Source: an uncultured Prevotella sp. (GTDB taxonomy: Bacteria; Bacteroidota; Bacteroidia; Bacteroidales; Bacteroidaceae). From it: a DNA stretch of 64,000 nt. Position 1 is the first letter of the stretch. Every line of letters begins with the position of its first letter. The notes below the pieces were generated by a model. It saw only the letters and a list, made by a program, of their open reading frames with translations. It had not been told where the DNA came from and ran no database searches. Of this stretch, positions 1 through 64,000 are shown piece by piece. The position numbers were made by a program, and so were the translations under genes. The DNA lies in NCBI GenBank assembly GCA_947169685.1, contig CAMVQS010000003.1, positions 20,023 to 84,022 of the forward strand. The letters are read 5' to 3'.

Positions 1-1
1 G

Positions 2-175
2 AACCAAGTGGCCAAGGTACCCTGCATCGACATCATCTCCTACTACCCCGACTGCCGCCAGAGCTCCTTCGGTCCCACGTGGCACACCGTCAACGACGAT
101 ATGAACCACCTGGACCGTGCCACCCTGCAGGCCGTCGGCCAGACGCTGGTGCAGGTTCTTTTCTCTGAAAACTAA
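2..175 (+). CDS. M28-family peptidase / glutaminyl cyclase-like, C-terminal end (partial)
   Basis: The window opens inside a rightward reading frame of 57 codons ending in TAA. The visible residues include GVP-like 'KVPCIDIISYYPD', 'FGPTWHTVNDDMNHLD' and a final 'TLQAVGQTLVQVLF', the pattern at the end of M28 zinc peptidases and bacterial glutaminyl-peptide cyclases, where the His of 'WHT' is a metal ligand. Such Bacteroidales proteins are usually exported or lipoproteins, but the N-terminus lies outside the window. The frame is open without interruption and absent from the ORF track because it lacks a start codon here. Family assignment rests on this tail only; a plain M28 aminopeptidase is the alternative. 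Confidence 0.6.
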   Translation, partial: NQVAKVPCIDIISYYPDCRQSSFGPTWHTVNDDMNHLDRATLQAVGQTLVQVLFSEN

Positions 176-217
176 AAAGCTATTCCCTACAATCATTAAC
201 TAACTTATTATACATTT

Positions 218-423
218 ATGAAAAACTGTTCTTACCGCTTCTGCTCTTCGTAGCAGCAACTGCACAGGCAGCAGAAAACCCCGTGTTAACAATCGAAGGA
301 GGTCAGGTTCAGGGCGTCTTGGCCGATGACCATCCAGATGTTTATGTATATCGTGGCATTCCCTATGCTGCGCCTCCCATCAAGGAGAATCGATGGAAGG
401 CGCCACAGCCCGTCGGAACGTGA
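218..423 (+). pseudogene. Truncated, frameshifted type-B carboxylesterase
   Basis: From ATG 218 the literal frame stops after 11 codons. Adding one A to the ATGAAAAA run restores a signal peptide ('LFLPLLLFVAATAQA') followed by 'VYRGIPYAAPP' and 'RWKAPQPV', the N-terminal signature of type-B carboxylesterases, normally about 500 residues. The frame then ends at 421 in a TGA that is the first part of a 25-bp palindrome. So only about 65 codons remain, with a 1-base deletion near the start and loss of the whole catalytic region including the GESAG nucleophile elbow. It follows the M28 gene by 42 bases. I infer a decayed gene cut off by whatever brought in the accessory DNA to its right. Confidence 0.7.
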
Positions 424-444
424 CAGGTACCAGGTACCTGTCAC
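420..444. repeat. 25-bp perfect palindrome at the esterase truncation point
   Basis: GTGACAGGTACC and GGTACCTGTCAC are perfect inverted arms around a single central A. It sits exactly where homology to the carboxylesterase stops and 58 bases before the stop codon of the convergent AAA ATPase gene. There is no T-run on either side, so it is not a typical intrinsic terminator. A short dispersed palindrome or the scar of an insertion or deletion is more likely. Confidence 0.7.
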
Positions 445-501
445 ATATCAGACATATCCCACCGTCATCCGTCATAATGCCATGCGCCCAGTGGCATTGA
501 G

Positions 502-1566
502 TCATATCGCGTCTGCAATCCATTGTTTGTAAAATGGGTCTTCAATTTCATAACGATCTGTGTAAATCACATAGCCATCCTTCTGCAGTTTCTTCAATGC
601 ACTATATATGGTGCTCGTTCGATGCTCTCCAGTTTGAAGCGGTCTGTCTGTTGCCAGACGTTGCATAATCCATTTATTTGTGCGGTTAAAGTTCATCCAA
701 AGACGCTCATAGTCCAGTGAATGTGATGTGACAATACGGTTGATCGCCTTAGTGAAAGGGTCTGTCTGCTCTGGCTCCAGCATTCCCACCTGCCAAATGT
801 TGGATGCCAATTGTTGTGAGTAATACGGATGGCATGCCGTATAGTCGAGGATGCGGTTTGCCAGTTCATTGCAACTATCAGGAAAACAAGTTGCCAGCCG
901 TTCGGAAAGATAGCGGAAGAAGTCATCGCGTGGCAATTTGCTCAGACGCATCAGTTCACCAAAATGATAGAACGGTGATTTCTTGTCTTCAAAGATCTCA
1001 GTCATCATACTCTCTTGACTCCCTAAGAGGATGTAGTTGATATGCTCCTGCTTTTGCATGATGGCTCTCAGTTCCTTGTCCAATCTCGGTGCGATGTCGC
1101 GTATCTCCTGAAATTCATCAAGCACGACAATCATCCTTTCCTCTTTGGTATGAGCTTTTTCTATCAACGTCATTACGTCTTCAAGTAATACCGTTGCTTC
1201 TGCTGTTGGCTGGAATGCCACATCCATTGACCCTGTTACTGGGTTTGTGGAAATGGTGGGGATGATACGGAAATGCGTTATCAGGTGACGCACACGCTCC
1301 ATGGGGTGCACTTTAAAAAACTCCCTGAGCAACTTGGCCGAAAGGTCTGCCACAGATGTCACTTGTTGCAGATTGACCGTGATATGCTTACGTCCAGACT
1401 TCTTCACGGCTTTTTCCACCACACTACTCTTGCCGAAGCGACGGGGGCTGATGAGTATCAAGTGGTTGGCGCTGTTTACGAATTGGCAGATATATTCTAC
1501 CTCATCCACCCTGTCCGTGAAGTATTCTTCCTCCACGATGGTGCCGAATTTGAAAGGATTCTCCAT
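502..1566 (-). CDS. AAA-type ATP-binding protein (archaeal-ATPase-like)
   Basis: The 354-residue protein has a Walker A at residues 40-48 ('SPRRFGKSS') and a Walker B at about 145-153 ('MIVVLDEFQEI'), followed by a sensor-like 'ILLGSQESMM'. The C-terminal 50 residues ('TIYSALKKLQKDGYVIY') look like a winged-helix segment. This is the architecture of the single-gene archaeal-type ATPases that are common and patchily distributed in Bacteroidales genomes, relatives of STAND/AAA proteins of unknown role. No signal peptide is present, so it should be cytoplasmic. It is monocistronic, with a -7 box at 1608-1615 and a very short leader made of two repeats. Substrate and partner cannot be read from the sequence; a defence or mobile-element role is possible but unsupported. 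Confidence 0.8.
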   Translation of the reverse strand: MENPFKFGTIVEEEYFTDRVDEVEYICQFVNSANHLILISPRRFGKSSVVEKAVKKSGRKHITVNLQQVTSVADLSAKLLREFFKVHPMERVRHLITHFRIIPTISTNPVTGSMDVAFQPTAEATVLLEDVMTLIEKAHTKEERMIVVLDEFQEIRDIAPRLDKELRAIMQKQEHINYILLGSQESMMTEIFEDKKSPFYHFGELMRLSKLPRDDFFRYLSERLATCFPDSCNELANRILDYTACHPYYSQQLASNIWQVGMLEPEQTDPFTKAINRIVTSHSLDYERLWMNFNRTNKWIMQRLATDRPLQTGEHRTSTIYSALKKLQKDGYVIYTDRYEIEDPFYKQWIADAI

Positions 1567-1568
1567 AT

Positions 1569-1599
1569 TACGATTATTTTCGTTACGACTTTTTTCGTA
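1569..1599 (-). promoter_or_regulatory. Tandem palindromic repeats filling the ATPase leader
   Basis: On the minus strand, TACGAAAAAAGTCGTA is followed directly by AACGAAAATAATCGTA; each unit is itself an inverted repeat (ACGA...TCGT). They occupy nearly all the space between the -7 box and the ATG at 1566, overlapping the ribosome-binding region. Tandem operator sites for autoregulation, or RNA hairpins limiting translation, are both plausible; this is inference. Confidence 0.55.
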
Positions 1600-1607
1600 G
1601 TCTGCTG

Positions 1608-1615
1608 CAAAGATA
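1608..1615 (-). promoter_or_regulatory. -7 box (TATCTTTG) of the AAA ATPase gene
   Basis: The minus strand reads TATCTTTG, matching the Bacteroidetes TAnnTTTG -7 element, about 42 bases upstream of the start codon. No clear TTTG at -33 is visible. Confidence 0.6.
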
Positions 1616-2012
1616 ATAAATTGTTCTCTAACATCAAAATAAATGTGAATAAAAATATTACAATCCTACATTATTCACTCCTATCCCTCCGTAAATCCAT
1701 AACTCCGATAATCCATCTTCCATCTTACACCCGCCTTCATACATCAGACATATTCCACAATCCCGATTGCTTCTTCCGTCAAGCCTTGGCATTTTCACAA
1801 GGAGCCCATCCTATTGGAACTCGTCAAGAATGGATCATCAGAACCGTCCCGCTTTCTGAAGCGAAATGAATTTCAAATGCGGAGGTGTGGCCTGACTTCG
1901 CCGAATTCACGCGGCAAAGATACAAAATAATTTTGAAATTCAATCACAATTTTAATAATAAATGCGACAGTTGGCCGTATTTTGATGCGACAGTTGGCCG
2001 TATTTTGATGCG
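1616..2012. other. Intergenic stretch with an orphan minus-strand promoter-like site
   Basis: No convincing gene is present; the plus-strand ORF of 198 codons (1273-1869) is antisense to the ATPase and has no recognisable content. On the minus strand, TATCTTTG (1915-1922) lies 18 bases after a TTG (1941-1943), a plausible promoter firing left into about 300 bases without an ORF. This could be the remains of a lost gene, or make an untranslated RNA. Confidence 0.4.
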
Positions 2013-2022
2013 ACAGTTGGCC
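1963..2022. repeat. Three tandem copies of a 23-bp repeat after the left traX
   Basis: The unit TGCGACAGTTGGCCGTATTTTGA occurs twice in full and once as its first 14 bases, directly downstream of the left traX stop codon. The same motif in inverse orientation (about ACACGGCCAACTGTCGCATC) follows the right traX at 11621-11663. The repeats therefore belong to the outer ends of the mirrored island. Confidence 0.8.
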
Positions 2023-2034
2023 TTCTTTTACGCA

Positions 2035-2718
2035 TCAAGTAGTAAGCCAGTACGTGCGGAGCAGGTAGAGCAGCAGGAGGTGGAGAGGGTAGAAGGCGTA
2101 GAAGAAGTACTTGCCGAAGGAACCGGTGATGAATCCGCGCTTGCCGTTATACAGCGCCAGCAGGGCGAAGCCCGCTGCCACACCAGGAATATATCGCCTT
2201 GCAATGATGCAAGTACCTAAGAACAACTTCAGCACCTTCTGTTCACGCAGCACGTAGAGCAGCAAGATAAGGCCCACGCCACCTATATTATAATCCACCT
2301 TCAGGACATACGCTGCGAGGAATACCGTTATGAGCGCAAGCGTCTGCCGCATCCAGTTTTCTTTCATATACTCCCAGAGATACAGCGTCAGGAAACCCAA
2401 CAGCAGCGTGAACCCCACGTTGCCGTGCAGCCAGAACTTACTGTTGAGGTGTGCCAATGCCCACGGAGCTTGCGACACAAGGGCAAACACCAGCAGGTTA
2501 CGTCCATATTTCCTGCGGTCATGAGTATGGATGAACCCCTCCACCAGCAAGAAGGCAAACACAGGGAATGCCACACGTCCCACGGTGTGCATCAGCCGGC
2601 ACAGCTCCGGCCATTGGTGAAGCACGGGCAAGTACGATGCCGCATGGTCAATCGCCATTGTCACCATCGCAATGACCTTCAGCCAACTGCCGTTGAGTAT
2701 TTGGTAGTTATTGGACAT
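2035..2718 (-). CDS. traX: TraX-family membrane acyltransferase-like protein, left copy
   Basis: A 227-residue integral membrane protein starting 'MSNNYQILNGSWLKVIAM'; the ORF track extends it upstream, but this ATG (2716-2718) matches the right copy and overlaps the end of the PP-loop gene by 11 bases, indicating translational coupling. The family signatures 'AMVTMAIDH', 'GRVAFPVFAFLLVEG' and 'HGNVGFTLLLG' fit the TraX family (PF05857). In F-type conjugation TraX N-acetylates pilin. Here it closes a peptide-biosynthesis operon, so acylation of the peptide or of the partner lipoprotein is an attractive inference. It differs from the copy at 10926-11612 at only about eight residues, and the downstream two-thirds looks virtually identical in DNA, so the pair forms a 0.68-kb inverted repeat. 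Confidence 0.85.
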   Translation of the reverse strand: MSNNYQILNGSWLKVIAMVTMAIDHAASYLPVLHQWPELCRLMHTVGRVAFPVFAFLLVEGFIHTHDRRKYGRNLLVFALVSQAPWALAHLNSKFWLHGNVGFTLLLGFLTLYLWEYMKENWMRQTLALITVFLAAYVLKVDYNIGGVGLILLLYVLREQKVLKLFLGTCIIARRYIPGVAAGFALLALYNGKRGFITGSFGKYFFYAFYPLHLLLLYLLRTYWLTT

Positions 2719-3460
2719 GGGAATCTTTTTTCTTTTTCTCTTTCTTCTTAAACATATTCTTGATGTTATAGAGTATCTTCCCCGTAATAGGGATCTTAAC
2801 CCCTTCCTTCTCAAAGGAACGACAAGGAAGACAATGTCCACAAGGGAATCCCCAGACAGGCTTCAGACACGACCATGTATGCTTTACCACATTTTTGTAT
2901 CCCATAGCATACAGTTCTTCTATTTCCTCCTTCTTCGTTTTATGGTACAACGACTTGGGGAAATAGAAATGTCCGAACAGATTAATAACATCTTGGTCTG
3001 CTCGTGTTTTATCAATCATTAGCACATCGTAATCTGCATCAGGATGTGGAATGAGTAGTGTCTCATCTATTGCTTTGACAATGGTCCCGTTTGGAGAGAA
3101 CTGAAGCCCCATTTCCATCATTAAGTTGTTATGTGCCGCATATTTAGCAAGCCAGTAGTATTGTAGGCTGCTTGTACCTTTTCCAGGAAAAAGGTACATC
3201 CATGAATCAAAGATCTGGTTATTTTTAGCTATATCTTTCTCTTCTATGAGGATAATGTCTGACAATGTTGCACGAGTCTTATTATCTTTTCGCAATAAAT
3301 GGACTATTTTATCCATCGCATGCAGTTCCTGTTGCAAGGATTTCCTTTTTCCTACGATATAATATGGCTGTATGATGCATTCACGACGAGACAGCTCTAC
3401 TATTCGATAGGTGCTGTCTAATCCTCCTGTCCACAATATGTTAATGTGCCTATTCTCCAT
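2708..3460 (-). CDS. QueC-like PP-loop ATPase (putative peptide-tailoring enzyme)
   Basis: The 250-residue protein has an N-terminal PP-loop 'WTGGLDSTYR' (residues 10-19), the pyrophosphate-binding motif of the N-type ATP pyrophosphatase superfamily. Near the C-terminus 'TWSC' (C198) and 'CGHCLPC' (C207, C210, C213) reproduce the four-cysteine zinc site of QueC (7-cyano-7-deazaguanine synthase). The central sequence does not look like orthodox QueC, the tail is Lys-rich, and no other queuosine gene is nearby. It overlaps the radical SAM gene by 11 bases and traX by 11 bases, so it belongs to the left peptide operon, in the slot held by an HprK-like kinase in the right one. QueC turns a carboxylate into an amide and then a nitrile using ATP; analogous carboxylate chemistry on a peptide is inference. 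Confidence 0.75.
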   Translation of the reverse strand: MENRHINILWTGGLDSTYRIVELSRRECIIQPYYIVGKRKSLQQELHAMDKIVHLLRKDNKTRATLSDIILIEEKDIAKNNQIFDSWMYLFPGKGTSSLQYYWLAKYAAHNNLMMEMGLQFSPNGTIVKAIDETLLIPHPDADYDVLMIDKTRADQDVINLFGHFYFPKSLYHKTKKEEIEELYAMGYKNVVKHTWSCLKPVWGFPCGHCLPCRSFEKEGVKIPITGKILYNIKNMFKKKEKKKKDSHVQ

Positions 3461-4772
3461 CTTTATAGACTATGTATTGCTCCAGCATGCCTTCTTCTAT
3501 CTTACGAATATTCTCTCTACGTATGTCTTCATAGCAGACATTGTCTTCTGAACAAATTAAAAGCCTATTACATTGTGGATAATATACGCAGTCTTTACAT
3601 ATTATTTCATCTTTGGGACGTTCTTTGAAACGGTTAATCACCGCTAAATTGTTTTCTTCAGTATTGATATGACCATAGAATTCGCTATCTATGTAGTGCT
3701 CACATTTCCCCAAATATCCATTTGGGGTTATCACAACACTTCTGTCATTATCTGCCATACAGTGATTCACTCTAAATTTCGTAGGAAGTTTCGGTTTGGT
3801 TTTATAATGATAGTTTTTTATAAGTTGTTCTAGCTCCATTCGTTGCTTGTATATTACATTTCGTTCTTCCTGTGTTCGTTTGGTATTTCCTTCTATGTAG
3901 TCAAATAATACATGAGAGTAGATTGTTAAAAAGCTATTCTCGCCAAATCGCTCGTGAAGTTCTCTTACCAGAGTGAACATGTTGTCAATGTTATGCTTAT
4001 CCACATTCAACCGGATAATTACCTTGATTTCGGCAGCAGTTAGTTTTCCAATGTTATCTAACACCTGCTGATAAGCGTTTCCATCCTTATAGATATACCG
4101 CTTACTACGATTATAGATTTCTTCAGTACCATCAAGTGTAATCTGCACTTTTTTTAGTTTCCAAAGTTGCTTGGCACGTTGAATAACATTGTCATCGAAC
4201 AAATAGCCATTACTTACCATAGTGGAAGTCAGTTTAATTCCACTATCCTTCAGTTGCTGGCAAATAATGTCAATAACATGAACATTATATAACGGTTCAC
4301 CCCCAAACCAACGAATATGTATATCATTGTTTTGCTGTCTAACAATGAACTGCGCAACCCGCTTAGCTGTCTCTATGCTCATGTGGATGTGGGCTGCATT
4401 TTTTTCAAAACAGTAAAAACAACGGGCATTACAATCTGAAGTAGGAAGGATAACAAAATTATCCATTCCTGTATTTTTCTTTTCAAAAAGCATTGCCATT
4501 GACTTCACCTGCTTACAAAGTTTTTTGTCATCGTGGTCTTGTGGAACTAAAAACCATAATTCAAATAGTTCATCTAATTCCATGAGGTGCTGAGCCTCTT
4601 CTTTGTTTAGCCATACTAAGCATAGTGTGAGAGTATTATAAATCAACAACCCATCTTCAACATGTTGTTGTATAACATATGTTAACAGACGAAGAGGGAA
4701 TTGGTCTTCTTTTCGTTTTTGCTGTCCAATAATCTTATCTACTATAGTAGTAGGAGGGATAATAATCTGCAT
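3450..4772 (-). CDS. Radical SAM/SPASM peptide maturase, left operon
   Basis: I start at the internal ATG 4772 ('MQIIIPPTT'), not at the ORF-track start, because the right-hand paralogue begins 'MQIIQPP' and this ATG falls 1 base past the lipoprotein stop. The radical SAM cluster motif 'CNARCFYC' lies at residues 114-121, followed by 'WFGGEPLYN' (SAM binding) and 'SNGYLF'. The C-terminal third has 'GKCEHY', then 'CKDCVYYPQC' and 'CSEDNVCYED', a SPASM domain expected to hold auxiliary Fe-S clusters. Enzymes of this build install thioether or C-C crosslinks, or epimerise residues, in ribosomal peptides. The substrate is probably the 42-residue peptide at 5828-5956. The N-terminal region of about 100 residues may recognise the leader; no separate RRE gene is visible. 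Confidence 0.9.
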   Translation of the reverse strand: MQIIIPPTTIVDKIIGQQKRKEDQFPLRLLTYVIQQHVEDGLLIYNTLTLCLVWLNKEEAQHLMELDELFELWFLVPQDHDDKKLCKQVKSMAMLFEKKNTGMDNFVILPTSDCNARCFYCFEKNAAHIHMSIETAKRVAQFIVRQQNNDIHIRWFGGEPLYNVHVIDIICQQLKDSGIKLTSTMVSNGYLFDDNVIQRAKQLWKLKKVQITLDGTEEIYNRSKRYIYKDGNAYQQVLDNIGKLTAAEIKVIIRLNVDKHNIDNMFTLVRELHERFGENSFLTIYSHVLFDYIEGNTKRTQEERNVIYKQRMELEQLIKNYHYKTKPKLPTKFRVNHCMADNDRSVVITPNGYLGKCEHYIDSEFYGHINTEENNLAVINRFKERPKDEIICKDCVYYPQCNRLLICSEDNVCYEDIRRENIRKIEEGMLEQYIVYKDGE

Positions 4773-4773
4773 A

Positions 4774-5805
4774 TTATTCCAAAGCAACTCCACCTAAACC
4801 GACCTCCGAATCGTAAGGAGTAACATAGGCAGAGGGGGTCGTTGTTAAAGCTAATCCAGTAAAGGCTATTCCTCGAACTGTGCCCCTTTCCCAATTACGT
4901 GAATCACTATTATCCAATGTCATTGTCTGTGAATAACAATTACCATTAGAATCCCATACATAAGCTGTTATGGTTTTTCCTCGTAAATCTATAGGGGGAA
5001 CAACTAGATAGGCCGTTAACACATTCTTGGTAGCCAGAGGGGCACTCTTAATTAGTACATATACGAAATTGGTGTTATTCTCTGCTATGAATGGTTGAGA
5101 TTCTGGAGTATGTTTGCCATTCGCATTTTTATGAACATCAAACAAATCAAAGTATCCCTTTTGGGGGAAACCGTTATAATCAATTGCTAATACGACCTTA
5201 CGGTAATCTGCATTAGTTGGAGCATAGCACTGAAATCTTAATATACATGCCATGTTTCTTAGCGAAGCATGGAAAGTTCCATTATCTGCACGTGTGGTGT
5301 CTGTCGCTTCAAAAATATGCTCTCCCAAATGTTCGTGGTTGGTATTAACTGATTGTATTTGAGGTTTGCCGTAATCCCATGGAATCCTATTATAATTTCG
5401 GTTGTAAAAATTAAAAGGCAAGTATGTTGAATACATAATACCATCCTTAGTCATCCATCCTTGCGCTTCAATAAGTACTCCCGATGCTGTTTCCCCTTCT
5501 TTTAATGGTAAAACAAATGGTATTTGATAACCACCGTCGGGGAAAATACCCAAAGTATCCGTATGCTCAAAAAGTATACCAATATTTTGCCCCGTACCAG
5601 TAGTAGTTGCACGGGTTGTAACCAAGGAGTCGTTATTTTGTTCATCTATGGAAGGCTCGAGCTTACTGGAGTCCAAGGGAAGTCTACTGACAATAATGTG
5701 ATCTACACGACTATAACCTGTCCATTCGTCTACATTTGTTGAACACGACACAACAAGACAGATGAACAATTGAGAAACAAAGCAATTTTTAAAATAACGC
5801 CTCAC
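4774..5805 (-). CDS. Fimbrillin-like lipoprotein of the left peptide operon
   Basis: A 343-residue exported protein with a hydrophobic segment ending in a lipobox-like 'LVVSC' (C21). After a variable linker come 'VTTRATTTG', resembling the T-R-A site of fimbrillins, and 'DTLGIFPDGGYQIPF', typical of Mfa-like/fimbrillin folds. The right-operon partner (7736-8734) shares this block, the 'GWMTKDGIMYSTYLPF' region and a closing 'G-V-A-[LI]-E'. It lies 22 bases after the precursor peptide and abuts the maturase gene. A surface lipoprotein encoded between precursor and maturase suggests that the peptide is displayed on, carried by or sensed through a pilus-like subunit; that role is inference. Confidence 0.7.
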   Translation of the reverse strand: MRRYFKNCFVSQLFICLVVSCSTNVDEWTGYSRVDHIIVSRLPLDSSKLEPSIDEQNNDSLVTTRATTTGTGQNIGILFEHTDTLGIFPDGGYQIPFVLPLKEGETASGVLIEAQGWMTKDGIMYSTYLPFNFYNRNYNRIPWDYGKPQIQSVNTNHEHLGEHIFEATDTTRADNGTFHASLRNMACILRFQCYAPTNADYRKVVLAIDYNGFPQKGYFDLFDVHKNANGKHTPESQPFIAENNTNFVYVLIKSAPLATKNVLTAYLVVPPIDLRGKTITAYVWDSNGNCYSQTMTLDNSDSRNWERGTVRGIAFTGLALTTTPSAYVTPYDSEVGLGGVALE

Positions 5806-5827
5806 TAAAAAACGGAGTTAATGAATA

Positions 5828-5956
5828 TCAAAGACCATCACAGCTATTTGTTGGGCAATCACCGTTACACTCCTCCTGAGAGGCTGAAAGAATTCCAATA
5901 GTCATGTTCAGCTTAATCTCCTCCATCTCGGGAGTTTCATACATCTTCTTTTCCAT
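5828..5956 (-). CDS. Putative RiPP precursor peptide A (not in the ORF track)
   Basis: A 42-residue peptide beginning 'MEKKMYETPEMEEIKL', a charged leader of the K-x-Y-x-T-P-E type common to Bacteroidales radical SAM precursors. It continues with 'GILSAS' and a Cys-rich tail 'CNGDCPTNSCDGL' (C30, C34, C39). The first 16 residues are identical to peptide B at 7588-7719, while the tails have nothing in common except three cysteines: conserved leader, divergent core. The start is preceded by an A-rich stretch (AAGAAAAACGTAAT) typical of this phylum instead of a strong Shine-Dalgarno. Upstream of its conserved 5' UTR, no -7 box is seen in the present orientation, so it may be silent. That it is a modified, secreted peptide is inference from the neighbours. 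Confidence 0.8.
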   Translation of the reverse strand: MEKKMYETPEMEEIKLNMTIGILSASQEECNGDCPTNSCDGL

Positions 5957-6076
5957 ATTACGTTTTTCTTGTTCGTGCTCCCTGTTCCCTTTAAGGAGCG
6001 GTTATCTTTACTGCGGCCGTGGGAACTCCGACCCATCATTTCTTACATACTGCCATCCACCTCGCGGCCCGAGGTG
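5904..6076. repeat. Inverted repeat arm, left (about 172 bp; UTR plus leader codons)
   Basis: The reverse complement of this stretch matches 7466-7637 over its whole length with only a few differences, concentrated just upstream of the start codon (GAGCACGAACAAG versus GAGCCAGAAAAAAG). It covers the 5' UTR and the first 16 codons of the precursor, then homology ends abruptly. Confidence 0.9.
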
Positions 6077-6082
6077 GATATC

Positions 6083-6215
6083 TTGTTCCCACCGTGGGAA
6101 CAGATTGAAAGGTGCCGTGTAAGGGTTCGTTACATACTATGTAAGGCACCCTTACATAGGGGTTAACGACCCGAAAGTCGGTATGTTTCGGTGCGAAAGT
6201 CGGTATGTTTCGCCG
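6083..6215. repeat. Dispersed non-coding repeat, copy 1
   Basis: This begins with the palindrome TGTTCCCACCGTGGGAACA, then runs through 'GGTGCCGTGTAAGGGTTCG', the palindrome TTACATACTATGTAA and 'GGGGTTAACGACCCG', and ends in tandem units of CGAAAGTCGGTATGTTTCGG. The reverse complement of 63726-63869 repeats it nearly base for base apart from about 15 bases in the middle. It lies directly outside the left inverted-repeat arm, where the right operon has its promoter. Confidence 0.85.
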
Positions 6216-6242
6216 GAACAGGTCAAGACCTCAAGCGACAAC

Positions 6243-6427
6243 CCTGAAACATCGATGTACACAGCGTTTGAGGTATAGGGGGTGTTGGCATAAGACCCCC
6301 CATACACCTCCCATACACCCCCCATACACTCCATAGATCTGTCAACATGAGGTCTATGGGGGGTGTATGTGAGATCTTACCATAACACCCCCTATACCTC
6401 AAACGCTGTGTACATCGACATTTCAGA
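6243..6427. repeat. Nested palindromic element (MITE-like)
   Basis: Perfect 35-bp arms (6252-6286 and 6384-6418) containing GAGGTATAGGGGGTGTT extend imperfectly to about 45 bp. Inside are further inverted pairs (CCATAGA/TCTATGG) and C-rich direct repeats 'CCCATACAC'. No frame carries a transposase. A small non-autonomous element or a large RNA hairpin are both possible; the ORF-track entries here are products of the repeat. Confidence 0.65.
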
Positions 6428-6532
6428 CGGCCATAGGAGTATGTGGGGTGTTTCTCAAAATTCTGATTCACTCCCAGCCCCCTGTGTTTCAATAAACAAT
6501 GCCATGCACCGAGAGAAGTATGTTGAAAAAGT

Positions 6533-6625
6533 GTTTTTTAATTAAATTCTAACCTGGCAAACCATCTTTTTATCACTTTTTCCCGAAATTGTTTGGCGGT
6601 TCAGAAAAGTATTCATAACTTTGCC
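6533..6625 (+). repeat. 93-bp promoter-bearing direct repeat, copy 1
   Basis: The sequence from GTTTTTTAATTAAATTC through CTTTGCC recurs at 7360-7452 with about five mismatches. Each copy ends in a complete promoter. The two copies flank the toxin-antitoxin pair, so recombination between them would delete the pair and leave one promoter. Confidence 0.9.
6592..6623 (+). promoter_or_regulatory. Promoter of the PIN toxin-antitoxin pair
   Basis: TTTG (6592-6595), 20 bases, then TAACTTTG (6616-6623): a full match to the Bacteroidetes -33/-7 pattern, 28 bases upstream of the antitoxin ATG. Confidence 0.8.
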
Positions 6626-6651
6626 AACAAGAAAACAACAAAAGAGATATT

Positions 6652-6939
6652 ATGACAGCTTTAGCAAAGAAAATATCAGAAACGCCTATGGCCCCATACA
6701 CAGAACTTTTGCGAAGTATGAAGCCGCAAGAGATACGCATTGTTGTTACCTTTTTGCAAGAGGCATTGCAAGAGGCAGAAGGGGTAAATCCAGAAGCAAA
6801 TGTCTCTGAGATTATCCGCAACAAGTTTAAAGGCCTTACCATCTCGCAGGAGACCAAGGATCTCGTGCGAGACCTTTCGTTGTCTTCAGAAGAAATGGGT
6901 GATGAAAGAACACAATACATTTTAGGGTATAGACAATGA
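6652..6939 (+). CDS. Antitoxin-like protein paired with a PIN toxin
   Basis: A 95-residue, charged, probably helical protein with no membrane segment. Its gene ends in a 4-base ATGA overlap with the PIN-domain gene, the usual antitoxin-toxin arrangement. The family is not recognisable beyond the pattern 'EIRIVVTFLQEAL' and 'VSEIIRNKF'. By analogy with VapB-type proteins it would bind the toxin and its own promoter, though no ribbon-helix-helix or AbrB motif is evident. It has its own promoter and lies inside the potentially invertible segment, between two copies of a direct repeat, so it may act as a stability module for the peptide locus; that purpose is inference. Confidence 0.7.
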   Translation: MTALAKKISETPMAPYTELLRSMKPQEIRIVVTFLQEALQEAEGVNPEANVSEIIRNKFKGLTISQETKDLVRDLSLSSEEMGDERTQYILGYRQ

Positions 6940-7349
6940 CAAAGGTTTTTCTTGATACAAACATCTTGATGGACTTTGTTGAAAATCGTGAAAGACGAGA
7001 ATATGCTGAGACCATCATTGAGCTTGGGAAAACAGGTGTAATACAGCTTTATGCCTCATATCTGTCGTATGCCAACATGGGGTATGTCCTACGTCACCGT
7101 AGCCAAGAAGAGCGCTACCGTATGATTAATAATGCTCGTAAAATTGCAACTGTGTTGCCATGTGACTCAGACCAGCTTGACAGCACTTTGGAAAAGCCTG
7201 TGAAAGACTACGAAGACATGCTGCAGTATCAATGCGCGTTGGCAGCAGGATGTGATGTCATAGTAACAAATAACAAACGTGACTTTTTCGAGTTTTGCAA
7301 GTTACCATTTCTTACTTCGGAAGAATTCCTGTTGCAGATTGATTTTTGA
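6936..7349 (+). CDS. PIN-domain ribonuclease toxin (VapC-like)
   Basis: The 137-residue protein starts with 'KVFLDTNILMDF', the first acidic motif of PIN nucleases. It continues with a helical middle and then 'DYEDMLQYQCALAAGCDVIVTNNKRDF', which carries the remaining acidic residues and the T-N-x-x-D-F signature. PIN toxins cleave tRNA or rRNA with Mg or Mn. Length is normal for the family and all expected acidic positions are present, so it should be active. Translation is coupled to the upstream antitoxin by a 4-base overlap. No other gene follows before the second direct repeat begins 11 bases downstream. Confidence 0.85.
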   Translation: MTKVFLDTNILMDFVENRERREYAETIIELGKTGVIQLYASYLSYANMGYVLRHRSQEERYRMINNARKIATVLPCDSDQLDSTLEKPVKDYEDMLQYQCALAAGCDVIVTNNKRDFFEFCKLPFLTSEEFLLQIDF

Positions 7350-7359
7350 GCGTATGGCC

Positions 7360-7452
7360 GTTTTTTAATTAAATTCTAACCTGGCAAACCATCTTTTTAT
7401 TACTTTTTCCCGAAATTGTTTGGCTGTTCAGAAAAGTATTTGTACCTTTGCC
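7360..7452 (+). repeat. 93-bp promoter-bearing direct repeat, copy 2
   Basis: Second copy of the 6533-6625 sequence, 827 bases further on. It ends 14 bases before the right inverted-repeat arm and supplies the promoter of peptide operon B. Confidence 0.9.
7419..7450 (+). promoter_or_regulatory. Promoter of peptide operon B
   Basis: TTTG (7419-7422), 20 bases, then TACCTTTG (7443-7450). Transcription should begin a few bases later, inside or just before the right inverted-repeat arm, giving a 5' leader of about 130 bases. No equivalent promoter precedes operon A. Confidence 0.8.
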
Positions 7453-7465
7453 CTCGAAATGTGTA

Positions 7466-7637
7466 CACCTCGGGCCGCGAGGTGGATGGCAGTATGTAAA
7501 AAATGATGGGTCGGAGTTCCCACGGCCGCAGTAAAGATAACCGCTCCTCAAAGGGAACAGGGAGCCAGAAAAAAGTATAAACGTAATATGGAAAAGAAGA
7601 TGTATGAGACTCCCGAGATGGAGGAGATTAAGCTGAA
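7466..7637. repeat. Inverted repeat arm, right (about 172 bp; UTR plus leader codons)
   Basis: Mirror copy of 5904-6076. Within the transcribed leader are a hairpin CACCTCGGGCCGCGAGGTG (7466-7484) and a second possible pairing of GTTCCC (7516-7521) with GGGAAC (7553-7558). Both stems are kept in the left copy, so the RNA fold may matter for expression. Confidence 0.9.
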
Positions 7638-7719
7638 GATGGAAAAGAGCCTGATGGGATGTGTTGAAGTTGGTACGACTTCTGATGTGGATTGTGATGA
7701 ATTTTGTGAAGAAGACTAA
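7588..7719 (+). CDS. Putative RiPP precursor peptide B (not in the ORF track)
   Basis: A 43-residue peptide with the leader 'MEKKMYETPEMEEIKL', identical to that of peptide A, followed by 'KMEKSLMGC' and an acidic tail with cysteines at C25, C36 and C40 ('DVDCDEFCEED'). Divergent core behind a constant leader, immediate proximity to a radical SAM/SPASM gene and an A-rich translation start all argue for a real precursor. The tail lacks a double-glycine; 'LMG' before the first Cys is a candidate cleavage region. It lies 137 bases downstream of a strong promoter and 16 bases ahead of the lipoprotein gene, so it is the first gene of operon B. Modification type is unknown; Cys thioether crosslinks are a reasonable first guess. 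Confidence 0.8.
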   Translation: MEKKMYETPEMEEIKLKMEKSLMGCVEVGTTSDVDCDEFCEED

Positions 7720-7735
7720 TGATTCATTCTGTTGA

Positions 7736-8734
7736 ATGAGATTGTCGTTGACGGTATTGAGACCTATTTCCTTGTGTCTGTTTTGCGTTATGTTTGTCAT
7801 AGCGTGTAACAGTCAAGAGGATTCATACACTTTGGTGAAAGAGATTAAATTGACCATTGAAGACATGGAAATAGGTGAACTAGATGATTCTATTTCTGCA
7901 AACGAAATTATTACTCGTTCAATCTTAGAAAATGACGGATCAAAAGTTTCATATCTTTTTGAAGATCATGACACCATCGGTATTTTTCCCGAGGGAGGTT
8001 TTGAGATCCCTTTTATAGTTGAAATACCAGATTTAGTGCCAACAAAAGAGGTTACTCTTATTGCGAATGGTTGGCGTACTAAGGATGGAGTGAAGTATTG
8101 CTCATATCTGCCTTTTGACCGATACAACTTTGACTACTCTAATCGTGTTCCATGGAGATTTGCAGGAATAAGACAAAATGGAAACAAAGACGGAGTAAAA
8201 ACAGGTTCTAAGAATTCTCTATTCTTGGCAACACGCCCTACGGAAACGACTCCAGAAGGGCTCTTTAATGCGGCTTTTACACATATGGGGACTATTGTAC
8301 GCGCTAATTACAAACTTGCAACTGTAGGGACCTTTAAAAAGGCATGCATTGTAGCGCCAACGGCTCGATTTGCCTTAAATGGCACTTATGATCTTTATGC
8401 AGACGGACAACCTTTTACACCAGGAGAAATGAGTAATCATTTCGACGTCATGCTGGATAACTTAACAACAACTGCAAGTTCCACCAACGTTTATGTTTAT
8501 TATATTCTATCACCAGATATCAGCAATGCTAGCGGTGACCAGTTGATAGGCTACATATGGGATGACAACGGCATACGATACAGAGGGGTTTATACGTTTT
8601 CCAAAGCTACAGTATGGAAGCGGAATGGCTTTGCCACCATTAGTTTTACAATGGAACGAGAATCAAACAACCTTGATGTTTATCAAAATGAATTCAGTAC
8701 GGAATCGGAATTTAACGGTGTCGCTATAGAATAA
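7736..8734 (+). CDS. Fimbrillin-like lipoprotein of the right peptide operon
   Basis: A 332-residue protein with a signal peptide ending in the lipobox 'FVIAC' (C24). Residues about 80-125 ('DTIGIFPEGGFEIPF', 'GWRTKDGVKYCSYLPF') match the left-operon partner and, more loosely, the fimbrillin array at 16-31 kb; 'IITRSIL' occupies the T-R-[AS] position. It ends in 'FNGVAIE', like 'LGGVALE' in the left copy, suggesting a conserved C-terminal strand. It sits between precursor and maturase, with 13 bases to the latter. It should be anchored in the outer membrane. Whether it presents the modified peptide, protects the producer or is itself modified cannot be decided from sequence. Confidence 0.7.
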   Translation: MRLSLTVLRPISLCLFCVMFVIACNSQEDSYTLVKEIKLTIEDMEIGELDDSISANEIITRSILENDGSKVSYLFEDHDTIGIFPEGGFEIPFIVEIPDLVPTKEVTLIANGWRTKDGVKYCSYLPFDRYNFDYSNRVPWRFAGIRQNGNKDGVKTGSKNSLFLATRPTETTPEGLFNAAFTHMGTIVRANYKLATVGTFKKACIVAPTARFALNGTYDLYADGQPFTPGEMSNHFDVMLDNLTTTASSTNVYVYYILSPDISNASGDQLIGYIWDDNGIRYRGVYTFSKATVWKRNGFATISFTMERESNNLDVYQNEFSTESEFNGVAIE

Positions 8735-8747
8735 TAGAATTTTCTCT

Positions 8748-10067
8748 ATGCAAATTATTCAACCCCCATCTCCACTAATAGATGGTTTACTGAAATCTCA
8801 GAAATATCATATAGGAACAGAATACCGATTGATAACGTATGCTATAAAGCTACTGGTACCAGAAGGCGTTTTGCTTTACAATTTACTGACCAAATGCATT
8901 GTATTATGCCAACAAGAAGACTTGAAGGCAGCTTCAGCGGATAATCCGCTCATACAATATTGGTTTTTAGTTCCAGAAAAACACGATGACCAGCGACTCT
9001 GTGAACAGATAAGAAGTGCTCTACAACTGATTCAAAAAAAAGAGAATTTCATTTCTGGGTATTGTATATTTACGACTACTGTTTGTAATGCACGTTGTTT
9101 CTATTGTTTTGAACGTGGTAGCAAGGAACGGACGATGAATGATGAAATAGCTGCAAAGGTGGTTGACTATATCGCACAGAATGCATGTGGCCATCAAGTG
9201 CGCTTTCGCTGGTTTGGTGGAGAACCTCTCTACAACATGCAGGCTATTGATAATATATGCGATGGACTTAAGAGACGAGGTGTTGATTATGTTTCTAAGA
9301 TGGTTAGCAATGGATATTTGTTTAATGAAAACGTAATCAAAAGAGCTGCGACATTATGGAAGTTGGATAAAATCCAGATAACCCTTGACGGAACAGAAGA
9401 AAAATACAATCGTATTAAAAACTATAAGGATAATAGAGAGAGTGCCTATCTGCGAGTAATGAAAAATATCGGCTTGCTGTTGGAATATGGTATCCGGGTC
9501 GTTATTCGCCTGAACATTGATGCCATCAACATTGAGGATATGACTTGTCTGGTTCATGAGCTACATACTCGCTATGGTGGAAATAAATTGCTTTCAGTTT
9601 ATTCACGTACTTTGTTTGAAAATAAAGGATGTGTTCGCAAAAGAAGCAATGAGGAGCGAGCACTTCTTTGTAATCAGCAAATAGAATTGGAAAAACTTAT
9701 TTACGGATACAATTTGAATGAAGCCCCATCAAATTTACGAAAAGTTTGGGTGAATGCCTGCATGGCAGACACCTCGCATACTATCACAATATTACCAGAC
9801 GGAAAACTGGGAAAGTGTAATGATTATTTGGAGAGTCACTTTGTCGGAACGCTCGACGAGGGAATCACAGACGAAAAGATGGTGCAAGCATTTACGCTTC
9901 AACGGGAGCCATTAGCCGATTGTAGGTCTTGTGCTCTTCAACCAGATTGCCTTAGATTACAGCTATGCATGGAAAAAGAACACTGCTACGTTGAAGAAAG
10001 AAGAATCAAGGTGTTTCGTATTCAGCAAATGATGTTGAAAACATTTGAGAAAAACAAGGCAGTATGA
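8748..10067 (+). CDS. Radical SAM/SPASM peptide maturase, right operon
   Basis: The 439-residue enzyme carries 'CNARCFYC' at residues 113-120, 'FRWFGGEPLYNMQ' and 'SNGYLF', and C-terminal SPASM cysteines ('GKCNDY', 'CRSCALQPDC', 'CMEKEHCYVEE'). It is a clear paralogue of the left-operon enzyme along its full length, with best agreement around the cluster motifs. It overlaps the next gene by the 4 bases ATGA. The predicted substrate is precursor B, whose leader is identical to that of precursor A; each maturase could therefore act on either peptide if leader recognition dominates. It is cytoplasmic; the product chemistry is not predictable beyond a radical crosslink or epimerisation. Confidence 0.9.
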   Translation: MQIIQPPSPLIDGLLKSQKYHIGTEYRLITYAIKLLVPEGVLLYNLLTKCIVLCQQEDLKAASADNPLIQYWFLVPEKHDDQRLCEQIRSALQLIQKKENFISGYCIFTTTVCNARCFYCFERGSKERTMNDEIAAKVVDYIAQNACGHQVRFRWFGGEPLYNMQAIDNICDGLKRRGVDYVSKMVSNGYLFNENVIKRAATLWKLDKIQITLDGTEEKYNRIKNYKDNRESAYLRVMKNIGLLLEYGIRVVIRLNIDAINIEDMTCLVHELHTRYGGNKLLSVYSRTLFENKGCVRKRSNEERALLCNQQIELEKLIYGYNLNEAPSNLRKVWVNACMADTSHTITILPDGKLGKCNDYLESHFVGTLDEGITDEKMVQAFTLQREPLADCRSCALQPDCLRLQLCMEKEHCYVEERRIKVFRIQQMMLKTFEKNKAV

Positions 10068-10933
10068 GAACAATTCTTTCATACAGAATAGCAGGAATAG
10101 ATTTTGCAATAAATATAGAAAAAGAGGCTATTGAACAAAATCTGCTAAATCACTACAACTCTTTTAGAATAGAAGGAACAAAAGAATTTGATTTTGTACT
10201 GGACATCGTCAACCGACAGGAAAGAATGGAAGGTGAACAGATTCTTGGCGGTGACAAGATAAGAAGCCAGATATATCGGGTACAGAACGGTTACTATAAG
10301 GAGGCGTTAGGCAGAGAGAGGAGAAGAGTGTTGTATGCAATATATTTAAATAGCAATTATAGCTATGGAAGGTTGAAAATAAATCAGCATACTCGTACTA
10401 TATTGAACGAAGCCATTATGACCATGTTTTTTGCTGCAATGGCCAAATTCCACGTAATAAAAATTCATGCATCGTCTGTCATTAAGGATGGCAAAGCCAT
10501 TCTCTTTCATGCGCCATGTGGTACAGGTAAGAGTACGCATAGTCAGCAATGGATGAAGGCATTTCCTGATGCGGAACTGTTGAATGATGATGGACCCGTA
10601 GTACGCGTATGGCCTGACGGAAGGGTGATTGCATACGGCAGTCCTTGGAGTGGGAAAACTCCTTGCTACAAAAACCTATCGGCACCTGTAGCTGCATTTG
10701 TACGTATCAACAGGGCTAAAGAAAACAAGATTCATCGCCTAAGACTTGTGGAGGCATATGCATCATTACTTCCTTCCTGTACTGGAGTAAAGTGGAATGA
10801 TGATATACGCAATTATACACATGAAACCATGCAAAAGGTAATATCAACCGTTCCCTTTTATCAATTGGACTGCCTACCCAACGAGGACGCTGCAAGGGTA
10901 TGTGCAGCGGAAGTATTGAAACTACATGAATAG
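10064..10933 (+). CDS. HprK-like P-loop kinase of the right peptide operon
   Basis: The 289-residue protein has a Walker A 'PCGTGKST' at residues 151-158, then 'LLNDDGPVVR' at about 172-181 and 'YGSPWSGKTP' at 191-200. These are the hallmarks of HPr kinase/phosphorylase-related proteins found in many peptide-biosynthesis clusters. The N-terminal 110 residues are not the HprK N-terminal domain. In some lasso-peptide clusters HprK-type kinases phosphorylate the peptide, so phosphorylation of peptide B or its carrier is a fair inference. It is coupled to the maturase by a 4-base overlap and to traX by an 8-base overlap. Its position matches that of the unrelated PP-loop gene in the left operon. 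Confidence 0.8.
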   Translation: MRTILSYRIAGIDFAINIEKEAIEQNLLNHYNSFRIEGTKEFDFVLDIVNRQERMEGEQILGGDKIRSQIYRVQNGYYKEALGRERRRVLYAIYLNSNYSYGRLKINQHTRTILNEAIMTMFFAAMAKFHVIKIHASSVIKDGKAILFHAPCGTGKSTHSQQWMKAFPDAELLNDDGPVVRVWPDGRVIAYGSPWSGKTPCYKNLSAPVAAFVRINRAKENKIHRLRLVEAYASLLPSCTGVKWNDDIRNYTHETMQKVISTVPFYQLDCLPNEDAARVCAAEVLKLHE

Positions 10934-11612
10934 CAATAACTACCAAATACTGAGTGGAAGCTGGCTGAAGGTCATCGCGATGGTGACGATGGCGATTGAC
11001 CATACGGCATCGTACCTGCCTGTGCTTCACCAATGGCCGGAACTGTGTTGGCTGATGCACACTGTGGGACGTGTGGCATTCCCCGTGTTTGCCTTCTTGC
11101 TGGTGGAGGGATTTGTCCATACCCATGATCGCAGGAAGTACGGACGGAACCTACTGGTACTTGCCTTGGTGTCACAGACTCCGTGGGCATTGGCACACCT
11201 CAACAGTAAGTTCTGGCTGCACGGCAACGTGGGGTTCACGCTGCTGTTGGGTTTCCTGACGCTGTATCTCTGGGAGTATATGAAAGAAAACTGGATGCGG
11301 CAGACGCTTGCGCTCATAACGGTATTCCTCGCAGCGTATGTCCTGAAGGTGGATTATAATATAGGTGGCGTGGGCCTTATCTTGCTGCTCTACGTGCTGC
11401 GTGAACAGAAGGTGCTGAAGTTGTTCTTAGGTACTTGCATCATTGCAAGGCGATATATTCCTGGTGTGGCAGCGGGCTTCGCCCTGCTGGCGCTGTACAA
11501 TGGCAAGCGCGGATTCATCACAGGTTCCTTCGGCAAGTATCTTTTCTACGCCTTCTACCCTCTCCACCTCCTGCTGCTCTACCTGCTCCGCACATACTGG
11601 CTTACCACTTGA
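10926..11612 (+). CDS. traX: TraX-family membrane acyltransferase-like protein, right copy
   Basis: A 228-residue membrane protein almost identical to the left copy, with the same 'MVTMAIDH', 'FAFLLVEG' and 'HGNVGFTLLLG' blocks and the same C-terminus 'LLRTYWLTT'. It starts inside the kinase gene (8-base overlap), so in both operons the last gene is a translationally coupled traX. Retention at the same place in two operons with different tailoring enzymes makes a shared job likely, for example acylating the peptide N-terminus as TraX does to F pilin. The long identical DNA stretch suggests recent gene conversion or inversion between the copies. Confidence 0.85.
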   Translation: MNSNNYQILSGSWLKVIAMVTMAIDHTASYLPVLHQWPELCWLMHTVGRVAFPVFAFLLVEGFVHTHDRRKYGRNLLVLALVSQTPWALAHLNSKFWLHGNVGFTLLLGFLTLYLWEYMKENWMRQTLALITVFLAAYVLKVDYNIGGVGLILLLYVLREQKVLKLFLGTCIIARRYIPGVAAGFALLALYNGKRGFITGSFGKYLFYAFYPLHLLLLYLLRTYWLTT

Positions 11613-11616
11613 TGCG
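11591..11616. repeat. 26-bp direct repeat, left of the HipBA module
   Basis: CACATACTGGCTTACCACTTGATGCG here covers the last codons and stop of traX. It recurs perfectly at 13339-13364, where it contains the end of an outer-membrane protein gene. The 1.75 kb between the copies consists of two short repeats plus the hipBA-like genes. Confidence 0.9.
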
Positions 11617-11620
11617 GAGG

Positions 11621-11663
11621 AAACACGGCCAACTATCGCATCAAAACACGGCCAACTGTCATA
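11621..11663. repeat. Two copies of the ACGGCCAACTGTCGCATCAAA repeat after the right traX
   Basis: AAACACGGCCAACTATCGCATC is followed by AAAACACGGCCAACTGTCATA; this is the inverse of the 23-bp repeat at 1963-2022 and marks the outer edge of the mirrored island. Confidence 0.75.
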
Positions 11664-11664
11664 A

Positions 11665-12918
11665 TCAGGACTTCACTCGGCTGTCTAATCGTTGGGCGAA
11701 TCGGTTTTGTTCTGATGGGGATATTTTGAGTTCATTGGCAACTTTCCTCCAATCCCTGACTGCCGTTTTTGTCTTCTCTATGATTCTTGCTGCTGTGTCT
11801 GGAGAAAGGAAATAGTCTTTACAGGCATCTTGCAACTTCTCGAGACTTGCTTCATTCGAGTTGTTATTGATGAGCAGGCTTTGATTGTTACTGTCAGTCG
11901 GGTTAAGGTCATAGGCTGGGGATAATGTCCAACCTTTCTTCGTCAAGAGAAATCCGTGGTTTCGGAAATGATCGTCACTATTGCCCACACAAATGTTAAA
12001 TACCACACGTCGAAATAGCTCTTCAAGATTGTCATCGACATTGACACAATTGGAAAGAATAAAATCTACAATATCCAAATAGCCATGTCCTGTTTCGAAG
12101 TTGTCTCCGTCCTTTAAGCCTGTCATAGTCATGGCAGAAGCAAAATGGATCCGACGGCATGCTTCTGTTCTATCGAATCGTCTTGAGAGCAGTGCATGAT
12201 ATCTACCAACCGGCAGTATTGCCGTTTCTGCTGCGTTTATGGATGCAGACTTTGCCAAGACATGACAGAAATGCTCCCATAGAGCTACATCATACAGGTC
12301 ATTACGTGAAGGAAACTTTGCAATCCACAAACCTCCGTTTTCGTCGGTTACATTGGCTTTCGGTCGAGCACCGCCCAAAGATGTGCCTGGGCGTTCTAAT
12401 TGCCTGATCCATTTCTTTTCAGGCAATTCATTAGCCTCCTCGCTCTTCTCATATTCCTGAGCTATTGCTGTCAGCTCTTTTACTGAGGTTAATGGCGGTA
12501 CAGACAATCTATTATCCGAATTGACAAATTCTCCATTAGGATCCTTCTTAAATCGAAGGCCTCCCATACGGGTGTAATCATCAATACCTTTTAGGTAGTC
12601 AAAAGAGTAAAGTGACCTTACTGCTCTCTTTTCCTCTGCTGCCTCAACCTGCTCTTTCCTGTCCAGCAAACGACGTCCCCATCTGTCAGGAAGTGTATCA
12701 GAGATACAGCCAAAAACATGTTCCTCTTGAGAATACTGGAAGCCTGCATAATTGCCGATTTCATCACTCAAGACAATGGCACTATGATTCTTCAACCATT
12801 CTTTTTCAAAACAGAAACCGTAAGTACCATTACCACGCAGACGTTCATACGTCAGACAGCCAACCAACTCGGGGTTGTCTAGCCAGTCGAAATCGGCATA
12901 CACATAGAGTTTTTCCAT
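11665..12918 (-). CDS. hipA: HipA-like serine/threonine kinase toxin
   Basis: The 417-residue protein has a HipA N-terminal subdomain, then 'SLGGARPKANV' (residues 180-190, nucleotide loop), 'WIAKFPS', the catalytic 'GNSDDHFRNHGFLL' (N313, D316 region) and the metal-binding 'LSPAYDLNP' (333-340). HipA of E. coli phosphorylates glutamyl-tRNA synthetase and induces dormancy; all key positions are present, so activity is expected. The gene lies 3 bases downstream of a HipB-like repressor and shares its promoter. It runs tail-to-tail with the right traX, with 52 bases between the stops. The target of this homologue is unknown. Confidence 0.9.
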   Translation of the reverse strand: MEKLYVYADFDWLDNPELVGCLTYERLRGNGTYGFCFEKEWLKNHSAIVLSDEIGNYAGFQYSQEEHVFGCISDTLPDRWGRRLLDRKEQVEAAEEKRAVRSLYSFDYLKGIDDYTRMGGLRFKKDPNGEFVNSDNRLSVPPLTSVKELTAIAQEYEKSEEANELPEKKWIRQLERPGTSLGGARPKANVTDENGGLWIAKFPSRNDLYDVALWEHFCHVLAKSASINAAETAILPVGRYHALLSRRFDRTEACRRIHFASAMTMTGLKDGDNFETGHGYLDIVDFILSNCVNVDDNLEELFRRVVFNICVGNSDDHFRNHGFLLTKKGWTLSPAYDLNPTDSNNQSLLINNNSNEASLEKLQDACKDYFLSPDTAARIIEKTKTAVRDWRKVANELKISPSEQNRFAQRLDSRVKS

Positions 12919-12921
12919 AGC

Positions 12922-13242
12922 TTAATCTTTTTTCGAGGCTCGTTCACGATGTTTCAACTCCAAGTCTTGAAGTGTTCTCCCGAGAGGATCGTCCTTGGCC
13001 AGCGATAAGATATCGTCATCTAACTGCAAAGCATAGAGAATACGCAGATAAATACCTATAGCGACGGTAGGCATACCTTTCTCCACACGCATCACGGTCA
13101 GCTCAGAGCACGTGGCCCTTTCTGCAATTTGGGCAACACTAAGATTACGACGCAGACGAGCCAGACGTATCTGTTCGCCGACAATCTGCATCTTTTGCTC
13201 CAATCTCCTTGGTAATTTCGTACTACGTGTTGCCTTTGTCAT
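12922..13242 (-). CDS. hipB: HipB-like XRE-family antitoxin/repressor
   Basis: A 106-residue protein with a helix-turn-helix of the Cro/CI type at about residues 28-60 ('IRLARLRRNLSVAQIAERATCSELTVMRVEKG'). The acidic patch 'LDDDILSLAKDDPLG' and a basic tail follow. It is the first gene of the pair and should both neutralise HipA and repress the operon by binding the inverted repeat at 13252-13299. Length and order are normal for hipBA. Confidence 0.88.
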   Translation of the reverse strand: MTKATRSTKLPRRLEQKMQIVGEQIRLARLRRNLSVAQIAERATCSELTVMRVEKGMPTVAIGIYLRILYALQLDDDILSLAKDDPLGRTLQDLELKHRERASKKD

Positions 13243-13251
13243 ATTAATATG

Positions 13252-13299
13252 CTATCATTTAATGATGCAAAGATACAGAAAAACTATATTAAATGATAG
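13252..13299 (-). promoter_or_regulatory. hipBA promoter bracketed by a perfect inverted-repeat operator
   Basis: CTATCATTTAAT (13252-13263) and ATTAAATGATAG (13288-13299) are perfect 12-bp inverted arms. Between them, on the minus strand, is the -7 box TATCTTTG (13268-13275). The right arm covers the -33 region and the left arm the start site, an ideal layout for repression by HipB dimers. Confidence 0.8.
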
Positions 13300-13338
13300 G
13301 TTGCTGACATATTGTTATAGATTATTAACACAAAGGTC

Positions 13339-13364
13339 CACATACTGGCTTACCACTTGATGCG
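13339..13364. repeat. 26-bp direct repeat, right of the HipBA module
   Basis: Perfect copy of 11591-11616. With the following TAGAAGAAGGCC it also matches, inverted and with three differences, the end of the left traX (about 2011-2048), so three copies of this terminus exist in the window. Confidence 0.9.
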
Positions 13365-14096
13365 TAGAAGAAGGCCGGCGTTGTAAACGGTCTTGGGGGC
13401 TATGTCGGCAGAGGCGAAGAGGCATTTGAGCTGGCCGCGTGCTCCGATGGTGACATTGGGCAGGACGCTGAGCTCGGCCGTGAGGCTGACAGGCACATAA
13501 GGTGCAGTATAGTTGTCCTTCTGTTTCTCAGACTTCACGTAGGCATGCTGATAGATATTGCTATAGGTGTCGCCCTCGGCAATGGCCTCAGCATTATAGG
13601 CAGTAGTGCGGGTGTTACTGCCCTTACTCATAAGGAGGCCTACTCCCGTACCTACATAGACATTGAAGGGGCTTGTGCGCCCCTTGAGCCAAAGAGCAGA
13701 CAGGGCATATTCTGCAGTGAATTGGCCGGCAGCTATGTGCTGTCGGTTTTTGTTTTGCAGGCAGTCGGCCTGTGTGGTGAGCGTGGTCTGATGACCGCCA
13801 AGCATGAAGTTAGGGTCGGTGAGAACGGTAGAGGTTATCTTGTCGTTGTGCTCACGCAGGAGGAGATAGCCAGCCTCTGCACTGAAGCGCAGGGAAGGCA
13901 AGTACTGCCAGGTGACACCTGCTGCCACCTCGGGCGAGAGGGTCGGTGTGCCTTCGTAGAGGGGGCTGCTGATGCCGCTATAGGTTCCAAGGGCTCCACT
14001 GGCATATAGCGACCATCGGCCGCCTGCCTGCTGCGCTTGCAGCGGCAGGCAGGCGATGAGCCCAAAGACTATGTTGAGAAAATACTGTCTTTTCAT
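13350..14096 (-). CDS. Outer-membrane beta-barrel protein, last gene of the fimbrillin operon
   Basis: A 248-residue protein with a cleavable signal peptide ('IVFGLIACLPLQAQQ') and alternating amphipathic strands such as 'LRFSAEAGYLL', 'FNVYVGTGVGLL' and 'TIGARGQLKCLF'. It ends in 'AGLLLRIKW', an aromatic end suited to barrel insertion by BAM. It is 14 bases after the stalk lipoprotein and is the promoter-distal gene of the 14-gene operon. It may anchor or export the surface proteins, though such small porin-like barrels have many roles. Its last codons lie within the 26-bp direct repeat, so the 3' end may have been rewritten by recombination. Confidence 0.65.
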   Translation of the reverse strand: MKRQYFLNIVFGLIACLPLQAQQAGGRWSLYASGALGTYSGISSPLYEGTPTLSPEVAAGVTWQYLPSLRFSAEAGYLLLREHNDKITSTVLTDPNFMLGGHQTTLTTQADCLQNKNRQHIAAGQFTAEYALSALWLKGRTSPFNVYVGTGVGLLMSKGSNTRTTAYNAEAIAEGDTYSNIYQHAYVKSEKQKDNYTAPYVPVSLTAELSVLPNVTIGARGQLKCLFASADIAPKTVYNAGLLLRIKW

Positions 14097-14110
14097 TATC
14101 GTCAGTCTTA

Positions 14111-16126
14111 TTATTGAACAGAAGCGGCATAGGGCTGCGTGCGGATGTTTTCTGTAGGCATGAACACGCCCGTATCGCTGTCGTAGTTATAGAAACGGAA
14201 GACACGTCCAGCACTCATATCGGTGCCTGTGGCTGAGACGGGCCAGCCGTAAAGTGCGCGGCAGGAGCTCAGCGTGGGGTCGTTGGGTTTGGCATCGACG
14301 GCAGAGATAAAGAACACATACTTATATGTGTCTTCGTAATAGGTGAACTGCATGTCGGTCCATTCGCAGACGTTACGCACCACAAGTGAATAATGACCGT
14401 CGATAACGACGGTGCCTGTCACCATGAGCTTGGCAGGAGCCTTGTTGCTGACCGTCCACTGGTAGTTGTAGCGCTGGGTGCTTCCCGATACGCTCTTGTT
14501 GTCGCTACAGATAACAGGAACCGTGGGCAAGTCGTTGTCGTCCATGCGCATGAGCTGTCTGGGAGTGACGGACACCTCGCAGAGCATGTGCTGGAAGGCG
14601 GCATTGAGCGTGGCATCGGCATTGATGGCCTGGAAGAGCGTTGGCGTCAGGTACATATACTCATAGGTGGTATGCTCGTCAGTGGAGTGTACGGGACAGG
14701 GATCGGGGAAGGTGACGCCGTTCTCCAGGTTGAGCAGGGTTTCCATCTGGTCGTTGTTCTGACTGAGTTTTTCCAGAATCTGGGCAAGCTCAGTATTACG
14801 GGTTGCAGTGATGGCATCGTTCAGCGTGGTGGTACAGGTGCCGAGCGTGGTCACGACATTGGTGTTGAGGGCTGAAATGAGTTCGCCGTTAGAACCGATA
14901 GCTGCAATGATGAGCTGTCCCTGGGTGTTGACGGCACTGACCATGTTGCCTCCTTGTGTGTTAACAGCTGTCTGCAGGTTGCCGATAGCTGTAATGACAT
15001 CGGTCTTGAGGGTGTTGACAGCAGTGATATTGTCATTGATCTTGCTGGTGATGGTGCTGGTCGAAGTGCTGATAGCAGTCTCTACGCTTGAGAATCCCTC
15101 GAGCAGGTTGCTATTGATGGTGCCCAGCGTGGTATTGATGGTGCCCAGCGTGGTATTGGTGACCTCGAGTTTGGCTTCGATGCCTTCACCCATATTGCCG
15201 ATTTTGACAATGACATTGCCGAGTCCTGTCTCAATGATAGTACTCATGGCATCGAGCTTGGCCTGCAGCGAGGCGTTATGGTCCTGCAGTGCCGCTACGA
15301 GGTTGGTGGTCTGTGCCTTGATGGCAGTTTCGATAAGTTGTCCGTTCTGGTCGAGGTGCAGGGCGATGAGGTCACCGTTGTTGTTGATGGCATAGACGAT
15401 GCGGTCGCCGTTGTCCTGCAGGGTGCTGTTAAGTCCGGCAAAGCCTTCAAGGATAGTATTGTTGAGTGACTGGAAGTTCTGGGCCAACGCATCTGTCAAT
15501 GAGTCAAGCATGCCGCCGTTGGCTTCGAGCTTAACGCTGATGTTACTTCCTATATCACCAATCTTGACAACGATATTGGCCAGTCCTGTCTCGATGATGG
15601 TATTTATGGCATCGAGCTTACTCTGCATGGAGGCGTTATTGTCCTTGAGCGTCTGTATCAGAAGGCCAACCTGTGCCTTGATAGTGCCGTCGATGAGACG
15701 TCCGTTCTCGTCGAGGTGCAGAGCGATGAGGTCACCGTTGCTATTGAGTGCATAGACGATGCGGTCGCCATTGTCCTGTATGACGGTCTTGAGTGACTTG
15801 AAACCGTCGAGCAGCGTGACGTTGATGTTGTTGAGGGTGTTATTGACATTGTTGAACCCTTCGCCAATGGTGGCACTGAGTATCTGAATGTCGTTAGTAC
15901 TAACATCAACTGAGATCTTGATGTCAGCCAATCCTGTCTCCAGCAGTTTGTTGAGGGCATCCATGCGCTCCTCAAGGCTACTGGTAAGGTTATTGACGGC
16001 ATCCACCAGTTTCTGGTAGTCGTTAATGTAGGTTCGCGCTCCATAGTCGATAGACGGTGAGAACTCCTCAGTACATGCGGCTAATGTGAGCAAGCCACAA
16101 ATCAGTAAACAATAAATCTTCTTCAT
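14111..16126 (-). CDS. Long repetitive stalk-like lipoprotein
   Basis: A 671-residue lipoprotein (lipobox 'LTLAAC', C18). Two copies of a 120-residue repeat are visible: 'DNGDRIVYALNSNGDLIALH' at 118-137 and nearly the same at 238-257, and 'LDAINTIIETGLANIVVKIG' at 171-190 against 'LDAMSTIIETGLGNVIVKIG' at 291-310, with a partial third copy at 55-70. Residues 310-465 are heptad-like, rich in N, T, I and L, resembling trimeric coiled-coil stalks of phage fibres or adhesins. The C-terminal 200 residues form a separate, Cys-containing domain ('YNYQWTVSNKAPAKLMVTG'). Placed between the fimbrillins and a barrel, it may be a tip or spacer adhesin; this is inference and no family is recognised. Confidence 0.7.
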   Translation of the reverse strand: MKKIYCLLICGLLTLAACTEEFSPSIDYGARTYINDYQKLVDAVNNLTSSLEERMDALNKLLETGLADIKISVDVSTNDIQILSATIGEGFNNVNNTLNNINVTLLDGFKSLKTVIQDNGDRIVYALNSNGDLIALHLDENGRLIDGTIKAQVGLLIQTLKDNNASMQSKLDAINTIIETGLANIVVKIGDIGSNISVKLEANGGMLDSLTDALAQNFQSLNNTILEGFAGLNSTLQDNGDRIVYAINNNGDLIALHLDQNGQLIETAIKAQTTNLVAALQDHNASLQAKLDAMSTIIETGLGNVIVKIGNMGEGIEAKLEVTNTTLGTINTTLGTINSNLLEGFSSVETAISTSTSTITSKINDNITAVNTLKTDVITAIGNLQTAVNTQGGNMVSAVNTQGQLIIAAIGSNGELISALNTNVVTTLGTCTTTLNDAITATRNTELAQILEKLSQNNDQMETLLNLENGVTFPDPCPVHSTDEHTTYEYMYLTPTLFQAINADATLNAAFQHMLCEVSVTPRQLMRMDDNDLPTVPVICSDNKSVSGSTQRYNYQWTVSNKAPAKLMVTGTVVIDGHYSLVVRNVCEWTDMQFTYYEDTYKYVFFISAVDAKPNDPTLSSCRALYGWPVSATGTDMSAGRVFRFYNYDSDTGVFMPTENIRTQPYAASVQ

Positions 16127-16138
16127 ATTCTTATAGTT

Positions 16139-17125
16139 TTAGTTATCATTGGGGTTAGTAGGTTCCATGAGGCCCGTGTCACCATCGTAAGTGGTAGTGG
16201 TACCGCCTGATTCCCAATCGGCATAGAGCACCTGACTACTCAGTCGTAGCGACTGCTCGTCGAGCAAGAGCGACACCTCGGTACACAGTCCTGAACGTAG
16301 CTGGATATTGTCGAGGGAGTATTTCACGGGCTTACCATCGATGGTCAAGCGGATAGTGAGGGTGCCAGGCGATGCCGTAGGCAACACGAGCCACTCCGTG
16401 TATGCATAGTGGGTGCCGAAGGCCTCGGTCAGTTCCTCGTCAATAACGGAAGAGAGGCCATTGGTGCCTGTCGTGACGATTTCTCCCGTCTGAGCATTGT
16501 AATGTCCCGATGTGGCGTAGCAAGTGCCTTCGATGGCTGCTGCCGTCCACTGCGGCTTGTGTGTAACGGCCTCGTTGTAGGCTGTGGAGAACTTAACGTT
16601 TGTCTGCACACGAATCTTCGCCTTGATATGCTGCAGGATGAAACGCACATTGGGTCGTGCCTTGCTGATGTTGGTCTTCCACGAGGTATAGAGGTTGTCT
16701 ATGTCTGTACCATCGTTGGGGCAAGTCAGCGGAATATTGGTAACATCGAATGAGGGACTGCCGTCATAGGGGAAATAGGCCATGGCCTGCCACGGCTGGT
16801 CAGTCAGCACAAGTCGGCTTGGGGCTATCCATTTCTGAGCTGTCATCTCGCCAGAGGACGTATAGACCACGTTGTTCTGCTTGATGTCAGCGGTATTGCC
16901 CTGTCCGGTGACAAAGACTCCCACCTGTGTCCCACTATCAAAGTAGCCTCCTGGCAACACCTGACCAGCGCGTGTCTCGTCGTCAATGCCCACTGTTGCA
17001 CTGATGGTCATCTCTACCTGTTCGGCATCAGAGTTGCTTGTGCAGGCAGCTGTCATCGTCATCAGTGCGATGACGATTGCAATTGACAATTGACAATTGA
17101 TAATTGATAATTGATATTTTTTCAC
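16139..17125 (-). CDS. Fimbrillin-family lipoprotein 1 (distal)
   Basis: 328 residues with lipobox 'TMTAAC' (C28). The fimbrillin T-R-A site appears as 'DETRAGQVLPGG' and the core motif as 'AMAYFPYDG'. It has no FISUMP domain and ends in an Asn/Pro-rich tail. The N-terminal 'YQLSIINCQLSIAIV' is encoded by the tandem AATTGACAATTGATAATTG repeat at 17082-17117, which elsewhere in Bacteroidales is intergenic, so the signal peptide may have been built from, or the start may lie downstream of, this repeat. It is preceded by a 36-base gap, one of the larger ones in the operon. Confidence 0.75.
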   Translation of the reverse strand: MKKYQLSIINCQLSIAIVIALMTMTAACTSNSDAEQVEMTISATVGIDDETRAGQVLPGGYFDSGTQVGVFVTGQGNTADIKQNNVVYTSSGEMTAQKWIAPSRLVLTDQPWQAMAYFPYDGSPSFDVTNIPLTCPNDGTDIDNLYTSWKTNISKARPNVRFILQHIKAKIRVQTNVKFSTAYNEAVTHKPQWTAAAIEGTCYATSGHYNAQTGEIVTTGTNGLSSVIDEELTEAFGTHYAYTEWLVLPTASPGTLTIRLTIDGKPVKYSLDNIQLRSGLCTEVSLLLDEQSLRLSSQVLYADWESGGTTTTYDGDTGLMEPTNPNDN

Positions 17126-17158
17126 TTTTAACTCTTAACTCTAAATTCTAAACTATGT
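17073..17158. repeat. AT-rich spacer repeat (AATTGATAATTG / TTAACTCTTAACTCTAAA)
   Basis: Short tandem units GACAATT, GATAATT and TAACTCT run from within the signal-peptide codons of the gene at 16139-17125 into the gap before it. This is a familiar low-complexity spacer in Bacteroidales chromosomes; no regulatory meaning is apparent. Confidence 0.7.
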
Positions 17159-17161
17159 CCT

Positions 17162-18130
17162 CTATTCGAGGATTACCTGTTCCTTATCGTCGTCAATGAA
17201 GTCACGGATAGTAACCGACTCCACCGTCATGCGGTTCTGCGAGAGCTTCAGGTTAAAGGTGTAATACTTGTTGCTCTCGAAAGCACCGGCATAGGTGTAT
17301 TTGACAGAGAACTCTATGCCATCGACAGTAGCGTAGAACGTCAGCTGTTTGTTGGCGGCATTGCGTAGCGGGATAAATAGCATCTCGCCCAACTCGGCAC
17401 TGGTGTTCAGGCCCTGCGTCTTCTCAACATTGATAGCCTTCTGTATGAGATTACCCACGGCAACATCCGACAGCTCGTTAGTCAGGCTGTTGAGGGTAGC
17501 CGAAGTGCCGATGGCCTCACCTTTCATGGCCATGTGGGTGATGTAGATGTACTGTCCCGACTGGTGGCGGCTGTAGTCGCCCGTGTTCAGATTCAGCATG
17601 ATTTTCGAAGCGATGCGCTGCATGTAAAGATAGACGCCTGTACCTGATCCGCTGCCCATGTTACCACGACGAATGGGGTCGCCATTATATTCGGGGTTGG
17701 GGTGCATGGTGGTCTGCCAGGGCACACACTTCCAGTCAATGGCGGTAGTAACGGGGATGGCAGCAGGGTCAATGCCCTCGGTATAGGGATGATAGGCCGA
17801 CACGGCAGCATCGTAGTCGATGAGGGCAATACCTCTCGACGATGTCCAGTGATAGTAGTTGTTGGAGCTATCATAGGTATAGGGCACGTTTCGGTCCTGA
17901 TAGAAACGATGATTACCGTCGGCATCTTGCGTGCTGACACCAATGGTAGCACCATTACCGAAACCATAGTAGGCGCGTGTTATCGGCTCGGTGCTGATGG
18001 AAGCATCCATCTCCACACTGGCAATGCGCAGCATCTCCACAGCATTGCCGTCCTGTTCGTCGTTGGAGCAGGCGGTAAATGCCATGAATGCCATAAGCAC
18101 AAGTCCTATCTTTATTCTACGTTTCATCAT
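17162..18130 (-). CDS. Fimbrillin-family lipoprotein 2
   Basis: 322 residues, lipobox 'AFTAC' (C21), processing-like site 'PITRAYYGF' and core 'VSAYHPYTEGIDPAAIPV'. The second half has the 'SNKYYTFNLKLSQNRMTVESV' strand pattern that closes the fimbrillin C-domain; there is no extra domain. It lies 21 bases downstream of the next gene up. Such proteins are exported as lipoproteins; in type V pili the R residue is cut by an Arg-specific protease before polymerisation. No such protease is in the window. Confidence 0.8.
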   Translation of the reverse strand: MMKRRIKIGLVLMAFMAFTACSNDEQDGNAVEMLRIASVEMDASISTEPITRAYYGFGNGATIGVSTQDADGNHRFYQDRNVPYTYDSSNNYYHWTSSRGIALIDYDAAVSAYHPYTEGIDPAAIPVTTAIDWKCVPWQTTMHPNPEYNGDPIRRGNMGSGSGTGVYLYMQRIASKIMLNLNTGDYSRHQSGQYIYITHMAMKGEAIGTSATLNSLTNELSDVAVGNLIQKAINVEKTQGLNTSAELGEMLFIPLRNAANKQLTFYATVDGIEFSVKYTYAGAFESNKYYTFNLKLSQNRMTVESVTIRDFIDDDKEQVILE

Positions 18131-18151
18131 TTTCTACATGTCACTAATTAG

Positions 18152-19129
18152 TTAGTTATTGATGGGTGTAGTGTCCTTACCAGTCTGGTTTGTTGTCGTC
18201 CATGGGGTGATGGTCACGTTTTGCACGACCAGCTCGGTGGTGATGTTTTCCACCTTAATGAGCACGGGGATATTCACCTTATAACCGGAGCGTACCACCA
18301 CATTGGGAACGGTGGCGGTGAGATAACTGTCGCGAATCTTGGCCGAGATGGTGATGGTGATGGGACTGGTGGTATAGGGAATCACCATCCATGTCAGCGA
18401 CTGTGGTCCATTGGTCGTCGTCGGATTATAACGTGGCGACTTCTTGCCGAAGGTCTCTGCCCTCTCCACCTCCGAGAACACTCCCGTAGTAGAGTTGAAG
18501 GTGGCATTCAGTCCCATGTCGCCATCAATGGTGACATACGAGAGATAACCATAATCATCCCTGTCACATGTCAGCTGTAGGCAGATGAGTGCATAGGCAT
18601 GTCGCATCTCCAGGTTTGCCGTGCGGTTGGCGTAGCTGACATAGGGCTTGTTGACACCATCGTAGTCGCTGAAGGGTGCATATAGCCAATCGGTCTGTGA
18701 CTGACCTGTTCCCGGGGTGTAGGATATGGGAATAGCGCGTGGGTCGAGTCCGTAACTGTAAGGATAGTAGGCCGACACCTTGGCTGGTGCATAGGTCAGG
18801 ATATCGACGTTAGGTGCATCGGTGTAGGAAGAACCCGTTTGTGGAATATAAGTTGCAGATCCCTCAGACCATTTTGAGTTGTAATAGCGATAGAAGAGTC
18901 CCCAATGATTATAGACATCGGTAGAGCCGTCTGCTCCGATGAGGCTAATGCCTATCCGATCATTGTCCTCAAAGGATGACTTTAAAGCCCGGGTAGCCTC
19001 GTCGCCGGTCATGTAGGCATTGACCTGCAAAGGTGCACGTGGCTCATCTGTCGGCTCCTGTTCGCTAGAGCAGGCAGCAAACGTCAGCATCAGAAGGCTG
19101 TATATATATATAAGGTATCGTCTCATCAT
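18152..19129 (-). CDS. Fimbrillin-family lipoprotein 3
   Basis: 325 residues with lipobox 'LTFAAC' (C20), 'EATRALKSSFEDNDRIGI' and 'VSAYYPYSYGLDPRAIPI', the last two being the most typical fimbrillin stretches. It closes with 'YKVNIPVLIKVENITTELVVQNVTITPW'. The gene shares one base with the gene upstream (stop/start at 19129), so translation is probably coupled. No FISUMP domain. Confidence 0.82.
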   Translation of the reverse strand: MMRRYLIYIYSLLMLTFAACSSEQEPTDEPRAPLQVNAYMTGDEATRALKSSFEDNDRIGISLIGADGSTDVYNHWGLFYRYYNSKWSEGSATYIPQTGSSYTDAPNVDILTYAPAKVSAYYPYSYGLDPRAIPISYTPGTGQSQTDWLYAPFSDYDGVNKPYVSYANRTANLEMRHAYALICLQLTCDRDDYGYLSYVTIDGDMGLNATFNSTTGVFSEVERAETFGKKSPRYNPTTTNGPQSLTWMVIPYTTSPITITISAKIRDSYLTATVPNVVVRSGYKVNIPVLIKVENITTELVVQNVTITPWTTTNQTGKDTTPINN

Positions 19130-20076
19130 CAGTCGTCTGTATCTGGTTCTACATCGTAATATTCGTTGTTGTTATGATCATAGTTATGCCTATACACATC
19201 CCACTCTTTCACCATGACGCTGCTAACGGTGAGTACGCGACCGTCGCCCAACTCAAGCGGAAACTCATAGATACGTCCCTGACTGAACGGACGATTACTG
19301 ACAGTGGCCGTGTAGTTCTTATCGTCAATAGTCAGCGTGATGATGAGATAGCTATTGTCTGTTCCTGTAGGCAAGACGTAGAAGTCGAGTGTCGTGGGAT
19401 TGTTGACATCCTGCGACACACTGACGCTCAGTCCCTCGGCTCGCAGAATATCTGTAGCCGTTGTCGAGAAGGTATATTTACCTGTGAGGGTGTTCAGCGT
19501 ACCTGCCTTGCGGATTGCCTCGCCTGAAAGTTCCACAGCACTGATAGTGGCAGCTCCTATGCTACTGAAAATGGAGAGCCTAAAGATGCTCATGGCATGC
19601 TTCAGGGCTATGGTAGCCTTCGGCCGGTAGTTGTTGACGGTATTATCCTCATCGTAGGCTACATAGAGTAAATCGAAGTTTTCCGTACAATCCATGGAAA
19701 TGGCTGTGGGGTCGGTCGTGGAGTTGTAGGGATAGTAGGCTGACACCATAGCTGGGGTATCGTTGAGCCAGATGTCGGTACCCTGCCAAACGGTACCGTT
19801 AAGCGTATAAGGGGTATTCACCGTTGTATAGACAGTGCCGACAGCATCGCTGACACTGAGTCCCACAGCGTCACCTTCAGCAAAGGCCGTAGGATTATTA
19901 ATCACCGCCTGTGTCATCTGGTAAGTAGCACGTGTGGCGGATGTACCGATGTTGACCTCCAGACCGAGACGTGCCCTACCCTCGTCTGTCACTCCATTGT
20001 CGGAGGCACAGGCGACAAGCCCCAAAAGTGCTGAGATTCCAAGATATATCTGTACGTAATACTTCATAACCTTCAA
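19129..20076 (-). CDS. Fimbrillin-family lipoprotein 4
   Basis: 315 residues with lipobox 'GLVAC' (C23), 'SATRATYQM' and 'VSAYYPYNSTTDPTAISM'. The C-domain shows 'DDKNYTATVSNRPFSQGRIYEFPLEL', the same strand order as its neighbours. It lies one base downstream of the FISUMP-bearing gene 5 and overlaps gene 3 by one base. The Asp/Asn-rich C-terminus ('NNEYYDVEPDTDD') is unlike the others. Confidence 0.82.
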   Translation of the reverse strand: MKVMKYYVQIYLGISALLGLVACASDNGVTDEGRARLGLEVNIGTSATRATYQMTQAVINNPTAFAEGDAVGLSVSDAVGTVYTTVNTPYTLNGTVWQGTDIWLNDTPAMVSAYYPYNSTTDPTAISMDCTENFDLLYVAYDEDNTVNNYRPKATIALKHAMSIFRLSIFSSIGAATISAVELSGEAIRKAGTLNTLTGKYTFSTTATDILRAEGLSVSVSQDVNNPTTLDFYVLPTGTDNSYLIITLTIDDKNYTATVSNRPFSQGRIYEFPLELGDGRVLTVSSVMVKEWDVYRHNYDHNNNEYYDVEPDTDD

Positions 20077-20077
20077 C

Positions 20078-21694
20078 TTATTCTACTGTCCTTACTGCTC
20101 TGACAGGCAGCGGCACATGACAACCCATGGTGTTACCTCCAGCATCCTTAACGACATAAGCCTTCCCGTTTTCACCATAGAGATACCAGCAGTAGGCAAA
20201 TCCTGCAACTTCATCACTCGTGGGGGTGCTCGTCCATAGCACGGAAATATCCCTATCATCATACATGGGGATGAACAGCCGTTTCGAAGTGTCAGCCTTT
20301 CTGATGATGAGAATACCCTTAGCCGTCCCATACTCAGGATAACTGGTATTTAGGGTGCCGTTAAATAGCACATAACTATATTTGGTGGTGTTGGCCAACT
20401 GCTTATATTCATCATAGGTCGGCAGTCGCCAGCCCATCCAGTCCTCGTTGTCTTCCGTTAGTCCGACCACAGGGTCGTACTGTGGATTGCCACTAATGTC
20501 TATCTTGAGACTATTGAGCGCTGTCGCAGCGTAGGCATCGCGGTAGGTCTCACTCTGAGATAAGGCTTCGGAGGCTGTCACACCTGTGACTGGTGTCTGA
20601 CTGGCCCACTGGTAGAGGTTGCCTATTTCTGTAGCGTCAGTGGTTCCGATGTTATACGGTGCAAAGAGCACCTTTCTACCGTTGGAATCTGTCACATTCA
20701 TGTCAATACCCGGTATGCTGGAAGTGAAACCTGTCTCCTCGAGCGAAAGTTGCGACACCTCACTGATGGTGACAGGACTACCCCACGGGGTAATGGTGAT
20801 ACTCTGCATAATGAGCAACTGGTCAGTGAGCACGAAATGGAAATGATAGACATGTCCCATCTGCAGCGTTAAGGCAGAAGTACTGATAGCATACTCTGCA
20901 CCATCAATGGTCATGCGAATGCCGATGGCACTACTGGTGCCGGTAGTCAACACATAATAATACAGGTCGGTGGCACTGCCTGCTGCAGCTATCTGCGGCT
21001 CATTGCCTGCGTTATAGTTTACCGTGAAGGTGTTGGCATCGGTATTGTCGAAGGTAAAGGCAGCTGGCGTGACCAGCGTGTTCATAGTACCCGAGGTACG
21101 GAAACCATCACTGGTAAGTGTGGTGGAATTGATCTTTCCTGTTCCACTGTAGGCGGGTTTTCCGCTTGCTGCCTCTCGTGAGAGGGAGATGCGAATGCCC
21201 GTCTGGGCATGATACATGGCAATGGGAGTGAACGGCTTGGTGGTATTCACCACATTGGCTCCTTGACCGTACATCCAGTCGGTGGTGGCCGTGAAATCGG
21301 CATTATTGGTACAGGTAACAGGGATGGCCGCAGGGTCAACCCCTTCGGTATAGGGATAATAAGCCATAGCCGTCAAAGAGTTTTCAGACAAAGGGATGCC
21401 CTGATTATCGGGTACTCGCCACTTCTGGGTATTGCCTGTACCGTAACTGGTAAACGGACGGTTAGAGGCATTGACAGACTGGTCACCGTTGAGTGCCGTG
21501 ACACCGATGGTCTCACCGTTGCCAAAGGCTGTCGCCATGCTTGGCTCGTTGCTACGTGTCTGCTGGGGCGAGATGTCGGCTGTAATACCCAGTATGACGG
21601 GGCCGTCGGGTGTCAGTGACTGTTCACTGGCACAGGCGGCAAGCAGCAATAGCATAGCGGCTGTCAGCAGGGGATATGTAATGTTTCGTCTCAT
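20078..21694 (-). CDS. Fimbrillin-family lipoprotein 5 with C-terminal FISUMP domain
   Basis: 538 residues: lipobox 'LLLAAC' (C21), 'QQTRSNEPSM', core 'AMAYYPYTEGVDPAAIPV', then a second domain from about residue 325. That domain contains 'FAPYNIGTTDATEIGNLYQWAS', 'WMGWRLPTYDEYKQL' and a terminal 'LPVRAVRTVE', matching the Fibrobacter succinogenes major paralogous (FISUMP) domain. FISUMP units resemble a C-type-lectin-like fold found on surface proteins and may form a tip or ligand-binding head, which is inference. Three bases separate it from the gene upstream. Confidence 0.85.
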   Translation of the reverse strand: MRRNITYPLLTAAMLLLLAACASEQSLTPDGPVILGITADISPQQTRSNEPSMATAFGNGETIGVTALNGDQSVNASNRPFTSYGTGNTQKWRVPDNQGIPLSENSLTAMAYYPYTEGVDPAAIPVTCTNNADFTATTDWMYGQGANVVNTTKPFTPIAMYHAQTGIRISLSREAASGKPAYSGTGKINSTTLTSDGFRTSGTMNTLVTPAAFTFDNTDANTFTVNYNAGNEPQIAAAGSATDLYYYVLTTGTSSAIGIRMTIDGAEYAISTSALTLQMGHVYHFHFVLTDQLLIMQSITITPWGSPVTISEVSQLSLEETGFTSSIPGIDMNVTDSNGRKVLFAPYNIGTTDATEIGNLYQWASQTPVTGVTASEALSQSETYRDAYAATALNSLKIDISGNPQYDPVVGLTEDNEDWMGWRLPTYDEYKQLANTTKYSYVLFNGTLNTSYPEYGTAKGILIIRKADTSKRLFIPMYDDRDISVLWTSTPTSDEVAGFAYCWYLYGENGKAYVVKDAGGNTMGCHVPLPVRAVRTVE

Positions 21695-21697
21695 CGG

Positions 21698-22582
21698 CTA
21701 TGTAGGGTCTTGAATGATGAATTCCTGTTTGTCAGAGTCGTGGGTGACATCCCAGGGTACGATGGTGACACGGCGAATGGCCAGCCAGCCATTGTTGACC
21801 ACCACCTCGAAGGTATAACGCTTACCCTGTTCGAACTGAATGGCAGGGGCTGTACCCATGATGGTTCTGCCATCGAGACTGAGTGTCACCGTCAGTGAGG
21901 CTTCTTCGCCTGTGGTCAGCACATAGAACTGGTCACTAAAGGACGTTGTTCGGACATTGGCATCGGTATAGGCCTGCGTGATATTTGCTGTATTGACGGA
22001 GCTAAGCACGCCATTGATGGCATTGAGCGTTCCGCCAAGACCGAAAGCATCACTCTCGACAGTAAGCTCTGTCAGATCACCGATATCCGTATAAGCAGAA
22101 GAGTTAATTTCTATTGCAATGACGGTCTGGGCATGATGCATCTCGAAAGAAGCAGTATGACTTTTGCGGTGGACGGTGTTCGACCAGGTGGAATACATCC
22201 AGTCGGTCTCTGTATCGCAGGTAATGGCAATGGCAGCTGGATTGGTGTTTGCCCGATAGGGATAGTAGGCCACACCTCGCGTATTGGTGTCACCCACACG
22301 GAGCTGGATGGCTCCAGTGGCTGGGCTCCAACTTGTTCCGTCGGTGGTATAGGCCACATTCTGGAAGGGCGCATAGTTAGAGGCTGTCTGTTCCAATGAG
22401 ATGCCAATGGTCTTGCCAGCATCGAAGGAAGTTGCGTCATAGGTTGCTGCAGCACGGGTGTTGATGCCCACGCTGACCTGTAGTTCTTCGTCGGAAGACG
22501 TGGCTGTCAGCGACTCGCTGTTGCAAGCCGTCAACAGCAGGACTGCTGCTGTCAGGACCCCTATGTAATACTTACTCTTCAT
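21698..22582 (-). CDS. Fimbrillin-family lipoprotein 6
   Basis: 294 residues, the shortest of the set; lipobox 'LLLTAC' (C20), 'GINTRAAATYD', core 'GVAYYPYRANTNPAAIAI'. The C-domain ends 'GKRYTFEVVVNNGWLAIRRVTIVPWDV'. The start overlaps the end of gene 7 by 11 bases, consistent with coupling. There is no FISUMP domain, so it could be a pure shaft subunit between two larger FISUMP-bearing proteins. Confidence 0.82.
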   Translation of the reverse strand: MKSKYYIGVLTAAVLLLTACNSESLTATSSDEELQVSVGINTRAAATYDATSFDAGKTIGISLEQTASNYAPFQNVAYTTDGTSWSPATGAIQLRVGDTNTRGVAYYPYRANTNPAAIAITCDTETDWMYSTWSNTVHRKSHTASFEMHHAQTVIAIEINSSAYTDIGDLTELTVESDAFGLGGTLNAINGVLSSVNTANITQAYTDANVRTTSFSDQFYVLTTGEEASLTVTLSLDGRTIMGTAPAIQFEQGKRYTFEVVVNNGWLAIRRVTIVPWDVTHDSDKQEFIIQDPT

Positions 22583-24095
22583 ATCTTATTGGGCGGATGG
22601 GCATAGCATAATACTGTTTAGCAGTGGTTACCAAATGATTTGTACCTGAAAGCAGGGCGTACCAAGCGTTGTTACTGTTGCCGATGGTATAGGGCGAGCA
22701 TGTCCAAAAACAGGCATAGTAGTTTGCAAAATACATGCCGTTCTCCGTCAAATAACCCGAAAAGCCGAAGAAGACGCTTTGTTGGGTCGGCGTATAAGTG
22801 GCACGGATGCCTGTTGCCTCGGTTGTCCAGACAATATTTGTATTGTCGAGCAATGCTGATAACTCTTCGTAAGTGGGGATACGCCACTCTGAGTATTGCA
22901 TATTGGTATATCCGCTACCCGAAAGGAAAGCATAGCGGGTATGGTCAGAAGCAATTTCTTCAGAAATAAGAGGACCATTGTCATTAGGCGTGTAGTTCGT
23001 GGTGTTCTCAAGAGTCGTAAATTGTGGATAGCGCGGAAAGAGTTGTCCCCATTGGTAATAGTCGCCTTGAGCGCTATAGGTAGTACCCTTGGTCACACCG
23101 GCATTCAAGTTATGAGTGGCCCAATAAATCTTCTTCCCCTCACTGTTGAAGGTGCCAAGCCATATACCGACCTCGTCAGGATGCTGACGATGGATATCGG
23201 TAGAGGGGTCATTTACTGTACCCGCAGTCCAAGGCTCGATGGTAACCGGTGACGGCTTCAGCAGGGCAGTGCCAAAGGTCAGCGGGAAGTTGTATATCTT
23301 GCCCTGTTCGAAGGTGATGTTGCTCCATGTGGCCGTATATTCCTCACTGTCAATAGTAAGGGTGATGGTAATATCAGCCGTGGTGCCATTGGTAACGACG
23401 AACCACTGGTCAGTAATGGCAGTTGTGGAAAGGGGTCTGTTTGGAGTATAGTTCTCAATGATATTCTCACTACCGATATTCGAGAACTCACCAGTAAAGG
23501 AATTGAGCTTACCCGTACGTCCATAATTGGTTCCTTCGATATGTACTTTACTGAGATTTGGCTGCGGTGACTCGTTGGTCTTACTTTGGAGGGTAACCCG
23601 AATGATGCTCTGGGCATGCTTCATGGTAAGTGAAACCTTTGGACTGGTATAAAGGATATTAACATCAGTACTAGTCCACGGGGCGTACATATAGTCAACG
23701 TTATCTGCACCATTGACGTTGATGGCAGCAGGATTGATGGTAGAAGCATATGGATAATAGGCAGACACCTGAGCCTTGTCAATAGTCAGCAGGATGGGAG
23801 ACTCGGAACTCCATGACGTCCCGTTGGTGGAATAAGGCACATTGACAGCCCCAACGCTATAAACCGTATTCTCTGTGTCATATTTCTTGGCAGTGACACC
23901 AATGGTGGCACCATTGCTGAAAGCAGTAGTGTTCTCCGTATTATAGACAGTGGCGGCGCGACTCACCTGATCAATGCTGACATCAAGTGACAATGGCTCC
24001 TGACCGGCAGTTGCCGCATCATCCTTTGTACAGGATACGGATAGTACTGTGGTTAGCAGTGTCAAGACGATGTATGTATAGGTTTTCTTCTTCAT
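22572..24095 (-). CDS. Fimbrillin-family lipoprotein 7 with C-terminal FISUMP domain
   Basis: I start at ATG 24095 ('MKKKTYTYI'), since the ORF-track start runs back through the preceding gene and would bury the signal peptide. From there 507 residues: lipobox 'VLSVSC' (C22), 'QVSRAATVYN' (Ser in place of Thr before R-A), core 'VSAYYPYASTINPAAINV'. The FISUMP part has 'WATHNLNAGVTKGTTYSAQG', 'YSEWRIPTYEELSALL' and ends 'MPIRPIRYEE'. A 13-base gap separates it from gene 8. Confidence 0.85.
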   Translation of the reverse strand: MKKKTYTYIVLTLLTTVLSVSCTKDDAATAGQEPLSLDVSIDQVSRAATVYNTENTTAFSNGATIGVTAKKYDTENTVYSVGAVNVPYSTNGTSWSSESPILLTIDKAQVSAYYPYASTINPAAINVNGADNVDYMYAPWTSTDVNILYTSPKVSLTMKHAQSIIRVTLQSKTNESPQPNLSKVHIEGTNYGRTGKLNSFTGEFSNIGSENIIENYTPNRPLSTTAITDQWFVVTNGTTADITITLTIDSEEYTATWSNITFEQGKIYNFPLTFGTALLKPSPVTIEPWTAGTVNDPSTDIHRQHPDEVGIWLGTFNSEGKKIYWATHNLNAGVTKGTTYSAQGDYYQWGQLFPRYPQFTTLENTTNYTPNDNGPLISEEIASDHTRYAFLSGSGYTNMQYSEWRIPTYEELSALLDNTNIVWTTEATGIRATYTPTQQSVFFGFSGYLTENGMYFANYYACFWTCSPYTIGNSNNAWYALLSGTNHLVTTAKQYYAMPIRPIRYEE

Positions 24096-24108
24096 ATCTG
24101 TTTCATTT

Positions 24109-25632
24109 TTAATTCTTTGCGACTTTACGGATAGCACGGATGGAATAAGCATTCATATTACTAGGAGTGCTTACTATGGCATAATAACCAACGGACTCAG
24201 CAAAAGTTTCAGAATAATACCGATTAAACTCTATACTTGTCCAACCGTCACCCAAAGATAAACCTTCGACATAATCTGCCCAATAGCAGCCCATGATACC
24301 ATCGCTTAGACGTACGCCATCATGTGCGTTGGCAAATCCAGCAAAAGGAATTGTAATCTGATGGGTGGGATATTCTTTACTAACGAGAACGTATCCGTTC
24401 GCCGTTTCATCATAATTACTCTCTTCACAGTTTTGGGCAAGAGCTAACCAGTCATCAATCGTTGGCAGTTGCCAACCGACGCCCATCAGAAGGGTGGCAG
24501 CATCGTATTCAGTTCCACTGATATAAGTCTGACCACTGGTAGCGAAGGGATAAGGAACAGTGGATGACGTGAACGGCTCGGTCTCTCCCAAACGGAAGAA
24601 AGCACCATAAGGCTCTGTGAGGCTGCCTCCCACGTTGTATTCCGCCCAATAATAGTCGTAACTGTCATCACTGTACATCAGAACGCCATCGTAAGGTGTC
24701 GGTGGGTTGTAAGGCGTAATGACAACAGTCTTGGATGCAGCATCTACCCAACCTTCACACTCGACAGAGGCCACGGAGAGGAAGGTGCCGTTCATCCTGA
24801 GGTTAAAGGTATAGACCTTGCCCTGCTCGAGATTGGCACTGACTGTCGTGCGGTATTCTATGCCGTCAATATAGAAAATCAGGATGACATCCTGCTCGCC
24901 AGCTCCAGGAGTAGGTAAGACATACCACTGATTGGTAGCCCCATTGGTTTTGAAGTCAAGAGGCGTACTATAAGGCTCACTGATAAAAGCTGTCTCATCG
25001 ACATCCGACAGTGCGCCAGTATAGCTGTTCAGCGTTCCTGCGCGTCCGAACTTGCCTTTGATATCGAGCCGGTAGATATTGCCCTCGTTGGTGTAGCTGA
25101 CGTTAGTTAACTGATACTTGATAATGGCCTGGGCATGCTTCATGGTAAGACGAACCGTACGATTGTCTTCATTGATGATACCATTGTTGGACGCTGTAGT
25201 TTTCCAAGGACAGTACATCCAGTCTGTATGATCATCGCAGGTGATGGCAATAGCAGAAGGATCGAAAGAAGAATCATAAGGATAATAGGCTGATACTCGT
25301 GCAGCCTCGCTGGTCAGATCGATACCCGTACTTCCCCATGCCTGAGAACTACCAGTACTCTTGGCACTGAACAGCACATTGGTGTGTTCATGAGAAGGAT
25401 AGGTGGTGCCGTTCGTCTTCTGCACGGTAATGCCCAACTGGGTACCTGTCGGGAAATATGTGGATGTAACCTGTGTCGCAGCACGAGTTAGGTCGGCAGG
25501 CTGATCAATGCCGACAGACAGCTCCAGTCGTCTATTGTCAGAGGCCATAGTCGCCTGTTCCTGTGAACATGCTGTTAACAGGAGCAACCCGATGACGGGT
25601 AATATCGTGGATATGGCAGGTTTTATCTTCAT
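24109..25632 (-). CDS. Fimbrillin-family lipoprotein 8 with C-terminal FISUMP domain
   Basis: 507 residues; lipobox 'LLLLTAC' (C22), 'ADLTRAATQVT', core 'VSAYYPYDSSFDPSAIAI'. The C-terminal domain has 'YYWAEYNVGGSLTEPYG', 'GVGWQLPTIDDWLAL' and the ending 'YSIRAIRKVAKN'. It shares most with gene 9 just upstream (3-base gap), so the two probably arose by duplication. Both have the linker pattern 'DGVLM-SDD/SDE-Y-YYWA' before the FISUMP part. Confidence 0.85.
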   Translation of the reverse strand: MKIKPAISTILPVIGLLLLTACSQEQATMASDNRRLELSVGIDQPADLTRAATQVTSTYFPTGTQLGITVQKTNGTTYPSHEHTNVLFSAKSTGSSQAWGSTGIDLTSEAARVSAYYPYDSSFDPSAIAITCDDHTDWMYCPWKTTASNNGIINEDNRTVRLTMKHAQAIIKYQLTNVSYTNEGNIYRLDIKGKFGRAGTLNSYTGALSDVDETAFISEPYSTPLDFKTNGATNQWYVLPTPGAGEQDVILIFYIDGIEYRTTVSANLEQGKVYTFNLRMNGTFLSVASVECEGWVDAASKTVVITPYNPPTPYDGVLMYSDDSYDYYWAEYNVGGSLTEPYGAFFRLGETEPFTSSTVPYPFATSGQTYISGTEYDAATLLMGVGWQLPTIDDWLALAQNCEESNYDETANGYVLVSKEYPTHQITIPFAGFANAHDGVRLSDGIMGCYWADYVEGLSLGDGWTSIEFNRYYSETFAESVGYYAIVSTPSNMNAYSIRAIRKVAKN

Positions 25633-25635
25633 ACG

Positions 25636-27159
25636 CTATTTTGCTACTTTACGGACAGCACGGATAGGCAGTTGGTCAGTGGCCTGGACGTCACCCCAGA
25701 AATTCACATCCACTTTATTAAGCCAATATTGACACATGAATCCGACTGATTGAAGTTCGGTTGTTTCATTATAATGCCAAAGATTACCTACGGTATAGAA
25801 ATAGGTGTAATTAGACTCGTTGATTATTACAGGGAAAGAAATGACTTGTTCTGTCGTTTTCGAAGTTGCCTTCACCTGTTCGTTGCCTTCCTCCAATTCA
25901 AACGTACAACCTTCCATTAGCAACTCCCATTCGGCGTCTGTCGGGATATGCCATCCATTGCCCCACAGATGAGATGCAGCGTCAAATTGCGTATTACTTA
26001 CATCCATATATGACACGTCTGTCCAACTGAAATTATTTACCTCACCGTATCTATATAGCCCACCTATCGGATTAATATCAGTAGCATATAGGTTGTAGGG
26101 AGCCCAATAGTAATCATAGTTCTCATCACTGCACATCAAGACACCATCGGGCGCATCCTCTATGCCTGTTCCCGTTCCGCCGCCAGTTCCACTATCCTCA
26201 TCGTACTTGTCACTACTTTCCTCGTAAGGATCGGCATAGACCAGACCACCTGCTGTCATGGCCACAGTAGTCCAGTCGATAATGTCAATGCCCGTCACGT
26301 CAAGCTTCGTGGGGCCAAGGGTAAGGTTAAAACGATATATCTTTCCTCGCTCAAAGGAGGAACTGGAAATCGTACGATATACAGCGCCATCAATAGTGAG
26401 CTGGAAGATCATGGTCTGGGGCCTTTCCGAAGCAATAGGCAACACAAACCACTGGTCCGTCCATGAGCCACTATTTGCGAAAGAGGCTGGTGGAGAAGAA
26501 TAGCTGTTGGTGATAGGCGCTTTTGTCACACCTGTCACCTCGCCAGTATAGGAGTTAAGTGTGCCCGAACGTCCATAAGAGCCATCAATGTCTATCTGAG
26601 AGACACGTCCCGGACCCGTATAGCCATTCGATGTCAACGTTACGACGACGACGGTTTGCGCATGTTTGAGCGTTAAGGCAACCTCCGGATAGAGCTCACT
26701 GATATAGCTCTCGTCAGTGGAGGCAGTCTGCCAAGTGGCATACATCCAATCTGGGGAATTGTTGGTACAAGTAACGGGGATGGCAGCAGGATCAAGACCA
26801 TACTGATAAGGATAGTAAGCCGAGACACGAGCTTCCTGCAATGTCAGCGTAATGGGTGTTGAGGAGCTCCAGGTCTGTGTACTGCCAGTACCAGTAGCCT
26901 GATAAGGAATGTTTGTCGTACTGGTCTGCGTCAAACTATAAGAAGAGCCATCGGTCTTCTGCACGGTGACACCTATTCTGGAGCCGCTTGCCAATGTGCC
27001 GGCAGTCAACGACAGGGATGGTGTGCTACGTGTCGGCACATCTGTCGTACAGACAGAGAGGCGCAACTGGGCATTTCCCGTCGTGCTGTCACTGCCTTCG
27101 CTGACACATGCTGTCAGCAGGAGCATTAAGCTATATACATATAATAGGTGTCGTCTCAT
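25636..27159 (-). CDS. Fimbrillin-family lipoprotein 9 with C-terminal FISUMP domain
   Basis: 507 residues; lipobox 'MLLLTAC' (C18), 'VPTRSTPSLS', core 'VSAYYPYQYGLDPAAIPV'. A Gly/Ser/Asp-rich linker ('DSGTGGGTGTGIEDAPDG') joins it to a FISUMP domain with 'GNGWHIPTDAEWELL' and the ending 'LPIRAVRKVAK'. It is 11 bases downstream of gene 10. Equal length to gene 8 and matching linker motifs indicate a duplicated pair. Confidence 0.85.
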   Translation of the reverse strand: MRRHLLYVYSLMLLLTACVSEGSDSTTGNAQLRLSVCTTDVPTRSTPSLSLTAGTLASGSRIGVTVQKTDGSSYSLTQTSTTNIPYQATGTGSTQTWSSSTPITLTLQEARVSAYYPYQYGLDPAAIPVTCTNNSPDWMYATWQTASTDESYISELYPEVALTLKHAQTVVVVTLTSNGYTGPGRVSQIDIDGSYGRSGTLNSYTGEVTGVTKAPITNSYSSPPASFANSGSWTDQWFVLPIASERPQTMIFQLTIDGAVYRTISSSSFERGKIYRFNLTLGPTKLDVTGIDIIDWTTVAMTAGGLVYADPYEESSDKYDEDSGTGGGTGTGIEDAPDGVLMCSDENYDYYWAPYNLYATDINPIGGLYRYGEVNNFSWTDVSYMDVSNTQFDAASHLWGNGWHIPTDAEWELLMEGCTFELEEGNEQVKATSKTTEQVISFPVIINESNYTYFYTVGNLWHYNETTELQSVGFMCQYWLNKVDVNFWGDVQATDQLPIRAVRKVAK

Positions 27160-27170
27160 TCGGCATTTTA

Positions 27171-28457
27171 TTAGAAATTCTCACCCTCCATGTCGGGCAG
27201 CGTCAGCCCGTCATCAGGTCCATTCTCTGTCTGGTCGAGACCATTGAACTGTACGGTGACATTGCTGGACACACCCCATAAGGTGATGGTTCGGATACCC
27301 GTGCTCTTGTCCAGACATGTGTCGTCCATTCGTACATTAAAGCCATACTGGTCACCTTCCTCAGCATCGGAGGTTACAGTGGGCTGCTTCACAGGAATAC
27401 CAGCCGTCATGGGTACGGCCGTGATAGTCAGTGTACGGTCATTGTTGCTAAGTTTGCAGTTGACGGCAATATCGGGAACTGTCTTGATGAACACATGACC
27501 ACCCAAATCGATTTCCATACCACCACCTTCGACGGTTCCCCAGTCCTCAATCTGCACATTACCATAATTAAGGGTGTTAGACAAGAGATTGATGTCGAAG
27601 GTATATATTTTGCCAGACACAAACGTATAGTTACTGGCTGTAGTGACGGTGTAACCGCTACCATCAAGGTTGATGTGGGTACTTAAAGTCGTGGTCTGCC
27701 CCGTAGGGACAATCACAAACTCCATCTCATAATACTGCTCGACACCATTGTTCTCATCAGCCGTCAGCAGGGAGAACGGTTCTATACTACGTGTTATTCT
27801 ATGAGGATCTTCGGCAGCTACCGTAATAGCTCCAGTCTTTGTGTTCAGCGTACCACTGGAAGCAATACCTGCACCAGAGATGCCGACAAGACTGAGGCTA
27901 GCATCACCTGTATATACATTCTTATGAAAACGGACCTTGACACGCGACAAAGCGTGATGCATAGTCATGGTAGCCGTTGGAGTATGGTCATTGAGATTAG
28001 GAACGGGCGTCCCCCACATGTAGTCAGCAGTAGCAGTATTAGTAGGTTGAACATGTATAGGAAGTGCCGTAATGTCGATGTCTTCCGTATAAGGATAATA
28101 ACCGTAGAGCGTTGCCTTGGTTGCAGAAAGCAGGATGTCTGTTCCTGTCGTAACAGGGTTCCACTGTGCTGTAACGCTTGCTGCAGCAGGTCTATAAGGT
28201 ATATTATAAGTTCCCGTACCGTCGTAAGTGGAACCATCACTAGTCTTCACTACAGTCAGGCCAACCATTGCCGTAGTAGGAAACCATGTATCGGTAATCA
28301 TGGCACGTGTTGTAATACCATCTGGCTCTCCAGGAGCTTTCATGGACAATTGTAACGTCTGCGTGGGAATGGAACTTTCCGTTATGTCATCGCTAGAACA
28401 TGCCGTCATCAGCACTGACAGCAGAACAACTATGTATAATCCTATGCGTCTGTTCAT
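27171..28457 (-). CDS. Fimbrillin-family lipoprotein 10 with a different C-terminal extension
   Basis: 428 residues; lipobox 'VLMTAC' (C20), 'GITTRAMITDTWFPT', core 'LYGYYPYTEDIDITALPI'. After the fimbrillin C-domain ('GKIYTFDINLLSNTLNYGNVQIEDW') there is a 100-residue extension ('TVPDIAVNCKLSNNDRTLTI', 'GIRTITLWGVSSNVTVQF') that is not FISUMP and looks like an immunoglobulin-type sandwich. It lies 24 bases downstream of gene 11. Confidence 0.78.
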   Translation of the reverse strand: MNRRIGLYIVVLLSVLMTACSSDDITESSIPTQTLQLSMKAPGEPDGITTRAMITDTWFPTTAMVGLTVVKTSDGSTYDGTGTYNIPYRPAAASVTAQWNPVTTGTDILLSATKATLYGYYPYTEDIDITALPIHVQPTNTATADYMWGTPVPNLNDHTPTATMTMHHALSRVKVRFHKNVYTGDASLSLVGISGAGIASSGTLNTKTGAITVAAEDPHRITRSIEPFSLLTADENNGVEQYYEMEFVIVPTGQTTTLSTHINLDGSGYTVTTASNYTFVSGKIYTFDINLLSNTLNYGNVQIEDWGTVEGGGMEIDLGGHVFIKTVPDIAVNCKLSNNDRTLTITAVPMTAGIPVKQPTVTSDAEEGDQYGFNVRMDDTCLDKSTGIRTITLWGVSSNVTVQFNGLDQTENGPDDGLTLPDMEGENF

Positions 28458-28481
28458 CTTCTCTACGTATAATGTTTTATT

Positions 28482-30149
28482 TTAATCGTTATTGATAGGT
28501 ACCATCTTGACCGCACGTACAGGGAAGGCTATGCTTCGGTATTCCATGCCCAATGTAGTTTGATGCCAATTAGGGTCACCTGTATCAGTAACTGCTGTCT
28601 CATGGACGCCAAACATCAAGGCACGTGATTTGACAGGGGATCCGGTATCTCCCTGATAGAGTTCTCCAATCCACGTCGTGCTTTCTGCCAGTGCTTCATA
28701 ACCGCTCTCCCGAACCCAACCGTTCATGTAGAAGCGTATTTCCGCATTCGTACTGTTGATAATGAGCGGTTTGTATAAATAGTTCATGTAATGTTCCTGC
28801 GAGTCGTAGTCATAATACTGAACGTAGTCGATACTGCAACCATAGACACCATTCTCTTGGGCGCTAGGGAATGTCACATCGGTGTTAGTCCCCGTATCGC
28901 TCAGGAAAAGGGCCTCTGCCTCGGTCATCATGCGGCAGTCGGGGCCAATATAGTAAGTGGCAGGGTCATAATTGACGTCACCGCAGATGTAGTCTGGCAT
29001 TACCGTGTATTGGTTAGCGGTAAGATCATAGTGCGAATAGTTATTGACCGACGACACCGTCTTGGGACGGGGGTCTCCCCACGCGAAGAAATAACCCGTG
29101 TCATAGCGGTATAGGGCACCGATATTACGGTCGGCAATATAGGCTTTGTGTGTAGCATCCTCCGGTGTGGTGATAACCCATCGGTTGTTTTCGTCCAGCT
29201 TCTCATAGAGGCCCAAATCAACCCATTCGATAAAGCTCGGATCGGGCATCATCTCTGTACTGTTGTAGTGATAGACCTTACCCGCCTCGAATTTCAAGTC
29301 GGCACCAGTCCGGTTTGAGGTCAGCTCATAGGAAGCCAGAGGAGCATCGTCACCAAATTCCTGAGTGTATAAATCCATTTCCAAATCATCAGCATGACAT
29401 GGGCCGACAACCATATAGACATCCCAGCGAGTATTGGCCATATCGCTCTTGACATTCAATGTGATAGAACCTGTCGTGGAATTGGTCTTCGTAGAGAACT
29501 TGAAGTTATTGGCCAGCGTACTGGTTGCTCCTTCCTTTTTGCGTAGCACTACTTTAGACAAGGTTCCCTTGTTGGGCAGGTCAACGCCTATATGGAATAC
29601 TGCAGCATAAGGAACCCCCTGTTGGGCGTTCTCCGGGTCAGCCCAATAAAGTGGGTAATAATTCTTCAAATGGGCTGTAGTGGAGTTGCCCAGTTGTGTC
29701 TGCTGACTGTAGTCTATAATGAAGTCACCACCTGTGAGATTGGTAGCGTCAGTATAGGTGGGCTTGATGGGCGGATAGAAGTAAGAATATTTCTCATCAT
29801 CAGCTTTCTTGATGGTAATTCCATTAAACTGACAGGTCACTCCATTGCTACTATTACCCGTAAAGTCAAAGGTACGCCCTATAACGGTCTGGGCTGCATT
29901 GGTGGTCAGCAGGGTGATGGTCTCAGTATTCTCCCATGCGAGCAAAAGCTTACCCTTGTTCTCACCTGTAAAACCAGGTGTGAAAGTGGTACGCGTCGTA
30001 CCATCGTCTGGCACTCCAAGGACGGCTGTGAATGTAAGGCTCATTGAGTCATCGCCAGCTATGCTGCCGTTCTCACTACAAGCTGCTGTCATCCAAAGCA
30101 GCATTGCTATGTAGAAGATGGTTCTGATATGTTCCTTTACTTGTCTCAT
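28482..30149 (-). CDS. Fimbrillin-family lipoprotein 11 with FISUMP-like C-terminus
   Basis: I use ATG 30149 ('MRQVKEHIRT'), which gives a proper signal peptide ending in 'WMTAAC' (C24); the longer ORF-track start would run into gene 12. 555 residues: 'GTTRTTFTPGFTGENKGKLLLAW', then 'YSYFYPPIKPTY', 'QTQLGNSTTAHLKNYYPLYW', and a C-terminal part 'YIADRNIGALYRYDTGYFFAWG' ending 'AFPVRAVKMVPINND'. It belongs with gene 12 to a distinct subfamily in which the usual A-Y-Y-P-Y is replaced by Y-x-Y-F-Y-P. A 4-base gap lies upstream. Confidence 0.8.
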   Translation of the reverse strand: MRQVKEHIRTIFYIAMLLWMTAACSENGSIAGDDSMSLTFTAVLGVPDDGTTRTTFTPGFTGENKGKLLLAWENTETITLLTTNAAQTVIGRTFDFTGNSSNGVTCQFNGITIKKADDEKYSYFYPPIKPTYTDATNLTGGDFIIDYSQQTQLGNSTTAHLKNYYPLYWADPENAQQGVPYAAVFHIGVDLPNKGTLSKVVLRKKEGATSTLANNFKFSTKTNSTTGSITLNVKSDMANTRWDVYMVVGPCHADDLEMDLYTQEFGDDAPLASYELTSNRTGADLKFEAGKVYHYNSTEMMPDPSFIEWVDLGLYEKLDENNRWVITTPEDATHKAYIADRNIGALYRYDTGYFFAWGDPRPKTVSSVNNYSHYDLTANQYTVMPDYICGDVNYDPATYYIGPDCRMMTEAEALFLSDTGTNTDVTFPSAQENGVYGCSIDYVQYYDYDSQEHYMNYLYKPLIINSTNAEIRFYMNGWVRESGYEALAESTTWIGELYQGDTGSPVKSRALMFGVHETAVTDTGDPNWHQTTLGMEYRSIAFPVRAVKMVPINND

Positions 30150-30153
30150 GTCT

Positions 30154-31254
30154 TTATTGTGTGGAAGCATTGCTGATAAACTCATAGTACTTTCCTGCCT
30201 TTAGCTTCTTGACCGTTACTTCTTCTGGATTAACCTCGGAACTATCATATAGCTGGCGGAGATAAGAATAAGAATTATTTATTTCAACGACCCTACTATT
30301 CTCTATGACAAGAGCTCTGGAACAGGTCACACGCAGATAGAGATGGTCAATTTGTTCAGTGGGACCAACTACGAAATAGAACTCCCAAATATTACTGCCT
30401 TCATAGGAGTGAACATTCAACGTGATAGGACCTTTGCGCTGATTTTCGGGCGTAAACCTCTTGGCAAAGTCAAAGTTATTACCTAACTGTTTACAATTGC
30501 TGATGTCAACGTTTTCATTTGTAAGGTCCAAAGCCTCAGAACTGGCGAACAATTCAGCTTTGTTAACTTTCAGGCTCAAGACCTTGGCAGGGGCCGTGAA
30601 TGTGACATGCACCACAGAAGCATAGACATTGGGATAGTAGCCCTCCGGGCGATCGATGACGGTCTGTGTGCCGATAACAACACTATTCTCATCATATATA
30701 TTCTCTTCGTGGTTTATCTCATTCTCATAGCTCCAGTGCATGGGCAGGTAGTTCTTCAGGTGAGCCCGTGTTCCATTACCCATCTGGGATTGCTGGCTGA
30801 GGTCGATGATAATTTGCTCTTTCTTCTCAGAGTCATAATATGCCGTACCACCAGGATAAAAATATTCATAATGTTCAATGTATTCACTCTGAGCATTTTG
30901 AGCGAGGTTGCGAACATTACCTCGGAAATTGTAAATCTTATCAGACTGTCTTATTCCACCAATAGTTGCAGAACGTGCCACAAGGCTGGGGTCTGTATTG
31001 TTGACATGAAGGACGTCAACAGTCTCATCTTCCTCCCAAGAAATCAGCAAGTCAGCATCGGACGCAGTGAAATGAGTACGAGTTGGCATGTCTCCTCTCA
31101 AATGTGCAGAGAACTCAATGGGGACATAACCCTCATCTGTGACAGAAAGAGCACCTTCCCTACAAGAAATACATGTAAGTGTCAGCATGAACAAAGTGCC
31201 TATAAATACATGTTTGAGCAAAGTTATATCAGTTTTAAGTTTTCTCAACAACAT
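30154..31254 (-). CDS. Fimbrillin-family lipoprotein 12 (first gene of the array)
   Basis: 366 residues, first gene after the promoter. Signal peptide ends 'LTLTCISC' (C31 likely, C28 possible). It has 'MPTRTHFTASDADLLISWEED', 'YEYFYPGGTAYY' and 'QSQMGNGTRAHLKNYLPMHW', close to gene 11 but without the FISUMP part. It ends 'KLKAGKYYEFISNASTQ'. Being first, it may be the most strongly expressed member. Its start codon is about 55 bases downstream of the -7 box. Confidence 0.78.
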   Translation of the reverse strand: MLLRKLKTDITLLKHVFIGTLFMLTLTCISCREGALSVTDEGYVPIEFSAHLRGDMPTRTHFTASDADLLISWEEDETVDVLHVNNTDPSLVARSATIGGIRQSDKIYNFRGNVRNLAQNAQSEYIEHYEYFYPGGTAYYDSEKKEQIIIDLSQQSQMGNGTRAHLKNYLPMHWSYENEINHEENIYDENSVVIGTQTVIDRPEGYYPNVYASVVHVTFTAPAKVLSLKVNKAELFASSEALDLTNENVDISNCKQLGNNFDFAKRFTPENQRKGPITLNVHSYEGSNIWEFYFVVGPTEQIDHLYLRVTCSRALVIENSRVVEINNSYSYLRQLYDSSEVNPEEVTVKKLKAGKYYEFISNASTQ

Positions 31255-31308
31255 CTTTTACACAATTCCACTTTAAAGACCATTGACAATATGGCCTGCA
31301 TTATCGTA

Positions 31309-31339
31309 CAAAAATACAACAATTAGAATATATACGCAA
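31309..31339 (-). promoter_or_regulatory. Promoter of the 14-gene fimbrillin operon
   Basis: On the minus strand TTG (31337-31339), 20 bases, then TATTTTTG (31309-31316). It is the only good promoter seen ahead of the whole array; no inverted repeats flank it, so there is no sign of a promoter-inversion switch here. Confidence 0.75.
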
Positions 31340-31451
31340 GAAATATTCCAATTATTTCGGATTTTTTAACAATAAGGGAGCAGCCATCTCTTCTTTGGCC
31401 GCCCCCTATATTAATAATATCACTTTCCCTTACTCACAATATATAACAAAA

Positions 31452-31477
31452 AACGGGCGTGCATATGCACACCCGTT
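31452..31477 (-). terminator. Intrinsic terminator after the susCDEF-like operon
   Basis: Minus-strand AACGGGTGTGCATATGCACGCCCGTT folds into a near-perfect hairpin (one mismatch) followed by TTTTTTGTT. It lies 24 bases after the stop of the last sus gene and isolates that operon from the fimbrillin promoter. Confidence 0.85.
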
Positions 31478-31500
31478 AAATAAATACGTATATAATACTA

Positions 31501-32922
31501 CTAGTTCTTGACTACTGTAGCATACATCTTATCACTTTGAGCACGACTTGGATACAGTTTGATGGTGTAGTTACCTGCAGCATTAATACGAAGGTTACCA
31601 GCACCTTCACTTAAGTCGTCCAAAGAACCACCAAGGTTTATGTCCCACGAACCATTTGTAGTAAACTTAAACTCATCAGCTGCTAAATCTGTGGTAATCT
31701 CCCAACAATCGTCGGCCATGTTATAGGTCATGACTGTATAAGAACCAGCATCCCAACCGCCAGGTGTTGCAGGTCCTACAAGACCCCATGTCAGCTTTGT
31801 AGCCTTCAGTGATCCACTGGCTACATCAGCTACTAACTGATAGTATCCAGCCTCGGTGCAGTTGATGTTGCCACCAGTTCCTGCTGTGCCGGTGAAAATA
31901 CTACTATATGTAGTAAAGCTATCGTAGTTGTATTCTGCGTTCCAGTTACGTTCTTTAGTGAACTTGAACTCGCCGTCCATGTATGCATAGCCAGTATAAA
32001 TTCCGTCAAACTTTGCAGAGCGTAGTGCCGGAGCCAGTTCAGGAGTCCATCCCCAAGAAGGCATGTCAGGAGCAGAGGTGTTGTATTTCTGGGCATTTCC
32101 AGGAACATAAATGAACTCTGTAAACTCCAGCTTCTCCAGTTTATAAGTGTAGTTCATCATGTTGATGGTCATGCGATAGATGCCTGCCTGCTCAATCTTA
32201 CCAGCCTGTGGGTCGGTAGTGGTCAGATTACCTTCCATACTGGTGTCACCGTCAACCTTTGTACCTACAACACCGGTCTCACCTCCTGCCCAGAAGTCAC
32301 CATTATAGTTCGTAGCAGGGATAATCTTCCAGTACTGGTTGTCAGCTGTGGTAGTGAATACAATTTCGAACTCAGGAGCATCATAGACGTCACCAGTACC
32401 CTTATGTGTAAAGGCTTGTGCACTTTCCTTGTTCCACCCGGCGAAGTCGCCAACCAGATAGTAAGCAGTGTCAATGAAGGGAGCCTTTAGCGTAACGGTC
32501 AGTGTAGAGGTGCCCTTGTTGGCAATCGACTGGCCGTTAACGTTTGTATAGGCCGTGATGTCCATAGCGATGTTACGAGCCGTGGGGCGCTTGCCGTAGA
32601 GTGCTTCAACAGCAGCCTTCAGGTCGTCAGCCGATACTGTGCCGTCGGTTGTTGTCAGCGTCTGGCTATCGGTCTTATCTGCATTCCAGAGCACAACGTT
32701 ATAGGTCGTCGTGCCTTCGCCCACCAGCGTGGGTACGAACAGCTGCACCTTGTCAGCCGTCAGCGTAGCATAGTCGATGGCAGGAGCCTGCCCAACAGTC
32801 ATGGTGACGGTCTTGGCATCCTCGGGGCCGTTAGACATCGGGTCTGCCCAATCTGAATACATATCGGAACCGCAGCTCGTTATGAGCAGAACCAGTCCCA
32901 TTGTATATAATAACTTTTTCAT
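31501..32922 (-). CDS. SusE/SusF-like starch-binding outer-membrane lipoprotein
   Basis: 473 residues, lipobox 'LLITSC' (C17). An N-terminal Ig-like SusE domain ('LQLFVPTLVGEGTTTYNVVLWNADK' region) is followed by starch-binding-like modules with 'YYLVGDFAGWNKES', 'WKIIPATNYNGDFWAGGE' and 'YVPGNAQKYN'. The F-A-G-W-N and W-x-x-I-P patterns supply the aromatic platform expected for maltooligosaccharide binding. It is the last gene of the operon and follows a second SusE-like gene by 23 bases. Surface exposure and alpha-glucan binding follow from the family and from the GH77/GH97 genes nearby. Confidence 0.8.
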   Translation of the reverse strand: MKKLLYTMGLVLLITSCGSDMYSDWADPMSNGPEDAKTVTMTVGQAPAIDYATLTADKVQLFVPTLVGEGTTTYNVVLWNADKTDSQTLTTTDGTVSADDLKAAVEALYGKRPTARNIAMDITAYTNVNGQSIANKGTSTLTVTLKAPFIDTAYYLVGDFAGWNKESAQAFTHKGTGDVYDAPEFEIVFTTTADNQYWKIIPATNYNGDFWAGGETGVVGTKVDGDTSMEGNLTTTDPQAGKIEQAGIYRMTINMMNYTYKLEKLEFTEFIYVPGNAQKYNTSAPDMPSWGWTPELAPALRSAKFDGIYTGYAYMDGEFKFTKERNWNAEYNYDSFTTYSSIFTGTAGTGGNINCTEAGYYQLVADVASGSLKATKLTWGLVGPATPGGWDAGSYTVMTYNMADDCWEITTDLAADEFKFTTNGSWDINLGGSLDDLSEGAGNLRINAAGNYTIKLYPSRAQSDKMYATVVKN

Positions 32923-32945
32923 ACGTCTTTCTTATTTAGCGTTAG

Positions 32946-34136
32946 TTACTGCTTGATAAAGCGGATAAAGCCAGTGATGTCGTTGAAGAGAATCAGGTAG
33001 TTGGCTGCTTCGGTGATTTCAATGTCAGCACCACCCTGTGTGCCAAATACGTACATACCATCCGTAGTAACGACAGGAGCACCACCACGGTTGTAATCCC
33101 ATGAAGAGGTATCGTCCTTTGTCTTGATCTTCGCACCGGCATCCAGATGCTGAACAATGTACCAGTCGTGGTTCTCAGCATTGGGGTTGCAGGCATTCAT
33201 CGGAGTGTCACCCCAGTCATTGAAGGTTCCTGCGATATTAATAACACTGAATACCTTTGGTGTTCCATCGTACTTCTCAATGGTCAGTTTGTCATTCTTG
33301 GTATCAAGGGTTATGGTATAGATACCAGGCTCTGGAACCTTGATGTCACTTGAGCCGCCGTCATTCTTTACAAACGTACCGAAACTGTCGCCCTGTCCCC
33401 ACTGCGTTGCCCAGTTGTCGTCAAAAGCACCACGGAGCTTAAAGCCATTACCAGCGAGATAGCCAATCCACTGAATCTTACCCTGACCAGTCTTTTTATC
33501 ATACTCCTCACCTTCGATGGGCTGCAAGGGAAGAGCAGCCTTTCCGATGTCGGAACCCCAAGAGCCATCAGCAATATCACTACCAAGGATATACCAAATT
33601 TCAATGGGTGCATCAGAAAGTTCTACATAGTAGGGAATCACATTCACCTCCACAACATTAGAGTAGATGGTGCCGCTTGCAAAGTTGGAACTCAGACGGG
33701 CGTAGAGTTTCTGCGTTGCAGGTACGCCACTTTCCGGCCACTGGGCCAGCTGCTGAAGGCCCTTGGCCAGTTCAGCTGCGTCAACGGTACCCTGACAGGT
33801 GCTGTAGATCTGGTCAAGTACAACGTAGTCGGCTACGGTTGCACCAGTCTCATCGGCCTCGGCCTGCTCTACAGAAGTGGTAAAGCTGTTCTTGAGTGAG
33901 AACTGCATCTGGTATTCTGCTGCCACGGGGAATCCACCGTAGTTGGGCTGTGACCAAGTAAAGTTCAGACCGGTGGATGTGGCCAAGTCGATATTCGATG
34001 CTGAATAGGCGGGCGTGTTCAGTGTGAACGTCGTCGGATTCAGCAGCGTCGGATTGTGCTCAAGGTCATCGCTACAAGCGGTGAACAGGCAAACGCCACA
34101 AAGGAGCATCAATGTTGACTTTATAATCTTTTTCAT
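32946..34136 (-). CDS. susE: SusE-like outer-membrane lipoprotein
   Basis: I prefer ATG 34136 ('MKKIIKSTLMLLCGVCLFTAC', C21) over the ORF-track start four codons earlier. 396 residues: SusE-type N-terminal domain with 'LNFTWSQPNYGGFPVAAEYQ', then a module with 'WYILGSDIADGSWG', 'WIGYLAGNGFKLRG' and a second with 'INIAGTFNDWGDTPM'. The aromatic F-N-D-W motif resembles carbohydrate-binding loops. It lies 40 bases after susD. Role: surface capture of alpha-glucan in concert with SusC and SusD. Confidence 0.8.
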   Translation of the reverse strand: MKKIIKSTLMLLCGVCLFTACSDDLEHNPTLLNPTTFTLNTPAYSASNIDLATSTGLNFTWSQPNYGGFPVAAEYQMQFSLKNSFTTSVEQAEADETGATVADYVVLDQIYSTCQGTVDAAELAKGLQQLAQWPESGVPATQKLYARLSSNFASGTIYSNVVEVNVIPYYVELSDAPIEIWYILGSDIADGSWGSDIGKAALPLQPIEGEEYDKKTGQGKIQWIGYLAGNGFKLRGAFDDNWATQWGQGDSFGTFVKNDGGSSDIKVPEPGIYTITLDTKNDKLTIEKYDGTPKVFSVINIAGTFNDWGDTPMNACNPNAENHDWYIVQHLDAGAKIKTKDDTSSWDYNRGGAPVVTTDGMYVFGTQGGADIEITEAANYLILFNDITGFIRFIKQ

Positions 34137-34176
34137 ACGATTAATCATTTGTTTTTAATCTCTTTAATCTTTCATC

Positions 34177-35781
34177 TTAGTAGCCAGGGTTCTGCTCGTT
34201 GTTGTAAGTAGGCAACTGAGAAGCCGGGATTGCGTAGATGTTACGGAAGGTGTCGAAGTTGCGGCCTGCGTATGTGCCACCCTTCCACTGCCAGGTGTAA
34301 CCAGTGTTACCGCCAAACTTGCCGAAACGGATGAGGTCAACACGGCGACGACCCTCGAAGTAGAACTCACGAGCCCACTCGTCGAGAATGTCGTTGAGTG
34401 AATAGCCTGTACGCTGAGTGGCATGAGCACGGGCACGAAGTGCATTAATAGCTTTAACACCTTCTGCAGTAGCCGAACCACCACTCTGGCGTGCCGTTGC
34501 CTCGGCGTATGTCAGATAAGCCTCTGCCTTGCGGAAGAAGAAGAAGTCAGCATCCATGAACGTGGCATCGTGACCTGAACTGCCGTCACTCTTGTAGTTG
34601 ATGAACTTGGCAATAGCATAACCGTTCTTGAACGTAGCACGGTCCAGATTGTTGATTTCACGTCCCACACCGTCGAAGATGGCACGGTCGTCGCCTGCGG
34701 CAACAATCATGTCGTATGCAGGAACCTGAGGAGCATCGAGGTTGGGGAAGAACTTCTGGATGAGGGTTGGACGTGCGCGATTACCACCCCATACCTGACC
34801 AGACAAGCCATTGGTGCCGTTCTGATCGTTCGGGTTAGCATGCATGTCACTATCGAAGCTACCTGCACAAAGGAACTGTGTGGTACCCCAGCTCGTCGTC
34901 TTCAGACCATCGCAGAGGATGGGGAAGATGCCTTCATAAGCAGCATCGCTCTCACCGTTGTCACCCATGAAGAGCATCTGGTAAGCTGACCATCCATTAA
35001 CAGAAGTGGTGTTCAGACGATAGTCAGAATCCATCACCTTCTTGGCATAGGTTGCAGCGTCGCTCCAACGTGGTGTTCCTGTATAGACTTCTGCATTCAA
35101 GTAAAGACGTGAAAGAAGAATCCAAGCAGCAGCCTGGTCAACACGGCCATAATTACTGTCTGTCGATTTCTTAGCTTTAGGTGTAGAAAGGTTGGGCTCA
35201 ATCTCTTTCAGCTCTTTTTCAATCCAATCGAAAGCTTCCTGACGACTCAGAATGACAGGGTCGCTCAGCGTCTCGGCAAACGGAACGCGTCCGAAAGCAT
35301 CCATGAGCAGATAATAATGCAAAGCACGGAGGAAACGTACCTCAGCAGTCATTGTTGCATCATAGTCAGCGGCAATGGCCAAATACTGATTACAGTATGT
35401 GATACTGGTTGTTAAACGTGCAAAGTAACCGTTGAGCATCGGGTGAGATTCGTCATAGGTGTTAAAACAAGACTGCTCAATACCGTCGTCACCCCAACCA
35501 TTAATAGCCTCATCGGTAGGCAGCTCGTTGGCATTCCACATCTGACGTACATAACCTGACGTACCACCGTCAATACCGTCAATATCACAGTCACCGTTAC
35601 CACCGCCGTTACCAGCCATGGCAATTGTAGCATAGCACTTGTTAAACAGACCTTCCGGGCTTACCTCTGTAGAGAGGTTAGGATCCAGTGGAGTCACGTC
35701 CAGGTCCTTTGTGCATGATGTCATACCCAGTGCAAGAATCAAACCTGCTACGGGTAATATGTTCTTAATAAACTGTTTCAT
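34177..35781 (-). CDS. susD: SusD-like nutrient-binding outer-membrane lipoprotein
   Basis: 534 residues, lipobox 'LGMTSC' (C23), N-terminal 'DLDVTPLDPNLSTEVSPEGLF' typical of SusD. TPR-type helices include 'RFLRALHYYLLMDAFGRVPFAE' and 'QAAAWILLSRLYLNAEVYTG'. The C-terminus has the RagB/SusD signature 'ILDEWAREFYFEGRRRVDLIRFGKF' and ends in 'YNNEQNPGY'. It caps the SusC transporter in the outer membrane and binds starch oligosaccharides. The gene is 18 bases after susC. Confidence 0.95.
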   Translation of the reverse strand: MKQFIKNILPVAGLILALGMTSCTKDLDVTPLDPNLSTEVSPEGLFNKCYATIAMAGNGGGNGDCDIDGIDGGTSGYVRQMWNANELPTDEAINGWGDDGIEQSCFNTYDESHPMLNGYFARLTTSITYCNQYLAIAADYDATMTAEVRFLRALHYYLLMDAFGRVPFAETLSDPVILSRQEAFDWIEKELKEIEPNLSTPKAKKSTDSNYGRVDQAAAWILLSRLYLNAEVYTGTPRWSDAATYAKKVMDSDYRLNTTSVNGWSAYQMLFMGDNGESDAAYEGIFPILCDGLKTTSWGTTQFLCAGSFDSDMHANPNDQNGTNGLSGQVWGGNRARPTLIQKFFPNLDAPQVPAYDMIVAAGDDRAIFDGVGREINNLDRATFKNGYAIAKFINYKSDGSSGHDATFMDADFFFFRKAEAYLTYAEATARQSGGSATAEGVKAINALRARAHATQRTGYSLNDILDEWAREFYFEGRRRVDLIRFGKFGGNTGYTWQWKGGTYAGRNFDTFRNIYAIPASQLPTYNNEQNPGY

Positions 35782-35799
35782 TATCTTATCCTCCTTTGT

Positions 35800-38700
35800 T
35801 TAAAGATTTACATTCAGGCCAAGGATGAACGAGATTGGGCGCGGATACATATTGCTGTCGAAACCGCTGGCCACCTCAGGATCAAGACCATCATACTTGG
35901 TAAGAGTAAACACGTTGGATACTGTTCCGTAGATTCGTCCGTTCAAACCGTGCCAGTTGTTCTTGGCAAACAGGCGGTTGAAGCTGTAACCGAGTGTGAT
36001 GTTGTCACACTTCAGGAACGAAGCGTTGTGAACATAGTAGTCAGAGAGCTGCGAGGTAATCTGATAGGTCTGCCAATTGCACAGAACAGCCTCGTGAGTA
36101 TAGTTATTCATATAGAGCAGTGAACTCTTCCAAACCTCGGTCGGATTGACGTTGGCCATACCCTGCTCGTTGTTGTTATAGACGTAGTTGCCAATGCTTG
36201 CGCGCAGAGAGAAACCGAGGTCCCAGTTCTTGTACTCCAAACGAGAAGACAGACCCATGAGGATAGGAGCTGCCGGGCTCTTGTAGAAGTACTTGTCAGC
36301 CTGTGTGATGACACCATCACCATTGCGGTCAACCACAGCATTCTCGATGGGCTTGCCATTAGCATCGTATGCCTGCTGGAACACGTAGAATGAGTTGATG
36401 GGGTAACCTACCTGTTGATACTGCAGGTAACGGTCGGTACCAATCTTAATACCTGTATTAGGAACAGGAGAACCGTCGCTTGAAACACCGTTCAGATCGG
36501 TAATCTCATTGTGGTTATAAGTGAAGTTATAGTCGATGGTCCAGTACCAGTTGTTAGCCTGTATAGCTTTCCAACTGATGGTTGCCTCAACACCCGTGTT
36601 CATCAAAGAACCGATGTTCTGCCAGCTCTGGTTACGATAAGCAGAGAGAGCCTTTGTCGGAGCATAGTTCAACAGGTCGGTAGTCAGACGATAGTACCAG
36701 TCAACAGTACCCGTCAGGCGTTGATTGTTGATACCCCAGTCAAGACCTATATTATAAGTATTGGTGGTCTCCCACTTCAGGTTCGGGGTGTAGTTATCTG
36801 GACGATAGAGCGTACCGTCACCAACGAGTGGATAGTAGCTGTCTGTACCTGTATTCTTAGAATAGGTAGCAATCCAAGAATAATCAGGCACAGCACCTGC
36901 CTGCTGACCCGTCATACCAAAGCTGAGACGGAATTTGAGGTCAGAGAGCCACTTGAGGTCACGCAGGTTGTTTTCATCGTTCACTTTCCACGCAAAAGCG
37001 AAAGAGGGGAACAATGCCCAGTGATCCTTGAAGCGTGAAGAACCGTCATCACGAACAGTAGCTGTCAGGAAGTAGCGGTCCATAAGTGACCAGTTTGCAC
37101 GTCCGAAGAAAGAAACCAGATAGCTGTCGGTCTGATAATGATACGGAGTGTGAGGACGCTCCTTACCAGCGTTCAACGGGTTGGTTGATGGATAGTAGCT
37201 GACATAGTCGTTCTTGACGTCGCGCCAGAAGTGCTGCCACTCGTAACCACCCATGATGTCAAAATGATTCTTTGCATCATCATTGAAATCATGATAATAC
37301 TGGGCATAAGCAGAGAGCTGCAGGTTACGCTTCAGAATCTTTTCATCGCCAGTGCTTCCATAATAGATGGAGCCTGTGTACCAAGGTTGGTTGTTGGTGT
37401 ACTGGATACCTTCAGAAATGTCTGCACCAAGGGTTACGTGCAAACGCAAATCCTCGAAACCATGAATTTTGTAATCAATGTCAGCACTTCCAACGAAAGA
37501 CTTACTATTGGCATATTCATTGCGGCCATACAGCAGAGCCAGTGGGTTCGGCATGTTGGCTACACCATTGTAGGTGAAAGGCCATGCAGAGTCACCATCG
37601 TAGTCAGCAGCAACAGGCCACTGGAAGTAACCGCCGAAATTATTCAGCGTCTGTTCTCTAACGTCACCGCGCACCAATGTTCCTTTTTCGTCGTACTGCG
37701 GTCCAAAAAGTTCTTTATGGTATTCTGAAGTGTAGCCGTAGGGATCCTGCGTCGGATCGAAATAGACTGCTGCACTGACAGCACCGCCATCAGCATACTT
37801 TGTCTTGGCGTACATACCTTTGGCATTCAAGTTCAGTGTCAGGTGGTCATTAAAGAATGATGGATTCAGGTTCAAAGCAGCTGTTACACGCTTAAAGTCT
37901 GAAGTCTTCAGAATACCCTGCTGATCTGTGAAACCTACCGACAGGCGATAAGGCAGATTCTTGAACGCACCAGAGAAGGTCAGGTTGTGGTCATGACTGA
38001 TGGCCACACGATAAATCTCATCCTGCCAATCTGTGTTAGCCGTACCAAGAGCACTGACAGGAATACTTCCCTCACCATACATGTTCTTGATAAAGCTACG
38101 ATACTCATCACCACTCATCACGTCGAGGGTCTTCTTCTTCATGCTAACAGTAACCGAACCGCTGTAAGAAACAGAAGGTGCTAATCCTCTGCGACCTTTC
38201 TTGGTCGTAATGATGATGACACCGTTTGAACCACGGCTACCGTAGATGGCCGTTGCTGAAGCATCTTTCAGCACGTTGAATGATTCAATGTCTTGAGGGT
38301 TAACCATAGAGAGGATGTTGGACAAACCCTTTACACCTTCATTGTCCATGGCCAGACCATCAATGACAATCAGCGGGTCGTTGGAGGCGTTCAATGAAGA
38401 ACCGCCACGCACACGAATCTGCGCACCACCACCAGGGGTACCATCGTTAGAAATAATACTAACACCTGCAACCTTACCAGCAATCATGTCTTGCGGGTTA
38501 ACCACCAGACCTTTGTTTTTGGTGTCGGGCTTTAAGGCAGCCACCGAACCCGTCAGGTCACTCTTTTTGACCTGACCGTAACCGATGACGACAACCTCGT
38601 TCAAGGTGTTGGCTTCGTCCTGCAGTGTAACTGTCACTTGCGGAGCGGCAGCAACAGTAGCAGTCTCGTAGCCGATGTAAGAAACCTGGATGCTGGCACC

Positions 38701-38919
38701 CTGCTGTGCTTGCAAGGTGAAGTTACCGTCGATATCGGTGATGACGGCTGTCTGTGTTCCAACGACACGGACGGTTGCACCGATAATCGGTTCGTTTTGA
38801 GCATCCTGAACATAACCTTTGACAGTAATCTGCTGTGCAAAGGCTCCTACCGATAGAAATAGTCCTAACAAAAGGACAAGCATTCTAAGCGGAATACGAA
38901 TGTTTACCTGCTTCATCAT
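35800..38919 (-). CDS. susC: SusC-like TonB-dependent transporter
   Basis: 1039 residues: signal peptide ending 'VGAFAQQ', a carboxypeptidase-regulatory-like domain ('ITVKGYVQDAQNEPIIGATVRV', residues about 30-110), a TonB-box region 'LNEVVVIGYG', the plug ('KVAGVSIISNDGTPGGGAQIRVRGG') and a 22-strand barrel ending 'RPISFILGLNVNL'. It imports maltooligosaccharides into the periplasm using TonB energy, paired with the SusD next door. Two possible start codons (38919 and 38916) are adjacent. Upstream lie a -7 box, an 8-bp inverted repeat in the leader and a LacI-type operator shared with the divergent regulator gene. Confidence 0.95.
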   Translation of the reverse strand: MMKQVNIRIPLRMLVLLLGLFLSVGAFAQQITVKGYVQDAQNEPIIGATVRVVGTQTAVITDIDGNFTLQAQQGASIQVSYIGYETATVAAAPQVTVTLQDEANTLNEVVVIGYGQVKKSDLTGSVAALKPDTKNKGLVVNPQDMIAGKVAGVSIISNDGTPGGGAQIRVRGGSSLNASNDPLIVIDGLAMDNEGVKGLSNILSMVNPQDIESFNVLKDASATAIYGSRGSNGVIIITTKKGRRGLAPSVSYSGSVTVSMKKKTLDVMSGDEYRSFIKNMYGEGSIPVSALGTANTDWQDEIYRVAISHDHNLTFSGAFKNLPYRLSVGFTDQQGILKTSDFKRVTAALNLNPSFFNDHLTLNLNAKGMYAKTKYADGGAVSAAVYFDPTQDPYGYTSEYHKELFGPQYDEKGTLVRGDVREQTLNNFGGYFQWPVAADYDGDSAWPFTYNGVANMPNPLALLYGRNEYANSKSFVGSADIDYKIHGFEDLRLHVTLGADISEGIQYTNNQPWYTGSIYYGSTGDEKILKRNLQLSAYAQYYHDFNDDAKNHFDIMGGYEWQHFWRDVKNDYVSYYPSTNPLNAGKERPHTPYHYQTDSYLVSFFGRANWSLMDRYFLTATVRDDGSSRFKDHWALFPSFAFAWKVNDENNLRDLKWLSDLKFRLSFGMTGQQAGAVPDYSWIATYSKNTGTDSYYPLVGDGTLYRPDNYTPNLKWETTNTYNIGLDWGINNQRLTGTVDWYYRLTTDLLNYAPTKALSAYRNQSWQNIGSLMNTGVEATISWKAIQANNWYWTIDYNFTYNHNEITDLNGVSSDGSPVPNTGIKIGTDRYLQYQQVGYPINSFYVFQQAYDANGKPIENAVVDRNGDGVITQADKYFYKSPAAPILMGLSSRLEYKNWDLGFSLRASIGNYVYNNNEQGMANVNPTEVWKSSLLYMNNYTHEAVLCNWQTYQITSQLSDYYVHNASFLKCDNITLGYSFNRLFAKNNWHGLNGRIYGTVSNVFTLTKYDGLDPEVASGFDSNMYPRPISFILGLNVNL

Positions 38920-38961
38920 TTGTTTTTTAAGTTAGTGATATTATGAAAATTTGTAGTTATA

Positions 38962-38983
38962 ACTTGATTGACTTAAATCAAGT
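38962..38983 (-). promoter_or_regulatory. Inverted repeat in the susC leader
   Basis: ACTTGATT (38962-38969) and AATCAAGT (38976-38983) are perfect inverted arms separated by 6 bases, directly downstream of the susC -7 box. A second protein-binding site or an RNA hairpin; function not known. Confidence 0.5.
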
Positions 38984-38984
38984 G

Positions 38985-38992
38985 CAAAGATA
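38985..38992 (-). promoter_or_regulatory. -7 box (TATCTTTG) of the susCDEF-like operon
   Basis: The minus strand reads TATCTTTG 66 bases upstream of the susC start. No clear TTG at -33, which is common in regulated promoters needing an activator. Confidence 0.65.
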
Positions 38993-39046
38993 GGCTTGTT
39001 TTGCTTTCGTTGTACTTTTTTAAGGGATAAAAGAATGTTTTAGGGT

Positions 39047-39062
39047 GTGCAAACGATTGCAC
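39047..39062. promoter_or_regulatory. LacI-type operator between susC and the regulator gene
   Basis: GTGCAAACGATTGCAC is a 16-bp palindrome with two mismatched central positions, of the TGCAAACG class bound by LacI/GalR proteins. A perfect version, GTGCAAACGTTTGCAC, lies at 42073-42088 ahead of malQ. Confidence 0.8.
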
Positions 39063-39116
39063 ATACAAAACCTTTAATATTAATAAGGTATGTGTAAGAC
39101 ATTCGAGGTAAATACA

Positions 39117-39124
39117 TATCTTTG
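39117..39124 (+). promoter_or_regulatory. -7 box (TATCTTTG) of the regulator-transporter operon
   Basis: TATCTTTG 30 bases before the lacI-type start codon; the operator at 39047-39062 lies about 55 bases upstream, so it could control both divergent promoters. Confidence 0.7.
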
Positions 39125-39153
39125 CAACAAGAAACTAAAGACCTGTCACTCAC

Positions 39154-40179
39154 ATGGAAGAAAAAGCACCGCTGACAATGAAGGATATTGCGAAGGAGTT
39201 TGGCATCTCCGTCGCCACCGTTTCGCGTGCTTTAAAGGACTCGCCTCGCATCAGCCTGGAGCGACGGCAGGCTATTCAGCAGTATGCCCGTGAGCATAAC
39301 TTTACGCCGAATATGATAGCAGAATCGCTACGTAATTCACGTGTAAAGCCACAGAAACTGATAGGCGTCATTATTCCTGAATTTGTTCATTATTACTTCG
39401 CGTCTATTCTTACTGGCATTGAGGAAGAGGCTACGTCGCAGGGCTACCGTCTGTTAGTGGCTACCAGCCATGAGAATTATGAGCGTGAAGTGCGCATTTG
39501 TCAAGCTTTTTACGAGAACAAGGTTTGTGGCGTTATTGTTTCCCAAGCCAAGGATACGCAGAAATACGACCATTTCCAGCGACTGATAGACGCAGGAGTT
39601 CCTTTGGTTTTTTATGATCGTATTTGCACAGGAGTGAATGCCAGTCGCGTTGTAGTCGATGACTATATGGGGGCCTTTAATGCTACGACACATCTCATTG
39701 AAACAGGTTGTAGGCGGATTGCGTTCTATGGTTCAAGCATGACGTTGGAGATTTCAAAAAACCGTTATAATGGCTATCGTGATGCCCTGCTGAAACACGG
39801 ATTACAACCTGACGACTCTTTAATGCGTGTCTGTGACAATCGTGCTGATGCTGAGGCCATTACGCCGGAGTTATTGCAGAGCGAGAATCGGCCTGATGGG
39901 TTCTTTGCCATCAATGACGATACGGCAATAGGTATTCTTTATACAGCTAAACACATGGGGCTTAAGGTGCCTGATGATGTTTCTGTGTGTGGCTTTACCA
40001 ACGGCTATCGTGCCATTGCCTGTGACCCCATGCTGACGACTGTCGAGCAGCGTGGCAAGCGAGTGGGCGAGGAGGCCGCAAATATTCTTATTGGCTATGT
40101 GGAGGGACGCATCCCGCTTGAAAAGATGGAGCGCCGCATAGTCCGTACGCGTTTGGTGATTAGAGGAACAACAAGATAG
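39154..40179 (+). CDS. LacI-family transcriptional regulator of the maltose/starch genes
   Basis: 341 residues with an N-terminal helix-turn-helix 'TMKDIAKEFGISVATVSRALK' (residues about 8-28) and hinge 'RQAIQQYAREHNFTPNMIAESLR'. A periplasmic-binding-protein-like effector domain follows ('LIGVIIPEFVHYYFASILTGIEEEA', 'DGFFAINDDTAIGIL', 'DVSVCGFTNGYRAIACDPMLTTVEQ'). Divergence from susC, co-transcription with a sugar transporter and two matching palindromes point to control of alpha-glucan use, with a maltose-type sugar as likely effector. This differs from the classical Bacteroides locus, where the SusR regulator is a membrane-spanning sensor. Repression or activation cannot be told from sequence. 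Confidence 0.9.
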   Translation: MEEKAPLTMKDIAKEFGISVATVSRALKDSPRISLERRQAIQQYAREHNFTPNMIAESLRNSRVKPQKLIGVIIPEFVHYYFASILTGIEEEATSQGYRLLVATSHENYEREVRICQAFYENKVCGVIVSQAKDTQKYDHFQRLIDAGVPLVFYDRICTGVNASRVVVDDYMGAFNATTHLIETGCRRIAFYGSSMTLEISKNRYNGYRDALLKHGLQPDDSLMRVCDNRADAEAITPELLQSENRPDGFFAINDDTAIGILYTAKHMGLKVPDDVSVCGFTNGYRAIACDPMLTTVEQRGKRVGEEAANILIGYVEGRIPLEKMERRIVRTRLVIRGTTR

Positions 40180-40182
40180 ACT

Positions 40183-41514
40183 ATGAAACAGAAACCTGAT
40201 TTAAGCTTTTGGAAACTCTGGAACCTGAGTTTCGGCTTTTTCGGCGTACAGATTGCCTACGCCTTACAGAGTGCAAATATTTCGAGAATCTTTCAAACGT
40301 TGGGTGCTGATCCCCACGATTTAAGCTTCTTTTGGATACTCCCGCCGCTCATGGGTATCCTTGTACAACCAATTGTAGGAACGCTGTCTGACAAGACATG
40401 GACACGCTTTGGGCGTCGTATTCCTTATCTTTTTGTTGGTGCTGCAGTGGCAGTGGCTGTCATGTGTCTGCTACCCAATGCCGGGTCGTTCGGGATGACA
40501 GTGGGGGCTGCGATGATTTTCGGTCTTTGTGCGCTGATGTTTCTGGACACCAGCATCAATATGGCCATGCAGCCGTTTAAGATGCTGGTGGGTGACATGG
40601 TCAACGAGAAGCAGAAGGCAAAAGCATATAGTATCCAGTCGTTCCTGTGTAATGCAGGCAGTGTGGCAGGCTATCTGTTCCCCATCTTCTTCACGGCCTT
40701 AGGCATTGCTAACGAGGCGCCCAAGGGAATTGTTCCAGACTCAGTCATCTGGTCGTTCTATATCGGCGCCGCCATTCTTATCCTGTGCGTCCTCTATACG
40801 ACCATCAAGGTGAAGGAGTGGAATCCCCAGGAATACGCCGAGTACAACGGAGTTGCCCAGGAATCGGAAGAAGCCGACTCCTCAACAAAGTTGGAGGGCT
40901 CTGGTAACTGGTTCGTGCTGCTTAAGAATGCGCCTTCTACGTTCTGGAAGGTAGGATTAGTGCAGTTCTTCAGTTGGGCGGCCTTCTTGTACATGTGGAC
41001 TTATACCAATGGTACTATCGCAGAAACCGTATGGGGAACAACCGATTCTGCATCAAGTGAGTTCCAAGCAGCAGGCAACTGGGTAGGCGTTCTGTTTGCT
41101 GTTCAGGCTATCGGTAGTGTGCTGTGGGCGATGGTGCTGCCACAGTTCAAGAATACCAAAATGGCTTATTCTTTGAGCTTGGTACTTGGCGGTATAGGTT
41201 TTGCTATGGTACCTTTCATCGCTAACCAGTATGTGCTGTTTGTTCCGTTCGTGCTGATTGGTTGTGCATGGGCGGCTATGCTGGCTATGCCATTTACTTT
41301 TGTTACCAATGCTCTTCAGGGTTATGGTCACATGGGAGCATACTTGGGCTTGTTCAACGGAACAATCTGTGTTCCCCAGATTGTAGCAGCGCTTGTTGGT
41401 GGCGTGGTTCTTCACGCTGTTGGCAGTCATCAGTATTCCATGATGATAGTAGCAGGTGTCCTGCTGTTATTCGGTTCCGTATGTGTCTTCTTCATTCATG
41501 AAGGCAAAAAGTGA
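40183..41514 (+). CDS. MFS sugar transporter (maltose-type, GPH-like)
   Basis: 443 residues with about 12 membrane segments. 'GTLSDKTWTRFGRRIPYLFVGA' is the cytoplasmic loop-2 signature of sugar:cation symporters, and 'SANISRIFQTLGADPHDLSFFWILPPLMGILVQPIVG' matches the MFS proteins encoded with maltose genes in Bacteroidales. It would carry maltose or short maltooligosaccharides across the inner membrane after SusCD import. It lies 3 bases after the regulator gene and overlaps the PAP2 gene by 4 bases, forming one operon. Confidence 0.88.
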   Translation: MKQKPDLSFWKLWNLSFGFFGVQIAYALQSANISRIFQTLGADPHDLSFFWILPPLMGILVQPIVGTLSDKTWTRFGRRIPYLFVGAAVAVAVMCLLPNAGSFGMTVGAAMIFGLCALMFLDTSINMAMQPFKMLVGDMVNEKQKAKAYSIQSFLCNAGSVAGYLFPIFFTALGIANEAPKGIVPDSVIWSFYIGAAILILCVLYTTIKVKEWNPQEYAEYNGVAQESEEADSSTKLEGSGNWFVLLKNAPSTFWKVGLVQFFSWAAFLYMWTYTNGTIAETVWGTTDSASSEFQAAGNWVGVLFAVQAIGSVLWAMVLPQFKNTKMAYSLSLVLGGIGFAMVPFIANQYVLFVPFVLIGCAWAAMLAMPFTFVTNALQGYGHMGAYLGLFNGTICVPQIVAALVGGVVLHAVGSHQYSMMIVAGVLLLFGSVCVFFIHEGKK

Positions 41515-42071
41515 TAAGAACCTTTGTTATATATATAATAATGTTGGCGTGCGCAAATATTGCGCACGCTCAACAACGTTATGGCGATGGCTTAGATGAT
41601 GTGTTGGCGCATGTGCCTATGGCCGGCACCCTTGTCCTAAAGGCATGTGGTGCTCATAGCAAGCATGACTGGCCGCAGTTGCTGTTAGGGGCTGGAGCCT
41701 CATACATATTGACAGCTGGTGTGGTACAGGGACTGAAATTAACTGTTCATGAATGTCGTCCAGATGGAAGTAATGCCAACTCCTTTCCTTCTGGACATAC
41801 GTCAATGGCATTCTCTGGAGCAACCGTGTTGCACCATGAATACGGTGAGTTGTCGCCTTGGATTTCGGTGGCAGGTTATGGCGTGGCAACATTTGTTGCT
41901 GTTGATCGTGTGGCTAAGAAACGTCATCATTGGTATGACGTAGCAGCTGGTGCAGCTATAGGCTTAGTAACTACTGAGGTTAGCTACTGGCTAAGTGAAC
42001 GTCTATTTGACAGTAAGGGGGTGACAGTGGCTTTCACAGGTAATACAGTTGACATGACAATTCCCCTATAA
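41511..42071 (+). CDS. PAP2-family phosphatase (membrane or exported)
   Basis: 186 residues with an N-terminal signal/anchor ('FVIYIIMLACANIAHAQQ') and the three acid-phosphatase motifs: K-x6-R-P as 'LKLTVHECRPDG', 'PSGHTS', and 'KKRHHWYDV' (R-x5-H-x3-D). All catalytic residues (R, H, H, D) are visible. PAP2 enzymes remove phosphate from lipid phosphates such as undecaprenyl pyrophosphate or phosphatidylglycerophosphate. It is only about 185 residues, so a compact type. Start overlaps the transporter stop by 4 bases; a functional link with maltose use is not obvious. Confidence 0.85.
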   Translation: MIRTFVIYIIMLACANIAHAQQRYGDGLDDVLAHVPMAGTLVLKACGAHSKHDWPQLLLGAGASYILTAGVVQGLKLTVHECRPDGSNANSFPSGHTSMAFSGATVLHHEYGELSPWISVAGYGVATFVAVDRVAKKRHHWYDVAAGAAIGLVTTEVSYWLSERLFDSKGVTVAFTGNTVDMTIPL

Positions 42072-42072
42072 G

Positions 42073-42088
42073 GTGCAAACGTTTGCAC
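42073..42088. promoter_or_regulatory. Perfect LacI-type operator ahead of malQ
   Basis: GTGCAAACGTTTGCAC is a perfect 16-bp palindrome, 54 bases upstream of the -7 box TAATTTTG (42142-42149). It shares 15 of 16 bases with the operator near susC, tying malQ to the same regulator. Confidence 0.82.
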
Positions 42089-42141
42089 GCTTTCTTCTCT
42101 AATAATTGGCCCTAAAGAGGCTAACGCACTGATTTATTTTG

Positions 42142-42149
42142 TAATTTTG
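42142..42149 (+). promoter_or_regulatory. -7 box (TAATTTTG) of malQ
   Basis: TAATTTTG lies 26 bases before the malQ start codon; no clear -33 TTG. Confidence 0.6.
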
Positions 42150-42175
42150 ACGGCAGAACTAAAACTTATTTGTCT

Positions 42176-44605
42176 ATGAAATTACAATTTAACCTTTTGT
42201 ACCAAACAACTTTCGGTGAAGTATTGATGCTGAACATCCTTTCAAGTGATGAGGGAAAAAAGCCTGCTCAGCACAAGATGATTACGCTCGATGGTCTGCA
42301 CTGGACAGTTGACATCAACATGACAGCTAAGACTGAAACCTTTATTGATTACTATTATAGTGTACGACGTGATGATGTTGATACGCGTCACGAATGGCTT
42401 ATGGTGCCTCATCGTTTAGAGTTTGCCGCCATCAAAGGAGCTCACTACACTGTTTATGATCATTGGAATGACATTCCTGAAGATTCCTACATGTACAGCT
42501 CGGCTTTTACCGAGTGCGTCTATGCCCGTAAGCGTACTCTCAGTACTAAATCAGAGTTTACACGTACAGTTCGCTTGAAGGTGCGTGCTCCGCAACTTCG
42601 TTTAGGTGAACAGTTGGCACTGGTGGGTGCCGACCCAGCTTTAGGAGCTTGGGAAATCGATAAGGCATTACCCATGACTGAACATGAATATCATGAGTGG
42701 GTTATCTCTATTGATGCGGATAAGTTGCAGAGTTCGCAGATGGAGTTTAAGTTTTTGATAAAGGCTGAGAAAGACGATGTCCCCAGTATGTGGGAGAACT
42801 GTGCGAACCGTACTGTTGACCTTCCAGAGATGCAGGCTAACGAAGTGGTAGTCTATGAGTTGTCGCAGGCCTATTTCTCCATCCACGACTGGAAGGGAGC
42901 TGGAACGGTTATTCCTATATTCTCATTGCGCTCTGAAGGCAGTTTCGGCGTGGGCGACTTTGGCGATCTGAAACGTATGATTGACTGGGCTGATAAGACA
43001 GGCCAACGTATCATACAGGTGCTTCCTATCAACGACACCAATATGACACATACGTGGCAGGACAGCTATCCTTACAATTCTATCAGCATTTATGCCCTGC
43101 ATCCGCAATATACAGACTTCCGTCAGTTACCGGAATTGAAGGATGTTGAAGCCAGAAAGAAATATGAGGCATTGCGCCAGGAGCTTAATGCCCTGTCGCA
43201 GATAGACTACGAGCGTATGTTTGAGGCTAAGCTTTCATACTTGCATGAGCTCTTTGCACAGGAGTGGAAGACCGTAAGCCGTCGCGCCAGCTACAAGCAG
43301 TTCTTCGAATCTAACAAGCAATGGCTGGAACCCTATGCTGCTTTCTGTTACTATCGCGACATCTACGGAACAGCAACCTTCTCGGAATGGCCGTCCAAAT
43401 TACCAAAACCAGAGAAGGCTGTTATTGACTTCTGGTATTTTGTGCAGTATAACCTCGACCAGCAAATGCGTAGTGCCCATGAGTATGCGCGAGCTCATCG
43501 TGTTGTTCTGAAGGGCGATATCCCCATCGGTATCTCACGCGACGGTGTTGAGGCATGGGTTGAACCCAAATACTTCAATCTTAATGGACAGGCAGGTGCT
43601 CCGCCTGACCCATTCTCTGCCGACGGACAGAACTGGGGCTTCCCCACCTACAACTGGGATGCCATGTTGGCCGACGGTTGTCAGTGGTGGGTGCGTCGCT
43701 TCCGTAAGATGGCAGAATATTTCGATGCCTACCGTATTGACCATGTGCTGGGATTCTTCCGCATTTGGGAGATTCCTATGCCTCATAAATCTGGACTTAT
43801 GGGACAGTTTAGTCCTGCACTTGGTTTGAGCCGTGAGGAAATTGAGGCTTATGGCGTATATAATCACATGGAACTCTTCCTTGTTGATCACAAGCGCAGT
43901 GACCGCTGGCATCCTCGTATCGCCGTGCAATTTAATGAGGACTATACTAAGCTTGACGAGGGCACGAAATCTAATTTCAATCGTCTCTACAACGACTATT
44001 TCTATCGTCGTAACAACCAGTTCTGGTACACGGAGGCCATGAAAAAACTGCCACGTTTGACTCAGGCCACCCGTATGCTCGTCTGTGCCGAGGATCTTGG
44101 CATGGTACCCGACTGTGTACCTTGGGTTATGAATGAGCTGCGTATCCTGTCGCTCGAGATTCAGTCAATGCCGAAAGATCCGAAAGTACGCTTCGGTAAG
44201 CTTTCACATAATCCCTATCGTAGTGTAGATACCATCAGTACTCATGACATGGCGACACTCCGTCAGTGGTGGGATGAGGACGAAGAGCGTACACAGAATT
44301 ACTACAACACATCGCTTCGTCGTAGTGGGGCAGCCCCCCACCCACTGCCCGGCTGGTTGGCAAAGGATATTGTGAGCCGCCATCTGACTTCACCCTCTAT
44401 GCTCTGCCTGCTTTCGCTGCAAGACTGGCTGTCCATTGACGAAAAACTGCGTCTGCCTGACCAGAATGCTGAACGTATCAATATCCCGGCTAATCCGCGT
44501 CATTACTGGCGTTACCGCATGCACTTGACCATTGAGCAACTTCTCGAGGCCGAGGAGTTCAACGATACAGTCAAGACATTAATCACCCAAAGTGGAAGAA
44601 AATAA
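42176..44605 (+). CDS. malQ: 4-alpha-glucanotransferase (GH77) with N-terminal starch-binding domains
   Basis: I start at ATG 42176 ('MKLQFNLLYQT'); the ORF-track start is a TTG two codons earlier. 809 residues: two CBM20-like domains in the first 270 residues ('GEQLALVGADPALGAWEIDKALPM' is typical), then a GH77 barrel. Catalytic regions visible are 'YFDAYRIDHVLGFFRIWEI' (Asp nucleophile), 'VCAEDLGMVPDCV' (Glu acid/base) and 'TISTHDMATLRQWWDED' (third Asp). It disproportionates maltooligosaccharides in the cytoplasm, releasing glucose. Its own operator and promoter precede it, and the GH97 gene follows after 6 bases. Confidence 0.95.
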   Translation: MKLQFNLLYQTTFGEVLMLNILSSDEGKKPAQHKMITLDGLHWTVDINMTAKTETFIDYYYSVRRDDVDTRHEWLMVPHRLEFAAIKGAHYTVYDHWNDIPEDSYMYSSAFTECVYARKRTLSTKSEFTRTVRLKVRAPQLRLGEQLALVGADPALGAWEIDKALPMTEHEYHEWVISIDADKLQSSQMEFKFLIKAEKDDVPSMWENCANRTVDLPEMQANEVVVYELSQAYFSIHDWKGAGTVIPIFSLRSEGSFGVGDFGDLKRMIDWADKTGQRIIQVLPINDTNMTHTWQDSYPYNSISIYALHPQYTDFRQLPELKDVEARKKYEALRQELNALSQIDYERMFEAKLSYLHELFAQEWKTVSRRASYKQFFESNKQWLEPYAAFCYYRDIYGTATFSEWPSKLPKPEKAVIDFWYFVQYNLDQQMRSAHEYARAHRVVLKGDIPIGISRDGVEAWVEPKYFNLNGQAGAPPDPFSADGQNWGFPTYNWDAMLADGCQWWVRRFRKMAEYFDAYRIDHVLGFFRIWEIPMPHKSGLMGQFSPALGLSREEIEAYGVYNHMELFLVDHKRSDRWHPRIAVQFNEDYTKLDEGTKSNFNRLYNDYFYRRNNQFWYTEAMKKLPRLTQATRMLVCAEDLGMVPDCVPWVMNELRILSLEIQSMPKDPKVRFGKLSHNPYRSVDTISTHDMATLRQWWDEDEERTQNYYNTSLRRSGAAPHPLPGWLAKDIVSRHLTSPSMLCLLSLQDWLSIDEKLRLPDQNAERINIPANPRHYWRYRMHLTIEQLLEAEEFNDTVKTLITQSGRK

Positions 44606-44608
44606 TAA

Positions 44609-46828
<2,220 letters not shown>

Positions 46829-46829
46829 A

Positions 46830-48173
46830 TTAGATGATAGGCAGTGAAATGCCGTTAATCTTTTGATAGACATCCAGTGCATAGACGTCAGTCATGCCAC
46901 TGATGTAGTCGATGACGGCCATGAGGCGTGTTTCAAGACTATCTGCGTGGATGTCATATTGACTACTGACACGGCCTATGAGTTGTTGGGAGTAATAACG
47001 GTCTGGAGCCATAACAGCATCGACCATCTGCTCCATCAGTGTTTCCATGATTTTATAACCTGACAGTTCGACGTCGAGTACAGGTTTGCTCTTATAAATG
47101 CGCTGCACAGAAAGTGCGGCGCATTGTTTGTATGCCTCACAGGGCTGTGGGCTGATATGGTCAATGAGACTGCCGCTGAAGGTACCGGAAAGGATGGCCT
47201 CCTCATTTTCCACAAACACCTTTGCACATTCACTTTCCAACAGTCCGATGACACAAGCCCTCATATAAACCACCTTCTCATTGGGGTCTGTTACCTGCTC
47301 TTCCAATATGCGTTGAAGAATATGCTTCTTTCCCGTTTCGTCAAAGAATCCCAGCATCAGTCGCTCTGTTTCCTCAAACGACAGTATCTTCAGTTTATGC
47401 GCATCCTCAATATCCATAATCTCATAACAAATATCGTCAGCCGCTTCAACGAGATATACCAATGGGTGACGCGCATAACGCAAGGGTTCGCCAGGAGCCG
47501 ACAAACAAATGATTCCCATTTCGTGAGCCATGCGTTGGTATGCCTCCTGCTCGCTATGGAAAAAACCGAATTTCCCCTTTTCCCCTGCAGCTGACGAGGC
47601 GAAGGGGTACTTTACGATGCTGCCCAGCGTGGAATAGGTCATGACGAAACCACCTGGACGTCGTCCACAAAACTGGTGAGTCAACAGGCGGAAGGCGTTG
47701 GCGTTACCTTCAAAGTGAGTGATATCGTCCCAAAAAATGGGCGTAACCTGTGCTTTCAGTTCGTGTCCAGGCCCTTCAGTGAAGAACGTCTGAATGGCTT
47801 TCTCGCCACTATGGCCAAACGGCGGATTACCCAAATCGTGAGCAAGACAAGCCGTAGAAACGATTTGTCCGATTTGTTCGAATAGTGTACCTTCTAGCTC
47901 CGGATGTTTATTGGCAATGAGCTGCGCTGCCACATCGTTACCTAATGACATACCAACACTGGCCACCTCAAGCGAGTGAGTCAGGCGGTTGTGCACGAAG
48001 ATACTGCCAGGCAAAGGGAATACCTGTGTTTTGTTCTGCAAACGGCGAAAAGGCGCAGAAAAAATAAGACGGTCGTAGTCGCGTTTGAACTCTGTTCGGT
48101 CATCATGACGTTTGGCATGACGATACTCTTGTCCCAGACGTTTATTTGATATTAATTGTTCCCAGTTCATCAT
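46830..48173 (-). CDS. dgt: dGTP triphosphohydrolase
   Basis: I start at 48173 ('MMNWEQLISNKRLGQE'; 48170 is equally possible) because the ORF-track start at 48209 falls on the -7 box. 447 residues with HD-domain metal ligands 'RLTHSLEVASVG' and 'CLAHDLGNPPFGHSGEKA', a later 'VEAADDICYEIMDIED', and N-terminal 'RLIFSAPFRRLQNKTQVF'. This is the long bacterial dNTPase type that cuts dGTP to deoxyguanosine and triphosphate, setting nucleotide pools. It is divergent from dut, another pool-sanitising enzyme, with 139 bases between the starts. Confidence 0.93.
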   Translation of the reverse strand: MMNWEQLISNKRLGQEYRHAKRHDDRTEFKRDYDRLIFSAPFRRLQNKTQVFPLPGSIFVHNRLTHSLEVASVGMSLGNDVAAQLIANKHPELEGTLFEQIGQIVSTACLAHDLGNPPFGHSGEKAIQTFFTEGPGHELKAQVTPIFWDDITHFEGNANAFRLLTHQFCGRRPGGFVMTYSTLGSIVKYPFASSAAGEKGKFGFFHSEQEAYQRMAHEMGIICLSAPGEPLRYARHPLVYLVEAADDICYEIMDIEDAHKLKILSFEETERLMLGFFDETGKKHILQRILEEQVTDPNEKVVYMRACVIGLLESECAKVFVENEEAILSGTFSGSLIDHISPQPCEAYKQCAALSVQRIYKSKPVLDVELSGYKIMETLMEQMVDAVMAPDRYYSQQLIGRVSSQYDIHADSLETRLMAVIDYISGMTDVYALDVYQKINGISLPII

Positions 48174-48206
48174 GTATATGGACGATTTACTATTTACTAT
48201 TTGATG

Positions 48207-48284
48207 CAAAAGTACTATTTTTTATAGAATTAACCATATTTTCCAGGAAAAATGTGGATAATTCGAGAGAAATCATTAATTTTG
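48207..48284. promoter_or_regulatory. Divergent -7 boxes of dgt and dut
   Basis: Minus-strand TACTTTTG (48207-48214) faces dgt and plus-strand TAATTTTG (48277-48284) faces dut, 29 bases before its ATG. Neither has a clear -33 TTG at standard spacing. Confidence 0.55.
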
Positions 48285-48312
48285 CACCTTATAAATAGTA
48301 AAGTCCAAAACG

Positions 48313-48750
48313 ATGACAGAAATAAAAGTAGTTAATCGTGGGCATCAGCCATTGCCGCAATATGCCACTTCACAGAGTGCTGGCATGGATCTTCGTGCCA
48401 ATTTGAATGAACCAGTTGTACTGCGCCCGATGGAGCGTAGGCTTATTCCTACAGGCTTGTATATCGCCTTACCCGAGGGGTATGAAGCGCAGGTTCGTCC
48501 TCGTAGCGGACTGGCCCTGAAACATGGTTTGACAGTGCTGAATGCTCCAGGTACCATTGATGCCGACTATCGTGGTGAGGTAGGCGTAGTACTTATCAAT
48601 CTCTCTCAGGAAGACTTTGTTATCAATGACGGCGAACGTATTGCCCAAATGGTCATTGCACGTCATGAGCAGGCGAAGTTCACGATTGTGGAGGAGCTCG
48701 ATGAAACAGAACGCGGTACTGGAGGTTATGGACATACAGGTGTGAAATAA
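48313..48750 (+). CDS. dut: dUTP diphosphatase
   Basis: 145 residues carrying all five trimeric dUTPase motifs in order: 'AGMDLRA' (residues 24-30), '[10 protein letters not shown]', '[11 protein letters not shown]', 'GERIAQMVI' and '[11 protein letters not shown]'. The last has Tyr-Gly-His instead of the commoner Phe-Gly-Ser, which keeps the aromatic stacking position. It hydrolyses dUTP to dUMP, preventing uracil in DNA and feeding thymidylate synthesis. It is the first of four rightward genes, with 5 bases to the TPR gene, a common Bacteroidales order. Confidence 0.96.
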
Positions 48751-48755
48751 ACAAA

Positions 48756-50465
48756 ATGAGTAGAAGGCTGTATATATTGGTCATGATTTGGGGATGGAGC
48801 CTGTTGGCGTCAGCCCAGACATACGACTATTTCTTTCTGGAAGCCATGTGTGAGCGTCAGAAAGGAAACCACGACGCAGCCTTCGACCTGTTGCAGCATT
48901 GCATAGAAATTAATCCGAATGCTGCAGAGGCATATTTCTTTGTCGCGCAATATTACAGTTCCCTGAAACAGCAGGAACAGGCATTAACCTATTTGGAGAA
49001 AGCCTACGAGCTGAATCCGCAGAACTCCATTTACACGGAAACGTTGGCACAAGCTTACACAAGTGCGCATCAATACGAAAAGGCGATTGACGTGTTTGAG
49101 GCATTGTTTAACCGTGAGCCTGACCGTGACGATGTTTTGGCCATACTCTATGAGCTCTATCAGCGCAATGACCAGTTAGAGAAAGCTGTCTATGCCTTGG
49201 AACGTTTGGAAACACTTGACGGAAAAACCGAACGTCTGTCGCTGGCCAAGAGTGAGCTCTACACCCGCTTAGGAAACAAGAAAGCTGCTATTGCTGAGAT
49301 AAAGGCGTTGGCCGACCAATATCCCAACGATCTGAACTATCGTGTGATGTATGGAGATGCGCTGATGCAGAATGGTCAGAAGAAACAAGCCCTTTCCGTT
49401 TATCAAGGTGTATTGAAGGAAGAGCCGGACAATGTTCAGGCACAGCTATCCATGATTAGCTATTACGCTGCAGAAGGTGACACTGAGAAGGCTGACGAGA
49501 TGAACGAACGCGTGTTGCTTAATGACGATGTCGAACCTAGCGTACGCATGGAAATCATGCGTCGTGAAGTCATGAATAATCTTCAGAATGGCGGTGACAG
49601 TGTTCGCATTCTCAAGCTCTTTCATCGGTTGTTGTCCGTTCCAGAGCCTGATGCAGATATGGCACTGATGTGTGCCACCTATATGAAACTGCGCGAAATG
49701 CCTGCCGATAGTATCAATGGCATGTACGAACGCGTGTTGCAGATTGCTCCCGACAACTCTTATGCACGCCTGCAACTGGTTGCCTCGGCTTGGGACAAGG
49801 ACCAGCTCGACAAAGTCATAGAGCTATGTAAGGCTGCCAGACAGTATAATCCTGATGACATGGCGTTCTACTATTATCAGGGATTTGCCTACTATCGTCA
49901 GGACGATGTCGATAATGCTCTGGATGCCTTCCAGAATGGTGTGAGCGTCATCACAGAACAGAGCAATCCCGACTTAGCCAGTGACTTCTATGAGGTAATG
50001 GGTGAGTTGCTCTACAAAAAAGGCATGGTTCGCGAGGCTTTCGCTGCCTACGATTCCTGCCTGGTATGGAAAGAAGACAAAATCAGTTGTCTTAACAACT
50101 ATGCTTACTATCTCAGTGAGTTAGACGAGCAGCTGGAACGTGCAGAGCTTATGTCGTATAAGACCATTAAGGCTGAGCCCAAGAATGCCACATACTTAGA
50201 CACCTATGCCTGGATTCTTTTCAAGCAAGGGCGTTATTCTGAGGCGAAGATCTATATGGATCAGACATTACAAAACGACCCCGACACAAGTGCTGTTGTC
50301 TTGGAACATGCCGGCGACATCTATGCCAAGTGCAACGATCTTCAGCAGGCGCTCAACTACTGGCAGCAAGCACTTGACAAGTCTTCCGATGATTCGGAAA
50401 TCAAAGGCAAGCGGAAACAAATACTTATCAAAAAAATAAAACTCCAAAAATATATAAAAGAATGA
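48756..50465 (+). CDS. Exported tetratricopeptide-repeat protein
   Basis: 569 residues with a signal peptide ('LVMIWGWSLLASAQT') and at least ten TPR-like helix pairs, for instance 'AEAYFFVAQYYSSLKQQEQALTYLEKAYELNP' and 'TYAWILFKQGRYSEAKIYMDQTLQNDP'. It is probably periplasmic, a scaffold without an enzyme domain. It overlaps the DUF4292-like lipoprotein gene by 4 bases. The order dut, TPR, DUF4292, peptidase-like is a conserved Bacteroidales envelope neighbourhood, which suggests a part in outer-membrane or cell-wall maintenance. Confidence 0.85.
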   Translation: MSRRLYILVMIWGWSLLASAQTYDYFFLEAMCERQKGNHDAAFDLLQHCIEINPNAAEAYFFVAQYYSSLKQQEQALTYLEKAYELNPQNSIYTETLAQAYTSAHQYEKAIDVFEALFNREPDRDDVLAILYELYQRNDQLEKAVYALERLETLDGKTERLSLAKSELYTRLGNKKAAIAEIKALADQYPNDLNYRVMYGDALMQNGQKKQALSVYQGVLKEEPDNVQAQLSMISYYAAEGDTEKADEMNERVLLNDDVEPSVRMEIMRREVMNNLQNGGDSVRILKLFHRLLSVPEPDADMALMCATYMKLREMPADSINGMYERVLQIAPDNSYARLQLVASAWDKDQLDKVIELCKAARQYNPDDMAFYYYQGFAYYRQDDVDNALDAFQNGVSVITEQSNPDLASDFYEVMGELLYKKGMVREAFAAYDSCLVWKEDKISCLNNYAYYLSELDEQLERAELMSYKTIKAEPKNATYLDTYAWILFKQGRYSEAKIYMDQTLQNDPDTSAVVLEHAGDIYAKCNDLQQALNYWQQALDKSSDDSEIKGKRKQILIKKIKLQKYIKE

Positions 50466-51310
50466 AAGCATTAAATTATGTGAAGGTCTCCCTTTTGGCA
50501 GTACCGTTCCTCTTTGGAGGATGTAAGTCAAAGAAAGCAGTTGTTGAACCAGTCAAGCCTTTAACAGTAGAGGAAGTTAATCAGCAACACTTCTTACAGC
50601 AAGTGAATGACAATGCGCAGTATGCAAAGTTTCTGACTTCAAAGGTTAAGTTCTCTGTTGAAGTTGGAGTGCAGAAGCTCACACTGACGGGAAATCTGAA
50701 AATGAAACGCGACGATGTCATTCGTCTGCAACTCATGGCTTTCGGTTTTGTGGAAGCAGGACGTATCGAGTTGACGCCTGAATACGTTCTTATCATGGAC
50801 CGTATCAACAAGCAGTATATGAAGGCAACCTATGGTTCCATAGACTTCCTTCGTAACAGCGGTTTGAACTTCTACACCATGCAAGCTCTCTTCTGGAACG
50901 AACTGTTCGTACCTGGACAGACAAAGGTGTTGGATGCCTCGCTAAACAAAATGGATGCCGACATGAGTGGCGAAAATGCCATCATTTCACTGAATGACGG
51001 TAAGATGCAGTATCGTTGGCTGGCTACGAAGGATCAGGCTCAAATCCGTATGGCAAATATTATGTACGTTGACCAGTTCAAAGGAAATACTCAGTTAAAC
51101 TGGGACTATGAGGACTTCCACGTTCTGAACAGAAAGCCGTTCCCCTTCGAGCATAATATCACCTTTACGGTTCCTGAAAAGGAAGTCAAGCTTGGTATGA
51201 CGCTGAACTATGTCAAGCATGAGGACAACTGGGAGACACGTACTGACGTTTCATCCAGCTATCGTGAGGTGACTATTGACGAGATTCTTCGTCGATTCAT
51301 GGCACTTTAA
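50462..51310 (+). CDS. DUF4292-like lipoprotein
   Basis: 282 residues, lipobox 'FLFGGC' (C21) followed by a Lys-rich stretch. The body ('LTLTGNLKMKRDDVIRLQLMAFGFVEAGRIELTPEYVLIMDRINKQYM') is the beta-rich fold of DUF4292, distantly like LolA/LolB lipoprotein carriers. It ends 'DVSSSYREVTIDEILRRFMAL'. It is translationally coupled to the TPR gene and 8 bases ahead of the EnvC-like gene. A role in lipoprotein or lipid handling is a structural guess only. Confidence 0.75.
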   Translation: MKALNYVKVSLLAVPFLFGGCKSKKAVVEPVKPLTVEEVNQQHFLQQVNDNAQYAKFLTSKVKFSVEVGVQKLTLTGNLKMKRDDVIRLQLMAFGFVEAGRIELTPEYVLIMDRINKQYMKATYGSIDFLRNSGLNFYTMQALFWNELFVPGQTKVLDASLNKMDADMSGENAIISLNDGKMQYRWLATKDQAQIRMANIMYVDQFKGNTQLNWDYEDFHVLNRKPFPFEHNITFTVPEKEVKLGMTLNYVKHEDNWETRTDVSSSYREVTIDEILRRFMAL

Positions 51311-51318
51311 CGTCTTAA

Positions 51319-52905
51319 ATGAAAAAGTTTCTTCTCGTACAACTTCTGTTGTTATGCTTCTGTCTGACTTCTTACGCCCAACAGCGTAAGAAGGTGACCA
51401 AGAAGCCTACAACTACTGCTGTGCAGAAAAAAAAGCCTGCACAGCAGAAGAAGCCTGTTGCCAATAAAAAGAAAAAGAAGCCCACCACCAATGCTTCCAT
51501 TCAGGGCTTGCAGAAAGAACGTCAACAGCTGCAGCAGAAGATTAGAGAGCAGGAACGTCGTCTGCGCGATAATGAGAAGGACGTGAAAAAACGACTTCAG
51601 ACGCTGATGGTGCTCAACACAGAGATTGAGGACAAGAAACGCAACATCGAGGCTACACGCATTGACCTGACCCACTTGAACGACACCATTGACCTGCTCG
51701 GCCAACAAATGATACAACTGCAGAATCAGCTCGACCAGTTCAAACGGGAATACATTAGGTCCGTCCGTTACATGCATCGTAACCGTTCGGCACAAAGCAA
51801 ACTGATGTTTATCTTCAGTGCCAAGAATTTCTCGCAAATGTATCGTCGCCTGATTTTCATGCGACACTATGCCAGCTATCAGCGGACACAGGGTGAGGCT
51901 ATTATCCAGAAGAAGAACGAGCTGACCCATGTCCAGGCAGTGCTGTTGGCGGCTAAGGACAATAAAGATAAGCTGCTCAAACGTGACCTCCAAACCCATC
52001 AGGAGCTCGAGAACTCCCAGATAGAGCAAAAGAAGGTCGTATCCACGTTACAGAAGGAGCACAAGACCATCGAGGCGCTCATTGCCGACCACCGTAAGCG
52101 TGACGCGGAATTAAACTCAAGAATCGACAGGCTGATAGCAGAGGAGGTGGCTCGTGCCAAAGCCCGTGCTGAGGCAGAAGCCAAGCGCAAGGCTGAGGCA
52201 GAGGCTGCTCGTAAGCGCAAGGAGGAGCTGGCTCGTAAGAAGGCAGAGGCCGAACGCATTGAACGTGAAAATAAACGTCGTATTGCCGAGGCCAAGGCCA
52301 AGGAGGAACGTCTGAAAGCTCAGGCACGCGCTGCCGAGAAGAAAGAAAGACGTGAGGCCGAACGTCTGGCCCGTGAAGCAGAACGTGAGCGTCTGGCTGC
52401 AGAGCGACGGGCTGCAGAGGAACGTCGTGCTAACGAACGGGAAATCGCTGCTGCCAGACGTGAGACGGATTTGGCTAACTCCATATCGGCAGAAGACCTC
52501 CGACTAAGTAATAACTTCGAGAACAATCGCGGTCGTTTCCCCATGCCCATCAGTGGTTCCTATCAGGTTGTCAACAGCTTTGGACAATATAATGTGGAAG
52601 GTCTGAAGAACGTTCGTCTCGACAATAAGGGTGTCAACCTAAAAGGTCAGGCAGGTGCTGTCGTACGTTGCATCTTTACTGGCGAAGTGACTACCGTGTT
52701 CAATTATTCCGGATCAACATGTGTCATCATACGTCATGGTAGTTACTTCTCCGTCTATGGAAACTTAGGCAGTGTCTCCGTCAAGCGGGGTCAGAATGTG
52801 GGTACGGGTCAGGCTCTTGGTACCGTGGCTTCTGACAATATTCTCCAGTTCCAGCTACGTAAGGGAAGAACGCCCCTGAACCCCATGCAGTGGCTGCGCC
52901 GCTAA
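51319..52905 (+). CDS. envC: EnvC-like murein hydrolase activator (degenerate M23)
   Basis: 528 residues: signal peptide ('LLLCFCLTSYAQQ'), Lys/Pro-rich linker, a long coiled coil (about residues 55-250), a second Ala/Glu/Arg-rich helix (260-390) and a C-terminal LytM domain. In the LytM part the usual metal ligands are gone: the H-x3-D position reads 'NKGVNLKG' and the H-x-H position 'ILQFQLRKG', while 'VIIRHGSYFSVYGNLGSVSVKRGQNVGTGQALG' keeps the fold. So it should not cut peptidoglycan but activate amidases at division, like E. coli EnvC. It overlaps the convergent deacylase gene by 4 bases. Confidence 0.88.
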   Translation: MKKFLLVQLLLLCFCLTSYAQQRKKVTKKPTTTAVQKKKPAQQKKPVANKKKKKPTTNASIQGLQKERQQLQQKIREQERRLRDNEKDVKKRLQTLMVLNTEIEDKKRNIEATRIDLTHLNDTIDLLGQQMIQLQNQLDQFKREYIRSVRYMHRNRSAQSKLMFIFSAKNFSQMYRRLIFMRHYASYQRTQGEAIIQKKNELTHVQAVLLAAKDNKDKLLKRDLQTHQELENSQIEQKKVVSTLQKEHKTIEALIADHRKRDAELNSRIDRLIAEEVARAKARAEAEAKRKAEAEAARKRKEELARKKAEAERIERENKRRIAEAKAKEERLKAQARAAEKKERREAERLAREAERERLAAERRAAEERRANEREIAAARRETDLANSISAEDLRLSNNFENNRGRFPMPISGSYQVVNSFGQYNVEGLKNVRLDNKGVNLKGQAGAVVRCIFTGEVTTVFNYSGSTCVIIRHGSYFSVYGNLGSVSVKRGQNVGTGQALGTVASDNILQFQLRKGRTPLNPMQWLRR

Positions 52906-53957
52906 CCCCTGATAACCTTAAGATAAGTACGGATGGCGTCTTCTAATTCGGAGATGCAGATGAATTCGTCTGCTGAATGCGAACGGGCAGACTCTCCAGG
53001 ACCCAGTTTCAGCGAGGGGAACGGCATCAGCGCCTGGTCGCTCAAAGTGGGGGAGCCAAAAGGTTTCATTCCCATATTTATACAACGCATCACCAGCGGA
53101 TGTCCAATGGGGATATGCGATGATGACAGTCGGAACGAACGGGCCTTCAGCTCACATTTCTTCATGTGCTTTTGCAGGAAGGCAAACAAGTATTCATTCT
53201 GGTAAAACTCGTTGGTACGCACGTCGATGATGAAGTGGCACTCGTCAGGCACGACGTTATGCTGTGTGCCACTGTTGATGACTGTCACGCTCATCTTCGT
53301 CGGTCCTAGCAAACGACTCTCCTTCTTAAACCTGTAGTCACGCAGCCATACAAGGTCATCAAGAGCTTCATAGATAGCATTCACGCCCTCGTTGCGGGCA
53401 GCATGTCCACTCTTTCCTCGGGCAACACCGTCAATGACCATCAGTCCTTTCTCGGCTATGGCAGGCTGCATACCTGTCGGCTCGCCCACAATCGCCACGT
53501 CAATATGCGGCAACTGCGGCAACACCATCGAAAGGCCGTTCTGTCCACTCACCTCTTCTTCTGCCGAGGCTACATAGATAATATTATAGGGAATGTCCTG
53601 CTCCTGCGAGAGAATCCTGAATACCTGTAGCAGCGAGACCAGTCCTCCTCCGCAATCGTTAGCACCCAGACCGTAGAGACGGTCGTCTTCTATGGACGGC
53701 TTGTAGGGATCACGCGTCCACGTGCTAACAGGCTTCACCGTGTCAATATGGGCATTGAGCAGCAACGTCTCACGGTTTTCGTCCATGTGACCGTATGCCA
53801 CGATATTGTTTCCTATACGTTGAGGATTCAGTCCCCATTCCTCCATTTGTGCCTGCAATACTTCTGCTGCCAGCACCTCATCGCGGCTGATACTGGGTTT
53901 CGTTATCAGACACTCCAACAACTCGACCGCATCCTGCGTATATTTCTTTATCTCCAT
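52902..53957 (-). CDS. argE: M20-family N-acylornithine deacylase
   Basis: 351 residues with the M20 two-zinc site: 'NAHIDTV' (H, D), 'GANDCGGGL' (bridging D), 'ASAEEEVSG' (catalytic Glu pair), 'GEPTGMQPAIAEKGL' and 'ARSHSADEFICISEL' (last His). A dimerisation lid is seen at 'RGKSGHAARNEG'. Among M20 enzymes it best resembles the Bacteroidales ArgE type that frees ornithine from N-acetyl- or N-succinylornithine in arginine synthesis; DapE or a carboxypeptidase are less likely. It has 24 bases to the fused peptidase gene upstream and no arginine genes nearby. Confidence 0.8.
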   Translation of the reverse strand: MEIKKYTQDAVELLECLITKPSISRDEVLAAEVLQAQMEEWGLNPQRIGNNIVAYGHMDENRETLLLNAHIDTVKPVSTWTRDPYKPSIEDDRLYGLGANDCGGGLVSLLQVFRILSQEQDIPYNIIYVASAEEEVSGQNGLSMVLPQLPHIDVAIVGEPTGMQPAIAEKGLMVIDGVARGKSGHAARNEGVNAIYEALDDLVWLRDYRFKKESRLLGPTKMSVTVINSGTQHNVVPDECHFIIDVRTNEFYQNEYLFAFLQKHMKKCELKARSFRLSSSHIPIGHPLVMRCINMGMKPFGSPTLSDQALMPFPSLKLGPGESARSHSADEFICISELEDAIRTYLKVIRG

Positions 53958-53981
53958 TTTGACCTCAATGATATCTCAGAA

Positions 53982-55736
53982 CTACCAGGTATGCTGCACC
54001 AGCGACATGACACGGAGGAAGTTGCCTCCCCATATCTTCTGGATGTCAGCCTCTGAATAACGCTGTAAGAGCAACTGACGTGTGAAGTTCAGCAGCTCGG
54101 AAGAGTCGGCAAGGCCGCGAACCCCACCGTCACCATCGAAGTCAGTTCCCAGACCCACGTGGTCGATACCCATCACCTGTACGGCATGCTCCAAGTGGCG
54201 CATGGCATCCAGGATGGTAGCCTCACCCTCCTTGCAGAGGAAGCCAGGATAGAGCGTTACCTGCATGACACCCCCACGTGCTGCCAAGGCACGCATCTGG
54301 TCGTCTGTCAGGTTACGGGGATGGTCGCAGAGTGCCCTGCAGCTGCTGTGCGAACAGACAATGGGCTGCTGGCTGATGTCGAGGGCATCGTAAAAGCTTT
54401 TCTCTGCCGCATGGCTCAAATCCACCATGATGCCCAGGCTGTTCATCTTCTGAATGACCTGCTGACCAAAGGGTGACACACCGTTGTGTGTATGACTGCC
54501 CTTGGCAGAGTCGCAGATATCATTGTCGCCATTGTGGCAAAGGGTCATATAGACGATGCCACGCTCCGCAAAGTGTTGCAGGTTCTGCAGGTCACCATTC
54601 AAAGCCAATCCGTTCTCAATGCCCAGCATGATGCTCTTGCGTCCGTTGCGTTTGTTCTCGTAAAGGTCAGCCGGTGTACGGGCAATCTTCAGATAATCTT
54701 TGTGTTTCTCTACAATGGCCTCAATCTGGTCAAAGATGAGGTCAGCATATTCTTTTGGGCCGCTGACCGGCGCCTCAACCTTCGAAGGAAAGGTCTCACC
54801 GGCCTTGGGCTGTGGCAGGTAAGCCACCATGATGGTAGCATCCTGACGGCCTTCTGTCATCTTGTGCAGGTCAACGAGAATCTTTGGGTCGCGATGGCCG
54901 AAATCCACTCCCTGCGGAAACAGCATCGGCGTGTCACAATGGGTGTCGAGCGTCAGCGTCCGATGGTGCAGACGGCAAACCTCGCGATGGCATGCTGCCT
55001 CCTTTACGAGCCACTGGAACAGGGGCAGTCCGTCTTCGAGACACTCCGGATGCCACTGCACACCCACGATACTCTTATACTCACAGCTCTCCACAGCCTC
55101 GATAATGCCATCAGCCGAACGTGCTGTCACGCGGAAATGCGGGCCAGCATCATCGACTGCCTGATGGTGGAAGGAGTTGACGAAGAGAAAACCCTCCTTA
55201 TATATATTAAATAAGGTGGAGTCGGGTTCGACGGTGATGGAGTGGGTAGGTTCCGAGCGGCGTGCATCCTGGGAGTGCCTGATGGTGGCCACCTCCGAGA
55301 TGTCCTGCATCACGTGTCCGTCCAGCGCCATCGCCAGCGTCTGGATGCCTCGGCAGATGCCCAATATGGGAATCTGACGGTTGTAGGCCAGTCGGGTGAT
55401 GAGCAGTTCAGGCAGGTCGCGCTCACTGTTGATGCCTCCCAGACGCGGCGAGGGCTCCTCGCCACAGTACAGGGGGTTATAGTCGGCACCGCCACTCAAC
55501 AACAGTCCGTCAATATGCTCAAGGGTGTTGATAATGGTATCCGTATCGCTGAGCGGGGGGATGATGACGGGCACGCCACCAGCCCTGAGCACAGATTTGT
55601 AGTAGGCCTCACCCAGCTTACAATCGGGCTCGGCATAGTTGCCCGTAATACCAATGACGGGTTTACGTTGTGCCTCAGGGAACGTCGCATAGACAGTGGT
55701 TGCCAACTGCGACTGCCAGTCGAACCTGCTGTCCAT
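53982..55736 (-). CDS. Fusion of C26 gamma-glutamyl hydrolase and M19 dipeptidase
   Basis: 584 residues in two enzyme domains. Residues about 25-255 are a class I glutamine-amidotransferase-like C26 peptidase: 'ILGICRGIQ' (nucleophile Cys) and 'GVQWHPECLEDG' (His, Glu), as in PuuD-type gamma-glutamyl hydrolases. Residues about 260-584 are an M19 renal dipeptidase: 'LDTHCDTP' (H-x-D), 'GIENGLAL', 'MVDLSHA', 'VCSHSSCRALCDHPRN', 'GLGTDFDGDGG'. Both active sites look intact. No signal peptide is seen. A gamma-glutamyl bond cutter joined to a dipeptidase could break down gamma-glutamyl tripeptides such as glutathione completely; this is inference. An Lrp-type regulator lies 2 bases upstream. Confidence 0.87.
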   Translation of the reverse strand: MDSRFDWQSQLATTVYATFPEAQRKPVIGITGNYAEPDCKLGEAYYKSVLRAGGVPVIIPPLSDTDTIINTLEHIDGLLLSGGADYNPLYCGEEPSPRLGGINSERDLPELLITRLAYNRQIPILGICRGIQTLAMALDGHVMQDISEVATIRHSQDARRSEPTHSITVEPDSTLFNIYKEGFLFVNSFHHQAVDDAGPHFRVTARSADGIIEAVESCEYKSIVGVQWHPECLEDGLPLFQWLVKEAACHREVCRLHHRTLTLDTHCDTPMLFPQGVDFGHRDPKILVDLHKMTEGRQDATIMVAYLPQPKAGETFPSKVEAPVSGPKEYADLIFDQIEAIVEKHKDYLKIARTPADLYENKRNGRKSIMLGIENGLALNGDLQNLQHFAERGIVYMTLCHNGDNDICDSAKGSHTHNGVSPFGQQVIQKMNSLGIMVDLSHAAEKSFYDALDISQQPIVCSHSSCRALCDHPRNLTDDQMRALAARGGVMQVTLYPGFLCKEGEATILDAMRHLEHAVQVMGIDHVGLGTDFDGDGGVRGLADSSELLNFTRQLLLQRYSEADIQKIWGGNFLRVMSLVQHTW

Positions 55737-55738
55737 AC

Positions 55739-56200
55739 TTAATCCACTTGAACGGGAATTTCGCGCTTGATGCTTTGTTCAAGCGAGATGAGTGTCTCCG
55801 TAGCCACCACGCCGGGAATGTCCTGCAACTGTCCGTTGAGCAGGTGCATCAGCTGTTCGTTGTCACGAGCATAGAGTTTGACGAGCATGGTGTAGGGACC
55901 TGTAGTAAAGTGGCATTCCACGACTTCGGGAATGTGCTGCAAACGTTCTACTACAGTGCGATACATGCTACCTCGCTCGAGGGTGATGCCCACATAGGTA
56001 CAAGTGGAGTACCCCAGGCTTTTGGGATTCACGTCGAATCCGCTACCCATGATGACCTCACCCTCGATGAGGTGCTGTACGCGTTGGTGGATGGCAGCAC
56101 GCGAGACATTACATTCTGCGGCTACATCCTTGAAGGGGATACGAGCATTCTTCGAGAGAATACTCAGTATCTTTTTGTCAAGATTATCAATTTTGTCCAT
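55739..56200 (-). CDS. Lrp/AsnC-family transcriptional regulator
   Basis: Starting at ATG 56200 ('MDKIDNLDKKILSILSKNARIPF') gives 153 residues, normal for the family; the longer ORF-track start has no support. The helix-turn-helix is 'PFKDVAAECNVSRAAIHQRVQHL' and the effector-binding RAM domain includes 'VGITLERGSMYRTVVERLQHIPEVVECHFTTGPYTMLVKLYARD'. Such regulators respond to amino acids. Being directly upstream of the peptidase fusion, it probably controls that gene in response to a released amino acid. Confidence 0.9.
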   Translation of the reverse strand: MDKIDNLDKKILSILSKNARIPFKDVAAECNVSRAAIHQRVQHLIEGEVIMGSGFDVNPKSLGYSTCTYVGITLERGSMYRTVVERLQHIPEVVECHFTTGPYTMLVKLYARDNEQLMHLLNGQLQDIPGVVATETLISLEQSIKREIPVQVD

Positions 56201-56290
56201 ACTATTTGTTCTTAGCGATAGCAAAAGTAAGCAAAATTGACGAAACAAACAACATTTTGCGCGAAAAAATGCGTTTTTCGTTGCAAATGT

Positions 56291-57238
56291 TTACTTACGC
56301 TTCTTCTTGACAGGCTTTTTGACGGGTTTTTTCACATCTTTCTTCACGACAGGCGTGGTGACAACAGGCGTGCGGCCTTCAATGTCTATCAGCTCCACGT
56401 CGAAGATGAGTGCAGAGAAAGGCTTGATCTGACCCTGTTCCTTCTCGCCGTATGCCAGTTCGTAAGGAATGTAGAGTGTCCACTTGCTGCCTACGGGCAT
56501 CATCGTGAGAGCCTCTGTCCAACCCTTGATGACCTGATTAGCGCGGAAAGAGACAGGCTGGTCGCCATGACGGGCAGAGGAGTCAAAGACGGTACCGTCA
56601 ACCAGACGACCCTCGTACTTCACCTTCACCGTTTCCGTTGCCTTGGGAATGTCACCCGTTCCGGCCTTCAGCACCTTGTATTGCAAACCACTGGGCAGCA
56701 CCACCACGCTGGTATCCTTGGCGTTCTCAGCCAGGAAAGCACGGCCAGCCTCACGGTTCGGACCATACAGGCGCTCGTTCTTCAGCTCGATGTCCTCTGC
56801 CAGCGTTGCCTGGAAGAAGGCACCTGCGCCGTCAATGGTCTTGAAGATGGTGGTGTCATTGTGGAGTGCATCGATGAAACCTTTGTAGAACATCTCGACA
56901 GAGATGACGTCCTGCGTACCCTGGAAACGGTTCTGCACGTCGGGCAACATACGTCCGCTAACCTGCGAAGCGATGTCGAGACCGGCAGCATAAGCCTTGA
57001 ATGTGGGGTCGTCGGTATGCTTCAGGTACTCCTGGAAACCACGGATGAAGTCATCCATCTTCGTGGTATCTACGCCTGCCTGACGAGACAGGTAAGGAAT
57101 CAGTCCAATGGTGTAGTTCATGCCTGCTGCGTAACTCACTGAGTCGCTGCGGCTCAACTCAACATTCTGTGCACTGACGGAATGAAAAGAGGCACCCATC
57201 ATGAGGATGAGTGCCCATGTATAAAACGAACGTTTCAT
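56291..57238 (-). CDS. FKBP-type peptidyl-prolyl isomerase (exported)
   Basis: 315 residues: signal peptide ('LILMMGASFHSVSAQN'), an FkpA-type N-terminal dimerisation domain, then an FKBP fold ('VKVKYEGRLVDGTVFDSSARH', 'QVIKGWTEALTMMPVGSKWTLYIPYELAYGEK'). It has an unusual basic tail of repeated 'KKPVKK'. It acts in the periplasm on secreted proteins. It abuts the second FKBP gene (shared base at 57238) and is the last of three tandem paralogues. Confidence 0.92.
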   Translation of the reverse strand: MKRSFYTWALILMMGASFHSVSAQNVELSRSDSVSYAAGMNYTIGLIPYLSRQAGVDTTKMDDFIRGFQEYLKHTDDPTFKAYAAGLDIASQVSGRMLPDVQNRFQGTQDVISVEMFYKGFIDALHNDTTIFKTIDGAGAFFQATLAEDIELKNERLYGPNREAGRAFLAENAKDTSVVVLPSGLQYKVLKAGTGDIPKATETVKVKYEGRLVDGTVFDSSARHGDQPVSFRANQVIKGWTEALTMMPVGSKWTLYIPYELAYGEKEQGQIKPFSALIFDVELIDIEGRTPVVTTPVVKKDVKKPVKKPVKKKRK

Positions 57239-58152
57239 TATTTTTTATTCTTGACTTCGAGCAACTGAATCTTGAAAATCAGAGCAGAGTAAGGCTTGAT
57301 CTGTCCAGCCTGACGCTCGCCGTAAGCCAGCTCCTGGGGAATATAGACCTCCCACTCAGAACCTGCAGGCATACGGGTAAGAGCCTCGGTCCAACCCTTG
57401 ATGACACGGTTAACGTACATCTCAGCGGGCTCGCCACGCTGCAGAGAACTGTCGAATACAGTACCGTCGATGAGCTTACCCTCGTAGTGTACCTTTACCA
57501 GAGAAGTGTCGGCAGGAATGGCGCCAGCACCTTCCTTGATGACCTTGTACTGAATGAATGAGTTGACCTTCTTTCCGTCGGGCATGTCAACAGCAACGGG
57601 AAGCACCTTCACGCCGTCCTTCTTGGCATTGGCAGCGAGGTAGTTCTCACACTCCTTCTTGTAAGCACCAAACTCCTTCTCGGTAGCCTTGGTCTTGATT
57701 TCCTGCATCTTGGTGTTGGCGGTCTGCTGAGCCTGCTCCATAGTCATCAGGCCCTGCTTGCCGGTAGTAGCGGTAATGAAACCTGCCATGAAGTTCTTCA
57801 GAGAAATAGTCTGAGTAGAATCCTCACCAAACAGCTGACGGTTGATGGCCTTCACCATCTGGTTGCTGATCTGCTGACCAATCTGGATACCAGCATAGTA
57901 AGCCACCTTCTTCTTGTCCTCACCTGCATTGGCGCCTTCGTTCATACCCTTGACAAACTCGTCCATGTAAGCAGTGTCAACACCAAGAGAGTTTACTAAG
58001 TACTCTTTCAGACCCTGAGTCTGAGACATACCCAGTGCATAGCTGACGGTGTCAATGTCGTTCTTCAAATCGGCATTCGGAGTGCCGTTACCGCATGATG
58101 TGAATGCAACTGCGGCGATAGCCATAGCGGCTACAAAAGTTAACTTTTTCAT
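57238..58152 (-). CDS. FKBP-type peptidyl-prolyl isomerase lipoprotein
   Basis: 304 residues with lipobox 'VAFTSC' (C20), a helical N-terminal domain ('DTVSYALGMSQTQGLKEYLVNSLGVD') and a C-terminal FKBP domain ('VKVHYEGKLIDGTVFDSSLQRGEPAEMYVNRVIKGWTEALTRMPAGSEWEVYIPQELAYGER'). Anchored in the envelope, facing the periplasm. Very like its neighbours, so the trio arose by duplication. It is separated from the third copy by a short tandem spacer repeat. Confidence 0.93.
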   Translation of the reverse strand: MKKLTFVAAMAIAAVAFTSCGNGTPNADLKNDIDTVSYALGMSQTQGLKEYLVNSLGVDTAYMDEFVKGMNEGANAGEDKKKVAYYAGIQIGQQISNQMVKAINRQLFGEDSTQTISLKNFMAGFITATTGKQGLMTMEQAQQTANTKMQEIKTKATEKEFGAYKKECENYLAANAKKDGVKVLPVAVDMPDGKKVNSFIQYKVIKEGAGAIPADTSLVKVHYEGKLIDGTVFDSSLQRGEPAEMYVNRVIKGWTEALTRMPAGSEWEVYIPQELAYGERQAGQIKPYSALIFKIQLLEVKNKK

Positions 58153-58153
58153 T

Positions 58154-58203
58154 TTTAATGTTGAATATTTAATGTTGAATGTTTAATGTTGAATGTTTAA
58201 TGT
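58154..58203. repeat. Tandem AATGTTGAATGTTT spacer repeat
   Basis: Units of TTTAATGTTGAAT are repeated four times between two FKBP genes, another typical Bacteroidales low-complexity spacer. No hairpin with a T-tail is seen, so read-through is likely. Confidence 0.75.
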
Positions 58204-58208
58204 TTTTC

Positions 58209-58814
58209 TTACATCACCTTGATGAGCTCCACGTCGAAAATCAGCGCTGCATAGGGAGGAATCGATGCGCCTGCACCACCCTCACCGTAAGCCAGGCGGT
58301 AGGGGATGAAGAAGCGGTACTTGGCACCCTCCTGCATCAGCTGCAGACCTTCCGTCCAACCGGCAATCACCTGCTGCAAGCCAAACACAGCGGGTTCACC
58401 GCGCTGTACGCTGGAGTCAAACACGGTGCCGTCGATGAGGAAGCCCTCGTAGTGACACTTCACGCTGTCCTTGGCGGTCGGCTTCTTGCCGTTACCTTCC
58501 TTCAGCACCTGATACTGCAGGCCGCTGGGCAGGGTCACCACGCCGTCCTTCTTGGCGTTCTCAGACAGATACTTCTCGCCGGCCTCCTTGTGCACCTTGC
58601 CTTTCTCGGCACGTTCCTTGTTCAATTTCTCTTCCTGTGCAGCGAAATAGTCCTGCACAATCTGCTGGGCGTCGCGGTTCGACACCTTCAGATCATTGCC
58701 TGCCAGCACGTCCTTGATGGCAGCAGCAAAGTCGTCGATGTTCAGGTCGTTAGCACCCATTTGCGCCAACTGACGACCAATGCCCAACCCCAGGGCATAA
58801 CTCACCTTATCCAT
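58209..58814 (-). CDS. FKBP-type peptidyl-prolyl isomerase (no signal peptide)
   Basis: 201 residues: helical N-terminal domain ('MDKVSYALGLGIGRQLAQMG') and FKBP domain ('VKCHYEGFLIDGTVFDSSVQRGEPAVFGLQQVIAGWTEGLQLMQEGAKYRFFIPYRLAYGEGGAGASIPPYAALIFDVEL'). Unlike the other two it lacks any signal sequence, so it should act in the cytoplasm. It is the first gene after the trio's promoter at 58859-58888. Confidence 0.92.
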   Translation of the reverse strand: MDKVSYALGLGIGRQLAQMGANDLNIDDFAAAIKDVLAGNDLKVSNRDAQQIVQDYFAAQEEKLNKERAEKGKVHKEAGEKYLSENAKKDGVVTLPSGLQYQVLKEGNGKKPTAKDSVKCHYEGFLIDGTVFDSSVQRGEPAVFGLQQVIAGWTEGLQLMQEGAKYRFFIPYRLAYGEGGAGASIPPYAALIFDVELIKVM

Positions 58815-58858
58815 TGTTCTTTCTCTAATAAAAAATTGTACGTTTTATAAAACGGGTG

Positions 58859-58888
58859 CAAAGTTAGTACAATTTAGAGATAATGCAA
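58859..58888 (-). promoter_or_regulatory. Promoter of the FKBP gene cluster
   Basis: Minus-strand TTG (58886-58888), 19 bases, TAACTTTG (58859-58866), with the start codon 45 bases further on. A small GTTTTATAAAAC palindrome lies in the leader. Confidence 0.75.
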
Positions 58889-58932
58889 AATAAATTAGGA
58901 ATTATTTGCACCAAACATGGTGAATATTCTCC

Positions 58933-60204
58933 TCAGGCGAACAACGGATCGGGAATGAGACGGCCTTGACAATAGCGGGCGGCAATCTGCCGGTCGTCAC
59001 CGATATAGACAAAACGCTCCAGCCGTTCCAGCAGCGAGTAGTCGGCATCCATCATCAGCTCGCTGTCGTCAATGACCAGCGCGTCGAAGTCGTAGCCAGG
59101 CTCGAAACTGCCCACCTTGCCGAAGAAACGGCCTGCCGACTTGGTGGCCATCCAGAAAGCCTCAGCCAGCGAGAGGAACGCGCACGTCTTGTCTTGCTGA
59201 TAGCGCAGCTTGCTCATCTGTACGGCATAGACCATCATGCGGAAGATGCTGAAGTCGTGACCACCGCTCACGTCGCTGCCCAGTCCTACGGGGACGCCAG
59301 CTTCGAGGAAACGGCGTACGGGTGCTATGCCCGATGCCAGGTTGACGTTCGACGTCGGACAGTGGGCCACCATCACCCCGCGTTCCCGCAGCAGCTCCAG
59401 CTCGTCGCCCTCCGACCATACGCAGTGAGCCATCACGGTAGGCGTCTGTCCGAACAGCCCGTACTGGTCGTAGGCGTCGGCATAGTGCTTGCTCTTGGGT
59501 TCCAGCTCTCTCACCAGCGCTATCTCGCCGTGATTCTCCGAGAGGTGCGACTGTACGGGCAATCCGTACTTCTTGGCCATCTCACCGCAGGCCTGCAACA
59601 TCTCTGGTGTGCACGACGGGATGAAGCGCGGCGTCACAATGGGACGCACACGGCTGTCCTCGCGCTCAAACTCCTCGACGAGGGTCTCACAGGCCTTGCA
59701 AGCGTCTTCCACGCTCTCCTGCAAGCCTTCAGGACAGTCGCGGTTCATGTTCACCTTACCCACACGTCCGGCCATACCGGCCTTGTCCAGCAGGCGCATC
59801 AGCAGTTGGGTACTCTCCAGGTGCACCGAGGCAAAAGCCACGACGCGCATGGTGCCGTAGCGCCACAGGTCGTGCACAAACCGACGGTACATACGCTCAG
59901 CGTATGCAGTATCGGCAAACTTCAGCTCCTCGGGGAAGGTGTAGTTCTGGAGCCACGGCAGCAGCTCCAGGTCCATGGCAATACCTTGGTTACGGTACTG
60001 CGGCGCATGAACGTGCATGTCGTTCATGGCAGGAATCAGCAGACGGTCGCCCAGTTCGGTCACCTCGCAGCCGGCCAGGTGCTCGGGCAGCTCGCTATAT
60101 ACTCCTTCTACCTTGCCGTCGTTCACGGCAATATAGCCATGAGGCATCACCTTGAAGCGGTTGCACTCTGGCGTATAGATGATGTTAGCATGATATATTT
60201 GCAT
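58933..60204 (-). CDS. guaD: Guanine deaminase (amidohydrolase family)
   Basis: Starting at ATG 60204 ('MQIYHANIIYTPE') gives 423 residues; the 51-codon extension of the ORF track spans the promoter. Zinc ligands and active-site motifs: 'MNDMHVHAPQYRNQG' (H-x-H), 'LPVQSHLSENHGEI' (His, Glu), 'VMAHCVW' (His) and 'GLGSDVSGGHDFSIF' (Asp). 'HAPQYRNQG' and 'HLSEN' are the guanine-deaminase versions of these motifs. It converts guanine to xanthine and ammonia in the cytoplasm. A 432-codon antisense ORF on the plus strand is a shadow. Confidence 0.92.
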   Translation of the reverse strand: MQIYHANIIYTPECNRFKVMPHGYIAVNDGKVEGVYSELPEHLAGCEVTELGDRLLIPAMNDMHVHAPQYRNQGIAMDLELLPWLQNYTFPEELKFADTAYAERMYRRFVHDLWRYGTMRVVAFASVHLESTQLLMRLLDKAGMAGRVGKVNMNRDCPEGLQESVEDACKACETLVEEFEREDSRVRPIVTPRFIPSCTPEMLQACGEMAKKYGLPVQSHLSENHGEIALVRELEPKSKHYADAYDQYGLFGQTPTVMAHCVWSEGDELELLRERGVMVAHCPTSNVNLASGIAPVRRFLEAGVPVGLGSDVSGGHDFSIFRMMVYAVQMSKLRYQQDKTCAFLSLAEAFWMATKSAGRFFGKVGSFEPGYDFDALVIDDSELMMDADYSLLERLERFVYIGDDRQIAARYCQGRLIPDPLFA

Positions 60205-60229
60205 AGTACTCAAAGATTTAATTATACCG

Positions 60230-60260
60230 CAAAGGTACGAATAAGTGAGAACAAAACAAA
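60230..60260 (-). promoter_or_regulatory. Promoter of guaD
   Basis: Minus-strand TTTG (60257-60260), 19 bases, TACCTTTG (60230-60237), with the ATG 26 bases later. Confidence 0.72.
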
Positions 60261-60365
60261 ATAAATTTCGATTTATTTTTATTGTCGAGCGAAAGTACCT
60301 TCGAGACGCAGTCTCAAAATTAGGAAAAAACACGCACAACACAAAACAATTTGGCAATTATTTTG

Positions 60366-60373
60366 TATCTTTG
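60366..60373 (+). promoter_or_regulatory. -7 box (TATCTTTG) of the esterase-like gene
   Basis: TATCTTTG lies 20 bases before the start codon at 60394. The nearest TTTG (60350-60353) is too close for standard spacing. Confidence 0.6.
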
Positions 60374-60393
60374 CAGCAAAAAGCGGAAAACGT

Positions 60394-61374
60394 ATGACGA
60401 AAAGAAAGTTCTTTACACTCCTCCTGCTGGTCGTTGTCATGCTGGCAACAGCCCAGGAGGTGGTGCTCAACAAGCAGCGCCACTTCCCCAAGACGGTGCC
60501 TGCCGGCAACTATAGCGGCATCACCTGGCTGGGAGGCAACCGCTATGCGGTGGCCAACGACAAGTCGCCCACGGCAGGCTTCCACCTCATGACCATCATC
60601 ACCGACAGCCTGACAGGAGACATCCTCGACATACGCGCAGACAGTTTCATGACCAGCCGACAGCCCAACCGCGACGAGGAGGGCATCTGTTACGTACCTC
60701 AGTCGAACACGCTGTTTCTCAGTAGCGAGAGTGACGGACAGATACAGGAATACACCATGCTCGGCCAGCTGACAGGACGCCGGCTCAGCATCCCCGAGGT
60801 GTTCCGTCAGACACGCAGTAACCATGGCTTCGAGGCGCTCACCTACAATGCCGCCACCCACCGCTTCTGGACCATCCCCGAAAACACGCTGAAGGGCGAC
60901 GGCGAGGCTCCTGACATCCTCCGGAAGATTCCGAACATGCTTCGCCTGCAGAGCTTTGGCGACGACCTGCAACCACGAGAGCAGTACTGGTACCTCACCG
61001 ACTCGTCAACCGTCAAGAGCACCAAGGGAGCAAGCACCCTGGGCGTCAGCGGACTGGCAGCCCTCGACGACGGGCGCATCGTGGTGCTCGAACGCGAAGT
61101 GCGGAAGACCTCCCGCAACATCGGCTCCTTCGTCCATGTCAAGCTCTACGTGGTGAACCCCTCACAGCAACAGCCTGGCGACCTGCTGCGTAAGCAGCTG
61201 CTTACCGAGTTCCGCACAAAAATCAACCTCACCCGTCGCAGCTTTGCCAACTACGAAGGCCTCTGCGTAGGGCCCACGCTCTCTGACGGCCGTCAGCTTC
61301 TGCTGCTGGTAGCCGACTCACAAAACCAGTATAAAGGTTGGTTGAAGGACTGGTTCAAGACTGTCGTCTTCTGA
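60394..61374 (+). CDS. Exported esterase-like (phytase-type beta-propeller) protein
   Basis: 326 residues with a signal peptide ('FFTLLLLVVVMLATAQ'). The body shows 'YSGITWLGGNRYAVANDKSP', 'RDEEGICYVPQSNTLFLSSE', 'NHGFEALTYNAATHRFWTIPEN', 'VSGLAALDDGRIVVLERE' and 'NYEGLCVGPTLSDGRQLLLLVADSQ', the repeated E-G-[IL] strands of the esterase-like activity of phytase family. Substrate unknown; phosphate esters are possible. It is monocistronic and convergent with the next gene, 12 bases apart. Confidence 0.8.
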   Translation: MTKRKFFTLLLLVVVMLATAQEVVLNKQRHFPKTVPAGNYSGITWLGGNRYAVANDKSPTAGFHLMTIITDSLTGDILDIRADSFMTSRQPNRDEEGICYVPQSNTLFLSSESDGQIQEYTMLGQLTGRRLSIPEVFRQTRSNHGFEALTYNAATHRFWTIPENTLKGDGEAPDILRKIPNMLRLQSFGDDLQPREQYWYLTDSSTVKSTKGASTLGVSGLAALDDGRIVVLEREVRKTSRNIGSFVHVKLYVVNPSQQQPGDLLRKQLLTEFRTKINLTRRSFANYEGLCVGPTLSDGRQLLLLVADSQNQYKGWLKDWFKTVVF

Positions 61375-61386
61375 CTCCTCCGTTCA

Positions 61387-61884
61387 TCAATATTCGTCCA
61401 GGATTTTCTGTAGCCTTTCGCGCCGTTTCTTTTTCTTGTCAGGAAAAATCTTTCTCAGCAGCACGCTGATGGGAATCTTGACGGTGACGCCAATCATCAT
61501 CGCGCCACCCGCCTGATTCTCTTTCTGGTTTTGCCACCATTGTCCCATCTTTCCCAACTGGAAGTTCGTCTCGGCACATTTTGAATCGCTCATCATGCCC
61601 TCCCAGTCGATTTTTGGGAAGTTCGGCTCGTCCTTCAGCGCCACCTTCGAGAGGAAGTCAGGCTCTATGGGTTCCAGGATGTTGCTGGTGTTGGGCGCCA
61701 CGACGGTAGGCATCTCGTTGAGCCATTTCTCCATATTCTCACGAATGGCAGGGTCAGAAAAATACGTCGAGTCATTATCGGCTGGCAGAATGTCAACCCT
61801 TCTTTCGTGATTGACCTCCTGAGCCATTCCTGCCAGCGGTACAAGCAGCGAGCACAGCATCAGCATCATCCATTTTCTATCCAT
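61387..61884 (-). CDS. Small exported protein of unknown function
   Basis: 165 residues with a signal peptide ('LMLCSLLVPLAGMAQE') and no recognised domain. The middle is rich in Asn, Glu and Pro. 'GGAMMIGVTVKIPISVLLRKIFPDKKKKRRERLQKI' near the end is a short hydrophobic stretch followed by a basic tail, so it may be membrane-associated on the inner side. A -7-like TATCTTTG lies at 61913-61920, 29 bases ahead of the start. Proteins of this shape recur in Prevotella; I cannot assign a role. Confidence 0.65.
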   Translation of the reverse strand: MDRKWMMLMLCSLLVPLAGMAQEVNHERRVDILPADNDSTYFSDPAIRENMEKWLNEMPTVVAPNTSNILEPIEPDFLSKVALKDEPNFPKIDWEGMMSDSKCAETNFQLGKMGQWWQNQKENQAGGAMMIGVTVKIPISVLLRKIFPDKKKKRRERLQKILDEY

Positions 61885-62039
61885 TCTCTATAGCCATTGT
61901 CTGTCAACGGGGCAAAGATAAGGCAAAAACCCCGAATGCACCCTTAATAAAATCTTATAACAAGTCAATGATTTATAATTTAAAGAAGATTTAAGCTTTG
62001 ATGACCTATGTATAGAAGTGTCAAACGACAGATAGCCAG

Positions 62040-62138
62040 CACTACCCCCAATATTTCGGGAATCCCTTTAAATACTGGGAAAAAGAAGGGGGTAGTGTTG
62101 TTCAACACTACCCCGACTCTACCCCTAACACTACCCCC
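62040..62138. repeat. CACTACCCC(C) repeats downstream of the VapE-like gene
   Basis: CACTACCCCC occurs at 62040-62049 and 62129-62138, with partial copies between. The inverse, GGGGGTAGTG, is repeated on the other side of the gene at 63605-63704, so the gene is bounded by oppositely oriented repeats. Confidence 0.7.
62089..62114 (-). terminator. Hairpin terminator after the VapE-like gene
   Basis: Minus-strand GGGGTAGTGTTG and CAACACTACCCC form a perfect 12-bp stem with a two-base centre, followed by CTTCTTTTTCCC. It lies 43 bases past the stop and is built from the same GGGGTAGTG sequence repeated around the gene. Confidence 0.7.
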
Positions 62139-62156
62139 GACACCCACCCTACGGGC

Positions 62157-63365
62157 TTAGGCCACACGTAGGGGAATCACTCGGTAGTACGTCTGGTGAC
62201 CATGATCCTTACCTTCATATCCCAGCTCCTTCAAGGCCAATCCCAGTTGAATCTTCGTGCTGTGGTTGTTCTTGATGGATGGATACTCATGGCGAATCAA
62301 GTCCACGATCTCTCCACTCTTCATTCGCACACCCTGCTCGCCGTCCTTGGGCTTGCGGATGCAGACCTCCACCACCTCTGCGATGTCCTTCTGCTCCATG
62401 AAGTTCAGGTTCAGTTCCTGAATACGCGCCACCTGGTCGTTGCTAAAGTAGTAAGGCGAATTCTGCTTGCAGACCTCGTGAACCACCTGTGCATAGAGCT
62501 GCTCGTAGTTAATCTCACCCGTGTTGTCGATATACTGCCCTTCAGGAATCTGCAGGCAGATATATCGACGTGAGCCAGTGGCATCCGTCAGCGGATGGGG
62601 GTTGTTCGTCGTTGCCACGAACGAAGCGAAACGTGGGCGGTCCTCCTGCGAAGCACCATAGATGGGGCGTCCGTTCACCTTGTTCTTCGAGAGTGTTTGC
62701 TTCAGCGTAGCATGCTGGCTGGGGCGTATGGCCTCCAGCTCGTCGAGATTCACCAAGAGGTTGTTCGTCAGCGCCATCTCCTTGTCGAACTTATTCGAGA
62801 GGTTCAGGTGATCCAGGAAATACTGGCGCAGGTGCGGAGGCAGCAGGCGCACCACAAAGGTCGTCTTGCCACAGCCCTGTGCTCCAATCAGCGTCGGCAC
62901 AGTCTCGTTACCATGAACCTCGTCTATCTGGAGCCAATGGGCCACCATCGAACGAATCCACACAAAGAGGAACTCGAGCTGTTCTGTGGTCAGGCCGGGA
63001 ATTCGGCCAAACAGCTGGGCTACATGGTTTTGTCCGTCCCACTGAGGCAGGTGCCCCAGGAAGTCGTCGATAGGGTTGAACGTCGGAATCTCTTCCGAGT
63101 TCACTAGTTCCATGATCTCTGTCTTGGGACTCCCGTTCTCGCATATACCGTCGCGCTTGGCCTGGAGAATGATACTGTTCAGGGCCTTTGTGGTCAGGAT
63201 GCGGTACTGAGGCTGTCCGTCGGCAGGCAGATCAGCAAATTCGGTCTTTCCGCTCAACACGTTCGAGCGGAAAAGATACTTTTCCTGAAGATACTGCTCC
63301 GTCATAAGCAGTCCTTCCTGTGAAGCCTTGATGGCCTCACCATTTACTGTGAGATTGTTAAACAT
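62157..63365 (-). CDS. VapE-like P-loop (superfamily 3 helicase-type) protein
   Basis: 402 residues. 'TLIGAQGCGKTTFVVRLLPP' is a Walker A (about residues 165-175), 'NNLLVNLDELEAI' a Walker B, and 'RPRFASFVATTNNPHPLTDATGSRRYICLQI' the sensor/arginine-finger block of the virulence-associated E family (phage and plasmid helicase-like proteins). The C-terminal 100 residues ('GVRMKSGEIVDLIRHEYPSI') form a small DNA-binding-like domain. In satellites and prophages VapE acts in replication with a primase; here there is no primase, integrase or structural gene in view, so it may be an orphan or the edge of an element beyond the window. Promoter at 63436-63466. Confidence 0.82.
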   Translation of the reverse strand: MFNNLTVNGEAIKASQEGLLMTEQYLQEKYLFRSNVLSGKTEFADLPADGQPQYRILTTKALNSIILQAKRDGICENGSPKTEIMELVNSEEIPTFNPIDDFLGHLPQWDGQNHVAQLFGRIPGLTTEQLEFLFVWIRSMVAHWLQIDEVHGNETVPTLIGAQGCGKTTFVVRLLPPHLRQYFLDHLNLSNKFDKEMALTNNLLVNLDELEAIRPSQHATLKQTLSKNKVNGRPIYGASQEDRPRFASFVATTNNPHPLTDATGSRRYICLQIPEGQYIDNTGEINYEQLYAQVVHEVCKQNSPYYFSNDQVARIQELNLNFMEQKDIAEVVEVCIRKPKDGEQGVRMKSGEIVDLIRHEYPSIKNNHSTKIQLGLALKELGYEGKDHGHQTYYRVIPLRVA

Positions 63366-63435
63366 AAAAATATAGTATTAAATCGTTAAGGCTAAGAGTG
63401 GCCAAATGAGATTCTCTCATGCATCAGAGCCAGTG

Positions 63436-63466
63436 CAAAGATACAAAATTTTTTCGCGTTTTGCAA
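63436..63466 (-). promoter_or_regulatory. Promoter of the VapE-like gene
   Basis: Minus-strand TTG (63464-63466), 20 bases, TATCTTTG (63436-63443). The leader of about 65 bases contains the palindrome ATGAGATTCTCTCAT (63407-63421). Confidence 0.75.
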
Positions 63467-63604
63467 GCTTTTTGCCAAAAAAAACACAAAAAAAGCACAT
63501 CTAACGCCTGATTTTAACAAAAACCCCAAAAGTTCTCCCAAGAACTCTAAACTTTAAAACTGACTCTACACTCTCAACCCTCAACTAACAGAGGGGGTAC
63601 TGTT

Positions 63605-63704
63605 GGGGGTAGTGATGGGTGTAGTGGTGGGGGTAGTGGCGGGGGTAGTGGTGGAAAGCAAGAATGCCGTAAATAAAGGCATTTCGGAAGATTTGGGGGT
63701 AGTA
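63605..63704. repeat. GGGGGTAGTG repeats upstream of the VapE-like gene
   Basis: Perfect copies at 63605-63614, 63629-63638 and 63641-63650, with variants at 63617-63626 and 63695-63704. The spacing is irregular (12-54 bases). On the minus strand they give a Thr/Pro-repeat ORF (63581-63769) that I do not count as a gene. Iteron-like binding sites are one reading. Confidence 0.7.
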
Positions 63705-63725
63705 TTGGTATCTCCAGAAAAACAT

Positions 63726-63869
63726 ACCGACTTACGCACCGAAACATACCGACTTTCGCACCGAAACATACCGACTTTCGGGTCGTTAACCCCTATGTAA
63801 GGAGGCCTTTCCTACTATGTAACGAACCCTTACACGGCACCTTTCAATCTGTTCCCACGGTGGGAAAGC
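63726..63869. repeat. Dispersed non-coding repeat, copy 2
   Basis: Inverse of the repeat at 6083-6215: three tandem units CCGAAACATACCGACTTTCG, then GGGTCGTTAACCCC, a variant centre GGAGGCCTTTCC, GAACCCTTACACGGCACC and TGTTCCCACGGTGGGAAA. The 300 bases from 63600 to 63900 hold no gene. Confidence 0.85.
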
Positions 63870-63944
63870 ATTGAAACTCCATGAACAGCATTACATTTCC
63901 AGGTTTGCCTTCAGGTTTATCCATACCAATAGAAGAAAAACATG

Positions 63945-63978
63945 CGCGGGGAGGGAGGCCGATGCCTCTCTCCCCGCG
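63945..63978. terminator. Strong GC-rich hairpin, probably a two-way terminator
   Basis: CGCGGGGAGGGAGGC and GCCTCTCTCCCCGCG pair over 15 positions with one G-T wobble and a four-base loop CGAT. An A-run (AGAAAAAC) precedes it and TTTCGT follows, so it could end transcripts from either side. Confidence 0.75.
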
Positions 63979-64000
63979 TTTCGTAGTGCCCTGCGGTCCT

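Follow-up and report, generated by a model that had tools for sequence, protein, structure and literature searches.

Two translationally coupled traX genes at the ends of diverged radical SAM peptide operons in an uncultured Prevotella, and a possible role in peptide acetylation

What does a homologue of TraX do at the end of an operon for the maturation of peptides? The TraX of the F plasmid is needed for the N-terminal acetylation of propilin and is dispensable for pilus biogenesis (PMC7555446). The window analysed here, a stretch of 64,000 nucleotides from an uncultured Prevotella sp. (assembly GCA_947169685.1, contig CAMVQS010000003.1), carries two traX genes, the only two in the source genome. 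Both close an operon in which a radical SAM/SPASM maturase is located downstream of a short precursor-like gene, a pairing that recurs in relatives. A preliminary description of this locus knew of no RiPP pathway using TraX, and none is reported in the open-access PMC literature that we have searched.

Two peptide operons with traX as their last gene

Operon A, on the minus strand, encodes a peptide, a fimbrillin-like lipoprotein, a radical SAM enzyme, a QueC-like protein and TraX, whereas operon B, on the plus strand, has the same order with an HPr-kinase-like protein in the fourth position. The genes are:

5828..5956 (-): precursor-like peptide A, with a MEKKMYETPEMEEIKL leader and a Cys-containing tail; first 16 residues the same as in peptide B
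4774..5805 (-): fimbrillin-like lipoprotein A (LipA), with a lipobox in its signal peptide; 32% identity with lipoprotein B
3450..4793 (-): radical SAM/SPASM peptide maturase A; PF04055 E 5e-14, best NCBIfam match TIGR04463, under cut-off
2708..3460 (-): QueC-like PP-loop ATP pyrophosphatase, 250 aa, Cys4 zinc motif; PF06508 E 1.7e-4, just under cut-off
2035..2718 (-): traX A, 227 aa; PF05857 E 3e-38; last gene of operon A
7588..7719 (+): precursor-like peptide B; first 16 residues the same as in peptide A
7736..8734 (+): fimbrillin-like lipoprotein B (LipB); 32% identical to lipoprotein A
8748..10067 (+): radical SAM/SPASM peptide maturase B; PF04055 E 8e-13; 42% identical to A
10064..10933 (+): HPr-kinase-like protein, candidate RiPP peptide kinase; TIGR04352 E 7.5e-6, under cut-off; APCGTGKS and NDD motifs
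10926..11612 (+): traX B, 228 aa; PF05857 E 2.2e-37; last gene of operon B

With 132 and 130 bits for copies A and B, the traX genes score well above the curated PF05857 cut-off of 25 bits. Their immediate upstream neighbours are unrelated to each other. The QueC-like protein shows TGGLDS and Cys-rich motifs, and a 60% identical relative adjoins a related radical SAM gene in another genome (locus L115, 4853-5836), which ties this PP-loop protein with its zinc-type cysteines to peptide radical SAM operons, where its gene apparently takes the place of the HPr-kinase-like gene. For lasso-peptide kinases, GKS and DD motifs have been described (PMC10368454). Neither operon contains a gene for an RRE (PqqD-like) or for an exporter between peptide and traX. 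A separate contig of the same genome (C95; locus L232, 712-3920) holds an HPr-kinase-like gene, an S24/S26-type peptidase, a PqqD-like gene and an ABC exporter and is devoid of a radical SAM gene. Searches of PDB sequences with lipoprotein B and the QueC-like protein returned nothing useful, and an Rfam scan of window positions 1900-12000 gave no match.

In a profile comparison, the two lipoproteins weakly resemble the Mfa_like_1 proteins of the window (E 3.5e-5, probability 72); a structure model of LipA (pLDDT 40) was too poor and was not used. Just beyond operon B lies a one-strand array of lipoprotein genes (16139-31254), in which five of the six members tested are Mfa_like_1 (fimbrillin-like) proteins, two of them with an extra C-terminal domain, the remaining members having been judged by sequence alone. 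Short peptides (68 and 75 aa) that begin in a Y..P..EV-like manner are also encoded directly upstream of genes for fimbrillin-like secreted proteins at other loci (L238, 1108-1314; L242, 1181-1408), where flanks of 1.5 kb contain no radical SAM gene. The divergent operons A and B are separated by a toxin-antitoxin-like pair (6652-7349, with a PIN-domain protein at 6936-7349) flanked by 93-base direct repeats that are ~95% identical (6533-6625 and 7360-7452).

The preliminary description held that both traX genes start inside the preceding gene, and the overlaps of 11 bases with the QueC-like gene (2708-2718, within 3460-2708) and 8 bases with the HPr-kinase-like gene (10926-10933, within 10064-10933) are confirmed. 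The N-termini read MSNNY... in copy A and MNSNNY... in copy B, each start codon being built partly from the end of its own upstream gene. Because the sequences upstream are unrelated and the start codons borrow from different genes, the translational coupling arose separately at the two junctions, which favours real operon membership.

Copy relationship of the two traX genes

Over 728 bases, which comprise traX and ~46 bases downstream of it, the two copies share 93.8% identity. The homology starts at the start of traX (A 2713 / B 10934), with unrelated sequence preceding it. Similar conservation is found at the opposite ends of the operons, and the shared segments are:

5903..6076 (-): 5' untranslated region and leader codons of operon A; 94% identical to 7466-7641
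7466..7641 (+): 5' untranslated region and leader codons of operon B; a segment that the genome contains just twice
2150..2468 (-): identical 319-base run in traX A, the same as 11179-11497
11179..11497 (+): identical 319-base run in traX B, the same as 2150-2468
1989..2034 (-): tail of the traX block shared with operon B, 3' of traX A; 23-base tandem units continue to ~1964
11613..11660 (+): tail of the traX block shared with operon A, 3' of traX B

Differences between the copies are clustered: the first 250 bases contain 35, the following 319 are free of them and the last 112 contain eight. None of 20,000 shuffles contained a difference-free run as long; the 319-base run is thus a gene-conversion tract. 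The traX pair is one gene that was copied or homogenised rather than the outcome of two independent recruitments. At the same time, the low dN/dS of ~0.11-0.17 between the copies (dN 0.024; dS 0.15-0.21) reflects purifying selection on both proteins, and both genes are intact, translationally coupled and under selection. The view of the preliminary description that traX is a true member of both operons accordingly stands with respect to intactness, coupling, selection and the separate formation of the junctions, whereas the two operons do not count as independent cases, in light of the high identity and the clean run of 319 bases.

The operon pair illustrates an architecture of constant ends, consisting of the 5' region with the leader on one side and of traX with its tail on the other, and a diverged middle, where the radical SAM enzymes are 42% and the lipoproteins 32% identical and the genes before traX (QueC-like and HPr-kinase-like) are unrelated. 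Three tandem 23-base units (ATGCGACAGTTGGCC...) are found at the end of traX A (1964-2022) and are partly decayed in traX B. These three are the only exact copies of the repeat in the genome, which rules out the tail as a dispersed element.

Distribution of traX and of related radical SAM operons

Within the genus, traX is present in 38 of 299 genomes, that of the window included, and is mostly solitary or part of conjugative elements. Conjugation-type genes surround it at seven loci (L034, L035, L037-L040 and L042), which lends some appeal to the idea that the window TraX was left behind by a conjugative element and has a conjugative pilin as its substrate. We regard this as highly improbable since, in a maximum-likelihood tree of TraX sequences from which F TraX itself is absent, the window pair and solitary homologues from Prevotellaceae form a well-supported clade separate from that of the conjugation type, and no transfer gene was seen among the open reading frames of the window. 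A conjugative origin is thus rejected by both tree placement and neighbourhood. The traX genes of the solitary clade have no constant partner, and a close co-directional frame precedes them in 4 of 17 cases. Many relatives of the window genes reside in gut Bacillota. No relative with more than ~53% identity was detected elsewhere in searches of the genus, the family and a collection of genome contigs, none was found in viral contigs, and phages and plasmids offered partial or weak matches only. A Bacteroidota-wide sample of 344 other genomes contained no traX.

The distribution of the maturases differs from that of traX. We found 17 clear relatives of the window radical SAM enzymes in 15 other genomes of the genus and four more in a family sample, which are associated with a short peptide and often with PqqD-like and HPr-kinase-like genes, a peptidase, a second PqqD and an ABC exporter; at one locus (L105, 1430-4406), a PqqD-like gene separates two radical SAM genes arranged in tandem. 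In the preliminary description, absence of traX from most related operons had been named as an outcome that would refute a role in acylation, and this absence is what we observe: none of the 21 loci carries the gene, with the downstream region fully visible in 11 (L103, L106-L110 and L112-L116), the other genus loci being cut by contig ends and the family loci being covered by flanks of 1.5 kb. The survey of traX genes beside radical SAM genes that it had proposed gave the same picture, as the operon-type enzyme is found at none of 40 traX loci of the genus. Among 80 wider traX loci, a radical SAM gene is found in one, where it is sulfatase-maturase-like and adjoins a sulfatase. The co-occurrence of traX and the radical SAM gene in genomes of the genus (4/15 vs 33/283) is not significant (p = 0.10). 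Since related operons elsewhere lack it, traX is probably a lineage-specific addition and a locally recruited accessory step rather than a core part of the pathway.

A separate association was found on a plasmid of Enterococcus sp. FDAARGOS_375 (NZ_CP023514.1; locus L222, 1787-9723), where a YcaO/SagB cluster for a thiazole/oxazole peptide (TOMM) ends in traX. Its genes encode, in order, a precursor rich in Cys, Ser and Gly (1787-2065), an ABC exporter, a McbB-family protein, a YcaO protein, a second YcaO-like protein, a SagB/ThcOx dehydrogenase and TraX. Part of the TraX-homologous frame lies inside the dehydrogenase gene, where ATG codons are available at 8965 and 8983, and the start of traX thus probably overlaps sagB. 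Two sister TOMM clusters that were inspected, from Pediococcus and Geobacillus, are devoid of traX. It follows that traX has entered RiPP clusters on two or more occasions, always as a sporadic addition, and the Enterococcus cluster modestly strengthens the idea that TraX acylates a peptide. On a plasmid of E. faecalis (L227, 5981-8687), a further traX is located directly 3' of a SpaA-type isopeptide pilin-related gene.

Predicted TraX fold, candidate substrates and known systems

Across 120 TraX homologues, 35 positions are conserved in more than 85% of the sequences, including K15, D25, H26, G48, R49, P53, G62, T66, D143, Y208, Y211, P212 and H214 in the numbering of traX B, and all 35 are unchanged in copy A. 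An AlphaFold model of TraX B based on 47 homologues is helical and of high confidence (pLDDT 93). In a structural comparison its top six matches are all HGSNAT, with 193-213 of 228 residues aligned at Z-scores of 6.6-7.4, where values below 8 are weak for a helical protein; partial unrelated structures rank below them, and Foldseek returned no match at E <= 0.001. The HGSNAT match of the model is thus supportive of a TmAT-like fold without being proof of it. The match is in line with published work that places TraX, with its protein substrate, at the border of the TmAT superfamily, whose enzymes take up acetyl-CoA from the cytosolic side and expose the acyl group on the opposite side of the membrane (PMC12423673). 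Extracytosolic acetyl transfer by TraX appears plausible because the best structural matches of its model are to HGSNAT, an acetyl-CoA:amine transferase.

Together, these properties suggest a mechanism in which two functional copies of one chromosomal Prevotellaceae-type TraX, an acetyltransferase-like protein of the inner membrane, are coupled to the ends of two diverged radical SAM peptide operons, with gene conversion keeping the copies alike. Modification of the peptide would be the task of the radical SAM enzyme, perhaps together with the HPr-kinase-like or the QueC-like protein, and the cassette on contig C95 could export and trim it in trans. By analogy with HGSNAT and F-plasmid TraX, and as judged from the model, TraX most likely binds acetyl-CoA from the cytosol and acetylates an amine exposed at the outer side of the inner membrane. 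The likeliest acceptor would be the exported modified peptide, at its freed N-terminus or at another nucleophile. As a whole, this explanation, in which acetylation by the coupled TraX copies is an optional final modification of a peptide matured by the radical SAM enzyme and then exported, is the one that we tentatively favour, at somewhat less than even probability.

Other readings of the same observations have to be weighed. It is well possible, though less likely than not, that traX is a mobile general-purpose chromosomal gene which inserted behind the other genes of one operon, spread to the second as a recombinational copy and benefits from the promoter while playing no role in peptide maturation, with the near-identical operon ends mainly serving a recombination that swaps the operon middles. 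Such a passenger would account for inverted operons whose ends are both ~94% identical around diverged middles, for the conversion tract within traX, for the varied contexts of solitary traX genes across Prevotellaceae and for the related operons that do without it; it is less easily reconciled with two different junctions that each have an overlapping start of traX, with purifying selection on the protein and with the separate entry of traX into a RiPP cluster of Enterococcus. We consider it improbable that TraX instead acts on fimbrillin-like lipoproteins, either LipA and LipB or the products of the neighbouring array, for example at their N-terminal cysteine at the inner membrane. The presence of LipA and LipB in both operons with their weak resemblance to Mfa_like_1, the Mfa_like_1 proteins of the array, the traX downstream of a pilin-related gene in E. 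faecalis and, by analogy, the acetylation of pilin by F TraX (PMC7555446) would all be in line with such a substrate. However, seven relatives of LipA and LipB in the genus have no traX within 1.5 kb. The trimming of fimbrillins in Bacteroidota generally takes place at the outer membrane, which is distant from an inner-membrane enzyme.

Acetylation in RiPP pathways is normally carried out by soluble cytosolic enzymes. If acetylation of the exported peptide by TraX is correct, a membrane enzyme acting after export would define a new place and time for RiPP tailoring, and TraX, which is known essentially from F pilin, would gain a second class of substrates and a tractable test system. We find it rather unlikely, though worth stating, that TraX-type acetyltransferases constitute a recurrent and undescribed class of RiPP tailoring enzymes that acetylate exported peptides at the outer face of the membrane, separately recruited to radical-SAM/kinase chemistry in Prevotella and to YcaO/SagB chemistry in Enterococcus.

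The relationship to known systems is in each case partial. With F-plasmid TraX, the window proteins share PF05857, the conserved residues and the organisation as polytopic membrane proteins of ~230-250 aa (PMC7555446), whereas their genes are found without transfer genes, are coupled to genes for peptide maturation and group with solitary Prevotellaceae homologues. The predicted fold would relate TraX to HGSNAT and the TmAT superfamily, as reflected in the six HGSNAT entries that are its best structural matches, although TraX is shorter, does not contain the 10th helix (PMC12423673) and reaches a Z-score of 7.4 at most. The HPr-kinase-like protein resembles lasso-peptide kinases of the PadeK/BsfK type in family and in its GKS and DD motif, but it scores below the TIGR04352 cut-off and the window operons contain no lasso cyclase. 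Related in their maturation genes are the Prevotella operons with peptide, radical SAM, PqqD-like, HPr-kinase-like, peptidase and ABC genes (L102-L117), whose radical SAM enzymes are up to 52% identical and whose HPr-kinase-like genes and short precursors are similar, but which contain a PqqD-like gene and often genes for a peptidase, another PqqD and an ABC exporter, and are devoid of traX and the lipoprotein. In the Enterococcus TOMM cluster (NZ_CP023514.1), by contrast, the chemistry is of the YcaO/SagB type, the host belongs to Bacillota and the traX is distant, yet, as in the window, the gene follows the last RiPP-modifying gene in the same direction and with a probably overlapping start.

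Follow-up and report, generated by a model that had tools for sequence, protein, structure and literature searches.

Introduction

Invertons of the Bacteroidales, such as the capsule loci of Bacteroides fragilis and those in the PhaseFinder sets, place a promoter between inverted repeats of 10-40 nt, which are recombined by site-specific invertases that are often encoded nearby (PMC11892184, PMC8748976). The promoter consensus in this order is -33 TTTG / -7 TANNTTTGY (PMC8748976). Long repeats are used by the pneumococcal spnIII locus (hsdS), where inversion at repeats of 333, 85, and 15 bp proceeds without RecA or known site-specific recombinases (PMC6620402). In rumen Prevotella, radical SAM/SPASM operons for Cys-rich peptides (nearest model TIGR04463) encode a leader-bearing short peptide and a radical SAM maturase, often with an HprK-related gene, and duplications of leader and enzyme are common.

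The window analyzed here, 64,000 nucleotides from an uncultured Prevotella sp., contains two operons related to the latter in a mirror arrangement. Like the invertons, the locus has a promoter of the -33/-7 type that is bracketed by inverted repeats and can face an operon downstream. Unlike them, its repeats are long and imperfect, no invertase lies near, and the core between them contains genes. Long repeats are shared with spnIII; however, spnIII switches protein segments, whereas a promoter is concerned here, and inversion has been measured for spnIII, whereas the present locus is known from one assembled orientation alone. The duplicates found in the rumen Prevotella peptide loci are direct repeats, in contrast to the inverted head-to-head pair described below.

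Results

Organization of the two operons

Operons A and B lie back to back and are transcribed away from each other (Table 1). The best NCBIfam model for both maturases was TIGR04463, with scores of 139.5 and 130.3 bits. Because these values fall below the curated cut-off of 525 bits, the enzymes are, judged by sequence, relatives of the TIGR04463 radical SAM/SPASM RiPP maturases and not members by that model. Homologues of the operon A lipoprotein-like protein adjoin the radical SAM gene in two related loci (L071 and L080). In the latter, from Prevotella sp. AGR2160, the peptide, lipoprotein-like, and radical SAM genes follow one another as they do here, and numerous direct repeats occupy the intergenic DNA around them.

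The source assembly comprises 2.59 Mb in 109 contigs and is 82% complete; the locus is on the 84-kb contig C3. Because the related radical SAM loci came mostly from metagenome bins of rumen Prevotella and Bacteroidales, the host is presumably a rumen-type Prevotella.

Table 1. Features of the two operons, the repeats, and the core, in positions of the window
Feature	Position	Strand	Basis or remark
Outer left arm, mostly TraX gene (PF05857)	1989-2713	-	Alignment with right outer arm
Operon A QueC-like protein	2708-3460	-	Weak PF06508 match, just below cut-off
Operon A radical SAM maturase, SPASM-like Cys-rich C terminus	3450-4793	-	PF04055, E 5e-14
Operon A lipoprotein-like protein	4774-5805	-	28% identical to operon B protein
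Operon A precursor peptide, 42 aa	5828-5956	-	ORF; leader common to operon B
Inner left arm, operon A 5' UTR and leader codons	5903-6076	-	Alignment with right arm
Dispersed intergenic repeat and palindrome	6086-6440	none	Adjoins left arm
Direct-repeat copy D1, with TAnnTTTG box ahead of toxin-antitoxin-like pair	6533-6625	+	
Antitoxin-like small protein, 95 aa	6652-6939	+	Overlaps PIN gene
PIN-domain toxin-like protein, 137 aa	6936-7349	+	PF13470, E 1.5e-17
Direct-repeat copy D1', with operon B promoter	7360-7452	+	95% identical to 6533-6625
-7 box TACCTTTG of operon B promoter	7443-7450	+	Match to Bacteroidales consensus
Inner right arm, operon B 5' UTR and leader codons	7466-7641	+	Alignment with left arm
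Operon B precursor peptide, 43 aa	7588-7719	+	ORF
Operon B lipoprotein-like protein	7736-8734	+	ORF; 28% identical to operon A protein
Operon B radical SAM maturase, SPASM-like Cys-rich C terminus	8748-10067	+	PF04055, E 8e-13
Operon B HprK-related protein	10064-10933	+	TIGR04352, E 7.5e-06, below cut-off
Operon B TraX gene	10926-11612	+	Pfam TraX PF05857, E 2e-37
Outer right arm, mostly TraX gene	10934-11660	+	Alignment with left outer arm

Inner arms and promoters

A sequence-only reading of the window had described an inverted repeat that covers both 5' UTRs and leader codons and encloses 1.39 kb. Pairwise alignment bore this out. The arms measure 174-176 nt and agree in 165 of 176 aligned columns (94%, 2 gap columns), with perfect runs of 34, 48, 16, 29, and 29 nt, and the spacer or core between them (6077-7465) has 1,389 bp. 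The match is far beyond chance; within the 8 kb compared, most other inverted pairs measured 20-30 nt with 72-90% identity. The arms span the 5' UTR and the first ~18 leader codons of the two divergent radical SAM RiPP-type operons. On one side their homology ends at the core peptide, and on the other 15 nt past the operon B -7 box. Because the leader codons are identical in both peptides, a crossover in the arms would leave both coding frames intact, as had been claimed.

The promoter of operon B was found where the same reading had placed it. The box TACCTTTG lies 15 bases inside of the right arm with TTTG ~20 nt upstream, fits the Bacteroidales consensus, and thus stands between inverted repeats and faces a gene outside them. 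The reported lack of a -7 box ahead of operon A was also reproduced: on the strand facing operon A, a motif search found no exact TAnnTTTG within 700 nt, and the sole sigma-70-like site in 5700-7750 points away from operon A. Judged by the motif, only operon B has a recognizable promoter in the assembled state, which suggests that operon B is probably on and operon A off or weak. Of 20 related peptide genes, 14 had a TAnnTTTG box within 300 nt upstream; on the opposite strand, the count was 6 of the 20. Because the remaining 6 genes have no such box upstream within this distance, a missing consensus box does not prove a missing operon A promoter.

These 6 genes agree with a reading in which nothing switches and nothing has been lost: operon A would use a non-consensus promoter, and the arms would be alike through a common leader and a functional 5' UTR. 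Leaders conserved between neighboring peptides in related loci fit as well. However, the arm UTR matched no Rfam family and folded no better than shuffled sequences (z -0.87), and searches of other genomes with the arm returned only fragments resembling promoters and a single leader-like stretch that was unrelated. The TraX arms described below would also be left unexplained by selection on the UTR, and we consider this reading unlikely.

Several further candidates were rejected. One was that the arms contain a known RNA element: the weak Rfam matches all fell on a 183-bp palindrome in the core and stayed under the gathering scores. A match resembling the leader, from another genus (L186/L187), belonged to a small peptide without radical SAM, lipoprotein, or TraX genes. 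The arm-end palindrome CACCTCG-N5-CGAGGTG, considered as a genome-repeated recombination site, occurred only at the two arms and at two sites with 1 mismatch. Viral contigs searched with the arm sequence gave no match.

Content of the core

The sequence-only reading had missed four elements: the direct repeat D1, the PIN pair, the dispersed repeat with its palindrome, and the outer inverted repeat. D1 and D1' are 93 nt long and 95% identical, contain a -7 box each, and flank the toxin-antitoxin-like pair. Profile searches gave no family match for the antitoxin-like protein, the homologues of which adjoin PIN homologues in five other members of the genus. D1 as the ancestral promoter of the pair gained no support; it showed 15-18 matches to the upstream boxes of the relatives' pairs, not above generic promoters (mean 16.2 matches, 95th percentile 21). 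In locus L137 (G417:C75:16000-31000), a TraX gene (48%) adjoins a homologue of the pair (75%) in a different arrangement.

The dispersed repeat occupies the expected site of an operon A promoter. It includes the 183-bp palindrome (6244-6426; arms of 76 nt, 86% identical), the fold of the region has a z score of -13.6, and ~28 partial matches were found in the same genome. Another copy is present at 63740-63866, and the family has tandem 22-bp units (GAAAGTCGGTATGTTTCGGTGC) as well as palindromes. A role of the repeat as a marker of gene 3' ends only was discarded, as its copies were found in mixed positions relative to genes.

Outer TraX arms

TraX is the last gene of both operons, and the outer arms formed by it are 94% identical (681 of 727 columns). 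A tract of 319 nt is perfectly identical, and all 46 differences fall in the remaining 408 columns; when these were placed at random 200,000 times, such a run never arose. Unless it was created during assembly, the tract suggests that the two sides have recently exchanged sequence. Since a perfect inverted repeat of 319 nt may exceed the assembly k-mers, assembly could account for the tract and for the way in which the 8.2 kb enclosed by the two TraX genes is oriented.

Repeat collapse in the draft assembly might have made the mirror structure or the TraX tract, since the genome is fragmented and the perfect run exceeds k-mer lengths in common use. However, many mismatches separate the inner arms and likewise the D1 copies, with no perfect run above 48 nt, and these elements are embedded in the 84-kb contig with intact frames. 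The TraX copies also show 46 differences beyond the tract. An artefact of this kind is very improbable.

Outside the tract, the dN/dS value between the TraX copies was 0.06 (bootstrap 0.025-0.12), indicating strong purifying selection, and for this reason both copies look maintained. Because, in addition, all five reading frames of operon A are open, this operon does not look long dead. A DNA-level search found only these two TraX copies in the incomplete genome, and of 12 further copies inspected in the genus, none adjoins such an operon.

At the outer ends of the locus, 23-bp tandem repeats (ATGCGACAGTTGGCCGTATTTTG) were observed at 1962-2030 and 11621-11660, adjoining a minus-strand TAnnTTTG box at ~1910-1917. 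Similar stretches (78-90%) exist in several other members of the genus, not beside the AAA-ATPase gene found here. A HipA-like kinase (PF07804) and its upstream helix-turn-helix partner (11665-13242) follow directly beyond the right outer arm.

Ancestry of the two operons

In contrast to the ends, the middles of the operons are strongly diverged. The two radical SAM genes share 42% amino acid and 52% DNA identity, with 10 of 38 fourfold sites identical, and the lipoprotein-like proteins share 28% amino acid identity. In a tree of 44 maturases, the operon A enzyme grouped with 12 enzymes of rumen Bacteroidales (98/93) and the operon B enzyme branched elsewhere, on a long branch (1.03) that calls for caution. 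A clade of both enzymes was rejected in this 44-protein tree with a p-AU value of 0.029, which is a moderate value. Ends of 94% identity next to radical SAM genes of 52% DNA identity are the pattern of an inverted duplication with homogenized ends.

Related loci (n = 79) were compared with themselves. Maturase and leader duplications were numerous and all were direct repeats; the inverted repeats present lay elsewhere in the locus or were local palindromes. A head-to-head pair with a common UTR and leader and with common TraX ends was absent from the related loci searched and was found here only. Among the genomes searched, there was also no relative with the locus as before homogenization.

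Search for recombinases and for a second orientation

No tyrosine or serine recombinase is encoded on the contig of the locus. In the genome (82% complete), integrase matches occurred only on contigs C50, C19, and C13, and no resolvase was found. DNA searches for the operon pair in other genomes of the genus were negative in 398 genomes and in 277 genomes, the latter being those that pass a 90% completeness filter and overlapping the former. The locus was likewise absent from a 399-genome draw of the family, searched with a 535-bp query only. One contig end appeared to hold a flipped junction (C33:56-266, matching 6118-6329), but its flank was unrelated and it proved to be a copy of the dispersed repeat.

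Discussion

The sequence-only reading had proposed a promoter-inversion switch, in which crossing over at the inner arms would reverse the 1.39-kb core, and the single promoter would drive operon B or A depending on the state. Its geometry and promoter asymmetry stood; the flipping itself gained no support, with no recombinase on the contig and arms diverged by ~6%. The proposal is attractive in that a promoter lies just inside one arm and none faces the other, and in that the arms extend over the transcribed leader region only and leave both frames intact. The open genes of operon A, the purifying selection on TraX, and the 319-nt tract, which suggests recombination between the two sides, are consistent with it, and spnIII provides a precedent for inversion at long repeats. 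However, arms with perfect runs of at most 48 bp would probably serve fast switching by homologous recombination poorly. The locus has neither the short recognition repeats nor the nearby site-specific invertase of known Bacteroidales invertons, no serine recombinase was detected in the incomplete genome, and no second orientation was seen in the one assembly. The toxin-antitoxin-like pair and the dispersed repeat have no obvious role in a switch. Neither the outer TraX arms nor the pairing of old enzymes with young ends is predicted by switching, whereas homogenization of the ends accounts for both. We therefore regard the switch as doubtful. The same low probability applies to an invertible core that carries the toxin-antitoxin-like pair and whose promoter, by way of long homologous arms formed by the common 5' UTR and leader and with no dedicated invertase, alternates between two RiPP operons of unrelated origin.

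We lean, by a little, toward a different origin: head-to-head RiPP-type cassettes of different ancestry, the common ends of which were homogenized by recombination or between which one middle was swapped in. Two such operons would have come to lie head to head with both ends in common, namely the 5' UTR and leader codons in the inner arms and the terminal TraX gene in the outer arms. The middles, with core peptide, lipoprotein, radical SAM maturase, and QueC- or HprK-like gene, would be old and divergent. The ends would be young, homogenized through repeated recombination between the inverted copies; alternatively, one middle may have been replaced between common ends. Homogenization of the ends or replacement of a middle is suggested because the ends are far more alike than the middles. 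With such a history, a crossover within the inner arms would still be possible by geometry and would hand the promoter to operon A with the frames intact. Because the arms are only 174-176 bp long and 94% identical, inversion is possible but probably rare.

If the core flips, the locus would switch a promoter between two RiPP peptides without an invertase, an arrangement of which a limited literature search found no earlier description. Such a switch would let a rumen Prevotella choose which modified peptide to make. Even without flipping, two maturation cassettes of different ancestry have here come to share one leader and one terminal gene, an outcome relevant to the exchange of leader-enzyme pairings.
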